Origin: Vigna angularis
Taxonomy: Eukaryota > Streptophyta > Magnoliopsida > Fabales > Fabaceae
Direction of reading: 5' to 3'
Assembly: GCF_016808095.1 (NCBI RefSeq)
Contig: NC_068979.1
Location: 21,721,444 to 21,785,443, forward strand
Length of the DNA: 64,000 nucleotides
Position 1 is the stretch's first letter, and every line of letters starts with the position of its first letter. Positions 1 to 64,000 of this stretch are shown here, one piece after another. The position numbers were made by a program, and so were the translations under genes. Below the pieces are notes generated by a model, which was not told the DNA's origin, searched no databases, and was given only the letters and a program-made list of their open reading frames with translations.

Positions 1-3000
1 TTCTTATCTAGATATATCTTTCCTTGTCCCTGACCCATTACAACCATGAAAAGACCTTTTGATTTGAACATGCGTATATGCTTGAGTATTGATATTAATT
101 CAGTAATATCAGGTATGTGGCCGTATATATCTTCCAAAAGAATTCTATGCATGCATGTGGCCGGGCTTATACCAGGTATGTCAGCCAAACTCCAACCAAT
201 TGCCTTCTTGTGCTTACTCAGTACACCAAGCAACTTCTCCTCTTGAACAGAATCAAGGGAGGTAGAAATGATCACCGGTTTCTTCTCATCATCCTCCAAG
301 TACATGTACTTGAGGTTATCAGGTAGTTGTTTCAGCTCAAGAGTGGGTGTCTGTAAGTCAGATTCAGGTGTACTACCTGCAACGTGGTTAATGCATTCTG
401 ACTCTAAAGAGTTCACAGGTAAAGGCAGAACACTCGTCTCATCACAATCTAAATCAATTTCCATCTCAGACATGTCAACACCATCATCAATATTATGCAT
501 GGCATCAGCATCCTGGTCATCACAATCCTCATCAAAATCCATAACATTATCAACATCATCCTCAAATTCTGATTCGAATCCAGATTCAATGCATGAATGC
601 AAAGAAGATAGAAAAGAATGCTTCTTCTCATGCTCAGAATGAAGGTCGTCAATGATAAATTCATCAATAATGTCATCCAATGTATCGACCCTAAACAGAG
701 AATGGTCCTCAGCTGGAAATTTCATTGCATCTAGGATATTAAAATGAACAACAATATCAACAAATTCCATAGACAAAGTTCCAGCATATACATCAATCTT
801 AGTTCGGGCAGTTTTCAAGAATGGCCTGCCTAAGATAATGGGAGCGGATCCATGAGAGAATCCCTCCTCCATTTCCAAAACGTAAAAGTCAGCAGGAAAA
901 ATTAATTCACCAACCCTAACTAAGACATCTTCTATGAAACCTGTCGGGTGGGTAACGCTTCTATTGGCCAACTGAATGACCACACCTGTGGTTTGCAAAG
1001 GACCTAGAGACAAAGATTTATATATGGACAAAGGCATGACATTAATCGAAGCACCCAAATCGAGCATGGCATTCTCAAACTTATTGTTTCCAATCACACA
1101 AGGAATACAAAATATCCCTGGGTCCTTGCACTTTTCAGGAATGTGTGGGACCGCTTTACCAATAAGTGCAGATACATTCCTTCCCATGCTAATCCTCTCA
1201 TTGCCCTTCATCTTCCTCTTGTGTGTGCACAACTCCTTCAAGAATTTGGCATATTTCGGTATCTGCTTGATGGCATCGAGTAGAGGTATGTTCACCTCTA
1301 CCTTCTTGAAGGTCTCCAAAATTTCCCTATCCACCTCTTCCATCTTTTTGCTAGGAAGGGCCCGTGAAGGGAATAGAAGAGGGACAGGTCGATCAATTAA
1401 TGGAGAAGATGCGGTAGCGGTGGTGGTGGAAAAGGAAGAAGATCCACCTGAAGAAGATCCTCCGGCTGGAGAAGAAGATCCACCCACCTCAAATGTCCTG
1501 CATGGACCATCGTGGTCGTCCTCTCTAGGACAAGTGGCAGGCACGGGTGTAGGTGTAGAAGCGGGCTCTGAAGGCACAACAATCTGCTTCCCTGATCTGA
1601 GGGTTATGGCACTTACATTCCTTGGATTCTGCACAGTTTGGGATGGTAACTTATCGGAATTCTGTGACTGTGCCTGGTTTATCTGAGTAGCCATCTGACC
1701 CATCTGGTTAGTGAGACTCTGTATGGAAGCTCTAGTCTCCTGCTGAAATTGCATGTTATCTTTTTGAAACTGCAGGTTTTGCATAGTCATCTGTCTCACT
1801 AGCTCTTCCAATGAAGGTTCAGACGAAGTGGAATGTTGAGCAGCTGGTTGGGCAGGTGCCTCTTGCTGCTGCTGTTGTTGTTGCCTCTGGTGTTGTTGCA
1901 TAGGTGGAGGCACATATCTGTTAGGTGCTCCAGCATTCAGGAAAGGTGTTGCCTGCTGTTGATGTTGTGGCGCATTGTTCCATCTAAGATTAGGGTGATT
2001 CATCCACCCTGGGTTGTACCTGTTGCTGGATAAGTCATGATTTTGTTGTTGTGGCTGCCTGTTGTTGTAGATGTTCGTAGCATAAGCCTGAGGTGTATCG
2101 TGAGAACTTGGTTGCTGTAGAGAAGGACAAACATCAGTGTGATGGTCACTAGAACAAATAGCACACACTCGTGCAACAGAAGTAGATGGAGGTGTCGATC
2201 TCTGACTGGATGCCAACTGTGTCACCAACTTCGCAAGAGAGTTAATCTGGCCTTCCAACTTGCTTTCAACAACCGATAAAGACTGGGCAACAACATCATG
2301 TACGCCCTTCACCACAATGGCATCATTTCTCACACTGAACTGTTGGGAGTTAGAAGCCATCTTTTTAATCAAATGCCTAGCTTCAGCAGGCGTCATGTCT
2401 CCAAGCGCTCCACCACTGGCAGCATCGATCATACTCCTCTCCATGTTGTTCAGTCCTTCATAGAAATACTGGAGAAGCAGTTGCTCGCTTATCTGATGGT
2501 GAGGGCAGCTTGCACAAAGTTTCTTGAATCTTTCCCAGTACTCATATAAGCTCTCCTCTCCAAACTATCTAATCCCAGATATATCTTTCCTGATCGCAGT
2601 TGTTCGGGATGCTGGAAAAAATTTCTCCAAGAATAACCTCTTTAGATCGTCCCAGCTGGTGATGGATCTAGGCGCCAAACAGTATAACCAATCCTTTGCT
2701 ACACCTTCTAGCGAATGCGGGAATGCCTTCAGAAAGATACTGTCTTCAGGAACATCATGAGGTTTCATTGATGAACAAACAATATGGAATTCCTTGAGAT
2801 GTTTATGTGGGCTTTCGCCTGCAAGGCCATGAAACTTTGGTAACAAATGGATTAGTCCAGTCTTGAGAACATATGGAACATCTTCATCTGGATACTGGAT
2901 GCACAAACTTTCGTAGGTGAAATCAGGTGCAGCCATTTCTCTAAGAGTCCTCTCGCGAGGTGGAGGTTGTGCCATATCGTTCTCAGTGTGAAAAATAACA

Positions 3001-3161
3001 GAATCAGAATCAGAATCAGTAGTCGGATGTTCCGTATCTACTGCAACTGGCTCGACAAATGACTCTAAAGATAAATTCCTAGAAATACTGGCTAACCTAT
3101 GAAACGTCCTTTCAATCTCAGGATCAAAGGGTGATATGGTTCCAGGATTGCTCCTAGTCAT
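1..3161 (-). pseudogene. Athila-like gag-protease frame with one in-frame amber, running off the window
   Basis: One reading frame starts at an ATG (3159-3161) and stays open to base 1, apart from a TAG at 2565-2567 inside the conserved gag segment, where related gags have a glutamine. The first 198 codons are a plant retrotransposon gag domain (PHKHLKEF, AFPHSLEGVAKDWLY). After the amber come EYWERFKKLCASCPHHQ, a CX2CX4HX4C zinc knuckle (CAICSSDHHTDVC, near 2125-2165), Gln- and Ser-rich linkers, and an aspartic protease region with DLGASINVMP (about 1030-1066). The frame reaches the start of reverse transcriptase (CMHRILLE, near 125-150). It then runs into about 97 bases that match the opposite strand of 6390-6485, so pol is lost or rearranged there. 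Gag should form the virus-like particle and the protease process it. The amber makes a full product unlikely. Family placement by PBS and gag type is good; activity is doubtful. Confidence 0.85.
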
Positions 3162-3253
3162 GTACTAAGTTACAGCACCCTACAATCACGAGACTCAAAC
3201 ATAGACGACAAAACACATATTTACCAAAAAAAACCTCAAACTAAACCATTGGT

Positions 3254-3270
3254 CCCCGGCAGCGGCGCCA
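3254..3270 (-). other. Primer-binding site, tRNA-Asp type, for the element at 1-6020
   Basis: The plus strand reads ccccggcagcggcgcca, the 3' end of tRNA-Asp with one change from the usual CAACGG. Read on the minus strand it is TGGCGCCGCTGCCGGGG, the Athila-type primer site. It lies 5 bases from the LTR end at 3276, so the element runs leftward and 3276-6020 is its 5' LTR. Confidence 0.85.
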
Positions 3271-3275
3271 AAATT

Positions 3276-6020
3276 TGATACAACTGTCGCGGTCGTACAA
3301 ATTTTAAGCAACAAAAAATAATGCAGTATAGCTAGGATGTGACTCCTAGGTCGTCTCTCAAGGACCAAATGTGGTTCAGTCTTAGGTCAACACGTAGTGG
3401 GGGGGTTGTGATTGTTTTTGGTTGCGGAAAAATGTAAATGTTGAAAGCAGTAAATTAACAAACCGTAAAAATAAAACAGAAAATAGTAAAAAGAAAAACA
3501 AAATTTAAAAACAGTAAAACGAAATTAAAACAGTAAAAATGAAATTACAGCAACATAAAACAGTAGAAATAAATCTGGGACAGTAAAAACGAAAATACAG
3601 AAAAACAGAAAATACAGAAAACAGTAAATACAGAAAATAGTGAAAACAGAAAATTTTAGAAAACAGTAAAAACAAAATTACAGCAACATAAAACAGTAGA
3701 AATAAATCTGGGACAGTAAAAACGAAAATACAGAAAAACAGAAAATACGGAAAACTGTAAAAACAGTAAAACAGTAAAAACAAAAAAGATGAAATTATAG
3801 CAGTAAATAATAACAGTAAAAACAGTACAGAATTTCAAAATCAGTAAAACAGTAACAGCAAAATACAGAAGACGAAAATACAGAAAAACAGAAAATACAG
3901 AAAACAGTAAATACAGAAAAAAGTGAAAACAGAATCAAACTTAATGCAGTAAAATACAGAGAATAAAATTACAGTGAATTAATCAACATGCAAAAGTAAA
4001 GAAGAGGAGAAATTAAATTGCAGAAAACAACAACTGAAATTGAATTACAACAGAAATTAAATTACAGCAGGAAAAAGAGACAGTAAAATCTGAAATTTAA
4101 AAACAGAAATTGAAATGCTTCTAAAACTTACCTCATGTGCCGTGACAAATTTGCTTGGTTTCATTGAAATGATAATTGTAAATGGACATCCAAAACCATA
4201 AGCATCCAACATCTATATCAATTTAATTTGCAAAGAAAACTTACCTCTTTTCAGCACTTCTTGTCATCTTTTGAATTGAACACCAATTTGAATTTTATTC
4301 TCCACATGCACACTAAGTCAGCCACAGTACCAAGTTTTCCTTTCCTTCTTAATTAAAACAAAATCAAAGATGAATTAAAAGAGAATGAGCTTTGACAATT
4401 TCCATAAGTTACCAATTGCTTTGTTTTTATTTTTTTTTTACTTCTTACAACTTTAAAATAAAATCATGAATCAATACTTCATTACTTACCTCAAAACAGC
4501 CATGAACATTCAACCTTAAACCATAAAAGGATTCAAACAAAAACTTACCAAAAACAAGGAAATGAAAGAACAAGAATAACACTTACACATCCATTGGTTT
4601 TTTATTTTTTTTAGCACAAGTGAATAGAATGAAACACTTCCAAATTGAAATTACAATGCTTATAAAATTACAACAACAACTTACAAACTCAAAATACAAA
4701 TTAATACCAAGATGAAAACAGTAGATGAATGAAAGCTTAAATGGAAAAGTGTACAAAACCAAAGGTGAAGGCACCAAGAACTTCAAGCTACATCATCCTT
4801 CATTCTTTCTAGCAATCATCGTTTTTTTTCTCATCCAACTCCAAACTCTTCTTGTTTGCCTTGGTTTTTCACGGCTCTCTCTCCCCAACTCAGAAAAAAA
4901 AAATTGGTTTCTTTCATCTCCACTCAAAATGATGATGAATTCCTTAGTGGATGGAGCCCTCAAAGTAATGGAGTACTTCCACTAGCTCCCCTTTTCTGCT
5001 GAACCAAGAATTGTTGCAGCTGGAAAGTGAAGTTTTTGCTGCTGGAAAGTGAAGTCTCTTGCTTGTGTTAAATCCATTGGCTTCCATGGGTGTGATGGCT
5101 GCTGAGAGTTATGATTCCTTTGGTGCTCCACTTCACATTTCCATGAGCATGTGCTAATAAAATAAAGGAAGCAAGACTCCATTCATTGTTGGCTGCCCAT
5201 TTCCACGTGAATGTGTGCTCTTTCATGGGTCTTTTGCTTTCTTTGCTTTGGGTCCACTTGTCCCATGCTCTCCTTGGTTGGATGCTTCATGTGACACACC
5301 AAAGATGTTCCAAAATAATTCTCTATGTGCTTCATGTATGAATTGGAAGAGTGTGACAAATTCAGAAAATTTGTGGCAGCACCCATGCTTCATTCCATCA
5401 TCCATGTACATTGTTTGTGCAACAATATTCACATAAAACTTTGTGTGCTTATGTGCTTGGTTTCCAATTCATTTCAACTGTGAGATGCATCTCTAAGCCA
5501 ATACTTTGATATTCCAGCCACCACAAATACCAAACAACAAGTAAATGCAAACAGATTAAAAATCACTCAAACAGTGTGTACTAGACTGACATAGGATAGT
5601 AAAATAAATACTGGGAATAACACAAAACGAATTTGAACAAAGTAAAAACTATACTTGAAAATAGACATCTAGACGAAACCATGAAAAAAAATTCCATGCA
5701 AAACGGATAAGAATTGGACTCGAACGAAGAAATACAAGTTGACACAAAATTCAAACAGCAACCAGCGAAAATTGAAATGGGTAAGATGAAATTAGCTCAA
5801 TTGTTATTTTTCATTTAGCCTTCAAATGTCCCAAATTGTATCTCCAAATTTTCCTTGTAAAATAATTGGCTCAGATAATTCAAATTAGTTAAAATAAGAA
5901 TTTTCGATCAAATTTAGCACATTTAGGAAAAATAGGATAAATACTGAGCAACTAAGCGCAATTTCTTGATTAAACCCGGTGTAATAAGCTAAGTGCAGTG
6001 AGTAAAATATTGATTCATCA
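3276..6020 (-). mobile_element. LTR A1 of an Athila-like (family A) element
   Basis: The LTR is read on the minus strand. On the plus strand it begins TGATACAACTGTCGCGGTCG and ends TTGATTCATCA. The inner end is conserved in A2, A3 and the solo LTR at 35560 (CTAGGTCGTCTCTCAAGGAC shortly after the start). Length is 2745 bp. It holds an A-rich cagtaaa array (3440-3960), a spacer with accctcatgtgccgtgac-like sequence near 4130, and the conserved far end (ttaaaataagaatttt...). It borders internal sequence on both sides, so it is shared by two tandem elements or is the product of LTR recombination. ORFs inside it are low-complexity noise. Confidence 0.85.
3440..3960. repeat. A-rich CAGTAAA/CAGAAAA micro-repeat block in LTR A1
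   Basis: Dozens of irregular copies of acagtaaaa, acagaaaat and gaaaatacag run head to tail, with an almost C- and T-free plus strand. The same kind of block sits at the same place in A2 (about 6960-7500), A3 (about 19610-19870) and the solo LTR (about 35720-36000), so it is a family-A property, expanded most in A1 and A2. Confidence 0.8.
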
Positions 6021-6768
6021 AAATAGACCACACTTAGTCTTTTGCACTCCTGGGCAAAATCAAGATGCAAAAACAGGGAACCACTCAAACATCAGGAAGC
6101 TAACACAGACTCGGCAAACAGACAACAGAGACTCCAAACACACAGTCGCACTATTCTCATAAAATCTGGACAGTTAAAAAGTATAGGCAGAGTCCCACAC
6201 AGAGTAAATACTCAAAGAGTCATCCAAACAATTCAGTACAAGGAAAACAATCAATCAGTTCAAGAGATGGATCAAAAGCAACAAAGCCTCACAGATGCAC
6301 TCACAGTGTTTCTCTCAAGTGTCTAGGGTAAATCAATGTCACTCAATGCACTCAAGAAGACAAACACAAATAGACTTGGCAAGCCTCTAATATCAATACT
6401 CAAGCATATACGCATGTTCAAATCAAAAGGTCTTTTCATGGTTGTAATGGGTCAGGGACAAGGAAAGATATATCTAGATAAGAAGCTACAAACCATAAGG
6501 AACAGAGGAGCAATGGGGAACAAGTGTAATACATTCAAACACACCCACAACCTCTGATTTCGTCCTCTTCTTGACTCCATTATTCACAATTTTTCACAAA
6601 TTTTTTTTTAATGATTTTTCTTTCTCTTTTTTTTTTTTACATTTTTTTTTTGGTCCTGTCTCTTTTTCTTTACTCTATTTAGCACACAATTCCAAGAGAC
6701 AAGATACACCATATATTCACAAAAACACGATAAAGAGAATGCTCACTTAGCCAATTCATCTGAAAACT
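6021..6768 (-). mobile_element. Short family-A internal remnant between LTRs A1 and A2
   Basis: This 748-bp stretch sits between the outer end of A1 and the primer site of A2. It has no gag or pol. It begins with gaccacactta near 6025, a phrase that recurs at 14688, 15301 and 17525. About 6280-6760 aligns with 14225-14700, the 3' noncoding part of the other family-A element. With A1 and A2 it forms an LTR-internal-LTR unit reduced to noncoding sequence, presumably a deletion derivative. Confidence 0.7.
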
Positions 6769-6785
6769 CCCCGGCAGCGGCGCCA
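6769..6785 (-). other. Primer-binding site, tRNA-Asp type, next to LTR A2
   Basis: The plus strand has the same 17-base ccccggcagcggcgcca as at 3254, with the same aaatt spacer before the LTR end at 6791. Confidence 0.85.
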
Positions 6786-6790
6786 AAATT

Positions 6791-8420
6791 TGATACGACT
6801 GTCGCGGTCATACAAATTTGATACAGAAAAAATAATGCAGTATAGATACCAGGAAGTGACTCCTAGGTCGTCTCTCAAGGACCAATATTGTGGGTTCAGT
6901 CTCAGATTTAACATGAAGTAGGGGGTGTTTACAATTTGTTTGAACAAAAAATTAAATTACGGTAAAAATTAAACTAAAACGGTAAAACTAAATTAAAACA
7001 GTAAAAATTAAACTGCTACAGTAAAAACGAATTTACAGTAAAATAAAACATTAAAATTAAATCTGGAACAGAAAACTAAATTACAGAAAACGAAAATACA
7101 GTAAACAATAAATACAGAAAATAGTAAAAACAGAAAACAGTAAAAAAAAATGAAAATACAGTAACATGAAACAGTGAAAATAAATCTGGAACAATAAAAA
7201 TGAAAATACAGAAAAACATAAAATGCAGAAAATAGTAAATACAGAAAATAGTAAAAACAGTAAAACATCAAAAACAAAAATATGAAATTACAGCAGTAAA
7301 TAATAACAGTAAAAACAATGAATACAAAATTTCAAAATCAGTAAAACAGTAAAAGAAAAATACAGAAAGAAAATAATAAATACAGAAATCAATAAAAACA
7401 GAAAACAGTAAATTTTAGAAAACAGTAAAAAACGGAATAAAAAAAATAACTGCAGTAAAATACAGAAAATAAAATTACAGTAAATGATCAACATCCAAAA
7501 ATAAAGAAAAGCAGAAATTAAATTGCATAAAACAACAACTGAAATTAAATTACAACATAAATAAAATTACAGCAGTAAAAAAAAACAGTAAAATCTGGAA
7601 ATTTAAAAACAGAATTTGAAATGCTTCTAAAAATTACCTCATGTGCCGTGACAAATTTGCTTGGTTTCATTGAAAGGATAATTGCAAATGGACATCCAAA
7701 ACCGTAAACATCCAACATCCATACCAATTCAATTTTACAAAGAAAACATTTACTTCAACTTCAATTACATTTCTAAATGAAAAGCAAATTAAATTGTATT
7801 CTCCACATCACCTACGTACACAACAATCCAGCCATTGATACAAAAAAGGAGAGAAGAAAAATTTTGGAGGGGGTTAGTTGGTGGATGGAGAGGAGAGGCC
7901 GTGAGCTCATGGTGGGAGGATGAAGAAAACAAATCACTGCTGGGATGGAGGATGATGCTTGGATTCTTGTTGTCTTCTAAATTGGTGTTGTACATCTTTC
8001 CATTTAAGTTTTTGTTCATTTGTTGTTATATTCATCTTAGTATTCTATAAACTGTAATTTGTATTTTGTTTGTGCAAGTTGATGTTGTAATTTTAGAAGC
8101 TTTGTAATTTCATTTTGGGAAGTGTTTTTCCTTCTTTTGATTTATGGTGCAAGGTCTCGGCTTGTTTAAGAGTTATTCTCCTTCTTTCATTTTGTTTTCT
8201 ATGCAATTTTGTTGAATCTTTTTAGTGTTTATGCATAGATGTTCTAGGCTCTTTCTCTTTTAATACCTCTTTGATTTTAATTTAATTAGTGATGAAAGAA
8301 AGTCTTGGTGTCATGGCTGGAATGGTAAGCAATTTGATTGAAATTGAAGAAGTAAATTAGGTGGAGTAGGTGTGTACGTAAAAGAGCTCTTTTCCTTGTA
8401 GAAATCATCATTTTCTTCTA
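6791..8420 (-). mobile_element. LTR A2, truncated and internally inverted
   Basis: It starts like the other family-A LTRs (TGATACGACTGTCGCGG, then the CTCAAGGACC segment) and stays parallel to A1 to about 7740. From about 7840 to 8400 it matches A1 only on the opposite strand. For example, 7985-8140 is the reverse complement of about 4620-4790, and 8260-8330 of about 4315-4385. The conserved family-A outer end (GATTCATCA) is missing. The right border is approximate, because the sequence passes into the 3' region of the Tat-like element. Confidence 0.7.
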
Positions 8421-8625
8421 AAAATTCATTAGCATTTAGGTTGCACATTGAGGTTTCAAAATCCATATACTTGTACAAAAATGCAACACCTTGTTTCTTA
8501 ATTTCAAATTTTCAAACAAAAAGAAAAAAATCAATCAAAATAAAAATAAAATCAAAAAAAATCTCTCAAAATTTCAACAAATTCAAAATTTCATCTTTTC
8601 AAAACAATCAACCAATTTTTTTGTC
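8421..8625. other. A-rich linker between LTR A2 and satellite 1
   Basis: Short AT-rich sequence of aaaaatcaatcaaaataaaa type. No gene or recognisable LTR end. It probably belongs to the Tat 3' untranslated region. Confidence 0.4.
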
Positions 8626-9503
8626 ATTGGTATCTCGGCCCTCTGTAGGACAATGGTCGAGCCCAATTTTAATTTCTGTCATTGGTATCTCGGCCCTCTG
8701 TAAGACAATGGTCGAGCCCAATTTTGCTTTTTGTCATTGGTATCTCGGCCCTCTGTAAGACAATGGTCGAGCCCAATTTTGCTTTTTGCCATTGGTATCT
8801 CGGCCCTCTGTAAGACAATGGTCGAGCCCAATTTTAATTTCTGTCATTGGTATCTCGGCCCTCTGTAAGACAATGGTCGAGCCCAATTTTGCTTTTTGTC
8901 ATTGGTATCTCGGCCCTCTGTAAGACAATGGTCGAGCCCAATTTTACTTTCTTCTATTGGTATCTCGGCCCTCTGTAAGACAATGGTCGAGCCCAATTTT
9001 GCTTTTTGCCATTGGTATCTCGGCCCTCTGTAAGACAATGGTCGAGCCCAATTTTGCTTTTTGTCATTGGTATCTCGGCCCTCTGTAAGACAATGGTCGA
9101 GCCCAATTTTACTTTCTGCTATTGGTATCTCGGCCCTCTGTAAGACAATGGTCGAGCCCAATTTTGCTTTCTGTCATTGGTATCTCGGCCCTCTGTAAGA
9201 CAATGGTCGAGCCCAATTTTGCTTTCTGTCATTGGTGTCTCGGCCCTCTGTAAGACAATGGTCGAGCCCAATTTTAATTTCTGTCATTGGTATCTTGGCC
9301 CTCTGTAAGACAATGGTCGAGCCCAGTTTTACTTTCTGCCATTGGTATCTCGGCCCTCTGTAAGACAATGGTCGAGCCCAATTTTACTTTCTGTCATTGG
9401 TATCTCGGCCCTCTGTAAGACAATGGTCGAGCCCAATTTTGCTTTTTTTGCCATTGGTATCTCGGCCCTCTGTAAGACAATGGTCGAGCCCATTTTTACT
9501 TTT
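8626..9503 (+). repeat. Satellite 1: 55-bp tandem repeat, 16 copies
   Basis: The unit is attggtatctcggccctctg followed by taagacaatggtcgagccca and an attttgctttttgtc spacer. Copies start every 55 bp (8626, 8681, 8736 ... 9396, 9452) and differ mainly in the T-rich spacer. The two 105-aa and similar ORFs here are just the repeat read in frame. Known Ogre/Tat elements carry hypervariable satellites between pol and the polypurine tract, which fits the PPT and LTR found downstream. Confidence 0.95.
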
Positions 9504-9785
9504 TCAAACGACCCTCTGCATGGCAATGGTCAGGTACATATTTTTAATTTTTTCAAATGACCCTCTGCATGGCAATGGTCAAGTCAGATTTTACTCTTTC
9601 AAATGACCCTCTGCGTGGCAATGGTCAGGTACATATTTTTAATTTTTTCAAATGACCCTCTGCGTGGCAATGGTCAGGTACATATTTTTAATTTTTTCAA
9701 ATGACCCTCTGCATGGCAATGGTCAAGTCCAAATTTTAATTTTTTTCAAATGACCCTCTGCATGGCAATGGTCGAACCCAATCAA
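9504..9785 (+). repeat. Satellite 2: about 50-bp tandem repeat, 6 copies
   Basis: The unit is tcaaatgaccctctgcatgg, caatggtcaggtacat and a T/A spacer. It shares the frame CCCTCTG-N5-CAATGGTC with satellite 1, so the two are probably diverged from one unit. An A-homopolymer-rich stretch (about 9820-9950) follows. Confidence 0.9.
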
Positions 9786-9964
9786 ATTCAAATTTCTCAT
9801 TCATTTAATCTTGTTCATTTTATTTGAAAAAAAAAACAAAAATAACAAAAAAAAAAAACAAAAAAAAACAAAAAAAAACAAAAAAAAAAAACAAAGGAAA
9901 CAAAAGAAAAAAATTTTAAAAAAAAATGAAAAAAAATTCCATGTTTGATCCTGTTTCCTTTTCA

Positions 9965-10700
9965 TTGAAATCCGAACGAAATTAATATTTCTATCTTTAC
10001 TTATCTTTTACTCTGATAATATGAAAACATTGTTTATCATATGATCTAGTAAAATCTAAGTAAAGAGGAGATGCACTCAATTTCGTCCGGGTTGATTAAT
10101 AAATTTACTTTCATAAAAAAAAAAAGATTATTTCCTCGCTCACTGCATCTGCAGCATTGGTGGACCCTCCACAAGGTTGTCTCACTTCAATTCTCAGTTT
10201 TGTTTGTTTGTTTTGTTCTCTGTTTGTTTCTTGTTTATCTTGAAATCCAGACGAAATTAGTATTTCTATCTTTACTTAACTTTTACTCTGATAATATGAA
10301 AACTTTGTTTATCATATGATCTAGTAAAATCTAAGTAAAGAGGGGCAGCAGCTGTCAACACTCAATTTCGTCCGGGTTGATTAATAAATTTACTTTCATA
10401 AAAAAAAAAGATTATTTCCTCGCTCACTGCATCTGCAGCATTGGTGGACCCTCCACACGGTTGTCTCACTTCAATTCTCAGTTTTGTTTGTTTGTTTTAT
10501 TCTCTGTTTGTTTCTTGTTTATCTTGAAATCCAGACGAAATTAGTATTTCTATCTTTACTTAACTTTTACTCTGATAATATGAAAACTTTGTTTATCATA
10601 TGATCTAGTAAAATCTAAGTAAAGAGGGGCAGTTGTCAACACTCAATTTCGTCCGGGTTGATTAAATAAAATTTATTTTCATCAAAAGGAAAAATATAAG
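9965..10700 (+). repeat. Triplicated segment spanning the polypurine tract and LTR start
   Basis: Three copies start near 9965, 10241 and 10525 (period about 276-284 bp; the third is partial). Each holds tgaaatcc..acgaaatta, atcatatgatctagtaaaat, ctaagtaaagagg (polypurine tract) and then actcaatttcgtccgggttg, which is the first part of LTR B1. Copies 2 and 3 contain the complete TGTCAACACTC LTR terminus; copy 1 has a shortened version. Confidence 0.85.
10621..10632 (+). other. Polypurine tract of the family-B (Tat/Ogre-like) element
   Basis: aaagaggggcag lies directly before the TGTCAACACTC end of LTR B1. It would prime plus-strand DNA synthesis. Two further copies lie upstream in the triplicated segment. 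Confidence 0.7.
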
Positions 10701-13700
10701 AAAAAATACAAAAAAGGTATATAATAACAGAATTAAAAAAAAAAAAAAGAACGAAAGAAAACGTTCGTCCTCAACTGAGGGCGTTTGTCCTCTTTCGCAA
10801 AAAAGGACGGTCGTCCTCTATGACCTCGCGCTCGTCCAAACAGTGACCGTTCGTCCTTTTGCACTGTTCGACCGTTCGTCCTTTGCACTGTTTGACCGTT
10901 CGGCATTTCTGTTCTTTTAGGACGTTCGTCCTCATCTTCAACCGTTCGGTCATCCTCAAACGTTCACTTTTCGACCGTTCGGCCATTTGTTCATTTTGGA
11001 CGTTCGTCCTCGCCCTCAACTGTTCAACCTCTCATGTTTACCGTTCGGTCATTGTGTTTTTTAAGCGTTCGGTTATTTTGTTTATTAAACGTTCGGTTAT
11101 TTTGTGTAATAAGTGTTCGGTCTTTAAATTGAATGCTCGGTCTCCATGATATTTGTCTTCAGCGTTCGGTTATGAGCGTTCGGTCATGTTTATTCTTAGT
11201 GAACGTTCGGTCTTGAGAAAGTGTTCGTCCTCCATGCGCGTTCAGTTTATATTGTCTTATGAGCGTTCGGTCATCACTTGAATGCTCGGTTTCTCTTTTG
11301 AACGTTCGGTCTCCTCCAGCGTTCGTATTTCCTGCGTTTGGTTTTGAACGCTCGTCCTCGTTATTCTACCACTCGTCCTCGCTATCCTGGCGTTCGTCCA
11401 AATCACACCTGGCCTTTCTACCGCTCGTCCTGACCCTCACTTCAATCCTTCTGCCGTTCGTCCAAATCGTCCTTAGCCTTCTGCGACCGCTCGTCCTAAT
11501 CATTCCCGTCTTAGGCCGATCGTCCTGATCACCCGTGCTCCACTCACCACCACCAACAGCTTCCACCATCCCACTTCAAACTTCCACTACTGTTTCCCAT
11601 TATTCCCCACCTTAACAAACTTCCACTACTGTTTCCCACTCACCACCACCAACAGCTTCCACCATCCCACTTCCAATATTCCACCTCCACTTTCAACTTC
11701 CACCTCCACTTCCACTAATAATTCCACTTTCAACTTCCACCATTCCCACTAATTCCCACTGGATTCCCACCAAAAAGAAAATCTCCACTTTCAACATCTA
11801 CCGACATGGAGGTCTCTGCTCAAGGGAAAAGGGGGCTGATATTCATTTTTATCACCAACACTTACCATCAGGAAAAAAAAAGAGGGCCGGAATCATCATC
11901 CATTCCCAATAACCCAAATACTCCCACGGCTACTGGAATACATCTATCTTCAACCTATCCTTACCCTCCAATACCTCACGGCCAACACCCGTAACCCCAA
12001 CCATTTTTTCCTTTTTCACTCCCAACTCCAGTAACTACCCATCATCCATATCCACCACTGACCCCTCTCTGATCATTTTCATCCTTATATCACCATCAAC
12101 ACCAAATCCTTATAGAGGACCAACATACATCCTGGTTATTCCCACACAGCCAACAACTCACGGGGAGCCCCTTCATCTTCTCCATTTTCATCTCCAACAA
12201 CAAAACCACCTCCAACATCATTATTCCCACCTCTTAGACCCTTGATCACTCACCACACCTGGGAACGCCACCAAACCAGACTAAGGGCCAGGTTTTCATC
12301 ACTTCTTAGATGGATCCCCAACACCCACCGTGACCCAACCACCTCACTTTTCTTCCTCCATTTTCATCACCTCCAAAAACCCATCATCATTCATCCTCTG
12401 CTGCAACCAACACCTCACGACCACCACCCACTGCAGCACCGATACCTATCATCCTTACACCACCTCCTACATTTGATCATGATCCCTTCCCTCTTGGTTT
12501 TCACGGCTAAACACCCATCCTCCCATACACTACGACCATCATCATTCACACAGCCAACATGATCACCATCATCTACAATACGCTTGCAACACCTTATACT
12601 CGGCCACTACCAACACCTCACGGCCACCACCTATCCATCCTCCATATTCATAGACGACCAATATCATCATCTTCAAACCTGTCTTCACGGGTCAGCCACC
12701 AAAGCCACCCTCATCTCCATTCCAACATCCCTTTCTTCTTCATTTTCAACCCCAACATCCCAAACCCAATGCCACGATCAACTTTACCTCACGGCCAACC
12801 TCTATCATCACCTTGTTTTTCTGCATTTTGATCATCAAGTGTTAATGACTGTAGTCAACACCTCTGAGCATTTTCTCCACCTTCACACCTAATCATCAAT
12901 CTTCACCCTTACCTCACGGCCATTCCCCCATTTTTCATCATCTTAACATCATCTTCAACACCTCATGACCACAACCATTTTTCCTTTCTCACTACCAACT
13001 CTGTTATCTTCAACGCCGGTGATCATCTCCAAGACCCCGGGAACACCCGCACATCCATTCCCTCTTTGTTTATTTATCTGCATACACTCACTTTTTTATA
13101 ATGAACAAAAATCACAAAAATAAATAAATAAAATAAATATAATAATGAATTTGACAAAAATCAAAAAATATGTTTTAAAGGTTTAGGCACATGTGTGATC
13201 GCACGCATCGTCCTTGTGCCAAAAACCTTTTCTCTTTCTTCAAAAATACCAAAAAATATGTTTTAAAGGTTTAGGCACATGTGTGATCGCACGCATCGTC
13301 CTTGTGCCAAAAACCTTTTCTCTTTTCTCTTTCTTCAAAAATACCAAAAAAATATGTTTTAAAGGTTTAGGCACATGTGTGATCGCACGCATCGTCCTTG
13401 TGCCAAAAACCTTTTCTCTTTTCTCTTTCTTCAAAAATACCAAAAAATATGTTTTAAAGGTTTAGGCACATGTGTGATCGCACGCATCGTCCTTGTGCCA
13501 AAAACCTTTTCTCTTTCCTTAAAAATACCAAAGAATACGTTTTAAAGGTTTAGGCACATGTGTGATCGCATGCATCGTCCTTGTGCCAAAAACCTTTCCT
13601 CTTTCTTCAAAAATAACAAAAAAAAAATGAAAAAAATCTTCAAAAACTAAAAACATTCACCTTTTCAAAACAACAAACAATATCGCTGCTAGAACTACGT

Positions 13701-14228
13701 GATCCTTGATTCTCCATCAAAAGTGGAGATACGTAGGAGCAAGGCAAGTCCTTGTCAGGTTCACTCTCCCAAAAATCCAAATTCATTTCAAAACAAATTC
13801 TCAAACAATTTCTTAAACAAAATTTTCAAGCAGTTTCAGAATGAACTACGGAACCCTGATTTCTCATTCTGAATGAGAATACGTAGGAGCAAGGTCAATC
13901 CTTGTCGGGCCCAAAAAACTAAAAAATATTGTTTGTTTCTTTAGCGTTTTATTTTAAGGGGAAGTTAAATACTTTGAAAACCACATCCACATTCGCACAT
14001 TTAGTTAAAGGTACTGCCTTAGGGCAGGCGTTGTAGGGTGCTAATACCTTCCCTACACGTAACCGACTCCCGAACCAAGAATCTGGTTCAATTTGACCAT
14101 GCCTTATCATTTTATGGTTTTTCCGTAGATTTCCAGAATAAACTATGGTGGCGACTCCAAAATCTCTTTTTCAAACGATTCTCTTCTTTTATTTGGATTG
14201 TCGTCCCGTCGCGATTCCGGTTGCGACA
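10634..14228 (+). mobile_element. LTR B1, 3' LTR of a plus-strand Tat/Ogre-like element
   Basis: The LTR runs from TGTCAACACTCAATTTCG to CCGGTTGCGACA, 3595 bp. The same two ends, reversed, bound B2 at 25056-30034. Contents in order: scattered CGTTCGTCC/CGTTCGG motifs (10760-11530); a C-rich cttccacc/cctcacggcc region (11540-13080) with a His/Pro-rich ORF also present in B2; an 88-bp-class minisatellite (13171-13620); and paired gaactacg...acgtaggagcaagg segments (13690-13910). The right flank is gtaac followed by family-A internal sequence, so the element had inserted into a family-A element. Its left part is lost. Confidence 0.85.
13171..13620 (+). repeat. Five-copy minisatellite inside LTR B1
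   Basis: Each copy has tgttttaaaggtttaggcac, atgtgtgatcgcacgcatcg and tccttgtgccaaaaacc, then a pyrimidine/A spacer (period about 88-95 bp). LTR B2 has only one copy of this unit, and at the same place amplifies a different unit (25767-26030). Confidence 0.9.
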
Positions 14229-15420
14229 GTAACATAACCTCACATATGCACTAATAGTGTTTCTCTCAAGTGTTTAAGGTAAATAATTTGAACTCAATGT
14301 ACTCAAGAAAACAAACACAAGTAGACTTGGCAAGCTTCTAATATCAATACTTAAAACATATGCATGTTCATATCAAAAGGTCTTTACTGGGTTGTAATGG
14401 GGCCAAGGACAGGGGAGGATAAATTTGGATAAGTAGCTATAGCTCAGAAGAAATAGAGGTGCACTAGGGAAAAAAATGTAAACACAGTGAAATCTCACCC
14501 AAACCTCTAATTCAATGCTCTTCTCGACTCCATTATTCACAGAATTATTTTTCAATTTTTTTCTCTTTTTCTCATCAATTTTTTTTTTTATCCTGTCTCT
14601 TTTTTTTTTTTTACACAACAGGATATAAATTATCATTTCAAAACATGATGAGGAACCAACTAGCCAATTCATCAGAATTCCCAAGGAGACCACACTTATT
14701 CACAAAATACTTCTATAGCTCCAGACTTTCCTAAGGTTAAGGTAATAATTTGTTTTCCACTTAGGATCAGTGTATGAGCTTCAACACAAAGAAATATATA
14801 CAGTATAGGCTCAAAGGGGTTATCAAAGGATAATAACAAGGTAGGCTTATTTGGCTAAAGAGGCTCAAGAACAAAAATGCCTTTATCACGTCTGAACATG
14901 CATATCAATCAAGTATATCAAAAAGAATCAAGCCAAGGCATATGTGCAAGCATTCAAGATACATATCACACACAAGAAAGAAAATTAAGTGGCTCAAATC
15001 TCTCAAATCTCACACAGGGTATTCGTCACAATGAAATCAACCTCTCAAACGTATAATCATCTTCCCGGGCAGAGAAAAACAAGGATTACAATCTATAAGT
15101 ATTAAGTAAGTGAAGGAAAAATCTACAACTTAGACAAAATCCAGAAATCAGGAGAAAAATGTAAGATTTATTGCACACAAAACAACTTAAAACAGAAAAA
15201 ATTCACACGCAAAACAAAGAAAATTTAACACACAAAAAATTTAACACACAAAATACATACTAACAGAAACTAACAGAAAAATCAAAATTTCTCCCCAATA
15301 GACCACACTTAAATCACACAATGTCCTCAGTGTGCTACAATCATCAGATTATCAATTTCAAAGCAGTCAAATAATATAGACAAGTGTAATAAAAAGTAGG
15401 AAAAAATGGGAGAAATTTTT
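14229..15420 (-). mobile_element. 3' noncoding part of the non-autonomous family-A element
   Basis: 14225-14700 matches 6280-6760 (tgtttctctcaagtgt, agacttggcaagc, atgttcatatcaaaaggtct). Gaccacactta occurs near 14688 and 15301. No gene is visible; the 106-aa frame at 14373-14693 is T/A-rich noise. The stretch from 15301 to 15420 is the left member of a direct repeat pair with 17525-17650. Confidence 0.6.
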
Positions 15421-15505
15421 CAGTAACATCCATCACTAGATGTTATCAGTGACATCCATCAGCAGATGGCTAAATCACCTAGCACCCATCAGAAGATGCT
15501 AATAA
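15421..15505 (+). repeat. Three imperfect CATCCATCA-CAGATG repeats upstream of the antisense gene
   Basis: cagtaacatccatcactaga, cagtgacatccatcagcaga and cctagcacccatcagaagat follow one another at about 30-bp spacing. They end about 110 bp before the TATA box of the WOX-like gene, so they could be upstream elements, but this is only positional. Confidence 0.5.
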
Positions 15506-15612
15506 TTTTTAATTAATTAATTTTTTTTTTTTTTGAAAAAGGAGACCGGTACTGTGACAACAGTCTCGGTGGCAAAGACCGGAACTGTTGCTACAGTGGA
15601 AAGAAATCTGGC

Positions 15613-15620
15613 TATAAAAG
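15613..15620 (+). promoter_or_regulatory. TATA box of the antisense WOX-like gene
   Basis: tataaaag in the context ctggctataaaagggtacc. A pyrimidine-rich leader (tctctctctgctctcctctc) begins about 45 bases downstream, as expected for a plant 5' leader, and no ATG occurs before the 5' splice site at 15794. It reads away from the minus-strand gag. Confidence 0.65.
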
Positions 15621-15793
15621 GGTACCTCCTCAGCGTCAGAGCGCCATTTCCTGACCTAGCCTCTCTCTCTGCTCTCCTCTCTTCTCTCTCTGCTCTCTTC
15701 TCGAGCGTCTGGATCTGCGAGGAAGCTCTGTCACCGTGCCATCTGAAGAGTCCGAGATCAGCGAGGAGCTCCTCTGCCAGCCTACTACTCCAG

Positions 15794-16322
15794 GTAAGTT
15801 CTCTGCACCTTGGATCTCTATTTCTTCCTTTTCTGCTTCTCTGCTGTTATTACTATCCTGCTTTCCTGCTTTCCATTTTTTCTTCTCTTTTTCAATTTTT
15901 TTTTTAATTTTTCTGAAACTTAAAAACACTTAAACGCATAAAACACAACTGTAAAAAAAAGTAAGGGGTATATAGGCTGGAAACCAGACGTTAATCTCCC
16001 TTCGATTGAAGGTATTGCAGAGACAATCGGGTAGAACAACGCCACGTACCCCACTAAAAAAAAAATAAAACACAGAAACTTAATATACAAGAACAATATG
16101 GACAAGGACAACTGGACAACTGGACGTAGATCCGTTTAGGACCCTTTTGCAAGGACCGTGAAACAGATCTGAGACCAAATACAGAAACAATCAAAGACAG
16201 ACAGGACAAATAAATCTAAAAGGAAACAAGAACAAATAAAGAAAACACTCAACTAATAATCTAATTTATTTATGCTTTTTGCTTCTTTTTTTTTTTTATA
16301 TTATTTTTTTTTTATGTTTTAG
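15794..16322 (+). other. Predicted 5'UTR intron of the WOX-like gene
   Basis: The donor is CAG|GTAAGT, a perfect consensus. The acceptor is a T-rich tract ending TATGTTTTAG|AATACTAG, 18 bases before the ATG at 16341. Length 529 bp, AT-rich. Predicted by eye; needs RNA evidence. Confidence 0.55.
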
Positions 16323-16340
16323 AATACTAGTAGAGGAAAG

Positions 16341-16889
16341 ATGACGAGCGAGATGGAATCAGAGAGATACACCAGTCAGCGGTGGCGTCCTACCGAAGAT
16401 CAGACCCAGATGATGACCAGAATCTACAACTTTGGGGTCACACACCCAAGCCGAGCGCAAGTCGTCGAGATCACGTCTCGACTAAGGATCTTCGGAGATG
16501 CCAGCGAATACAACGTGCACTGCTGGTTCAACAACCACGGCAATCGGGTCAGGCGCTGGCAAGCGGAGATAGACCCCACTGGCACTCAGTTTTCACAACT
16601 GCCGCTATATATGTACGGTAAGACTCTGATCAAATCTCCATTTTTATTGATTTTTTTCCTTTCCTCTACAATTATTAACACAATTTTTTTTTTGTTGAAA
16701 GAATACGACTGGGTGATTATGAGAGCACCGAGGCTGCTGAATCTGTTTCCCGTTCCGATCATCATCGACGACGATAGGGACGAACGACAAATCCCTCCAC
16801 CCATGCTTCTCACATTCCGAACCAGAGCTCCCTCAACGGAGCTCTCCCTTAGGCCACCACAACCAGCTCGAGAATTCTTTCGATTTTAA
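16341..16889 (+). CDS. WUSCHEL-type homeobox protein gene carried antisense inside an Athila-like element
   Basis: The frame starts MTSEMESERYTSQRWRPTED and contains a WOX-like homeodomain at about residues 12-73: RWRPTEDQ at the N-terminus, PSRAQVVEITSRLRIFG in helices 1-2 including the WOX-type extra residues, and NVHCWFNNHGNRVRRW in recognition helix 3. The homeodomain hallmarks W48, F49, N51 and R53 are all present. The frame is open throughout, but 16618-16701 (84 bp, GTAAGA...GAAAG) looks like an in-frame intron. Removing it gives 154 residues instead of 182. The C-terminal part has RLLNLFPV, similar to the WUS box (TLxLFP), an acidic IIIDDDRDER run and ELSLRPP, similar to an EAR repression motif. 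Family knowledge says such proteins are nuclear DNA-binding regulators of stem cells. Here it has its own TATA box, 5'UTR intron and AATAAA, and lies opposite to a retrotransposon gag. It looks like a captured host gene. The homeodomain call is strong; expression is unknown. Confidence 0.75.
   Translation: MTSEMESERYTSQRWRPTEDQTQMMTRIYNFGVTHPSRAQVVEITSRLRIFGDASEYNVHCWFNNHGNRVRRWQAEIDPTGTQFSQLPLYMYGKTLIKSPFLLIFFLSSTIINTIFFLLKEYDWVIMRAPRLLNLFPVPIIIDDDRDERQIPPPMLLTFRTRAPSTELSLRPPQPAREFFRF
16618..16701 (+). other. Predicted coding intron of the WOX-like gene
   Basis: The donor is ACG|GTAAGA; the acceptor is a T-rich tract ending TTGTTGAAAG. The length of 84 bp is a multiple of three and contains no stop, so both spliced and unspliced forms can be translated. 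Its hydrophobic translation (SPFLLIFFLSS) is unlike the rest of the protein, which favours splicing. Confidence 0.6.
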
Positions 16890-17115
16890 TGTTTTGTATT
16901 TTTTTTTATGTTTTTTATGCTTTAATTCAGGTCTGTAATATGAACACTTATTTATTTTTTTATGTTTTTATGTTTTTTTTTTATTTTATTATTATTATTA
17001 ATGGTCTGTAATATTAACGATCAGAAATGATCGAACAACTTTATTTATGTTTTTATGTATTTTATTTTAATTATCAATGTAAGACAGAATGTTTTCTACG
17101 AATTTGGTAAGTTTC

Positions 17116-17121
17116 AATAAA
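17116..17121 (+). terminator. Polyadenylation signal after the WOX-like gene
   Basis: AATAAA in gtttcaataaatgcactc, about 230 bases after the stop codon, preceded by a T/TG-rich 3'UTR. With the TATA box it defines a unit of about 1.5 kb. Confidence 0.45.
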
Positions 17122-17149
17122 TGCACTCAGATAGTTTCACCTCTCTGCC

Positions 17150-17650
17150 CTTTACTTGCTAATTCTTCTCTTACGATTATTTATTTATTTTTATTTTTAT
17201 ATATATATTTTTTTTTTATTTTTTTATTATTTTTTTTAAACAAAAACTAAATAAAAAAATAGAACACAAATTAACAAAACAAAAGACATAAAACCGAACA
17301 CAAAATATCAAAGCACACAAAACACAAATGTCAAAAATAGCAGAAAAAACATATATTTACAGAACATAAATTAACAAAACAACAGATCTGGAACATAACA
17401 CACAAATTTTTTTTTTCTTTTTTTATTTTTTTAATTATTTTTTTTTAAAGATAATAATTCGAAAACAAAAAAAAGAAAAGGAAAAACAAACTTAAAAGAA
17501 AAAATAAAATGCAGAATCTTCCCGAGACCACACTTAAACTACACTGTCCTAGATGTTTTCTAAGCATAAGATCATCAATTAAAACAATAAACAGATAAAG
17601 GACAAGTGCACTAAAAATATGAAAACGGGGAAGAAAGGAAAAGAAAACTT
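17150..17650. other. AT-rich spacer between the WOX-like gene and gag
   Basis: Homopolymer-rich sequence without a gene. From 17525 it contains gaccacacttaaactacact and following sequence that resembles 15301-15420. The antisense gene is thus bracketed by diverged direct repeats of about 120 bp. Confidence 0.5.
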
Positions 17651-17656
17651 CCCTGG

Positions 17657-19066
17657 TTAGGGTGGCAGTTGCCAATTTTGGATTTGCAGGGATATGTTCT
17701 TCGCCTCAGGATCCAGCATGAAAGTGTTGAGGACGAACTGCTTCATCCTCCAGATCTGATCAAGCAGTGAAATGTCCTCCACTGCCGGATCTAAACCACA
17801 AATATTGTTACTGAGCGGATTCAGCAGGTGCCAGTTGATGTTGAAATCGTTCTGGGTGCTCGCACCTCTGTCTTCAATTGTGGGTGTCTGCTCATCAAGT
17901 TTATACGTACCTCCTGCAGTATGGTTAGTGCAAAATGGTTCCACAGAAATGTCATGCAGAGGTATAACACCCAATCCCAATTCATCATACTGAGCCTTAG
18001 ATACAACCTCATAACATGAATCAGTTTGAAAATTACATGCATTATCAATATCAGACTCAGATTCAGGTTCCGAGGGAGAATTAAACACATGCTCAGCAAC
18101 AATATGATTATCAGTAACATACCCGTCAACAGTATAATCATCAATATAATCAGATTGGGGTATGCTTACCTCCACTTCCTTTAGGATTGGTAAAGTAGTG
18201 GAAGATGAAATTGGTCTACCTGGGTCAGAATTACTGCTTATTCTTGCCTGGTCCTCATAATATTCAGCATTTTCCTCAAGTGCAAGAGTGGTCATCTGCC
18301 CGATCTGATCACTCAGATTCTGCATGGCAGCTTGAGTTTCCTGCTGGATCTTCATGCTCTCTTGCTTGAACTTGAGATTCTGCATGGTCATCTGCTCTAA
18401 TAACTCCTTCAATGTAGGTTCAGAAGTTGAAGGCTGAGGAGTTGTTTGGGCAGAAGCATTATACTGCTGACTCTGATATTGCTGGACTGGTGGAGGCATA
18501 AAGGTGCTCTGGAATGGTGGTTCTTGGTATTGATGTGGGGCATCGTACCATCCCAAGTTAGGGTCATTCCATCCAGGACCGTTGTTGTATCCATCTTGCC
18601 CAGGGGAAAATTTGCTCAGAAACTGAAGCTCAAGATATCCCCAATCGGTAACGGATCCTAGAGGAAGAGAATCTTGCCAATCCTTAGCTGCTCCGTGTAA
18701 TGAGTGTGGAAATGCCCTCAAGAAAATGTGATCAAGAGGGACATGTGGAGGCTTCATTGAAGAGCACATGTTGCGGAACTCCTCAAAATGTCTATGTGGG
18801 CATTCTCCGGTAATACCATGAAACTTAGGGAGTAGATATATCAGTCCAGTACTAAGAACACAATGAATATCATCCTTAGGTGGGACCGGCTCACGAGGAG
18901 CGCGCTCAGGAAATTGAGGATGATCATTATAATTTTCATCATAAAATTTAGCAGAATTAAAATCAGAGCAATATGCAGAATAAGAATCATATTCACAGAC
19001 ATTGGCAGAATAAGCAGTATTCACATAGCCAGAATAGATAGACATGAAAAAATAAAAAAAAAACAA
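17657..19066 (-). CDS. Shortened Athila-like gag of a non-autonomous element
   Basis: The open frame gives 469 residues; the likelier start is the second Met (about 19045, MSIYSGY). It has the gag core (LLPKFHGITGECPHRHFEEF, AFPHSLHGAAKDW) parallel to the gag at 2565-3161. At about residue 157 it then jumps to GQDGYNNGPGWNDPNLGW, so the middle of gag including the zinc knuckle is missing. A Gln-rich linker and a coiled-coil-like stretch (LLEQMTMQNLKFKQESMKI) follow, then an acidic tail with no protease motif. The tail replaces protease and pol. An uninterrupted 1.4-kb frame in this landscape suggests recent origin or selection for trans-mobilised packaging; both are inferences. The element would depend on an autonomous relative. 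Confidence 0.8.
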   Translation of the reverse strand: MFFFYFFMSIYSGYVNTAYSANVCEYDSYSAYCSDFNSAKFYDENYNDHPQFPERAPREPVPPKDDIHCVLSTGLIYLLPKFHGITGECPHRHFEEFRNMCSSMKPPHVPLDHIFLRAFPHSLHGAAKDWQDSLPLGSVTDWGYLELQFLSKFSPGQDGYNNGPGWNDPNLGWYDAPHQYQEPPFQSTFMPPPVQQYQSQQYNASAQTTPQPSTSEPTLKELLEQMTMQNLKFKQESMKIQQETQAAMQNLSDQIGQMTTLALEENAEYYEDQARISSNSDPGRPISSSTTLPILKEVEVSIPQSDYIDDYTVDGYVTDNHIVAEHVFNSPSEPESESDIDNACNFQTDSCYEVVSKAQYDELGLGVIPLHDISVEPFCTNHTAGGTYKLDEQTPTIEDRGASTQNDFNINWHLLNPLSNNICGLDPAVEDISLLDQIWRMKQFVLNTFMLDPEAKNISLQIQNWQLPP

Positions 19067-19419
19067 ATAAAAACTATATACTAAAAATTATAAAAGAAAT
19101 AAATCACAACACATTTGTACATGTTACACGCACACAAAAGATAGAACATAATTTTTTTTTAAAATTTTTTTTTAACAGACATAATACAAAACACAACACA
19201 ATAAAAATATAAAAGACAAAACATACATTACAACCACGTAATAAAACAAAAACAGTAAAAATCTAAAACAAGAACCTGGACTGAAGTGACAACGCCGCCA
19301 AAATTTGCTGAAGGTGTCGTTGTCGCCTACAAAAATATACAAGACAAAACACACAAAACAAACATATTAACAGAACAAAAATTTACACAACAAAAATCTA
19401 AAACCAAACCGTTATTGGT
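19067..19419 (-). other. Leader between primer site and gag
   Basis: A-rich untranslated sequence of the minus-strand element. It contains tgaaggtgtcgttgtcgcc near 19308, an echo of the family-A LTR end. No ORF of interest. Confidence 0.5.
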
Positions 19420-19436
19420 CCCCGGCAGCGGCGCCA
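19420..19436 (-). other. Primer-binding site, tRNA-Asp type, next to LTR A3
   Basis: Same 17 bases as at 3254 and 6769, with the aaatt spacer to the LTR end at 19442. Confidence 0.85.
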
Positions 19437-19441
19437 AAATT

Positions 19442-21879
19442 TGATACGGCTGTCGCGGTCATACAAATTTGATTGTACGAAATTAAATGCAGTATATCTA
19501 GGAAGTGACTCCTAGGTCGTCTCTCAAGGACCAATTTTGGTGGTTCAGTCTCAGATTTAACACGAAAGGGGGGATTGTTTGTGATTTTTGTTTTGCGGAA
19601 AATAAAATAAATTAGACTGGAAATTAAATAACACAAAATTTAAAACACTGAAATAAATTTAAAAGACAATAAAAACTGAACAATGAAAGACAGTAAAAAT
19701 GGAATAGTAATTATGCAAAAACGGTAAAAACATTGTAGTTAAAATTTACCAAAAGTATCCATAAAAATAAACGGTAAAAACAACGTCTGAAAATAAGATG
19801 ACCAGAAAAATACATTGACAGAATTTTAACGTTTTAGAAAATATTAAACGGTAAAAATAAAAGAGACAATAAAATTAAAATTACTGAACTGGAAATGAAA
19901 TTCACCCAAACTTTCAACACTTGAAAATGAAATTCTTGAACACGCAAAAATTAAATGAGCATGACAAACTTATACTGCTTGAGAAATAAAACTACATTTT
20001 TGCACTGATTGACATTGAAACTCAGAAAACAAAAAAGAAAGAGGAAGAGGCGAGCCTCTTCCATGGCTGTCCTAAACTATTCCTAAAACTCTACTCTAAA
20101 ATCTCTTCATCCACTTCTCTGGTGCTGCTGCCATATTTATAGCCACTTCTCTTCTGGACAAACTCCCGTGACTTCTCCATTTCGGCCCTTCGTTTGTGTG
20201 CCGTGTGCTTTTCTCTCCACCAAATAAATAAAACATTGTTTCATTTTGTCTCTTAGACGTACCAAAAATAAAGTGGGCCCCTAATCCTTGTCTTCTTCTT
20301 CAATCACGTTGCACACTATTCTAGCTCCTTCATCACGGCTGGTTCTCTTTTTGCTGCTGGACATGGAGATAGTTGGACTCCTCTTCCTTGCTGCTGGACC
20401 GTGAGCTGACTGTGAGCTTCTCAAGCTTGTGTGGAGTGGAAGAGAGTTGAAAATCTGCACATACACCTTTTATCATGTGGCTGGACAACAAGATAAATAA
20501 ATCCATCTTTGTGATGCTAGCCTCCTTCATCTTGGATGTAGTATGACGTGAAATCCTCACACATCCAGCCAGCACCGTTTCCTTCTTCAATCCAGCCCTT
20601 CTCTTGTTGAAAATTAAATTGTTCTATCTCCTTATGGCTGCTGCTGTCCGTGAAGACTCCTCTTCCAGCTTGCTTCTCTTCAACGCTGAACTTCTTCTTT
20701 GGACGTGAATCAGCTCACAATGCATCCAAGCTTGCTGCTACTTCCACAACGTCCAGCTTGTCTCTTCTCCTTGGTCTGGGTGGTTGCTGGAATACCATGA
20801 AGCTGCTGGATTGGGAAACTGGGAGAGGCGGCTGGAGCTTGAAGCTTGCTGGACTACACCCAAGCGCTGCTGCTTCTGCTTCTTGCCATGACCGTGGCTG
20901 CTTCTGGATGTGGCTGCGTGAAGTTTGCTGCATCAGTTGTGGCAGAACTTCCTTGCTTGCTTCTTACTTCTTCACGGTGCAGCTCTCATTGTTTGCTGTG
21001 ACAGGATGTGCACCGTTCCAGCTCCAAAATAATTCATGCGGTGTTCTTTTTTTCTTCCAACAAATTGATTCAGCCAGCACTTTTTTTTTTTTTGGTAGAT
21101 ACCGTAACATTTCAAATGTAAATTGCTTTCAATTCTCAAAGCAAAATAAACATCACGTGCAAACACTTATGCCAAAAAGAATTTCCCATAGGCCCATGAC
21201 AAAGTGGTATGGCTGTGAACTTTATTTACGTGGCCCCTATGCTTGGTTGCATTTTGGATCCATGAACATTAGCTTTCAAAGTGGTAGCCCCCTCATTCCA
21301 TCAAGCACGGCTTACATAGTCTAAAAAGAATTCTCCAATCTCCCATTTAATTCCAACACCTGTGCATGCTATATAAAACAAAAACCGTGTGGTGTGTGTT
21401 GTTTCTAAGGCAATTGTGAAATGAGTGACAAAATGGGATATAATGTATTTTCTCCCAACAAAACCGTGAGATCCACTAGGTGGTGGTCCCCAATTCTATT
21501 CTACAATTTTCTTATGCTTTCACGTGAATGTGCTACCAAGTGGACCATGACACCACTTTCCTCTTTCTCCACCTAAATGAAAGCTTTCACGTAGACTTTT
21601 AATTCCAATTCATCCTTTGCTGGCTTGCCAAAATGAACGAGTAAAATAACATGTACAAATAAATTTCCTTTCAAATGTCCTAAAATAATTTCTAAATTTT
21701 TCCTGTACTTAATAATGTAAATAATTAGTCTTAGAAAATTCAAATTAATTAAAATAAGAATTTCTAATCGAATTAAGCACAATTATTAAAAACAGGAAAA
21801 TACGGGACAATTAAGCACAATTCCTTGACTAATTCTAGCACAATACGCTAAGTGTAGTGAACAAAATATTGACTCATCA
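19442..21879 (-). mobile_element. LTR A3, 5' LTR of the non-autonomous WOX-carrying element
   Basis: The plus strand runs from TGATACGGCTGTCGCGGTC to TGACTCATCA, 2438 bp. Minus-strand promoter signals are visible: catatttatagcc at 20132-20144 reads GGCTATAAATATG on the minus strand, and a 9-bp hairpin follows at 20043-20062. The U3 part (about 20170-21340) is rich in ttgctgg and ccgtga phrases and parallels 36290-37650 of the solo LTR. The 224-aa frame at 20650 is an accident of that region. The right flank starts aacct. Confidence 0.85.
20043..20062 (-). promoter_or_regulatory. Conserved 9-bp hairpin downstream of the LTR TATA box
   Basis: GGAAGAGGC-GA-GCCTCTTCC. The solo LTR has the same stem with a GAGA loop at 36159-36180, in the same place relative to the TATA box. 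It would lie near the 5' end of the element RNA. Confidence 0.6.
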
Positions 21880-22870
21880 AACCTTATAGTGAATGTTCAC
21901 ATTGAAAGTCATGGATGAAGGTGCTATATCGATGCGTATACCTCCTCGGTACTAAGACACTTCACAACATCAAATTCTCTTGTATAATGACTTATGTTTT
22001 CCTAAAGCCCAATCCATCGAACTTTAAACATCTTGAATCAATTAAAGTTTGGCTTTGCGCTGGAACACCCAACACTTTCGATGAAACCATAAGCCCTGGA
22101 TCATGGAAGTTTAACAGGTTTCACGAAACCAGTAGACAAGGCCTTTTCGTAGGAGACTTGGTAGCATCACGCGTAAGTTTCCTCTCCGTCCAAATCTGCT
22201 TCTGCAACTCCTCTGAATCAGCTTTTAAAGAGAAGGGTTCAATAATTGAGTCACACGAGCGTCCAATTTTCTGGACGAGCATCCCAATTCTGGACGAGCG
22301 TCCACTTTCTGGACGAACGTCCTCTGCTGGACGAGCGTTGCTATGGAACGAGCGTGCGCTCGCTATGTGACGAGCGTCCGCTTACTTGGCGACGAGCGTC
22401 CATGCAATACTTTCAAACTTGGCGCTTCATCCACCTTTTATGGCTTTCACAATTTTTCTAGCACCTCAAATTTGTGCCTAACAACCTCAACATTGACTTG
22501 GTGAGAAGATTTCAACTCAGGCAGCTTTGTCCTCATCGTGCTCACAATACTTGGCTTAATAATTTCCCCAAAGGACCATGCAAGTGGTTGTCCCCAGCTT
22601 GTTTCCTCTCTCAAATGTGTCCTCCTTCGTCTTTTGTGGGCTTCATGACCCGAGTCTGCCTCTCACGGCGGAGTGTAATACGAGGAAAGACCAATAAGGA
22701 GGGAAAATTTGTGCCACTCAAACTCTATTGTAGTTGTGGTGTGTACAAATCTCCAAGTCATTGTAAGGCGTTTACATTTGTTCCTTCAGTTGTTGGATAT
22801 CGACTTTCATTGCTTCTTTTTGGTTCCAAGATTTGTGAACTGGTTCGAGTCCTTTAGGGTATCTTAGATG
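21880..22870. other. Unassigned sequence with a short motif cluster
   Basis: Two plus-strand frames (21915-22370, 22474-22857) show no domain I recognise and no matching copy elsewhere in the window. From 22245 to 22400 there are eight to nine ggacgagcgtcc-type motifs like those in LTR C (32340-32680), so part of it may be LTR remnant. It may also include captured host sequence. No promoter or splice structure is evident. Confidence 0.35.
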
Positions 22871-24290
22871 TTTAGTTGTATTTTAGTTTTTTTTTTTTTT
22901 TTGAATGAAAAGAACACACAACGCAGTTTAAAATCTCTAGTCAGAAATTATAAAGCTGTGAAAATAATTGCCCCGGTATAATTTGGAAATTAACACGAAA
23001 CTGAGTCAATAAGGTGATTCATCATTCAGAAGTTCCCAAAATGCGAGACATAGGAATTCTTGGTCAACCATCGCAGGCTTTAGTCATCACATTCTTCATT
23101 TGTCTGATCAGCTTCTCGCAGTAATTGAGGAATGTTTCAATCCCCTTAGGCGGGTTGATGATTGATATTACAGACTCAGCATCAACTAAGAACTTAAGGA
23201 CGTTTTCAATGGCTCCATTGGCAAGGGAAGCTAGCTGTGAGAGACTTCTCTTCCAATTCTTTTAACTTGTCCCTGTTCAACGACATATTCTTTCTTCATC
23301 TGACTCATCAATCTTTTATGTTCCCTCTTAGCTAAATGGAAACATTCCTTCTCTAGTTTTGTCATTGCTGCTTCTATCCACTGCTCATCATTTTGAAATT
23401 TCTTTTCGCAATTTGGGTAAGGGAAATTAATTACAACTTGATTGTCTTAACCCTTTCTGTGATTCATTGGCTAAGGGAAACTTTCATTAATAGTTCATGA
23501 TCTTGGGCCTTTCATTGAAGCGAACAACATTGCCCCCAATTGTCTTTAACTTGATGGAACATTTCAGCGAAGATTCATTCCTCATATGATCTGCAATGTG
23601 GCGAGAGATGCAGGTGTTAGCGATCCTCTCAGGATACTCAAATTATTTTTTGCGCTAACATAGGATTGCAATTAATACAACACCTAATACCCATGAGGGG
23701 TACATTAGGATACCTCCCGCAATGATATGTAATCTGCGATCTATGCTCCCAAGGGACACACCATTTAACTTGTTCTTCCTTTAAACTTGCACAAAGTTGT
23801 GCCCATTCATTTACTCTTTTCACATGTGGTTCACAAGGAACAGCCTAAGACAAGCGCAAAAGTGCCTAAAAGTCACTTCTTTTTCCAATGGTGACCCATG
23901 TTCACCTGACTGAGTACCTGTGATGGACTTTTTGTACAAAATCCAATTTTCTCTCGGGTAATCGTTTACAATGTCCTTGTAATCGATTACATACTACAAT
24001 AATTCGTCCATGGGGTACAGGGAATTTAAGGCGTCTCCAGTCTCACGGGAAATGAACCACAAATACACCACTGGTAGACAACATAACATCTTTCCCTCTT
24101 TAAGTTCGTAACAACGATTAAGGGTCCCATAAACTTCAGCCAGGACGGGACATAGGTATATTGCCCGATTTAGTTGTATAGAGCTTTGGCCTCAAGACCT
24201 GCATTTAATATTTTCCCAAATTCTTCCCCTCTGACAAACTCATCAAATTCTTATACCCCTTGACTCAAATTCCATGTTAATTTCCATTTT
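22871..24290 (-). pseudogene. Degraded Tat/Ogre-type gag (plant mobile domain region)
   Basis: On the minus strand, pieces of the Tat gag can be followed through frameshifts and stops. A segment near 24090-24170 carries the MSRPG-SLWDP and REKDVM remnant. VNEWAQLCASLKEEQVKWCVPWE lies in the frame at 23638-23823 and is followed by GRYPNVPLMGIRCCIN. A coiled-coil-like WIEAAMTKLEKECFHLAKRE lies near 23310-23390. Family knowledge places such sequence at the start of Tat gag. A GTAATCGATTAC-bearing insert interrupts it near 23960-24000. The downstream end is lost near a poly-T at 22885. It follows primer site and LTR B2, so it belongs to that element. It cannot encode a full protein. Confidence 0.7.
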
Positions 24291-25034
24291 TAGCTTAAGG
24301 GACTTAATCACAACTTTATAATTTTTGACTAGAATCCACAAAATGTGACAAGACTATGAAGAAAAACAATGAGCGAAGAAAAAGGAAAAAGCAAAAGAAA
24401 GAAAGAGAAAAAAAAAATAAAGAGATATGATGATATGTACAAGGTGCGTGATTTTTATTAAGCAAATATGAGGGTTATAAGAATACACATTTCTCCCTTT
24501 TGTGCCTTATCAAAGGTTGGATGACAAAAGTTCTAAGGCCAAATATATGCACTCACAAGGATAGCTTCCTAATGGTTAAATCAGGCCACCAAAGCTATGG
24601 CTCTTTTCACTGTTTCTCCACAACAGTCAGAGTAATCAACTAGATGTGGAGACACAAATGAAGAGAACAGACTCTGGCTGGGGTTCTCACGATAGCCAAA
24701 CAGGAAGTACATCCCAGAGTGACACCGCTACACAACCCCTCTATTTCTAAGTTGCGCTCAGACCCGGGTATAGGGCCTCACTCATGATATGCATATGATG
24801 TGTGTGTGTGAAGGGAGAATGCAATTGTACACCCCAAACCCTCACCTGCAAAACAACCAGAAAATTCCCAGGCAGATATAACATGTTTTCTATCCTAGGG
24901 TTCAATGTAATCAAAACAAACACAGATACAATTATGACAAATATCAAATAAAGATAAATAAAAAGGGGAAGAAAAACACAAAGAAAAACTACATTGAATT
25001 CGCACATCTAATTAAATGGCCTGACTCTCTGGTG
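24291..25034 (-). other. 5' untranslated leader of the minus-strand Tat-like element
   Basis: Non-coding sequence between primer site and gag, with purine-rich runs (24350-24420). The 86-aa frame at 24747-25007 shows no domain. Confidence 0.5.
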
Positions 25035-25053
25035 ATCCCCAGTGGAGTCGCCA
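25035..25053 (-). other. Primer-binding site of the Tat-like element (tRNA-Arg type)
   Basis: Minus strand TGGCGACTCCACTGGGGAT, two bases from the LTR end. This matches the tRNA-Arg type of primer site known in Ogre/Tat elements and gives the element's leftward direction. Confidence 0.7.
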
Positions 25054-25766
25054 TCTGTCGCAACCGGAATCGCGACGGGACGATGATCCAATAAAAGAAG
25101 AATAAAGAATATTAATTTTGAAAAAAGAGATTTTGGAGTCGCCACCATAGTTTATTCTGGAAAACTACGGAAAAACCATAAAATGATAAGGCATGGTCAA
25201 ATTGAACCAGATTCTTGGTTCGGGAGTCGGTTACGTGTAGGGAAGGTATTAGCACCCTACAACGCCTGCCCTAAGGCAGTACCTTTAACTAAATGTGCGA
25301 ACGTGGATGTGGTTTTCAAAGTATTTAACTTCCCCTTAAAATAAAACGCTAAAGAAAACAAACAATATTTTTTAGCTTTTTGGGCCCGACAAGGATTGAC
25401 CTTGCTCCTACGTATTCTCATGTGAGAAATCAGGGTTACGTAGTTCTTTTAGAAACTATTTGAGAAACTTGTTTGAAAATTTGTTTGAGAATTTGTTGGG
25501 AAAAATGATTTGGATTTTTGGGAGAGTGAGCCTGACAAGGACTGGCCTTGCTCCTACGTATCTCCACTTTTTGATGGAGAATCAAGGATCACGTAGTTCT
25601 ACAAGGCGATATTGTTCGTAGTTTTGAAAAAGTAGATGTTTTTAGTTTTTGAAGATTTTTTTATGTTTTTGGTATTTTTATTGTTTAGGAGAAGAGGTTT
25701 TTAGCACAAGGACGATGCGTGCGATCACACATGTGCCTAAACCTTTAAAACATATTTTTTTGCGTA

Positions 25767-26030
25767 ATGAGTACTAGGCTGATGCGTACGATCGCACGAG
25801 TACTCACACGGCTTTTTTTCCTTTTATTGTTTTGCGTAATGAGTACTAGGCTGATGCGTACGATCGCACGAGCACTCACACGGCTTTTTATTTCTTTTGA
25901 TTTGCGTAATGAGTACTAGGCTGATGCGTACGATCGCACGAGCACTTACACGGCTTTTTATTTATTTTATATTTGGGCAATAAGTACTAGGCTGATGCAT
26001 ACGATCGCACGAGTACTCATACCGAGATTT
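25767..26030. repeat. Four-copy minisatellite inside LTR B2
   Basis: Unit of about 70 bp: gcgtaatgagtactaggctg, atgcgtacgatcgcacgag, actcacacggc and a T-rich spacer. It shares only the CGATCGCAC-type core with the B1 minisatellite. Confidence 0.85.
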
Positions 26031-28699
26031 ATTACATTAAATGTTTTTTAAAGTTTTATATATTTTTTATTATTTTTCATTTTTTTTCCTTTTTTTTTGA
26101 AATAAAACGAAATGAACAAATTCACTAAAACAAAGGGGTGTGGGATATCTTACAAGGGGTTACATCAGTAAAAACTAATAACCAAACAATTAATAAAAAT
26201 AAAGAAACAAAAGCCTAAAAATAAAACAAGAGAAACAAATCAGCGATGTAGAGATAGGAGATAGAACCAGGAGTGACGTGTGAAATTGATGCTCCTTTGT
26301 TTGGGCCAAAATCCCCTCTTTTGTCTTTGTATCCGCCAGGGGTGTCAAGATGAAATTGGGGGGTGCATTGAGTGTACGCTTGTGAGGTCCAGTTCCCTTT
26401 ATTTTTGTTTGGAGAAAACACATGGGCTCGAGCCCTAACAGAATGGAAGTATGAAAATTGTGTGTGCCAGAAAGGGGATGCGGTCCGCAGCCTTTATTCC
26501 CGATTCAGAAAACCCAGGGGTCCCTCCAAGTTCAATTCATTTGTATCAGCATTCCATCTTCTCCTCTGAACGAGAGACCCTAGAGACAACTACCTATGCC
26601 AACCACGTTCCAGCTGCTGCGGGAAGATCCTCTACCTCGTCTGAAGCTTTGCGGGCGACGTCAAGCGCTACCAGGACCGTTGCCGGCGATGTCGCTCACG
26701 CCCGTCGGAGCAGTTCTGGCCACCGCCTTCTCCAAGCAGACCGCCGCAAGTTGCTTCTGATCTCTCTCCCTCTCTTCTGTTCTCGCGTGATGGGTGTCGA
26801 AAGTGGTGAAAGGATCATCTAAGAGTTGTAGTCCATGAACCCTTGGAGGAGCTCGATCTCATCCTTGTCGATCCACAGCCGCTGGAACAGTCACGCGAGT
26901 CATCTAGTGGAGGCTTCTTTTCCGCGACTTGTTCTAGGTGTTGCCACTTCGAAATGGAGGAGTCACCGATGACGATAGTGGTGGCGGCGGCTGCTGATGG
27001 TGATTTGGGGATGGGTTGTTTGGTTGTGCTGTGGTTAGTTTATGGGTGATGGTGTGAGAGGTTTTTGGAGATGATTGATGAATAGGGGTTTTCGGAATTA
27101 ACAAAGAATGGAGAGGGATTGGGTGAAGGCTATTCGGTGAGTGGTGAGTTTCCCTCTTGGCTTGGGTAATTGAAAAATGGTAAGAATGGGTGATATGGTG
27201 ACGGGAAATGTAGTGGAGGTAATGAGTGGGTTTGGAAAGAGATGAATGATGGATGTTCTCGTTATAAGGTGTTGGAGGTAAAACCATGGAAATATGGTTG
27301 GGATGTTACGGATGAGAGGGAGCCAGGTTTATGAAAAGGGAAGGGATGAAGATGAAGATTGATGGATGTTGGCCGTGTGAAGTTCAATGGGGATGAAGAT
27401 CGAGTGTTGGAGGTGAATAAAGAGGAAAAGTCAGAGGTTGGAAAAAAAATGAGAGAGTTTGATGAAGATGATCGCTTGGGGTTCAGTATTGAAGGTGGTA
27501 ATGCTGAAGGTGATATGAAGATGATGGCTGTATGGCCGTGGGGTAGGTGTTTAGAGATAAAAATGAAGATGAAAAAGGGTGAAGATGAAGGTGATGATAT
27601 TGGCCGTCTGTGAATATGGAGGATGGATAGGTGAGGATAGGTGGTGGCCGTGAGGTGTTGGTAGTGGCCGAGTATAAGGTGTTGCAAGCGTATTGTAGAT
27701 GATGGTGATCATGTTGGCTGTGTGAATGATGATGGTCGTAGTGTATGGGAGGATGGGTGTTTAGCCGTGAAAACCAAGAGGGAAGGGATCATGATCAAAT
27801 GTAGGAGGTGGTGTAAGGATGATAGGTACCGGTGCTGCAGTGGGTGGCGGCCGTGAGGTGTTGGTTGGAGCAGAGGATGAATGATGATGGGTTTTTGGAG
27901 GTGATGAAAATGGAGGAAGAAAAGTGAGGTGGTTGGGTCACGATGGGTGTTGGGGATCCATCTCAGAAGTGATGAAAAACTGGCCCTTAGTCTGGTTTGG
28001 TGGCGTTCCCAGGTGTGGTGAGTGATCAAGGGTCTAAGAGGTGGGAATAATGATGCTGGAGGTGGTTTTGTTGTTGGAGATGAAAATGGAGAAGATGAAG
28101 GGGCTCCCCGTGAGTTGTTGGCTGTGTGGGAATAACCAGGATGTATGTTGGTCGTCTATAAGGATTTGGTGTTGATGGTGATATAAGGATGAAAATGATC
28201 AGAGAGGGGTCAGTGGTGGATATGGATGATGGGCAGTTACTAGTAGCATGTGGGTGTAAGGATGAAGAGATGGATTATGGTTGAAGGTAGAGGTATTCCA
28301 GTAGCCGTAGGGGTGTTTGGGTTATTGGGAATGGATGATGATTCTGGCCCCCTTTTTTTTTCTGATGGTAAGTGTTGGTGATGAAAAATGAAGATCAGCC
28401 CCCCTTCAGTAGATGTTGAAAGTGCAGATTTTGGTGGGAATCAAGTGGGAATCATTAGTGGGAATCCGTGGGATGGTGGAAGTTGTTACGGTGGTGGTGA
28501 GTGGAGCACTCAGTGGAAGGTTGGTTGGTGGGAATTAGTGGGAAACAGTAGTGGAAGTTTGTTAAGGTGGTGGTGAGTGCAGCACTCATTGAAGTAGGAG
28601 GTTGGTGATGGTGGGGAATAGTGGGAAACAGTAGTGGAGGTTTGTTAAGGTGGTGGTGAGTGCAGCACTGGAGGTTGGTGATGGTGGAAGCTGTTACGA

Positions 28700-29880
28700 T
28701 GGTCAGGACGAGCGGTAGGGGGGGAAATTATGGACGAGCGGTAGAAAGGCCAGGATTTGGACGAGCGTCAGAATAGGCAGGAACGATCTGGACGAACGTC
28801 TCAACACACTGTTTGCCGAACGCCCTAAAAGTCAGTAAGAACGACCGTCCAAATAAGGGCAAAGTACGAATGGTGGACGACGAACGTTCGAATGAAAAGC
28901 GAACGTTCAAATGAAGACCCAACATTTATTACACAAAATAACCGAACGTTTAATAAACAAAATAACCGAACGCTTAATAAACACAATGACCGAACGGTAA
29001 ACATGAGAGGTTGAACAGTTGAGGGCGAGGACGAACGTCCAAAATGAACAAATGGCCGAACGGTCGAATAGTGAACGTTTGAGGATAACCGAACGGTTGA
29101 AGATGAGGACGAACGTCCTAAAAGAACCGAAATGCCGAACGGTCAAACAGTGCAAAGGACGAATGGTCGAACAATGCAAAAGGATGGAACCGAACGTTCG
29201 CAGTGGAGCTTTAAGCAACAGTGGGGAAGGACGAACGATTACTGTTTGGACGGGCGGCCACAGTAACAGTGGGGGAGGACGAACGGTTTCAGCAACAGTG
29301 GGGAGAACCGAACGGGCACTGTTTGGACGAGCGGCCACAGCAATAGTGGGGAAGGACGAACGGTTTCAGCAACAGTGGGAGAACCGAACGGTCACTGTTT
29401 GGACGAGCGGCATAGCAACAGTGGGGAAGGACGAACGTCACAACAGTGGGGAAGGACGAACGGTTGAACAACAAAAGGGAAGGACGAACGGTCACTGTGG
29501 TCACTGTTTGGACAAACGGCCACAGCAACAATGGGGAAGGACGAACGGTTGAACAACAGTAGGGAAGGACGAACGGTCACTGTGGTCACTGTTTGGACGA
29601 GCGGCCACAGCAACAATGGGCAAGGACGAACGGTTGAACAACAGTGGGGAAGGACGAACGGTTGAACAACAGTAGGGAAGGACGAACGGTCACTGTGGTC
29701 ACTGTTTGGACGAGCGGCCACAGCAACAGTGGGGAAGGACGAACGTCACAACAGTGGGGAAGGACGAACGGTCACTGTGGTCACTGTTTGGACGAGCGGC
29801 CACAGCAACAATGGGGAAGGACGAACGGTCACTCTTCGGACGAACGGCCTCAGCAACAGTGGGAAAAGGACGAACGCTCA
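28700..29880. repeat. GACGAACGG / GACGAGCGG array in LTR B2
   Basis: Irregular copies of aaggacgaacggtcactg, tttggacgagcggccacag and caacagtggggaaggacga, with higher-order units of about 55-60 bp from 29200 on. B1 has the corresponding motifs (10760-11530) without the regular array. Several 80-177-aa frames here are repeat translations. Confidence 0.85.
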
Positions 29881-30034
29881 CTGTTTTATTTATTTATTAT
29901 TATTATTAAAAAAAATTTCTTTATTTATATACATTTTTTTTAATCGAATTTTTTTTTTCAATTTTTTCTTTTTACGAGGAGAATACAATAAAACAAAATT
30001 ATTTAGTCAATCCGGACGAAATTGAGTGTTGACA

Positions 30035-30990
30035 ATAGGAAAATTAGTAGTTTCATGTAAGCATTCGAAAGTGATGTAAAAAATAAACCAGAAGCAAAAA
30101 AACTATGCAGTGCTAATCGATTAACAAGAGGTGTTAATCGATTAGCGTTAATCGATTAACAGAGGGTGTTAATCGATTTTTCCAGAGAGCCATGGAGAAG
30201 CCCAGCAGTGCAGTGCTAATCGATTAACAGAGGGTGTTAATCGATTAGCGTTAATCGATTAACAAGGGCTGTTAATCGATTAACATAGTGAACGTTTGAA
30301 AAACTAGCCGTTTTTAGAGCCGTTGAAGTATCCGTTGGGTTGTTAATCGATTAACCACTGTAGCTAATCGATTAACACTGTCAGAAAGGTTGAAAACGAA
30401 AAATGGAGGAGCCTTTGGATGAGTCTATAAATAGACTCTCATTTCCTCTCAAGGGGAATAACCTACTACTCTTCCCTTGTGCTCAAATACTCAGAAACTC
30501 TTGAGAATTGTGTGCTCTTGCTCAGCTAAGGAAACTCTGTCTGTAGAGTTGGTGAAATACTGCTACGGTGATAGAGGAATAGCTGGTTCATCCTTGGTGC
30601 ATCTAAGGAAGTGTTTGGAAGAGGAATTCATCCTTCGTGAAGTATTTGAAGGAAGTGTTTCATCCTTTGTGAAGATTCAAAGGAGGTTTTGTTTCATCTC
30701 TTGTGGCTTCAAGAGAGGTGTTTTCTAAACTTTTACAAATTGTATCTGTGTGATTGTAGTTTGTAATAGTTTTGTGATTAGTGAAGTGTTTATCTTGTTT
30801 TGAGATAAGCGACTGGACGTAGGATTGGTAAGATCCGAACCAGGATAAAATTATCTGTGCAAATTTCTCTCAACCTTACTCTATTTTATTGCCTTTATTA
30901 TCTGCTAAGTAAGTTTAATTGAGTAGAAATTTTTAAGGCACACGTTTTTAGTAAGAACCAATTCACCCCCCCTCTTGGTTTGTTATTCCA
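30035..30990 (+). mobile_element. Truncated LTR, probably Ty1/copia, with TAATCGATTA motifs
   Basis: Ten copies of (t)taatcgatta occur between 30115 and 30385. A TATA box follows (tctataaatagac, about 30423), then an untranslated leader with gataagcgactggacgtagg, and a C-run end (caattcaccccccctcttgg, near 30960-30980). This architecture resembles legume copia LTRs. The left end is cut by LTR B2; the exact right end is unclear, as no iMet primer site follows. Confidence 0.45.
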
Positions 30991-31153
30991 CGCTAACCAT
31001 TCCGCTACAGCCGCTCTGACAACAACTAGGCTACAGCCACAAATTAGCCCAAGTAAAATTGAAAATCTATTTACAACAAAAGAGTTAGTTCTATATACAA
31101 AATCAAGTCTACATAAGTTAGAAACCTCACAAAAGTCTAGTATTGACACGAGT

Positions 31154-31251
31154 CCCCGGCAACGGCGCCAAAAACTTGATGAGGCCCAATTTAACTTGTT
31201 AGTCGTTGCTAGGACTCGGGTTCAATCCCCAAATCCCCGGCAACGACGCCA
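31154..31251 (-). other. Duplicated tRNA-Asp primer site with tRNA-like sequence
   Basis: The phrase ccccggcaacggcgcca (31154-31170) recurs as ccccggcaacgacgcca (31235-31251). Between them gtcgttgctaggactcggg and ttcaatcccc precede the second copy. GTCGTTG can pair with CAACGAC, as in a tRNA-Asp acceptor stem. The position fits the 5' end of the Athila-like element whose LTR is C. Confidence 0.5.
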
Positions 31252-31273
31252 TAAACTTGTTAGTCCAAAAACT

Positions 31274-32918
31274 TGTTGGGCTCGATTTCGGCAAGTGTAC
31301 CGAATCGTTTCAAGTAATAAACCGGTAAGACCGGGTATCGTTTTCCCAAGAGACTCGTAATATTAGAGAATTGTGCGATTAACAACTCATATAGACTTAA
31401 TAACATAACATCAATATACAGAACAAGTGCAGAAATGTAAATTCATACATAATTACAAGGTTGGACTTTGGTATTGAAGGCACTTGGAAATGGAAAAGAC
31501 AAGAAATGGTATGAAATGACATTGTTAAGATTAGTTTTCACCAATGCACTCTTGTGTATAACAAATTTCATCTCCTCTCTATCAATTTACTAAAGTCAAT
31601 CCACTAAAACACTCTAGCCCTAATTCCTTAGGTGAAAGAGCCTAGGTTTTCCTTATCAAACCCCAATTCCTTGGCAATCTAACAAGCAAAACCCGCATTA
31701 AAGAGCTGGGATCTAAGACAACATGTGAATCATCTTCCATTCCTAGAATCAATGACCCACAAGGACTCCTATTTCAGTTCCGGGTTTCATCTTACGTTCC
31801 CATAATCCATAAAACCCCAAAATCAAGTCATGAACGTTCCCATTACATGCAAGCTTTAAGATCGGAAACAAGAATACTAGCAATTGATAGAAAAGGCATA
31901 TATATAATCAAATCATTCAACAATTACACAAGATTCAAAGGCTACAACTAATCCCAACAAAGATGGGTTTGGTTCTCCATTTCCATGGAGAACCCTAAAA
32001 CTTACAAACATGGAAGATGGAAGAAGAAGGAGACCCAAAGGAAGAGGAGGAGATGTTCCCACAAGCTCCTCACACCCTCCATGAGCTCCAGCCGTGAAAT
32101 CGCACCTCAAAAGAACCAAAGACCCTTTCCCCTTCGCGTTTTAGGGTTAAATAGACACATCAGCAAAAGTCGCGCCCGGCGCCCTCTGTCAGTCGCGCCC
32201 AGGCGCGAAGCTCTCGCAAAAATTCAAATCTGGCGAAAAGTCGCGCCCGGGCGCCCTCTCTGTTTCGCGCCCGGACGCGAGACTCTCGCAAAAAGTCGCG
32301 CCCGGCGCCCCTCTATTTTCGCGCCCGAGCGCGAGCCTCTCGAATTTGGACGAACGTCCTTCAAGCTGGCCGAGCGTCCTCTTGCTCACTGGACGAACGT
32401 GCTGGACGAGCGTTCTGGACGAGCGTCCTCTCTGCAACTTGGACGAACGCCCTCTCTGCTAGCTGGACGAGCGTCCTACTCTACGTGGCTTGGACGAGCG
32501 TCCTCTGCCTGGCTGGACGAGCGTCCACTTCTGCCTGGGACGAGCATCCTCTTCTGCCTGGGACGAGCGTCCTCTCCTCTGGACGAGCATCCTTTCTGGG
32601 ACGAGCGTCCTCTTTCCTGGACGAACGTCCTCTTTCTTTGTCGAGCGTCCGCTCTCTTGGGACGAGCGTTCTTGCGCTGCTCATGGTGTTTCTTCGTGCT
32701 AATTTCTTGGTCCAGTTCTATACATTGTTGGAGACTCTTCCAAGCTCATTTTTAGCTACAAAATAAGGGATTATTGATGAAAGTACATCAAAGTAGCCAA
32801 AAACACAAATATATAGAAAACAAGACAAAAGAAGAGGATTAAGCAAGTTATAAGTAAGAAAGGAGTTGATTTTGCCACTAAAATGATGCTTAAAATATGG
32901 TAAAATTTAGCATTATCA
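31274..32918 (-). mobile_element. LTR C, Athila-like
   Basis: The plus strand runs from TGTTGGGCTCGATTTCGGCA to TTAGCATTATCA, 1645 bp. Contents: gcaagtgtaccgaatcg near the inner end; a GC-rich gtcgcgcccggcgccc repeat (32168-32340); then about fifteen ggacgagcgtcctc motifs (32345-32680). The internal region beside the primer sites is lost. The right flank is a family-D LTR. Confidence 0.65.
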
Positions 32919-33220
32919 AAGGACTCCCCTCTCACCAGATGCTCAACCAGATCCTCCTCTCAGGCCTTCAGAAGTTGGAACAGCTTCCCATGGGTGCTCC
33001 TAGAACGGCTGGAAACGAAAGGGAGGAAGGGTTCCCTTCTTCTGGAAGCTCTCCCTCATACCAAAGATAAGTCTCTCTCTCCTTCTCACATGCCAAAATG
33101 AAAGCTCTCCTTTGTTGAGCCTTTCCCCCGTAACCCAATACCTCCAATAAATGCTTCCTAATAATGCAAGAGGTGGGTGACCACCATGTCCCCACCATGC
33201 CTAAAATTACGGGTTTTACA
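32919..33220 (-). mobile_element. Start of a family-D chromovirus LTR, inverted
   Basis: The reverse complement begins TGTAAAACCCGTAATTTTAG and matches 49749-50045 of LTR D2 (gcatggtggggacatgg, cacccatgggaagc). It is cut at the left by LTR C. Confidence 0.75.
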
Positions 33221-33776
33221 GTGCATGATCACCTAGCGTTCGTTTAAATGGGTTTCAGCCTAATAGTATTCATTAGATAGGGTTCGGCAGATAGCGTCCG
33301 TCCAAATAATATTCGGTTAGAAGGTTTGGGGAATAGCTTTGTCCAGTAGCTAATCATTGTATCATCCGTATGAGAGTCTAGTAGAAATTTGGTATGTTGG
33401 TGTACGGGAATGTTTAACCTAAATATTACATGATGATTTTATCAAAACATTTATGCATATTTTTATAAATGATTTATTGCATGTTAGCTCACCCTTACTT
33501 ATTTTGTGCATGTATTGGAAAATCATGTTTTTGCGATGATCGTATAACATTTTGTTATACGGGAGCAGATAAAGAGATGTCGCGTGGTCTGGCGCAAGTG
33601 CAGGAAGAGATGGAAGAGTGTATTAGAAGGTTTCAATGTTATCTTTACTATTTTGTCTGAGCTGTAAACTTTGTTTAGATTTGAGCTTGAGGTTCGGGAT
33701 ATTACCGTAATTGTATTATTGTAATATTTCAAGTTTTGTTTTTTTTTAAAGGGCAAAATTTTTTTGGGGTGTTACA
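33221..33776 (+). mobile_element. 3' part of a family-D LTR
   Basis: Matches 52880-53437 of D2 almost base for base, from gtgcatgatcacctagcg to ttttggggtgttaca. It meets the inverted D start exactly at that LTR's terminus, as expected if a minus-strand D LTR inserted into a plus-strand one. Confidence 0.8.
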
Positions 33777-33943
33777 CTTTCCACTACCGGTTCTGACTCA
33801 GCTCCACGTTCGACAGTCGGCGTCCGTTAGTGGATGTCGGGCGCCGCTGTCGTCCATGTGCGCTCTGAGGTGGCGCGCTCGCCGCTTGCCACGTGGACTC
33901 CACCGACGCTCGTCAATTTTTTTTTTTTTTTCGAAACCTTACA
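33777..33943 (-). mobile_element. Remnant of the 3' LTR of chromovirus E2, with polypurine tract after it
   Basis: The sequence ends cgaaaccttaca at 33943 and resembles the end of the E1 LTR (57400-57541). The complement of the polypurine tract, ttctcccaaac, lies at 33944-33954. The remainder was replaced by the family-D LTR. Confidence 0.7.
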
Positions 33944-33984
33944 TTCTCCCAAACTATAAAAATTTTCGTCCTCGAAAATTAGGA

Positions 33985-35559
33985 CTAAAACTCGAACAAA
34001 TGGGAATACAAGTCCCTCATGGCATCCTCCACTTCCCATGTAGAGTCGCCCGTCTTTTCTTCCCATACGACTTTCACCAATCTGACAACTTTATTCTTGT
34101 AGTACCTGGTGTTGCTATCTTCAACTCTAACGGGTTGCATCTCTAGCCTACGGTCTTGACGAAGACGAATGTCTTCCAACTCCAGTATGTGAGAAGGGTC
34201 GGCTACGTACTTCCGGAGTTGAGAAACGTGAAAAACTGGATGCAAGTTTGATAACTGAGGTGGCAAAGACAACTCGTACGCAACTGGCCCGATCTTCCTC
34301 AAGATCTGATAGGGCCCGATGAACTTGGGAGACAACTTCTTGGGCCGAACTGCTCTCCCAACTCCCGTGGTCGGATGCAGTCTAAGGAAAACATGATCTC
34401 CTGCATTGAACTCCAAGGGTCTTCTCCTCTTGTCAGCGTAAGATTTCTGTCGACTCCTGGACGTCTTCAACCTTTCTTGAATCAACTTCACCTTCTCAGT
34501 CGTTTGCTGAATGAGCTTTGGTCCTGTTAACACCTTTTCCCCTTCCTGAAACCAACACAAGGGCGTTCGGCATTTTCTCCCGTACAGAGCTTCAAAAGGA
34601 GCCATTCCTATGCTGGCTTGAAAGCTATTATTGTAGGTGAACTCAACTAAAGGCAAGACTTCATCCCAGACGCCCATGTGATCTAGGACACAAGTCCTCA
34701 ATAAGTCTTCAAGTGTCTGAATGGTTCTCTCGGACTGACCGTCTGTCTGAGGATGATAGGCCGAACTCATTTGAAGTTTGCTACCGAGCTCACTTTGTAA
34801 TGATCGCCAGAACCGAGAAGTAAATCTCGTGTCTCGGTCTGAAACAATGCTGGACGGAACTCCATGTAGACGAACAATTTCCTTGATGTAAAGCTTAGCC
34901 AGGTTCGTCATTGACATCTTCAGGTTGACTGCTAGGAAATGAGCACTCTTCGTTAGTCGATCCACAATTACCCATACGGAATCATGATTCCTGACTGTTC
35001 GAGGTAAGTGGGTCACGAAGTCCATCGCAATGCCGTCCCACTTCCATTCTGGAATCTCTAACTGCTGAAGTAGACTGCCAGGCCTTTGATGTTCAGCCTT
35101 GGCTCGCTGGCACGTTAAACAAGAGGCCACAAAACGTGTGACATCACTCTTCATTCCCGGCCACCAGAACGATCTCCTGAGGTATTGATACATCTTAGTC
35201 ATACCAGGGTGTATGCTAAGACGACTGTGATGTCCTTCCTCAAGAATAATCCTCTTCAGCTCGTCATCATTTGGAACGCACGTCCTACCCATGTAGCGTA
35301 AGAGACCGTCCGTTCCAATGTTGAATTCCTTGGCTTGATCTGTACCGAGCGTATTCAAGATCTTCACCAGCTCTTCATCTTCTCGCTGCTTCACTCTGAT
35401 CCGGTCGAATACGTCACTGGAGATTCTAATAGTACAGCATTTGATAACATTCGGTTGCAAGTCAAACTGTAACCTTAGATCTCTAAAACTTTCTACCAGA
35501 CTCAACTCTCGGACCATCATGGAGGAGACGTGAACTACCTTTCTACTTAAAGCGTCTGC
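33985..35559 (-). pseudogene. Chromovirus E2: integrase and chromodomain part of pol
   Basis: The frame is intact from the end of the RNase H region to the stop. It contains the integrase HHCC zinc finger (HHSRLSIHPG...CLTCQRAKAEH), the catalytic acids in [22 protein letters not shown] and the later [15 protein letters not shown], and the linker CWFQEGEKVLTG. The GPY-type region (FIGPYQILRKIGPVAYEL) and a C-terminal chromodomain (RYYKNKVVRLVKVVWEEKTGD) follow. This is the Tekay/Del arrangement. It is the best-preserved integrase in the window, but it is cut from RT by a solo LTR at 35560. Any frame start inside that LTR is spurious. The product would integrate element DNA, with the chromodomain steering it to modified histones. 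Confidence 0.85.
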
Positions 35560-38109
35560 TGGTACGACTGTCACGGTCATACAAATTTGATACAAGAATT
35601 AATGCAGTATATTACTAGGATTTGACTCCTAGGTCGTCTCTCAAGGACCAATTTATGTGGTTCAGTCTCAGATTTTACACACGAAGTGGGGGGGGTTTGT
35701 GAATTGATTAAATAAAACAGAATTTAAAAACACTGAAACAAGTTTTAACGGTGGTAAAAACTGAACGGTAAAAATGGAAAAACGTAAAATGGAAAATTCA
35801 ACAATGTTTGAAATTAAAATACTGTAACAATAAACATGCAGAAAACATAACAGCAGTGTAGATAAAATTTACCCAAAGCAACAGTGAAAATGACAGTAAA
35901 AACGACGTTGAAAATAAACTGAACGGTAAAAAGTAATGACTGAAATTAACGATATGGAAAACATAACCGGTAAAATAAAAATAGAAAACATTTAACTAGA
36001 AATGAAATTCATCAAAGATTTAACACTTGAAATAAAAATTCTTGAACAATACAAGTAAAAAGGAAACGAGCAAAGGTGACACATTCAGAAATGAAAACTA
36101 CTTGTTGAAAATAAATTAAACAGAGCTTTGGAAATAAATTAAACATAGCTTTGGAAGAGGAAGAGGCGAGAGCCTCTTCCAGGGGCCGTGAGGGGTTCCT
36201 AAACTACTCTAACTTCTACTAAAATCTGATAATCTTCTTCTCTGTTCTGCTGCCCTTTTTATAGCCAATAGCCAATCTCAGACTGTGCATGACCTCCTTA
36301 ATTCTAGCCAGCTTTTTGGTTTTGTCTCCGTAGCTTTAAGAATTTCTCCACCAGGTTTTGTGTTTTTTTCTTATAGGTGTAAGACTTTCTTCACCACCTA
36401 GCCATGCTAAAGAAATAGGGTGGGCCCTCCCTGTTTGTCTTCTTCTTCAATTTGTTGCCACACACTTCTTCATCTCTTCACGGAAATTGTCTTCAAGCAT
36501 GGCTCCCACTTCAAGCTGCTATAGTTTCCTTTGCTGCCCGTGAGTTTGGCTCATTTGCTTCCACATTCCAGCTTATCTTTCAATTACATTGCAGCTGCTG
36601 TTTTCCTTTCCAAAGCCAAGCACACCTCTTTCTTCTTCCAACCGTTGCAGCTGCTCTTCTTTTCCAGCCAACCATGCTTTGCTTTCAATCTCTTTTCCTC
36701 CTCATAGTGGGCATGAACCTCTGGATTCTTCTCTTTGCTGGACCAGCTGCTTCTTGCAAGGTGCTGGACCGTCTTCAACCAAGCTGCATGTGTTCTCTAC
36801 TTCCAACTGTAGCTTACTTTCTCCATTCCTTCTATTTCCAGAAGCTGCCGTGATTGTGGCTGCTCTCCTTCCAGCGTGTGCATCCTCCAATCATCCAGCA
36901 CACACCACTTCCATTTACGTGCACCAGTTCCTCTCAAACCTGCTGGACCGTGAGCACCTCTTGCTAGGCGTACAGCAGCTACTTTCATCTCGGCTGATGT
37001 GTGCTCTCTTCATAATGAAGCTCCAAAGCTTGCTGGACGTGGAGGACGTGAAGACTTCTACTGGACCAAGCTGCTTCCTTTTCTTCCAAAGCCAAAGGCC
37101 GTGACACTACTCCATCTCCTTGAATGTTAGCTGCTGCCATTACTCAACATTTCATTTAAAATCACTTCCCTTTTCCATGTGGGCCGTGAACACCTATGCT
37201 GAATTTAGCTTCATATTATGCTGAAGAAACCCGTGAGCTTTGTGTGGAATGGAAGAGCAAATAAATCTGAATATCTTTAAGCCAAAGTGCCGTGAGTTGC
37301 ACAAGGTGGTCCCCCTTCTCTTTGATTCTAATTTCAAATAAAATTCAGAATTTCTCTTTGCCGTGATATGCTCCCTAGCCATCAACTAAATGCCAAAAAT
37401 AACTTTGAATGGAGAATAAAACTTGAGTGGTGGCCCATAGGTTGTCTCCCTTATAAAATGACAAATCAATGCAAAGTGCACTCTTCTTTTTATATGGCCG
37501 TGACATTGATTCTTGTTTCTCTTATAAACAAAATTGAAAACAAAAGAATTTTGCTTTGCATTATTTTTCCATGACCGTGAGCTTCCAAAGTGGTCACTCC
37601 TTCATTTCATTTGCCAATCGTGAATTGTCCACATAGGCATGCTATTGTCTTCCAAAACCGTGGCTGCACTTAGAACTTCCCTTCACAATGCTAATTCAGC
37701 ACTTGCATTTTGGAGTTCTTTTTACGTGACCAATTGATTTCCTTCTCAAAGAAAGTTCCAAGCAAATGGCCGTGTGATGTGTATGTGTGTTGCAAGCTTT
37801 GCTCCTAAAAATTCAAAAAAAATATTTCATCTTAAGTTTCACACAAATTAAATTAATGCAACACAGGTTCGAGTAAATAACACATGCAAATGACATTTCT
37901 TCTAAATATCCTAAAATATCTTCAGAATTTCCCCTTCAATTTATAATGCAAAATATCATCTCAGATAATTCAAATTAATTAAAATAAGAATTTCCGATCG
38001 AATTAAGCACAATTAAGAAAAATGGGAAAATACTGGACAATTAAGCACAATTCCCCGATTAATTCTAGCACAATAAACTAAGTGAAGTGAAGAAAATAAT
38101 GATTCATCA
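35560..38109 (-). mobile_element. Solo family-A LTR inserted in chromovirus E2
   Basis: The plus strand runs from TGGTACGACTGTCACGG to AATGATTCATCA, 2550 bp. It is flanked by tctgc at 35555-35559 and 38110-38114, a 5-bp target duplication. There is no primer site or internal sequence, so it is a true solo LTR left by LTR-LTR recombination. The TATA box on the minus strand is at 36255-36265 (ggctataaaaag) and the conserved hairpin at 36159-36180. ORFs of 133 and 171 residues are U3 noise. Confidence 0.95.
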
Positions 38110-39753
38110 TCTGCTACAACATTTGCTTTTCCCGAATGGTAGAGTAGTTCAAAGTCGTAGTCCTTCAAGAACTCCAGCCAACGTCTCTATCTCATATTCA
38201 GCTCCTTCTAATCAAACAGATACTTGAGACTCTTGTGATCACTGAACACTTGGAATGTTGATCCATACAAGTAGTGTCTTCAGATCTTCAAAGCAAAGAC
38301 GACCGCTGCTAATTCCAGGTCGTGAGTTGGGTAGTTCTTCTCATGAACCTTTAGTTGCTGCGAAGCATACGCAACCACCCTCTTTTCTTGCATGAGTACA
38401 CAACCCAAACCCTGATGAGACGCGTCACAATATACCACGAATGGTTTAGCCGTGTCAGGTATGACCAATACTGGGGCGCTTGTTAACTTATTCTTTAATT
38501 CCTGAAAACTTGCTTCACACCGATCGGTCCAAGCGAACGGTTGATCCTTTCTGGTCAGCTGAGTAAGCGGAGCCACTATCTTGGAAAACCCTTCAATGAA
38601 CCGTCTATAGTAGCCCGCGAGTCCTACAAAGCTGCGAACTTCAGTTACCGAGCGTGGACTCTCCCATTCCAACATTGCTCGTACTTTAGCCGGATCCACT
38701 GAGATTCCTCCAGCTGAAACCACATGTCCCAAGAATTGTACTTCCTTCATCCAAAATTCACATTTAGAGAACTTGGCGTATAACTCCTTTTCTCTTAAGA
38801 TGCCTAGAACGATCCTCAAGTGATCCTCAGGCTCTTCATAGTTCTTGGAGTATACAAGAATGTCATCAATGAAGACGACCACGAACTTGTCTAGATAAGG
38901 CCTTAAGATACGATTCATATAGTCCATAAATATTGCTGGGGCATTCGTCACTCCAAATGGCATCACTACATACTCGTAGTGTCCGTAACGAGATCGGAAG
39001 GCTGTCTTCTGGATGTCTTCTTCCTTCACCCGAATCTGATGGTATCCCGACCGTAAATCAATCTTCGAAAATATGGTCGCGCCATGTAATTGATCCAGTA
39101 GGTCGTCAATTCGAGGCAAGGGATACTTGTTCTTGATAGTCAGCTTGTTTAACTGTCTATAATCAATGCAGAGACGGGAGCTACCATCCTTCTTCTTCAC
39201 TAAGAGTACCGGCGCTCCCCAAGGTGATGCGCTTGGTCTGATAAACTGCTTATCCATTAACTCTTCAATCTGCTCCTTGAGTTCAGCTAACTCTGCTGGC
39301 GACATCCGATAGGGTGCAATAGAGATGGGTCCAGCATTCGACACTAGGTCGATAGTAAATTCTACCTCGCGTGGAGGAGGTAGTCCTGGCACTTCATCAG
39401 GAAATACATCAGGGAATTCATCCACGACTGATCGTCCTCCATTCAGCTTACTGGAAGATTGTTTATAACTTGATCCCTCAAACCGCTCGTCCGAATGCGT
39501 CATGATTAGAAAGCAACTGGCGCCATCCACGATGTCTTCTTTCAGTTGACCGAGCGTCACAGATAGATCCACTTCATACTCGTCCGGAAACACCAATTCC
39601 TTTGCACCACAATCTATTAGAATGCGATTGGCAGTCAATCAATCCATTCCTAAGATTATTTCTAAATCTTTCAAGGGTAGACAGATGAGATTCACCTTAT
39701 AATTACGCCCTTCAACCTCTATAGGACATCTGACGCACATAGTGGACGTCCTA
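38110..39753 (-). pseudogene. Chromovirus E2: protease end, reverse transcriptase and RNase H
   Basis: From right to left: the protease tail ([19 protein letters not shown]), RT with [22 protein letters not shown] and the catalytic FIDD box ([14 protein letters not shown]), and RNase H beginning [16 protein letters not shown]. The tether to integrase is RHYLYGSTFQVFSDHKSLKY. Stops interrupt it at 39639-39641 (TGA for Trp), 38280-38282 (TGA for Trp), 38208-38210 and 38187-38189 (TAG for Gln). All are single-base transitions from the codons seen in E1. Gag is absent because the frame is cut at 39753 by a family-D LTR. Confidence 0.85.
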
Positions 39754-40376
39754 TGTAAGACCCGTATTTTTAGATGGTAGGGAACATGGTGGTCACCCAC
39801 CTCTTTGACTATTGGGAGTGCATTATTGGAGTGCAATGATAGGAATGGGAGAATGAGGGGGGAATGGTCTCAGTAGGGGCATCTACTCTCTCATGCCATG
39901 GCCATGTACTTCTTCATTCACGGTTGCAGCTGCTGGTGTGCTGGACTTCTCTTCTTTGCTTCCAAACTATAATTTCTTGTGAAGGCCGTGAAGCTTTCTT
40001 CACGTTACTGCTGGATGCTTTCGGAAGTCCTTTCCTTTATTCCAAAACTTAGTGCTTTGGTGTATGCTTACCACAAGGGGAGAACAACCCAGAGGAAGGA
40101 AATCCTTTCTTCCCTTTTTCAACCGTCCAGGAGCACCCAAGGGAAGCAGTACCAATTTTAGAAGAGATGAGAGGAGGATCTGGGTTGAGTATCTTGTAAG
40201 GGTGGAGTTCTTGCACCAAGATCTGGGAGAGGAAGTGGAGAGCTGTTGAAGTTGCTAGGAGATCTTGATCTGCACGTCTAGGAGGAGATTGATCCCAAAA
40301 CTTACAAGGAAGTCTTCAAGAGGTAAGGGGAGCTTGATTTATTTCCTTAATTTTTGAGATATTAGTGTTTGCTGCA
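39754..40376 (+). mobile_element. 5' part of a family-D LTR inserted in E2
   Basis: Starts TGTAAGACCCGTATTTTTAG and follows 49749-50210 (ggtagggaacatggtgg, gagcacccaaggg, tcttcaagaggtaagggg). It is preceded by tccta within E2 protease. It is joined to the middle of a family-E LTR at about 40376; the rest of this LTR resumes at 48021. Confidence 0.75.
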
Positions 40377-42187
40377 AACTCTGTTTGAGCGTTCGGTTTG
40401 ACACTGTTAAATCCTGTACCTTTGATAAACTTCTTTCTTTTTGTACTTGTATATATATATGAAACAGTGCATATTCCGTTCGTATTACTTCTTCAAAACT
40501 CCCTTAGTTTATTTTCAAGATCTTTAAATCTGAGTTATTGAACGTTCGGTCTTACACCTGACGTTCGTCCAGTATAGCACTCGGTCTTACACCGGACGAT
40601 CGTACTGGGAAGCGTTCGGTCTTACAATGAACGTACGTTCAAAGGGACGTTCGGTCTTATGTCGAGCGTTCGTCCTAATAGTGCTCGGTTTCGAAATGAG
40701 CGTTCGTCCTAATAGTGCTCGGTTTCGAAATGAGCGCTCGTCCTAATAGTGCTCGGTATCACACTGAGCGGTCGTCCTAATAGTGCTCGGTCTCCAACTG
40801 AGCGTTCGTCCTAATAGTGCTCGGTATCACACTGAGCGGTCGTCCTAATAGTGCTCGGTCTCCAACTGAGCGTTCGTCCTAATAGTGCTCGGTATCACAC
40901 TGAGCGGTCGTCCTAATAGTGCTCGGTTTTGAAATGAGCGTTCGTCCTAAATGACGCTCGGCATTATTTTGAGCGCTCGTTCTCTTTTCCCACTAAATAG
41001 CGTTCGTCCAATGAACAGTACCTTACTCGGCCATTCCTGAACGTAACTGTTTCTCTGCCGTTCGTACTTTAAAACGAACGAGCGTACTTTTGGTCTCACT
41101 TGCAGCATTCGTCCTCGGTCTTTGGGGACAAACGTTCGGTTTTGTTGGATTCCTTATGAATGATGAAAATGATTATGGAATGATATATGGTGAATGATGA
41201 ACAGTATGTGAGATGAAATAAAAGTATGAATGTATGAGAAATAGTGAATGATGAACAATATTTGAGAGTTATGAATATTGAACGAGCGTTCCAGGCAGGA
41301 ACGACTCATGGTTGAATGTTGAAAGTTGTAAAGTATGACTGTGGATAGTTAATGCTGGCTATTCGATCCTGATGTTCCGTGAGTGCTCGTCCTCAAGTAG
41401 AGGACGCACGTCATGCGTGGGAACGGCAGGAGGTCGACGTCCCTAGGGGTACTTCGGACGGAACAGACTAACCTCGGGTGGTAGCTGATGAGAATGCCAG
41501 TTACCACACCACCCGGGTGCGTGAACGCCTGTAACTACACAGTATTCATACAGTCCGGACAGTCAGTCGTGTTGAGTTTTATTTTGTACATGCGTTAAAT
41601 TATGTGATGTATGATGAATGCGTACGTTGATATGTATGTGTGAAATGAACTGTTTGCTGGAATTTATATATTGATGCATGAGTTAAATTACATAAGCTTA
41701 CCCTTTCGTTTTCCTTGTGTTGTCCATTGTTCTTGTACGTCCGTCTTGTCATTGCAATGATCATCCGTGTGGATGTGAGCAGAGGGAGACGAGCGTTGGA
41801 AGAGTTGCTGGAAGAAGAGAATCTGGTAGATATGGAAGTGAAGACCGAGTAGTGAGACCGCTCGGCCAGTAATATAATTGTTGAATTGAGTGGTCGTTCG
41901 ACCATCCCTTGTTTTCGTTTAAGTTGATTTCGACCGTTCAGTATTTGTGCCGTGTAAACCGTTCGGTCAAGTTTCGTGTACGTTCGGCTTTTTCATTTGT
42001 AACTCTGAAGACGGGCGGCTTTGCGCGTCCGTTCTGTATTATTGAAACAGAACTCAAGGACGTTCGTCCTTGAGCGTTCGTTCGTTCTCATTTTGGAATT
42101 TTGTTTTTAGTGGAAAAACTGTTTTGAATTATTATTAAATGTGATTTTCTAAATTTATAGTCTTGGCTGTATTTTTGGGATGTCACA
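40377..42187 (+). mobile_element. 5' LTR of chromovirus E3 (family E), left end missing
   Basis: Matches 46072-48020 almost base for base and ends GGGATGTCACA. About 1.2 kb of the LTR start is lacking. A TATA-like tatatatatatg lies near 40450. It holds 8 units of the 34-bp repeat, while the 3' LTR holds 12, which accounts for the 138-bp length difference. Confidence 0.85.
40677..40950 (+). repeat. 34-bp tandem repeat in the E3 5' LTR, 8 copies
   Basis: Unit: gagcgttcgtcctaatagtg followed by ctcggtctccaact or ctcggtatcacact. Alternating unit types suggest a 68-bp higher-order unit. Confidence 0.9.
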
Positions 42188-42191
42188 TTAG

Positions 42192-42205
42192 TGGTATCAG
42201 AGTAG
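42192..42205 (+). other. Primer-binding site of E3, initiator tRNA-Met type
   Basis: tggtatcagagtag, one base from TGGTATCAGAGCAG, after a ttag spacer from the LTR end. Identical spacing in E1. Confidence 0.85.
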
Positions 42206-42339
42206 TTTTGTTCCTTAAGAAACACTGTATGTTATGAGCATACTATGCTTGTGCTGTGTGCTCAACATTCGTGTGATGAGTGTATCAAACCATCCAAATT
42301 TAACTAATGATTATTTTCTTTACTTATCAGAGAGAACTA

Positions 42340-44830
42340 ATGGCATCGAGACCACATCCTCAACCTACCAAGAATGAGGCATCTGACCACATCAGACTGC
42401 TGGGATCCGGAATAGAGGCACTCCAGCAACAGAACACTGCTTTGGTACAACAAAATATGGCCGCCCTGCAGAGCTTAGAGGCTATAAGAGCACACTCTGA
42501 AGCTACCCAGAGACAGCTGATGGAGATCATAGAACTCACTAGGAACATTATCGGAGCATTCACTTCCTCTGGGGATCACAGGACCGAGTTGAGTTTGGAG
42601 TGTTTCCGCCAACATCATCTAGCTAAGTTCACTGAGAAGTGTCTCCCTGATGAGGTGGATAGGACTCAAGTATTAGAGAAGAGTGTGATGGAATTGGAAC
42701 AGCACAAGGAGCAACAACAACAGACAATAAGAGGAGCCATATCTTCAAGGAACAATGATAATCTAAGGAGGACACCTTACGATCGTTCAGTATTACCATA
42801 TGCTTCTGGTGGGTTGCTGTCACAATCTTTGGTGACTGCCAGTCGGTCTGGACAGAAAAAGGCCGTAAAATGTTTTCAATGTGGAGAACCCCATTTCAAG
42901 TCAGTCTGTCCTTAGTTAACTGGAGAGAAGTATTGCAACCACTGTAGAAGAAGAGGTCACTGGGAAAGCGAGTGTTATATGGGCGGACAAGCAGGCAATA
43001 AGACCACCAAATGCTGGGAGAATGCAACAAAGAAGGGGTGGACTAACGCAGGCTGTTAGTAGAATGTATGCGATCACAAGCACCGAAGCTGCCAGTTCAG
43101 GTACGTTCGTTACCAGTATCTGTTTATTATTTGGAAAGCCATGTTGTGTGTTGTATGATTCGGGGGCGACACACTCCTTCATTTCGAAGGCGTGCGTTGG
43201 GGAATTGGGTATAGCCGAACGCAAAATGTAGTTCGACTTGGTAGTGTCAACCCCAACGACTGGTGAGGTTAGGGCGTCTACAGTATGCTTTAAATGTCTT
43301 ATTGAGAGTGAAGGGCGTAGTTATAAGGTGAACCTCATCTGTCTACCCTTAAAGGATTTAGAAGTGATCCTAGGAATGGATTGGTTGGCTGCCAATCGCA
43401 TTCTCATTGATTGTGGTGCAAAAGAATTGGTGTTTCCGGACGAGTATGAAGTGGATCTATACGTGATGCTTGGTCAACTGAAAGAAGACATTGTGGATGG
43501 CGCCAAGTGCTTTCTGATCATGATGCATTCGGACGAACGACTTGAAGGTTTGAATCATGAGCGATCGTCCAGTAAACTGAATGGAGGACAATCAGTCGCG
43601 GATGAATTCCTTGACGTATTTCCTGATGAAGTGCCTGGATTACCTCCTCCGTGCGAGGTGGAATTTACTATCGACTTAGTGTCGGACACTGTATCCATCT
43701 CTATGGCACCCTATCGGATGTCGCCAACAGAGTTAGCTGAACTCAAGGAGCAGATTGAAGAGTTGATGGATAAGTAGTTTATCATATCAATCTAAACATT
43801 TCAACACTGGAACAGTCAGGAATTACGATTTTGTATGGGTAATAATGGGTCGACTGACGAAGAGTACTCATTTTCCTAGCGGTCAACCTGAAGATGTCTA
43901 TGACGACCTAGCTAAGCTTTACATCAAGGAAATTGTTCGTCTACATGGAGTTCCGTCTAGCATTGTTTCAGACCGAGACACAAGGTTTACTTCTCGGTTC
44001 TGGCGATCATTACAAAGTGAGCTCGGTAGCAAACTTCAAGTGAGTTCGGCCTATCATCCTCAGACAGACGGTCAGTCCGAGAGAACCATTCAGACGCTTG
44101 AAGACTTTTTGAGGACGTGTGTCCTAGATCATATGGGCGTCTGGGATGAAGTCTTGCCTTTAGTGGAGTTCACCTACAACAACAGCTTTCAAGCCAGCAT
44201 AGGAATGACTCCTTTTGAAGCTCTGTACGGGAGAAAGTGTCGAACGCCTTTGTGTTGGGTTTAGGAAAGAGAAAAGGTGTTAACAGGACCAGAGCTCATT
44301 CGGCAGACGACTGAGAAGGTGAAGTTGATTCAAGAAAGGTTGAAGATGCCCAGGAGTCGACAGAAGTCCTACGCTGACAAGAGGAGAAGACCCCTGGAGT
44401 TTGATGCAGGAGATCATGTTTTCCTTAGACTACATCGACCACTGGTGTAGGGAGAGCTATTCGACCCAAGAAGTTGTCTCCCTAGTTTATCGGACATTAT
44501 CAGGTCTTGAGGAAGATCGGACCAGTTGCGTACGAGTTGTTTTTGCCGCCTCATCTATCCAATCTTCATCCAGTCTTTCATGTTTCTCAACTCCGGAAGT
44601 ACGTAGCCAACCCTTCTCACATGTTGGAGTTGGAAGATATTCGTCTTCGTCAAGATCGTACACTGGAGATGCAGCCGGTACGCATTGAAGATAGCAACAC
44701 CAAATACTACATGAGGAAAGCAGTCGGATTGGTGAAAGTCGTCTGGGATGAGAAGACAGGCTACTCTACATGGGAAGTGGAAGATGCCATGAAGGATTTG
44801 TATCCCCATCTATTCGAGACGCATTCCTAA
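42340..44830 (+). pseudogene. Chromovirus E3 gag-pol, internally deleted and interrupted
   Basis: Gag starts MASRPHPQPTKNE (42340) and is shortened: the segment after KCLPDEVDR jumps to TQVLEKS, dropping the gag core. Zinc knuckles CFQCGEPHFKSVC and CNHCRRRGHWESEC follow, separated by a TAG at 42913. Protease has [13 protein letters not shown] (near 43155). The frame then has TAG for Gln at 43229-43231 and 43775-43777. RT and RNase H are missing: the RT start (ELMDK) is joined at about 43780 to integrase ([16 protein letters not shown]). Integrase keeps [13 protein letters not shown] and [15 protein letters not shown]. It has a TAG at 44262-44264, a frameshift near 44440-44500, and ends with a chromodomain (44507-44830). 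It could only move in trans. Confidence 0.85.
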
Positions 44831-44850
44831 TTTTCAAGGACGAAAATTTT

Positions 44851-44864
44851 GTAGTTGGGGGGAA
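44851..44864 (+). other. Polypurine tract of E3
   Basis: gtagttggggggaa directly before the 3' LTR start TGTCAGGACTC, following the ggacgaaaatttt stretch typical of this chromovirus family. Confidence 0.85.
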
Positions 44865-45358
44865 TGTCAGGACTCAGAAAATAGCATGCACAGTGCAGTC
44901 CACGTGGCAACAAGAGAGCGCGCCACCTCAGCCGTGCACATGGGCGACAGCAGCGTCTGACGCCCCACTGACGGACGCCAGACTACCGCACGTGGAGGTG
45001 AGTCAGCAGCATCAGTGGAGCGCCGATTGCCAGACTGTGAACGTGCGTCCAACAGTAGTGGGGTACACGTGTCCGCCTGGGAGTGGACGTCCGGTATGGG
45101 CAGTCAGGTAGAACGTGCGTCGACGGTAGTGGAAGACGCGTGGCAACTGTAGAGTGGTCGACCGTCCGGTATGGGCTAGCAGAGCCGTGGTGGAGTGCGC
45201 TGGCGAGTGCGGACGTGCGCTGGCGGAGAAGAAATCAAATATGAGATTTTTGAACTTATTCTCCAGTCCTCCCTTCACGCATCTCTTTTCTTCATTTCTG
45301 AGAATTCCTTCTCTTCCCTTGCTCTCTGCATTCTCTCCTCCTTTTCTCTTCATTCTCT

Positions 45359-45391
<33 letters not shown>
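45359..45391. repeat. CT dinucleotide microsatellite
   Basis: About sixteen uninterrupted ct units inside the 3' LTR of E3. Confidence 0.95.
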
Positions 45392-45392
<1 letters not shown>

Positions 45393-46371
45393 AGAAACTA
45401 CTGTTTCATCTCCTCCAATTCTAGGATCTGGCACTGTTGAAGGACGCTCGGCGTCAAGGACTTCCAGAGAAGACATTCGGTTGACGAAGCTGGACTGGTA
45501 AGTCCCTTCCTATTCTCTGGTCGTTCGTTTTCATGCATGCATGTACGTTCGTCTTTTTCTCAAAATGGGTAGTTCTGATTTTTAGTTTTTGGCGTTCGTT
45601 CGTATAGTGAATTAACGAACGTTGGCGAGTGGAGTCTGAGTGGAGAAGTGTCTTTGTACGTTTGTGAGCGTTCGGTCATTTCCAGGTAAGGGAAGCTTAC
45701 TTAATTTAACTGTTTTGATGTATGCGTGTGTGTGAACGTTCGTTATTTTACTGTATAAGGAAATGCATGATGGATGATGTGATGATGGTATTAACGTTCG
45801 TTATTTCACTGTATGATGTTGTTATGGCTGATTTGCATGAACGTTCGTTATGTTGATTGTATGATGTTGTTATGCTTGATTATATGAACGTTCGTTTTTA
45901 TGAAATGATATGGTTTTGATGAGAAAAGAACTTTCCATGAGACATTGTACGTTCGTTCTAGACGGTCATTGACCGTTCGGTCTTTCCTTAGTAATATGGT
46001 TGAAATGTTGATTCTGTCATTTGACTAAATCTATGGTTGAGGACGAACGTCCTCATCCTAGAATGCTCTGTTTGAGCGTTCGGTTTGACACTGTTAAATC
46101 CTGTACCTTTGATAAACTTCTTTCTTTTTGTACTTGTATATATATATGAAACAGTGCATATTCCGTTCGTATTACTTCTTCAAAACTCCCTTAGTTTATT
46201 TTCAAGATCTTTAAATCTGAGTTATTGAACGTTCGGTCTTACACCTGACGTTCGTCCAGTATAGCACTCGGTCTTACACCGGACGATCGTACTGGGAAGC
46301 GTTCGGTCTTACACTGAACGTACGTTCAAAGGGACGTTCGATCTTATGTCGAGCGTTCGTCCTAATAGTGC

Positions 46372-46775
46372 TCGGTTTCGAAATGAGCGTTCGTCCTAAT
46401 AGTGCTCGGTTTCGAAATGAGCGCTCGTCCTAATAGTGCTCGGTATCACACTGAGCGGTCGTCCTAATAGTGCTCGGTCTCCAACTGAGCGTTCGTCCTA
46501 ATAGTGCTCGGTATCACACTGAGCGGTCGTCCTAATAGTGCTCGGTCTCCAACTGAGCGTTCGTCCTAATAGTGCTCGGTATCACACTGAGCGGTCGTCC
46601 TAATAGTGCTCGGTCTCCAACTGAGCGCTCGTCCTAATAGTGCTCGGTATCACACTGAGCGGTCGTCCTAATAGTGCTCGGTCTCCAACTGAGCGTTCGT
46701 CCTAATAGTGCTCGGTATCACACTGAGCGGTCGTCCTAATAGTGCTCGGTTTTGAAATGAGCGTTCGTCCTAAAT
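46372..46775 (+). repeat. 34-bp tandem repeat in the E3 3' LTR, 12 copies
   Basis: Same unit as at 40677, four more copies. Confidence 0.9.
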
Positions 46776-48020
46776 GACGCTCGGCATTATTTTGAGCGCT
46801 CGTTCTCTTTTCCCACTAAATAGCGTTCGTCCAATGAACAGTACCTTACTCGGCCATTCCTGAACGTAACTGTTTCTCTGCCATTCGTACTTTAAAACGA
46901 ACGAGCGTACTTTTGGTCTCACTTGCAGCATTCTTCCTCGGTCTTTGGGGACAAACGTTCGGTTTTGTTGGATTCCTTATGAATGATGAAAATGATTATG
47001 GAATGATATATGGTGAATGATGAACAGTATGTGAGATGAAATAAAAGTATGAATGTATGAGAAATAGTGAATGATGAAAAGTATTTGAGATGATATGAAA
47101 GTTATGAATATTGAACGAGCGTTCCAGGCAGGAACGACTCATGGTTGAATGTTGAAAGTTGTAAAGTATGACTGTGGATAGTTAATGTTGGCTATTCGAT
47201 CCTGATGTTCCGTGAGTGCTCGTCCTCAAGTAGAGGACGCACGTCATGCGTGGGAACGGCAGGAGGTCGACGTCCCTAGGGGTACTTCGGACGGAACAGA
47301 CTAACCTCGGGTGGCAGCTGATGAGAATGCCAGTTACCACACCACCCGGGTGCGTGAACGCCTGTAACTACGCAGTATTCATACAGTCCGGACAGTCAGT
47401 CGTGTTGAGTTTTATTTTGTACATGCGTTAAATTATGTGATGTATGATGAATGCGTACGTTGATATGTATGTGTGAAATGAACTGTTTGCTGGAATTTAT
47501 ATATTGATGCATGAGTTAAATTACATAAGCTTACCCTTTCGTTTTCCTTGTGTTGTCCATTGTTCTTGTACGTCCGTCTTGTCATTGTAATGATCATCCG
47601 TGTGGATGTGAGCAGAGGGAGACGAGCGTTTGGAAGAGTTGCTGGAAGAAGAGAATCTGGTAGATATGGAAGTGAAGACCGAGCAATGAGACCGCTCGGC
47701 CAGTAATATAATTGTTGAATTGAGTGGTCGTTCGACCATCCCTTGTTTTCGTTTAAGTTGATTTTGACCGTTCAGTATTTGTGCCGTGTAAACTGTTCGG
47801 TCAAGTTTCGTGTACGTTCGGCTTTTTCATTTGTAACTCTGAAGACGGGCGGCTTTGCGCATCCGTTCTGTATTATTGAAACAGTACTCAAGGACGTTCG
47901 TCCTTGAGCGTTCGTTCGTTCTCATTTTGGAATTTTGTTTTTAGTGGAAAAATTGTTTTGAATTATTATTAAATGTGATTTTCTAAATTTATAGTCTTGT
48001 CTGTATTTTTGGGATGCACA

Positions 48021-48782
48021 TATAACGTTTTGTTATACGGGAGCAGATGAAGAGATGTCGCGTGGTCTGGCGCAAGTGCAGGAAGAGATGGAAGAGTGTA
48101 TTAGAAGGTTTTAATGTGATCTTTACAGTTTTGTCTGAGCTGTAAATTTTGTTTAGATTTGAGCTTGAGGTTCGAGATATTACCGTAATTGTATTATTGT
48201 AATATTTCAAGTTTTGTTTTTTTTAGGTTTAATCCTTTTCGACATCCCTATTTATGTACGAATGTCTCAATTGGGTCCTCGTTTTTTAAAGTGTATCAAA
48301 ATGGTCCCTAATTTTGAAAATTGATATCAATTGAGTCCTTTCCGTTAAGTTGGCTGGACGGCGTTAAAAAAATTGATGAGTGGATGCTGAGATGACGAAC
48401 GAACGCTCGTCCACCAGCGAACGAACGCTCGTCCACCAGAGAACGAACGCTCGTCGACCTCTTACTGCTGGAAGACCGTTCGTTCCACACTGGACGACCG
48501 TTCGTTCCGTGGTCGACGAGTGTTCGTTCGCTGATGGACGAGCGTTCGTTTGCTGGTGGACGAGCGTTCGTTCGTCATCTCAGCATCCACTCATCAATTT
48601 TTTTAACGCCGTCCAGCCAACTTAACGGAAAGGACTCAATTGATATCAATTTTCAAAATTAGGGACCATTTTGATACACTTTAGAAAACGAGGACCCAAT
48701 TGAGACATTCGTACATAAATAGGGATGTCGAAAAGGATTAAACCTTTTTTTTAAAAGGGCAAAATTTTTTTGGGGTGTTACA
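48021..48782 (+). mobile_element. 3' part of the family-D LTR that E3 interrupts
   Basis: Resumes at tataacgttttgttatacgg, the counterpart of 53200, and ends ggggtgttaca. A foldback element (48225-48745) is inserted in its poly-T stretch. Confidence 0.8.
48225..48745. mobile_element. Foldback/MITE-like DNA transposon with arms of about 190-240 bp
   Basis: Starts aggtttaatccttttcgaca and ends tgtcgaaaaggattaaacct. The arms are near-perfect inverted copies (ggcgttaaaaaaattgatga against tcatcaatttttttaacgcc). The centre holds several gaacgaacgctcgtcc motifs on both strands. It is inserted in poly-T, so a target duplication of about 8 T is possible but cannot be proved. No ORF. The long arms suggest a non-autonomous Mutator-like element. 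The uninterrupted site is visible in D2 near 53400. Confidence 0.85.
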
Positions 48783-49522
48783 CACTACATCAAGTACCAA
48801 GTATGGGAAATGTTGAAAACTGAGTTCTTAGAATCCCATCTATGAAACTATATACACACAGTAGACAAATAGAAAAAAAAATTAACATTTTAGTGAATTT
48901 AAATAGGTTTAATATTATTTTGACCTCAATATTTATTGAAATTATTCAATAAAATATTTTAATTTATTTTGATGAATGTAATGCTTATATTTATTAGAAA
49001 GAATCTATATTTATTATATGTTAAATTGAAGTTGGTACTATTTAAATGATAAGAATGCTAAAATATATGTCAGATTGAATAATTGAATCACATTATTATC
49101 CACTAAATAAATTAATACCGTTTTAATTAAAAGAATCATAAAAAAAATTAGAAGATTACTGATAACTTTTTGGCAAGTATACCAAATCGTTACAATTAAT
49201 ACATTGATAAGTAAAGTATCGTTCTCCTCAGGGAATTTGTGTTACGTTATTCAATTAAAATTTATTTATCAAAATCAATTGAACAGCAAATTATAAGTGA
49301 ATTAATAATATCAAATTAGATGACAATTTAAAATTGAAATTAAAATTTAAAGAAAGCTTCACTGGAATTGACTTCATGACCACATTACAGTAACTATTCT
49401 GAGCAATATAACTTGCGTTCAAACATCAACATCACAGTATCTTGGTTTAATTCCTTAAAACAAGTTTTAAAGAATTATGTTCAATTATTAATTCCTTAAG
49501 TAATTAAACATAAACTTTGCAT
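48783..49522 (+). repeat. Direct repeat X, first copy
   Basis: Begins cactacatcaagtaccaag and ends aaactttgcat. Nearly identical to 53438-54178. AT-rich without a gene. From about 49160 it resembles an old Athila-type LTR end (gcaagtataccaaatcg, like 31290 in LTR C). Confidence 0.9.
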
Positions 49523-49748
49523 GGTTAGATTAGGAGAAGCTTTAGTCAAGCATGGTTGTAGCAACGTTTGAGAGGATTTCGAGAGGCAGTTAGATAAGGC
49601 AAAACATAAGTTCTTTGTAGCAGAATGAGGTATTGTTAGGATCTTTAAGTTGAGAGAAAAGTTTGGAGGATGAGATGAGAGAAACTTACCTTGACTAGTT
49701 TCGATAGGCTTAATTTTCGAGGACGAAAATTTTTGTTGTTGGGGAGAA
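49523..49748 (+). mobile_element. 3' internal end and polypurine tract of the D2 chromovirus
   Basis: Ends with ttttcgaggacgaaaatttt and gttgttggggagaa before TGTAAGACCCG. This is the same layout as E3 and E1, so family D is also a chromovirus. No coding part remains. Confidence 0.7.
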
Positions 49749-52700
49749 TGTAAGACCCGTAATTTTGGGTCATGGTGGGGACATGGTGGTTACCCACCTT
49801 TTTCATTATTGGAAGCATTTATTGGAGGTGCTTGGGTGCGGGGAAAGCTTATCAAGGTAAGAGCTTTCATTTTGGCATGTGAGAAAGAAAGAGAGAGAGA
49901 ACAGCCAAGGGAGGAAACCTTCCTTCCTTCCATTTTCAACCGTCCAAAGAGCACCCATGGGAAGCTATACCAACTTCTGTATGGCTGAGAGGAGGATCTG
50001 ATTGGGCATCTGGTGAGAGGGGAGTCCTTGCAGCAAGATCTGGGAGAAGAAGTGAAGAATTGTTGAGGTTGCAAGGAGATCTTGATCTGCACATCTGGGA
50101 GGAGATAGATCCCAAAATTTACAAGGAAGTCTTCAAGAGGTAAGGGGAGTTTGATTTATTTCATTAGTTGTTGGTATAATCTGTATTTTGATGCAAATTT
50201 CGGAAGAAGGGGTTGAAAATGGGGTTTTCTGGGTTTCTCTGGAATCTGCGCGATTCTGCAGAATTCTGCAGAATGCGCGTACGTCCAATTTTGGTGAGTC
50301 AAAATTGGACGTTCGCTCCTACAGTGCTCGACCAAATAGTGGTCGGCCAAATTTATGGACGTTCGGTAATTGTTCTAAGCGTCCGTCCGAATCAGCGAAC
50401 TTGGAACGATCGTTCCAACAGTGCTCGACCAAATAGTGGTCGGCCTAACGTTCGTCCAAGTGAAACTGGACATTCGTGCAACTTGTTGAGCGTTCGGTAT
50501 TTGAGTGTTAGTGAGCGTTCGACTTGAATGTTGATGAGCGTTCGGCTTTTGAGTGTTAGTGAGCGTTCGACTTTTGAGTGTTAGTGAGCGTTCGGCTTTT
50601 GAGTGTTAGTGAGCGTTCAAATTTTGAGTGTTAGTGAGCGTTCGACTTTTGAGTGTTAGTGAGCGTTCGGCTTTTGAGTGTTAGTGAGCGTTCGGTTTTT
50701 GAGTATTACTGAGCGTTCGGCTTTTGAATATTAGTGAGCGTTCGGCAATCGAGTGTAAGTGAGCGTTCGGTTTTGGGTGTAAGTGAGTGTTCGGTATTTG
50801 ACTATTAGTGAGCGTTCGGCTTTTGAGTGTTAGTGAGCGTTCAGCTTTTGAATATTAGTGAGCGTTCGACATTCAAGTGTAAATGAGCGTTCGGTATTGG
50901 AGTGTAAGTGAGCGTTCGGCAATTTAGTGTAAGTGAGCGTTCGGTATATCGGTGTAATTGAGCGTTCGGTATATGGGTATAATTGAGCGTTCGGTTTATG
51001 GGTGTAATTGAGCGTTCGGTTTAGTTTTGATTTAAGCACCGTTCGGGTAGCTGAATTACGTCGTTCGTTCATGTTCTTTTAATGTCGTTCGGCCAAGTGA
51101 CCTAGGGGTTCGACTAAGTATCAAAGCGTTCGTCCTTGGTTTTGTGGGCGTTCGTCCTTGGTTTTGTGAGCGTTCGTCCTTATATTTGTGAGCGTTCGTC
51201 CTTGGTTTTGTGAGCGTTCGTCCTTGAATCTCCGTTAATAAGGTTTGGTGTTCATCTGCAGCGTTCGGCCTTTGATGAGGATTGATTTCCAGAACGTTAG
51301 TTCAGACTCTGGAAATAGCGTTTGGCAATATTATATGAATCCGTGGGAGTATTTCGAAGCAATTATTGAGAATTGTTGGTTATTTCCTTGATCTAATATT
51401 GGTTTATTTATACATATTATTGAGAATATGTATGAATTCGTGATTGAGCACGTTTATTATGTTGGAGGTGGTCCATATCCTATGTTATTTACTTGTAACT
51501 TCGTCTGTCTTTTGAGCATTTTTGCTAGTCTCATGTGTGAGACTGAGATTCGAGTGTCACCTTCTTCTGCGCGAGGAGGTGATTGTCTCGCCCAATGACT
51601 TCGGCTTGTGTTGAGTATAGTGCATCGTTACGCGTAGTATCGATGTTTTTACTCGTTAGTCCTTGAGGAGTCGGGGAGATAGGTCTGAAGTCGCGATGGA
51701 AGACGGCTCGGGTCGCCTGTTATTGAGAGTAGGTTATGACGACGAATTACAAGTAAACGACATCAGTTTATGAAAGACTAGTCTGCATCGCATGTGGGTC
51801 GATTTACCATGGGAATTGTTATAGTTTGTATATAATGGATCTACGATGTGATACTTCTGGTTGTTCATCTTGCATGTTGTAGCTGTGGTTTCCAACCGTG
51901 ATGATCGTATTGGTACGGGAGAGATGGTAGTGCAGATAAAAACTGGATTTGGAATAATTCTTTGAGAGAGACGGGAAGTAAAACTTGTTGGGTCTACAGG
52001 TAGTAGAGTGCGTTATTATTAGTGACGTCCGATCTTGGTATTATTTACTTTCGGGTAGTAGGCGTTATTAGTTAACGGTTGATCTTGATGTTAATTGTTC
52101 TCAGGTAGTTAGTGTCCGGTCATATTTTGGTACCCTGTGGTTCAGTTTGATTACGTTCAGTCTGTACTGAGGTGTTTAGAAGAGTACTCTAGGCGTTTAA
52201 CCCTGGCTTAGGCGTTCTTTATTCTAGTGTTCTGTCTTGTGGCGATGGTTCTTAGAGAATGATCTTTGTTGGTGATGTTGCTCTAAGGTTGCAATCATTT
52301 ATGGGAAGTGACCGGCCTTGATATTCGTTGAGGTAGCAGTCGATTAATAAATAGTGATTAGTCGTGATGATGCATAATTCAGGCAGTGATCATTCATAAG
52401 TAGTGCTCGGTTTGGATGACGCTTGTCTCAGTTAAGGATTGTTAACGGTTAGTGGTCGTACGTAGGGAACATCCAATCTCGATGAGGTTGCCCTCAGATA
52501 GTGTTAAATCCAGTAAAGTGATCAATTAAGTGTTCGTCCGAATGGTACTTAATCTGTGGTGCGCTAGGTTTGATCTTTGGGCGATCGTTTGATTAGGGTT
52601 CGAAATAATGGTAATTGTTCTAGTAGAGTGCGCTGTCTCAGGGTGAAGTTTAGTGTTTGATCTTACTTAGCATTCGGTCTCTTGGTGTGCGACCTAATGG

Positions 52701-53437
52701 TATCCGTCTAATAGCGTTTGATGTCTAATGTCGAGTCTCAGTGATCAATCTTAACGTTCGTGAAATCAGTATTCGATCTGGCATTTAGTTTCTAGCGTTC
52801 AGCCTAGTGTTTGATCTCAGTGTTCATTATGAGAGTGTTCGGTCATTATGGTTTCCTGAGTTGAGTGTTCGGCTCAATTGTGCATGATCACCTAGCGTTC
52901 GTTTAAATGAGTTTCAGCCTAATAGTATTCATTAGATAGGGTTCGGCAGATAGCGTCCGTCCAAATAATATTCGGTTAAAAGGTTTGGGGAATAGCTTTG
53001 TCCAGTAGCTAATCATTGTATCATCTGTATGAGTGTCTAGTAGAAATTTGGTATGTTGGTGTATGGGAATGTTTAACCTAAATATTACATGATGATTTTA
53101 TCAAAACATTTATGCATATTTTTATAAATGATTTATTGCATGTTAGCTCACCCTTACTTATTTTGTGCATGTATTGGAAAATCATGTTTTTGCGATGATC
53201 GTATAACGTTTTGTTATACGGGAGCAGATGAAGAGATGTCGCGTGGTCTGGCGCAAGTGCAGGAAGAGATGGAAGAGTGTATTAGAAGGTTTCAATGTGA
53301 TCTTTACTGTTTTGTCTGAGCTGTAAATTTGTTTTAGATTTGAGCTTGAGGTTCGAGATATTACCGTAATTGTATTATTGTAATATTTCAAGTTTTGTTT
53401 TTTTTTTAAAAGGGCAAAATTTTTTTGGGGTGTTACA
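49749..53437 (+). mobile_element. LTR D2, complete family-D chromovirus LTR
   Basis: Runs from TGTAAGACCCGTAATTTTGG to TTTTTGGGGTGTTACA, 3689 bp. It contains a 25-bp repeat array (50505-51040), cgttcgtcc motifs (51120-51230), and a long tail rich in decayed gttcgg phrases. It serves as reference for the fragments at 32919, 33221, 39754 and 48021. Confidence 0.85.
50505..51040 (+). repeat. 25-bp tandem repeat in LTR D2, about 20 copies
   Basis: Unit: gagcgttcggcttttgagtg followed by ttagt. Later copies shift to gtgtaattgagcgttcggt. The core GAGCGTTCGG is the same as in families B and E. Confidence 0.9.
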
Positions 53438-54178
53438 CACTACATCAAGTACCAAGTATGGGAAATGTTGAAAACTGAGTTCTTAGAATCCCATCTATGA
53501 AACTATATACACACAGTAGACAAATAGAAAAAAAATTAACATTTTAGTGAATTTAAATAGGTTTAATATTATTTTGACCTCAATATTTATTGAAATTATT
53601 CAATAAAATATTTTAATTTATTTTGATGAATGTAATGCTTATATTTATTAGAAAGAATCTATATTTATTATATGTTAAATTGAAGTTGGTACTATTTAAA
53701 TGATAAGAATGCTAAAATATATGTCAGATTGAATAATTGAATCACATTATTATCCACTAAACAAATTACTACCGATTTAATTAAAAGAATCATAAAAAAA
53801 AAATTAGAAGATTACTGATAACTTTTTTGCAAGTATACCAAATCGTTACAAGTAATACAGTGATAAGTAAAGTATCGTTCTCCTCAGGGAATTTGTGTTA
53901 CGTTATTCAATTAAAATTTATTTATCAAAATCAATTGAACAACAAATTATAAGTGAATTAATAATATCAAATTAGATGACAATTTAAAATTGAAATTAAA
54001 ATTTAAAGAAAGCTTCACTGGAATTGACTTCATGACCACATTACAGTAACTATTCTGAGCAATATAACTTGCATTCAAACATCAACATCACAGTATCTTG
54101 GTTTAATTCCTTAAAACAAGTTTTAAAGAATTATGTTCAATTATTAATTCCTTAAGTAATTAAACATAAACTTTGCAT
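53438..54178 (+). repeat. Direct repeat X, second copy
   Basis: Same as 48783-49522 with few differences. Both copies follow a family-D LTR end. Confidence 0.9.
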
Positions 54179-54588
54179 TAAGACTGATGTTATTGATGAC
54201 CAGGAGAATTGAAACTATTCCTAGCATCTCTCCTTCTGGTTGCTTTTCTTGCGTCAATACTCAAATTTACTTCCCAGTACAATTTGAATATAAAAACAAG
54301 TATATTTTACTTCCGTAAAATAAAATAAAAAGTACACAAGAAAAGCATATGAACACAATTTATATTGAACAGGAAATATTACATCAAATGTCAGCCATTA
54401 CAGTCAATTCCAACCAATGAAAGTTTAGCCTATCCTAGACATCACAAACATACTCATTTCCGCAATTCCTTGCATGATGTGCAGTCTTGATATCTTCAGA
54501 GAGGTCTCCTCGTGTTCCAGAGCAGTTCTCCCGTCTTTTCTCTGCTATTTTTCGTCTGTCAGGAGATGCCTTTTGCCTTTCTGTCACG
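54179..54588 (-). other. Unassigned flank of E1, possible end of a host gene
   Basis: Unlike the rest of the window this stretch has no visible repeat copy. On the minus strand a 40-codon open frame (ENCSGTRGDLSEDIKTAHHA and onward) ends in TAG at 54436-54438, preceded by a possible splice acceptor (tcctgacag, near 54560). Composition looks coding, but I do not recognise the protein. The E1 LTR begins at 54589, so any upstream exons would lie beyond E1. Confidence 0.25.
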
Positions 54589-57541
54589 TGTGACATCCCA
54601 AAAATACAGTCATAACTATAAATTTAGAAAAATCGCATTTAATAATAATCTCAAACAGTTTTACACTAAAAGTTTAAAATTTTGAAACAAACGAACGCTC
54701 AAGGATGAACGTCCTTGAGTGCAACTTCAACAATAATGACGAGCGCTTAAAACCGCACGTCTCCACAAGAGTTACAAGTGAATAAACCGAACGTACAAGA
54801 AAGCTGACCGAACGGTCGAATTTAAACTTAAATGAAAGCAAGAGGTGGTCGAACGACCACTCAGTTCAACAAAATACACTACTGGCCGAGCGGTCTCACT
54901 GCTCGGTCTTCACTTCCACATCTACCAGATTCTCTTCTTCCAGCAACTCTTCCAAACGCTCATCTCCCTCTGCTCACATCCACACGGATGATCATTGCAA
55001 TGACAAGACGGACGTACAAGAACAAAGGACAACACAAGGAAAACGAAAGGGTAAGCTTACGTAATTTAACTCATGCATCAACATATAAATTCCAGTAAAC
55101 AGTTCATTTCACACATACATATCAACGTACGCATTCATCATACATCACATAATTTAACGCATGTACAAAATAAAACTCAACACGACTGACTGTCCGAACT
55201 GTATGACTTCTGTGTAGCTTCGGTGTTCGTGCACCCGGGTGATGTAGTAACTGGAACTCTCATCAGCTGCCACCCGAGGTTAGTCCTATCTGTCCAAATA
55301 ATCACCAGGACTAGGACCTCCTGCCGTTCCCACACATGACGTACCCCCTCTACGTGAGGACGAGTACTCACGGAACATCAGGATGAACAACCGGATAAGC
55401 TTACCACATTCATACATTACAAATCTTAAAAATCAAGTTCTGAGTCGTTCCTCCTCGGAACGCTCTTTCAAACGTCACAATTTTTCATTCATCTCTTCAT
55501 CATTTACTATTCATCATCATTTACTGTTCATCATGTATTGTTCATTAATATCATGTACCGAACGAACGCAGTGAACGAGACCAAGAGAACGCTCGTTCGT
55601 ATTAAAGTACGAACGGCAGAAAAACAGCTACGTTCAGGAAATGGCCAAGTATGGTACTGTTCATTGCACGAACGCTATTTGGTGGGAAAAGAGAACGAGC
55701 GCTCAAAATGATACCGAGCACTATTCGGACGAACGCTCAATTCAAAACCGAGCACTATTAGGACGAACGCTCAGTTCGAGACCGAGCACTATTAGGACGA
55801 ACGCTCAGTTGGAGACCGAGCACTATTAGGACGAACGCTCAGTGTGATACCGAGCACTATTAGGATGAACACTCAGTTGGAGACCGAGCACTATTAGGAC
55901 GAACGCTCAGTGTGATACCGAGCACTATTAGGACGAACGCTCAGTTGGAGACCGAGCACTATTAGGACAAACGCTCAGTTGGAGACCGAGCACTATTAGG
56001 ACGAACGCTCAGTGTGATACCGAGCACTATTAGGACGAACGCTCAGTTGGAGACCGAGCACTATTAGGACGAACGCTCAGTTGGGACCGAGCACTATTTC
56101 GGACGGACGCCCATTGTAAGGCCGAGCCTCATTTATAACGAACGCTCGGTATGAAACCGAACGACACTTTGAGCGTACGTCCAGTGTAAGACCGGACGCC
56201 TTCCAGTACGATCGTCCGGTGTAAGACCGAACGATTATTCTGGACGAACGTCAGGTGTAAAACCGAACGTCCAGTAACTCAGATTGATAAATCTTGAAAA
56301 TAAACTAAGAGAAGTTTGGAGGAGTAATACGAACGGGAATATGCACTGTTACATATATATATATATATATATACAAGTACAAAAAGAAAGAAGTTTATCA
56401 AACGTACAAGATTCAACAGTGCCAAACCGAACGCTCAAACAGTGAGGACGTTCGTCCTCAACCACGGAGTTAGTCAAATGACAGAATCAACATTCCAAAC
56501 ATTTTTCTAAGGAAAACCGAACGGTCAATGACAGTCCAGAACGAACGTACAACGTCTCAGGGAAGGTTCATGTCTCATAAAATCATATCATCTCATTCGT
56601 TCATATCAACCCAAACTCTCAAATTTCATATATTTCATTTTATCCAACATCTCATGCATAATATGTAACTCAGTCATATATCATTCTCATTCCATAAAAA
56701 CGAACGTTCAACATAAATCAAGCATAACAGCTTCATATAATCAAAATAACGAACGTTCATGCAAATCACCCTAGAAACATCATACAGTAAAATAACGAAC
56801 GTTCATACCATCATTTCATACATCATGCATTACTTTCCTGCAGCCAAATAACGAACGTTCACATAGCATACATCAAACCAGTTAAATTAAATAAGCTTCC
56901 CTTACCCGGAAATGAACGAACGTTCACAGACGCTCTCCACAGAGACTCAACTCGCCAACGCTCGTTAATTCATGGTTCAGTTTTCACGAACCGAACATCC
57001 TTCTGGAGTCCTACGTCGAGCGTCCTTCAGCTGCGTCGGAGATACAGATCGGAGGAGGTGCAGTGGTGGTTCCTTAGAGAGGGAAGGGTGCAAGAGTGTA
57101 GAGAGAAGGAGGAGAGAACTTAGGTTTCTCAGAAATGGAATAAAGAGAGGGACATGCAGGGGAAGTAGGGAATAAGTTCAGAATTCCCACTTGCCAGTGC
57201 ACGTTCGCACACCACCAGCGCACTCCATCCCGCCAGCGCACGTCTGCACTCTGCCTGCGCACTCCACTACGCCTCTGACAGCCCACGCCGGACGGTCGAC
57301 CACTGCACTGTTGCCACACGTCTTCCACCACCGCGGACGCACGTTCAGTCTGGCTGACACACTGTTCTCCAGTACGCCGGACGCACGTTCCCACTGTGCT
57401 CTGATTCAGTTGGGCGTGCGACAGCTGGCGTTCGTCAGTGGGTGTCGGGCACTGTTTGTCGGCCATGTGTACTGCTGAGGTGGCATGCTCTCCTGCTGCC
57501 ACGTGGACGCCACGTGGACACACGTTTTTTGAGGCCTGACA
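54589..57541 (-). mobile_element. 3' LTR of chromovirus E1
   Basis: The plus strand runs from TGTGACATCCCAAAAATACA to GAGGCCTGACA, 2953 bp, and is followed by the polypurine tract complement ttccccccaac (57542-57552). The left flank tcacg (54584-54588) is the candidate target duplication. It holds 12 units of the 34-bp repeat (55716-56105) and a TA run (56351-56373). Confidence 0.9.
55716..56105 (-). repeat. 34-bp tandem repeat in the E1 3' LTR, 12 copies
   Basis: Plus-strand unit: gagcactattaggacgaacg, ctcagttggagacc. It is the reverse complement of the E3 array. Confidence 0.9.
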
Positions 57542-57576
57542 TTCCCCCCAACTACAAAAATTTTCGTCCTCGAAAA

Positions 57577-58014
57577 TTAGGACTGAGTCTCGAACAGATG
57601 GAGATACAAATCTTTAATGGCATCTTCCACTTCCCACGTAGAGTCATCCGTCTTCTCGTCCCAGACGACTTTCACCAATCTGACGGCTTTCTTCTTGTAG
57701 TACCTGGTGTCACTGTCTTCAATGCGTACTGGCTGCATCTCTAGTGTACGGTCTTGACGAAGACGAATATCTTCTAACTCCAATATGTGAGAAGGGTCGG
57801 CTACATACTTCCGGAGTTGAGAAACATGAAAGACTGGATGCAAGTTTGATAACTGAGGCGGCAAGGACAACTCGTATGCAACTGGTCCAATCTTCCTCAA
57901 GATCTGATAAGGTCCGATAAACTTGGGAGACAACTTCTTTGGTCGGATAGCTCTACCTACACCAGTGGTCGGATGTAGTCTAAGGAAGACATGATCTCCT
58001 GCATCGAACTCCAA
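57577..58014 (-). pseudogene. Chromovirus E1: integrase C-terminus and chromodomain
   Basis: Starts in EFDAGDHVFLRLHPTTGV and runs through FIGPYQILRKIGPVAYEL to a chromodomain (RYYKKKAVRLVKVVWDEKTDD, STWEVEDAIKDLYLHLFE) and stop. It parallels the E2 C-terminus closely. It is separated from the integrase core by the deletion at 58015-58047, so it is not made as part of pol. Confidence 0.85.
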
Positions 58015-58026
58015 GGGTCTTCTCCT

Positions 58027-59193
58027 CTAAGGAAGACATGATCTCCTTCCATATAGAGCTTCAAAAGGAGCCATTCCTATACTGGCTTGAAAACTGTTGT
58101 TGTATGTGAACTCCACTAAAGGCAAGACTTCATCCCAGACGCCCATGTGATCTAGGACACACGTCCTCAATAAGTCTTCAAGCGTCTGAATGGTTCTCTC
58201 GGACTGACCGTCTGTCTGAGGATGATAGGCCGAACTCATTTGAAGTTTACTACCGAGCTCACTTTGTAATGATCGCCAGAACTGAGAAGTAAACCTCGTG
58301 TCTCGGTCTGAAACAATGCTGGATGGAACTCCATGTAGGCGAACAATTTCTTGGATATAAAGCTTAGCCAGGTTTGTCATTGACATCTTCAGATTGACTG
58401 CTAGGAAATGAGCACTCTTCGTCAGTCGATCCACAATTACCCATACAGAATCATGATTCCTGACCGTTCGAGGCAGGTGAGTCACGAAATCCATCGCAAT
58501 GTTGTCCCACTTCCATTCTGGAATCTCTAACTGCTGAAGTAGACTGCCAGGTCTCTGATGTTCAGCCTTGGCTCGTTGGCACGTTAAACAAGATGCCACA
58601 AAACGTGCAACATCACTCTTCATTCCTGGCCACCAGAATGAGCTCCTGAGGTCTTGATACATCTTAGTCATACCAGGGTGTATGCTAAGACGGCTGTGAT
58701 GTCCTTCCTCAAGAATGATTCTTTTCAACTCGCCATCATTCGGAATGCACGTTCTATCCATGTAGCGTAACATACCATCAGTTCCAGTGTTAAAGTGTTT
58801 TGCTTGATCTGTACCGAGTACGCTTAAGATCTTCACCAACTCTTCATCTTCTCGCTGCTTCACTCTGATCCGGTCGAATACGTCACTAGAGATTCTAAGA
58901 GTACAGCATTTGATAACATTCGGTTGCAAGTCAAACTGTAACCTTAGATCTCTAAAACTTTCTACCAAACTCAACTCTCGGACCATCATGGAGGAGACGT
59001 GAACAACTTTTCTGCTTAAAGCATCTGCTACCACATTTGCTTTTCCCGGATGGTAGAGTAGTTCAAAGTCGTAGTCCTTCAAGAACTCCAGCCAACGTCT
59101 CTGTCTCATATTCAGCTCCTTCTGATCAAACAGGTACTTGAGGCTCTTGTGATCACTGAATACTTGGAACGTTGAACCATACAAGTAGTGTCT
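58027..59193 (-). pseudogene. Chromovirus E1: end of RNase H and integrase core
   Basis: Continues the pol frame after the TAG at 59194. It contains the RNase H tail (VFSDHKSLKYLFDQKELNMRQ), the HHCC finger (HHSRLSIHPG...CLTCQRAKAEH) and catalytic [22 protein letters not shown] and [15 protein letters not shown]. It breaks off after [10 protein letters not shown] into a short false end. About 64 codons present in E2 (from KCRTPLCW to the EFNAGDH region) are missing. A 20-bp sequence, taaggaagacatgatctcct, occurs on both sides (57984-58003 and 58028-58047). Confidence 0.85.
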
Positions 59194-62004
59194 CTAGAGT
59201 TTCAAAGCAAAGACGACTGCTGTTAATTCCAAGTCGTGAGTTGGATAATTCTTCTCGTGAACCTTCAGTTGCCGAGAAGCATACGCAACCACCCTCTTTT
59301 CTTGCATGAGTACACAACCCAAACCCTGATGAGACGCGTCACAATACACCACGAATGGTTTAGCCGCGTCAGGAATGACCAATACCGGGGTGCTTGTTAA
59401 CTTATTCTTCAATTCTTGGAAACTTCCTTCACACCGATCGGTCCAAGCGAACGGTTGATCTTTTCTGGTCAGCTGAGTCAACGGAGCTACTATCTTGGAA
59501 AACCCTTCAATGAACCGTCTATAGTAGCTCGCGAGTCCCACAAAGCTACGAACTTTAGTTACCGAACGTGGACTCTCCCACTCCAATACTGCTCTTACTT
59601 TTGCCGGATCCACTGATATTCCTCCAGCTGAAACTATGTGTCCCAAGAACTGCACTTCCTTCATCAAAAATTCACATTTAGAGAACTTGGCGTACAACTC
59701 CTTTTCTCTTAGTACGCCCAGAACAGTCCTCAAATGATCCTCATGTTCTTCATAGCTCTTGGAGTAGACCAAAATATCATCAATGAATACCACCACAAAC
59801 TTGTCTAGATACGGCCTGAAGATACGATTCATGTAGTCCATAAATATTGCTGGGGCGTTTGTCACACCGAATGGCATTACTACATACTCGTAGTGTCCAT
59901 AACGAGATTGGAAGGCTGTCTTCTGGATGTCTTCTTCCTTCACCCGAATCTGATGGTATCCCGACCGTAAATCAATCTTCGAAAATATGGTCGCGCCACG
60001 TAATTGATCCAGTAGGTCGTCAATCCGAGGCAAAAGATACTTGTTCTTGATAGTCAGCTTGTTTAACTGCCTGTAATCAATGCAGAGACGAGAACTGCCA
60101 TCCTTCTTCTTCACTAAGAGTACAGGTGCTCCCCAAGGTGATGCGCTTGGTCTGATAAACTGCTTATCCATTAACTCTTCTATCTGTTCCTTGAGTTCCA
60201 CTAATTCTGCTGGCGACATCCGATAAGGTGCAATAGAGATGGGTCCAGCATTCGACACTAGGTCGATAGTAAATTCCACCTCGCGCGGAAGAGGTAATCC
60301 AGGCACTTCATCAGGAAATACATCAGGGAATTCATCCACGACTGATCGTTCTCCACTCGACTTACTGGACGATTGCTCATGATTCAAACCTTCAAGTCGT
60401 TCGTCCGAATGCGTCATGATCAGAAAACAACTAGCACCATCCACAATGTCTTCCTTTAGCTGACCGAGCGTTACTGATAGCTCTACTTCGTACTCGTCCG
60501 GAAACACCAATTCCTTAGCACCACAGTCAATGAGAATGCGATTGGCAGCCAACCAATCCATTCCTAGGATCACTTCCAAATCCTTTAGGGGTAGGCAGAT
60601 GAGGTTTACCTTATAATTACGTCCTTCAACCTCTATAGGACATTTAACACATACAGTAGACGTCCTAACCTCACCCGCTGCTGGGGTTGATACTACCAAG
60701 TCGAACTGCATCTCGCGTTCGGCTAATCCCAATTTCTCAACACACGCCTTCGAAATGAAGAAGTGTGTTGCCCCCGAATCATACAACACACAAACAGGCA
60801 TTCCATGTAATAAGCAAGTACCAGTGACGAGCGTACCTGAACTGGCAGCTTTCGCGCCCGTTATCGCATAAACACGACCAACTGCTTGTGTTCTTCCACC
60901 CCGATTCTGTTGCATCCTTCCGGCATTTGGTGGCCTCATTACTGCTCGTCCGCCCATATTACACTCGTGCTCCATGTGACCGTTTCTTCTACAGCGAGTG
61001 CAGTATTTTGCTCCCTCCAACAGAGGACACGACGATCGGTAGTGTGGTCCTCCACACTTAAAACATCTGACTGATCCATGCTGTCCAGACTGTCCGGCAA
61101 CAACCATAGCCTGAGAATTTGATGGTTGTGCTGGACGAGCATACGGCAACCTGTTCCGATTCAGATTCGGCCTGGACATGATCGACCCTCTAGTTGCCTG
61201 TTGTTGCTTTTTCTGTCGTTCTGCTTCAGCCACATTTTTCTCTAACACTTTTGCTCTCTCAATCATGGCAGGAAAAGACTTAATGCACAGGCTGGATATC
61301 AGTACCTTCAGATCACTTCTCAGCCCATTTTCAAACTTCCTACACTGCCACACTTCACTGGTCGCCAGGGTATGAAAACGAACCAGATGTTTGAACCTGT
61401 TGGTGTACTCAGAAACAGACATATTACCTTGCACCAACTGGAGAAATTCCACTTCTTTGCCGAAACGAACACTATCCGGGAAATACTCCTCATAAAACTT
61501 TTCCTTGAAGACTTTCCAGGAAATAGGGCTGTGAGATTCTGTTAGCAACATCTTCGCAGTCGACCACCAATGACTGGCCTCCCCAGTCAATAAATACTCA
61601 GTGAATGCCAGTCTTCTATCGTTCGGACATTCCTTGGCATCATAGATCTGTTCCATGTCCCTTATCCACTGATCAGCTCCGTCAGGAGGGCACTTCCCAT
61701 CAAACTTTGTAGGGCGATGCTGCAAAAAGCTCTCCAAAGTCCACTCAGCTTGATGAGTAGCATTTGAAGCAGATGCTCCCGGCGTACCCCTAGTAGCTGC
61801 AAGAATTTCCATTAGTTGCCTCTGAGTCATTTCAGAATTGGCGCGAGCAGCTTCGAGATTTTGTGAATTAGTCGCGTTCTGCTGCATCAGAACAGCATTC
61901 TGTTCTTGTAGCTTCTCGATCACAGATTCCAACAGCCTCGTGTTATTGGGCACATCATGTTCATTGGTCTGTGGTGGAGGAGGAGGAGGAAGTCTAGGTG
62001 CCAT
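59194..62004 (-). pseudogene. Chromovirus E1: gag, protease, reverse transcriptase and RNase H
   Basis: A 936-residue frame. Gag occupies roughly residues 1-310 (coiled-coil [20 protein letters not shown]; core [17 protein letters not shown]). Zinc knuckles follow at about 314-327 ([13 protein letters not shown]) and 334-348 ([14 protein letters not shown]). Protease has [13 protein letters not shown] (DSG at about 407). RT includes [13 protein letters not shown] and the catalytic FIDD near residue 738, and RNase H starts [13 protein letters not shown] (about 880). The frame ends at TAG (59194-59196) where this lineage has Trp before RHYLYG. The zinc knuckles, iMet primer site and C-terminal chromodomain indicate the Tekay/Del lineage. 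This is the only full gag-RT frame in the window. Confidence 0.9.
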
Positions 62005-62139
62005 TGGTTCTCTGGAAAGTAGAGGAAATGATCGTTAGATAAGTTCAAAGAGTCTATATTACTCAATAGACGAATGTCGAGCACACAGCAAAACATGCAT
62101 GGTGCACTCACAACCTACAATGTCCTTAAAAGAACAAAA
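62005..62139 (-). other. Leader between primer site and gag of E1
   Basis: Short untranslated stretch; no feature beyond the gag start at 62004. Confidence 0.6.
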
Positions 62140-62153
62140 CTGCTCTGATACCA
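62140..62153 (-). other. Primer-binding site of E1, initiator tRNA-Met type
   Basis: Minus strand TGGTATCAGAGCAG, four bases (ttag) from the LTR end at 62158. Confidence 0.9.
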
Positions 62154-62157
62154 CTAA

Positions 62158-64000
62158 TGTGACATCCCAAAAATACAGTCATAACTATAAATTTAGAAAA
62201 ATCACATTTAATAATAATCTCAAACAGTTTTACACTAAAAGTTTAAAATTTTGAAACAAACGAACGCTCAAGGATGAACGTCCTTGAGTGCAACTTCAAC
62301 AATAATGACGAGCGCTTAAAACCGCACGTCTCCACAAGAGTTACAAGTGAATAAACCGAACGTATAAGAAAGCTGACCGAACGGTTTACAGAAACAATTA
62401 CCGAACGGTCGAATTTAAACTTAAACGAAAGCAAGAGGTGGTCGAACGACCACTCAGTTCAACAAAATACACTACTGGCCGAGCGGTCTCACTGCTCGGT
62501 CTTCACTTCCACATCTACCAGATTCTCTTCTTCTAGCAACTCTTCCAAACGCTCATCTCCCTCTGCTCACATCCACACGGATGATCATTGCAATGACAAG
62601 ACGGACGTACAAGAACAAAGGACAACACAAGGAAAACGAAAGGGTAAGCTTACGTAATTTAACTCATGCATCAACATATAAATTCCAGTAAACAGTTCAT
62701 TTCACACATACATATCAACGTACGCATTCATCATACATCACATAATTTAACGCACGTACAAAATAAAACTCAACACGACTGACTGTCCGGACTGTATGAA
62801 ATCTGCATAGTTACAGGCGTTCACGCACCCGGGTGGTGTGGTAACTGGCATCCTCATCAGCTGCCACCCGAGGTTAGTCCGTTCTTACGTCGCCCATGTT
62901 AACTTATGGACTAAGGACCTCCTGCCGTTCCCACGCATGACGTGCATCCTCTACTTGAGAACGAGCACTCACGGAACATCAGGATCGAACAGCCAACATT
63001 AACTTCCCACAGTCATACTTGACAATTTCCAATAATTTCCAAGAGTCGTTCCTACCGGGAACGCTCGTTCAATATTAATAACTTTCATTTCATCTCAGAT
63101 ACTGTTCACCATTCACTATTCATCAATCCATAATCATTTTCATCTTAATGGGGAAAACATAAAAAATCGAACGTTCATTCTCAAAGAAACGAGAATGAAC
63201 GCTGTGAGCGAGACTAAAAGAACGCTCGTTCGTATTAAAGTACGAACGACAGATAAACATTCACGTTCAAGAAATGGCCAAGTATGGTACTGTTCATTGG
63301 ACGAACGCTATTTGGTGGGAAAAGAGAACGAGCGCTCAAAATAATACCGAGCACTATTAGGACGAACGCTCAGTTGGAGACCGAGCACTATTAGGACGAA
63401 CGCTCAGTTGGAGACCGAGCACTATTAGGACGAACGCTCAGTTGGAGACCGAGAACTATTAGGACGAACGCTCAGTTGGAGACCGAGCACTATTAGGACG
63501 ATCGCTCAGTATGAAACCGAACGCCACTTTGAGCGTACGTTCAGTGTAAGACCGAACGCCTTCCAATACGATTGTCCGGTGTAAGACCGAACGTTATTCT
63601 GGGCGAACGTCAGGTGTAAGACCGAACGTTCAATAACTCAGATTGAAAATCTTGAAAGTAAACTAAGAGAAGTTTGGAGAAGTAATAGGAACGGGAATAT
63701 GCACTGCTAGATATATAAATACAAGTACAAAAAGAAAGAAGTTTATCAAACGTACAAGATTCAACAGTGCTAAACCGAACGCTCAAACAGTGAGGACGTT
63801 CGTCCTCAACCACAGATTTAGTCAAATGACAGAATCAACATTCCAACCATATTTCTAAGGAAAACTGAACGGTCAATGACCGTCCAGAACGAACGTACAA
63901 CGTCTCATGGAAGGTTCATTTCTCATAAAATCATATCATCTCATTCGTTCATATCAACCCAAACTCTCAAATTTCATATATTTCATTTTATCCAACATCT
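62158..64000 (-). mobile_element. 5' LTR of chromovirus E1, cut by the window end
   Basis: Begins TGTGACATCCCAAAAATACA and follows the 54589 LTR closely. It differs by a gain of about 22 bp near 62385 and by holding only 5 units of the 34-bp repeat (63345-63515) against 12. The outer end is beyond 64000. Confidence 0.9.

Follow-up and report, generated by a model that had tools for sequence, protein, structure and literature searches.

The closest described systems are the aORF-3R genes of plant Ty3 elements, among them gene23 of maize Grande and those of rice RIRE2 and Silene Retand, in which an antisense gene lies between pol and the 3' LTR and is present in many copies (PMC7264820). The Grande antisense gene has a promoter of its own from which it is transcribed, and it encodes a nuclear protein; no aORF-3R product is described in that source as having clear similarity to other proteins, and the origin and function of plant Ty3 antisense ORFs are described there as open (PMC7264820). 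A 2025 survey of Retand elements reported TRP28 and five other domains, and the words 'homeobox' and 'homeodomain' are absent from its main text; HBZ is named in the survey (PMC11963269). Orchid Ty3 elements carry an m6A demethylase ORF, a case of a host-like domain that was acquired and kept through subfamilies (PMC9289625). The orchid ORF encodes an RNA-modifying enzyme, whereas the gene described here, from adzuki (Vigna angularis), is predicted to be an antisense, intron-bearing transcription factor gene. Like the aORF-3R genes it is antisense and occurs in many copies, but its product is a recognisable WOX protein and its coding sequence is interrupted. HBZ of HTLV-1, a human retrovirus, is a spliced antisense gene encoding a bZIP protein that acts as a nuclear DNA-binding regulator; HBZ and, by prediction, the adzuki gene are both spliced antisense genes for DNA-binding regulators, and no common descent is claimed. 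No WOX gene within a retrotransposon was found among the top-ranked titles and abstract openings of a literature search that had most subscription journals outside its scope.

The window, by which we mean the whole stretch of 64 000 nucleotides that was analysed (V. angularis C10:21721444-21785443), contains at 15613-17121(+) a predicted gene with two introns that lies antisense to the element around it; its product is a WOX-type protein of 154 aa that combines a homeodomain with WUS-box-like and EAR-like motifs. A preliminary description of this DNA had proposed a WOX gene carried antisense and spread by a retrotransposon, and the profile hit, the many copies, the position opposite gag and the low dN/dS reported below all uphold that proposal. 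On re-reading, the TATA box, intron 1, intron 2 and AATAAA were found exactly where they had been placed. No WOX match was seen in the window besides this gene, the features of which are given below.

15613-15620, + strand: TATAAAAG, TATA box of the antisense WOX gene; 24 of the 30 other loci read TATA(A/T)A here
15640-15793, + strand: predicted exon 1, 5' untranslated, with its start guessed from the TATA box; donor GTAAG in 30 of 30 other loci
15794-16322, + strand: predicted intron 1, in the 5' UTR, 529 nt, GTAAGT..TTAG
16341-16617, + strand: coding part of exon 2, including the homeodomain; mean identity 94.8% over 30 other loci
16377-16553, + strand: homeodomain, residues 13-71, from the PF00046 match and alignments with WUS and STENOFOLIA
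16618-16701, + strand: predicted intron 2, 84 nt, GTAAGA..AAG; length varies among copies, exon frames mostly open
16702-16889, + strand: coding part of exon 3, TAA at its end; mean identity 91.3% over 30 other loci
16731-16757, + strand: WUS-box-like motif RLLNLFPVP, seven residues invariant in 19 proteins
16839-16853, + strand: EAR-like motif ELSLR, conserved in 19 proteins
17116-17121, + strand: AATAAA, a possible polyadenylation signal read from the sequence

The frame at 16341-16889(+) scored 27.6 bits against the Pfam Homeodomain profile (PF00046), above the cut-off of 22.9. In the PDB just two entries matched at E<=1, the WOX proteins STENOFOLIA (E 8e-11) and WUSCHEL (E 3e-10). The Pfam score and the PDB matches together identify a WOX-type homeodomain, and the identity first proposed from motifs thus passed a profile search. 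NCBIfam gave no match for the three WOX proteins tried, and the structure model of the protein was poor (mean pLDDT 48). A database search with the spliced 154-aa product, a check that had been suggested at the outset, returned 60 relatives among 65 candidates, all 60 of them named V. angularis; the closest was a V. angularis protein that is likewise 154 aa long and 95% identical over its full length, which supports intron 2. Among 19 aligned proteins P102, R103, L104, L107, F108, P109 and P111 were invariant in the WUS-box-like region, as were L140 and R143 in the EAR-like motif, with E139 and L142 nearly so.

The likeness to WUSCHEL, STENOFOLIA/WOX1 and WOX2 covers the homeodomain, a WUS-box-like motif and the EAR-like tail. 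The WUS box of the modern clade is TLxLFPxx, the T of which is changed in the window copy, while most rows of families 3 and 4 of the carried gene read TLDLFPIP (the window copy belongs to family 1); in its wider context the motif of families 3 and 4 is mostly VTLDLFPIPP, close to the ETLDLFPIHP of WOX2-like proteins. In contrast to plant WUS-clade WOX proteins, with which homeodomain identity is only 31-44%, the adzuki protein has an altered helix 3 and its gene is carried by mobile elements. Compared with WUS and STENOFOLIA, family 1 shows Y to C at homeodomain position 47, Q to N at position 50 and A to N at position 54, with N51 kept; we take 47, 50 and 54 to be the main base-contacting positions. 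The unusual helix 3 (WFNNHGNR) that was remarked on in the preliminary description proved to be nearly fixed: in 29 aligned family proteins the C, N51 and GNR were invariant and N50 was near-fixed, with Q in the two family-2 rows. The rewritten helix likely reflects an altered choice of DNA held under constraint, and with its many copies the gene offers a series in which a developmental regulator appears to have had its DNA-reading helix rewritten under selection.

Conservation of the gene was assessed over two sets of loci. The first consisted of 38 records representing 33 distinct loci (five were re-fetched), picked by protein score; with intron 2 removed, all 38 records were open for 150-154 codons to the stop, donor 2 was GTAAG in all but L010 (AT for GT), and an ATG stood at the window's position in 20 of the 33 loci, one codon later in 12 and at neither place in L032. 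The second set consisted of 20 places from the Pfam list that were absent from the first list, 17 of them belonging to family 1. In these 17 copies intron 2 was 80-119 nt long and had the form GTAAG..AG throughout, its length was divisible by three in none of them, and after splicing 15 were full length (149-152 codons, one without ATG); the two broken copies were L057, with a stop, and L069, with a shifted frame. Translation through intron 2 was entertained, 30 of the 33 first-set introns being multiples of three, and was rejected because family 1 of the second set shows the reverse and several of the first-set introns hold stops. The multiple-of-three pattern of the first set is best explained as an artefact of the frame-based search. 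Splicing of two introns is a prediction from the reading frames.

When 30 other loci were compared with the window, donor 2 was kept as GTAAG in 29 and a simple acceptor-1 pattern was matched in 24; together with the counts for donor 1 and the TATA box given above, conservation on this scale excludes a chance origin of the TATA and donor signals. The conserved TATA box points to a putative promoter belonging to the WOX gene itself. Mean identity over the same loci was 0.95 and 0.91 in the two coding exons, and 0.60-0.84 in the untranslated exon and the introns taken as wholes. One block of intron 1, 16120-16260(+), stood at ∼0.9 over the 30 loci, nearly the coding level, and is a possible regulatory element.

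The element that carries the window copy is read from the opposite strand, and the parts recognised in it are as follows.

19442-21879, - strand: 5' LTR of the window copy, TGATGA...GTATCA, 2438 bp; its edges match L041x and other copies, its middle diverges
19418-19436, - strand: primer-binding site TGGCGCCGCTGCCGGGGAC, five bases past the LTR, with the same motif in L041x and L045x
17657-19066, - strand: gag frame of the element, 469 aa; weak match to Pfam Retrotrans_gag (17.6 bits, cut-off 24.1)

The primer-site motif, which presumably resembles tRNA-Asp, was found as TGGCGCCGCTGCCGGGGA behind the 5' LTR of both L041x and L045x, and relatives of the gag that bear the Retrotrans_gag domain were found in V. 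angularis, Coffea and others. The window copy is an incomplete element, in which the 5' LTR, primer-binding site and gag are present and the 3' LTR is missing; homology to other copies ends at 14228-14230, ahead of the 3' LTR. A long inverted pair (10001-14229 and 25055-30035, main blocks 83-95%) flanks the WOX element, and the window copy is cut where this pair begins, at the sequence TGTCGCAACCGG. A repeat starting TGTCGCAACC was also present at L096:7423 and L093:8983.

Complete relatives were found elsewhere in the genome. In L041x, LTRs of 2389 bp (99.8% identical, with four mismatches and one gap) and a target site duplication of TTAGC enclose gag and an antisense WOX gene, the latter lying between gag and the 3' LTR, and no pol was seen. 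L044 has LTRs of 2795 bp with one mismatch and a duplication of GAAAA around a family-1 WOX gene; its LTR family differs from that of the window (TGTAAGG...TTACA, primer site TGGTATCAGAGC) and no match to the window-type gag was found in it. The LTR of L045x is at least 3452 bp long, with one mismatch and one gap, and its 5' end lies beyond the region examined. With 7e-9 to 1.3e-8 substitutions per site and year, the age of these three insertions comes to approximately 10,000-120,000 years. Apart from gag, no sense frame of more than 124 codons occurs inside L041x or L045x, and neither an Athila pol nor an env-like gene was found in them. The carrier had been called a gag-only, Athila-like element: as to gag this applies to the window copy, L041x and L045x, but other copies of the WOX gene adjoin pol and one sits in a different LTR family. 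The repeats of L043 were set aside as evidence for LTRs, being mosaic, and the repeat pair around L093 was set aside as lacking a target duplication.

Several further repeats were observed in the window. At 35570-38108(-) a solo LTR (TGATGAATC...CGTACCA) shares the LTR type of the WOX-carrying copy and has a 5-bp target duplication, GCAGA; a related gag of 44-49% identity lies at 1686-3014(-); and tandem arrays with 55-bp and 34-bp periods occupy 8453-9577, 40549-41052 and 46236-46875. A search inside the window for a close autonomous partner gave only 25-42% matches to the pol pieces of L093.

The WOX gene is present in at least 150 places in the genome, as judged by the best 150 of 1006 candidates in the spliced-protein search (298 exon-piece matches), so that the other copies anticipated in the preliminary description do exist. 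Matches at 141 of these places were without a stop and nine held one, four of the nine extending past residue 93 into the intron; among the matches listed the copies were scattered over contigs C1-C11. In two cases, L026/L027 (C1, 8.2 kb apart) and L029/L030 (C6, 8.3 kb apart), copies whose WOX coding sequences are identical are spaced by about one element length, as in tandem elements sharing an LTR.

The gag search gave at least 91 scored places (of 3231 candidates). Among the matches listed, all 19 gag/WOX pairs closer than 5 kb were on opposite strands, tail to tail, where 0.3 pairs were expected; a WOX gene was near 19 of the 91 gag places. Annotated assemblies show the association too, with adjacent locus tags for a WOX gene and a gag in three cases (01g146700/146800, Vig0174230/0174240 and 03g102400/102300). 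In L093 and L094, which carry divergent WOX genes of family 4, the gene lies ∼550-580 bp behind sense pol frames. The pol of these two loci, which are collinear over 6.1 kb at 87.7%, encodes reverse transcriptase, two RNase H domains (RT_RNaseH and RVT_3) and an integrase zinc-binding domain, with the integrase core found in L093 and the pol of L094 split into several pieces. A second RNase H domain in pol distinguishes the Tat lineage of Ty3 elements; L093 and L094 possess it, and the other 10 copies on the pol side match the integrase piece of L093 only.

A genome search with the integrase piece of L093 gave 113 scored matches of 5843 candidates, of which 101 were used for pairing after 12 at about 40% identity had been dropped; the WOX side comprised the 150 listed places and 51 further rows of the Pfam list whose score and span were taken to indicate a WOX gene, a judgement that was only partly checked. 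Among the matches listed, 13 of 13 integrase/WOX pairs closer than 5 kb were on opposite strands, against 0.45 expected, and they involved 12 distinct WOX copies, nine of family 1 and three of family 4, L093 and L094 included. The gene lies near integrase as well as near gag, and so belongs to pol-carrying and to gag-only elements. Among the matches listed a WOX gene was near 13 of the 101 pol rows, and many gag- or pol-bearing elements may be without it. The gene has the arrangement of an aORF, lying between LTRs (by the LTR pairs and target duplications of L041x and L044), antisense to gag and pol by the strand counts, and in many copies.

Helix 3 separates the families of carried genes, reading WFNNHGNR in family 1, WFQNHGNR in family 2, mostly WFQNYGYR in family 3, and in family 4 WFQN(H/Y)GYR, except for one of the five rows, which has WFQNREYR. 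The TLDLFPIP box is mostly kept in families 3 and 4, and family 4 has a basic run after helix 3. In a tree of 33 homeodomains (69 columns) families 1-4 formed a single clade (support 95/98) apart from the sampled host WOX9/11-like genes, WUS, STENOFOLIA and WOX2-like proteins, in a part of the tree where long branches meet, as flagged by the program. The carried WOX gene was probably captured once, to judge by this tree. Over 346 bp the promoter and exon-1 region of family 1 showed a 73% match to the family-4 copy L094, suggesting a common origin for promoter and coding sequence; no match to this region was found in L093. The occurrence of the gene in pol-carrying, gag-only and L044-type elements points to exchange between elements. 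A protein profile search gave 88 hits (7990 candidates scored), consisting of V. angularis proteins, one from V. radiata, two from V. umbellata, a V. mungo fragment and ten non-Vigna homeodomain proteins, several of which are named WOX2-like.

Comparison of dN and dS among the copies, which had also been suggested, gave a low ratio of about 0.15 in both sets. For the 31 distinct coding sequences of the first set the median pairwise dN/dS (NG86) was 0.149 and the maximum no higher than 0.48 (457 of 465 pairs, restricted to dS values of 0.05-1), and for the second set the median was 0.155 (118 of 120 pairs) at a mean dS of 0.39; both sets were chosen by similarity (protein or Pfam score), which biases dN downwards, and the second set reduces this bias only partly. 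A codon model with the ratio set to 1 was worse by 126 log units, a figure that came with no omega value and is used as a supporting value only. Copies should decay neutrally after insertion, and the signal of selection would therefore come from the lineages that kept transposing.

Taken together, these data make it likely that LTR retrotransposons of Asian Vigna have acquired a host WOX gene as an accessory gene, retained for the help that its DNA-binding repressor gives the element, in the way that antisense HBZ is of service to HTLV-1. An ordinary host WOX family, enlarged by host duplication and with retrotransposons nearby by chance, would account for the annotation of several copies as WUSCHEL-related homeobox genes, and an expansion of the WOX family is reported in V. 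reflexo-pilosa (PMC10357499); such an origin is nevertheless very improbable given that in L041x and L044 near-identical LTRs and target duplications enclose the gene, that gag or pol lies opposite at a similar distance in 31 WOX copies (19 + 12), far above chance, and that the copies are scattered over the contigs. A host gene beside a neighbouring element is refuted for the copies that have LTR pairs and target duplications.

Captured sequences are frequent in plant LTR elements (PMC13317346), and a WOX gene taken up once and copied as a neutral passenger with everything else would be intact in recent insertions regardless. A dN/dS near 0.15 where the mean dS is 0.39 argues against this, as does the retention of splice donors while intron lengths vary; overall conservation is also higher in the coding exons than in the untranslated exon or either intron, despite blocks at ∼0.9 within intron 1, and we consider a passenger with an inert protein unlikely. 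The antisense transcription unit might matter rather than the protein, by forming double-stranded RNA or interfering with gag-pol and so limiting copy number, as is suggested for antisense ORFs in general (PMC7264820). Conservation of the TATA box and of the donor of the untranslated exon would fit such a role. A reading frame would be dispensable for it, however, and conservation of both the frame and the WOX motifs makes this explanation distinctly unlikely.

Under the reading that the protein helps its element, a WUSCHEL-clade WOX gene would have been captured antisense together with its promoter, a 5'-UTR intron and a coding intron, and would owe its spread to pol-carrying Ty3 elements and to relatives that are gag-only or poor in coding sequence. 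The introns had been taken to mean capture at the DNA level. This does not follow, because introns would survive retrotransposition when their splice sites face opposite to the genomic RNA and are invisible as that RNA is spliced, and an antisense read-through RNA would be another possible source. The element would insert by its own pol or that of a partner, a step supported by the LTRs and target duplications. The antisense TATA promoter would then fire, with transcription directed towards gag-pol, and removal of the two introns predicted from the frames would yield a small nuclear homeodomain protein. By homology the protein would bind DNA at its targets and recruit corepressors through the WUS-box-like and EAR-like motifs, acting as a repressor. 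The most likely outcome would be an action in trans that favours the element, by repression of host genes or control of element transcription, a benefit to which the low dN/dS points.

A bolder form of this proposal would make the gene a counterpart of viral oncogenes, a retargeted WUSCHEL-type repressor that in meristem or germ line pushes cells to a stem-cell or germ-line-competent state favouring transposition and inheritance. We regard this form as rather unlikely; were it true, selection on the copies would act on the manipulation of host development. More generally, a developmental regulator akin to WUSCHEL, the switch of plant stem cells, may have been borrowed and put to use by the elements. 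The adzuki antisense ORF clearly stems from a host gene, and its molecular activity is open to testing. Where annotation shows the WOX family expanded in Asian Vigna, for example in V. reflexo-pilosa (PMC10357499), the additional members may be transposon genes. The database entries P0047, P0148, P0149, P0153, P0159 and P0161 are named WUSCHEL-related homeobox 2, 4, 4-like, 5-like, 7-like or 8-like, and if element-borne, such WOX-named entries can mislead gene-family studies.
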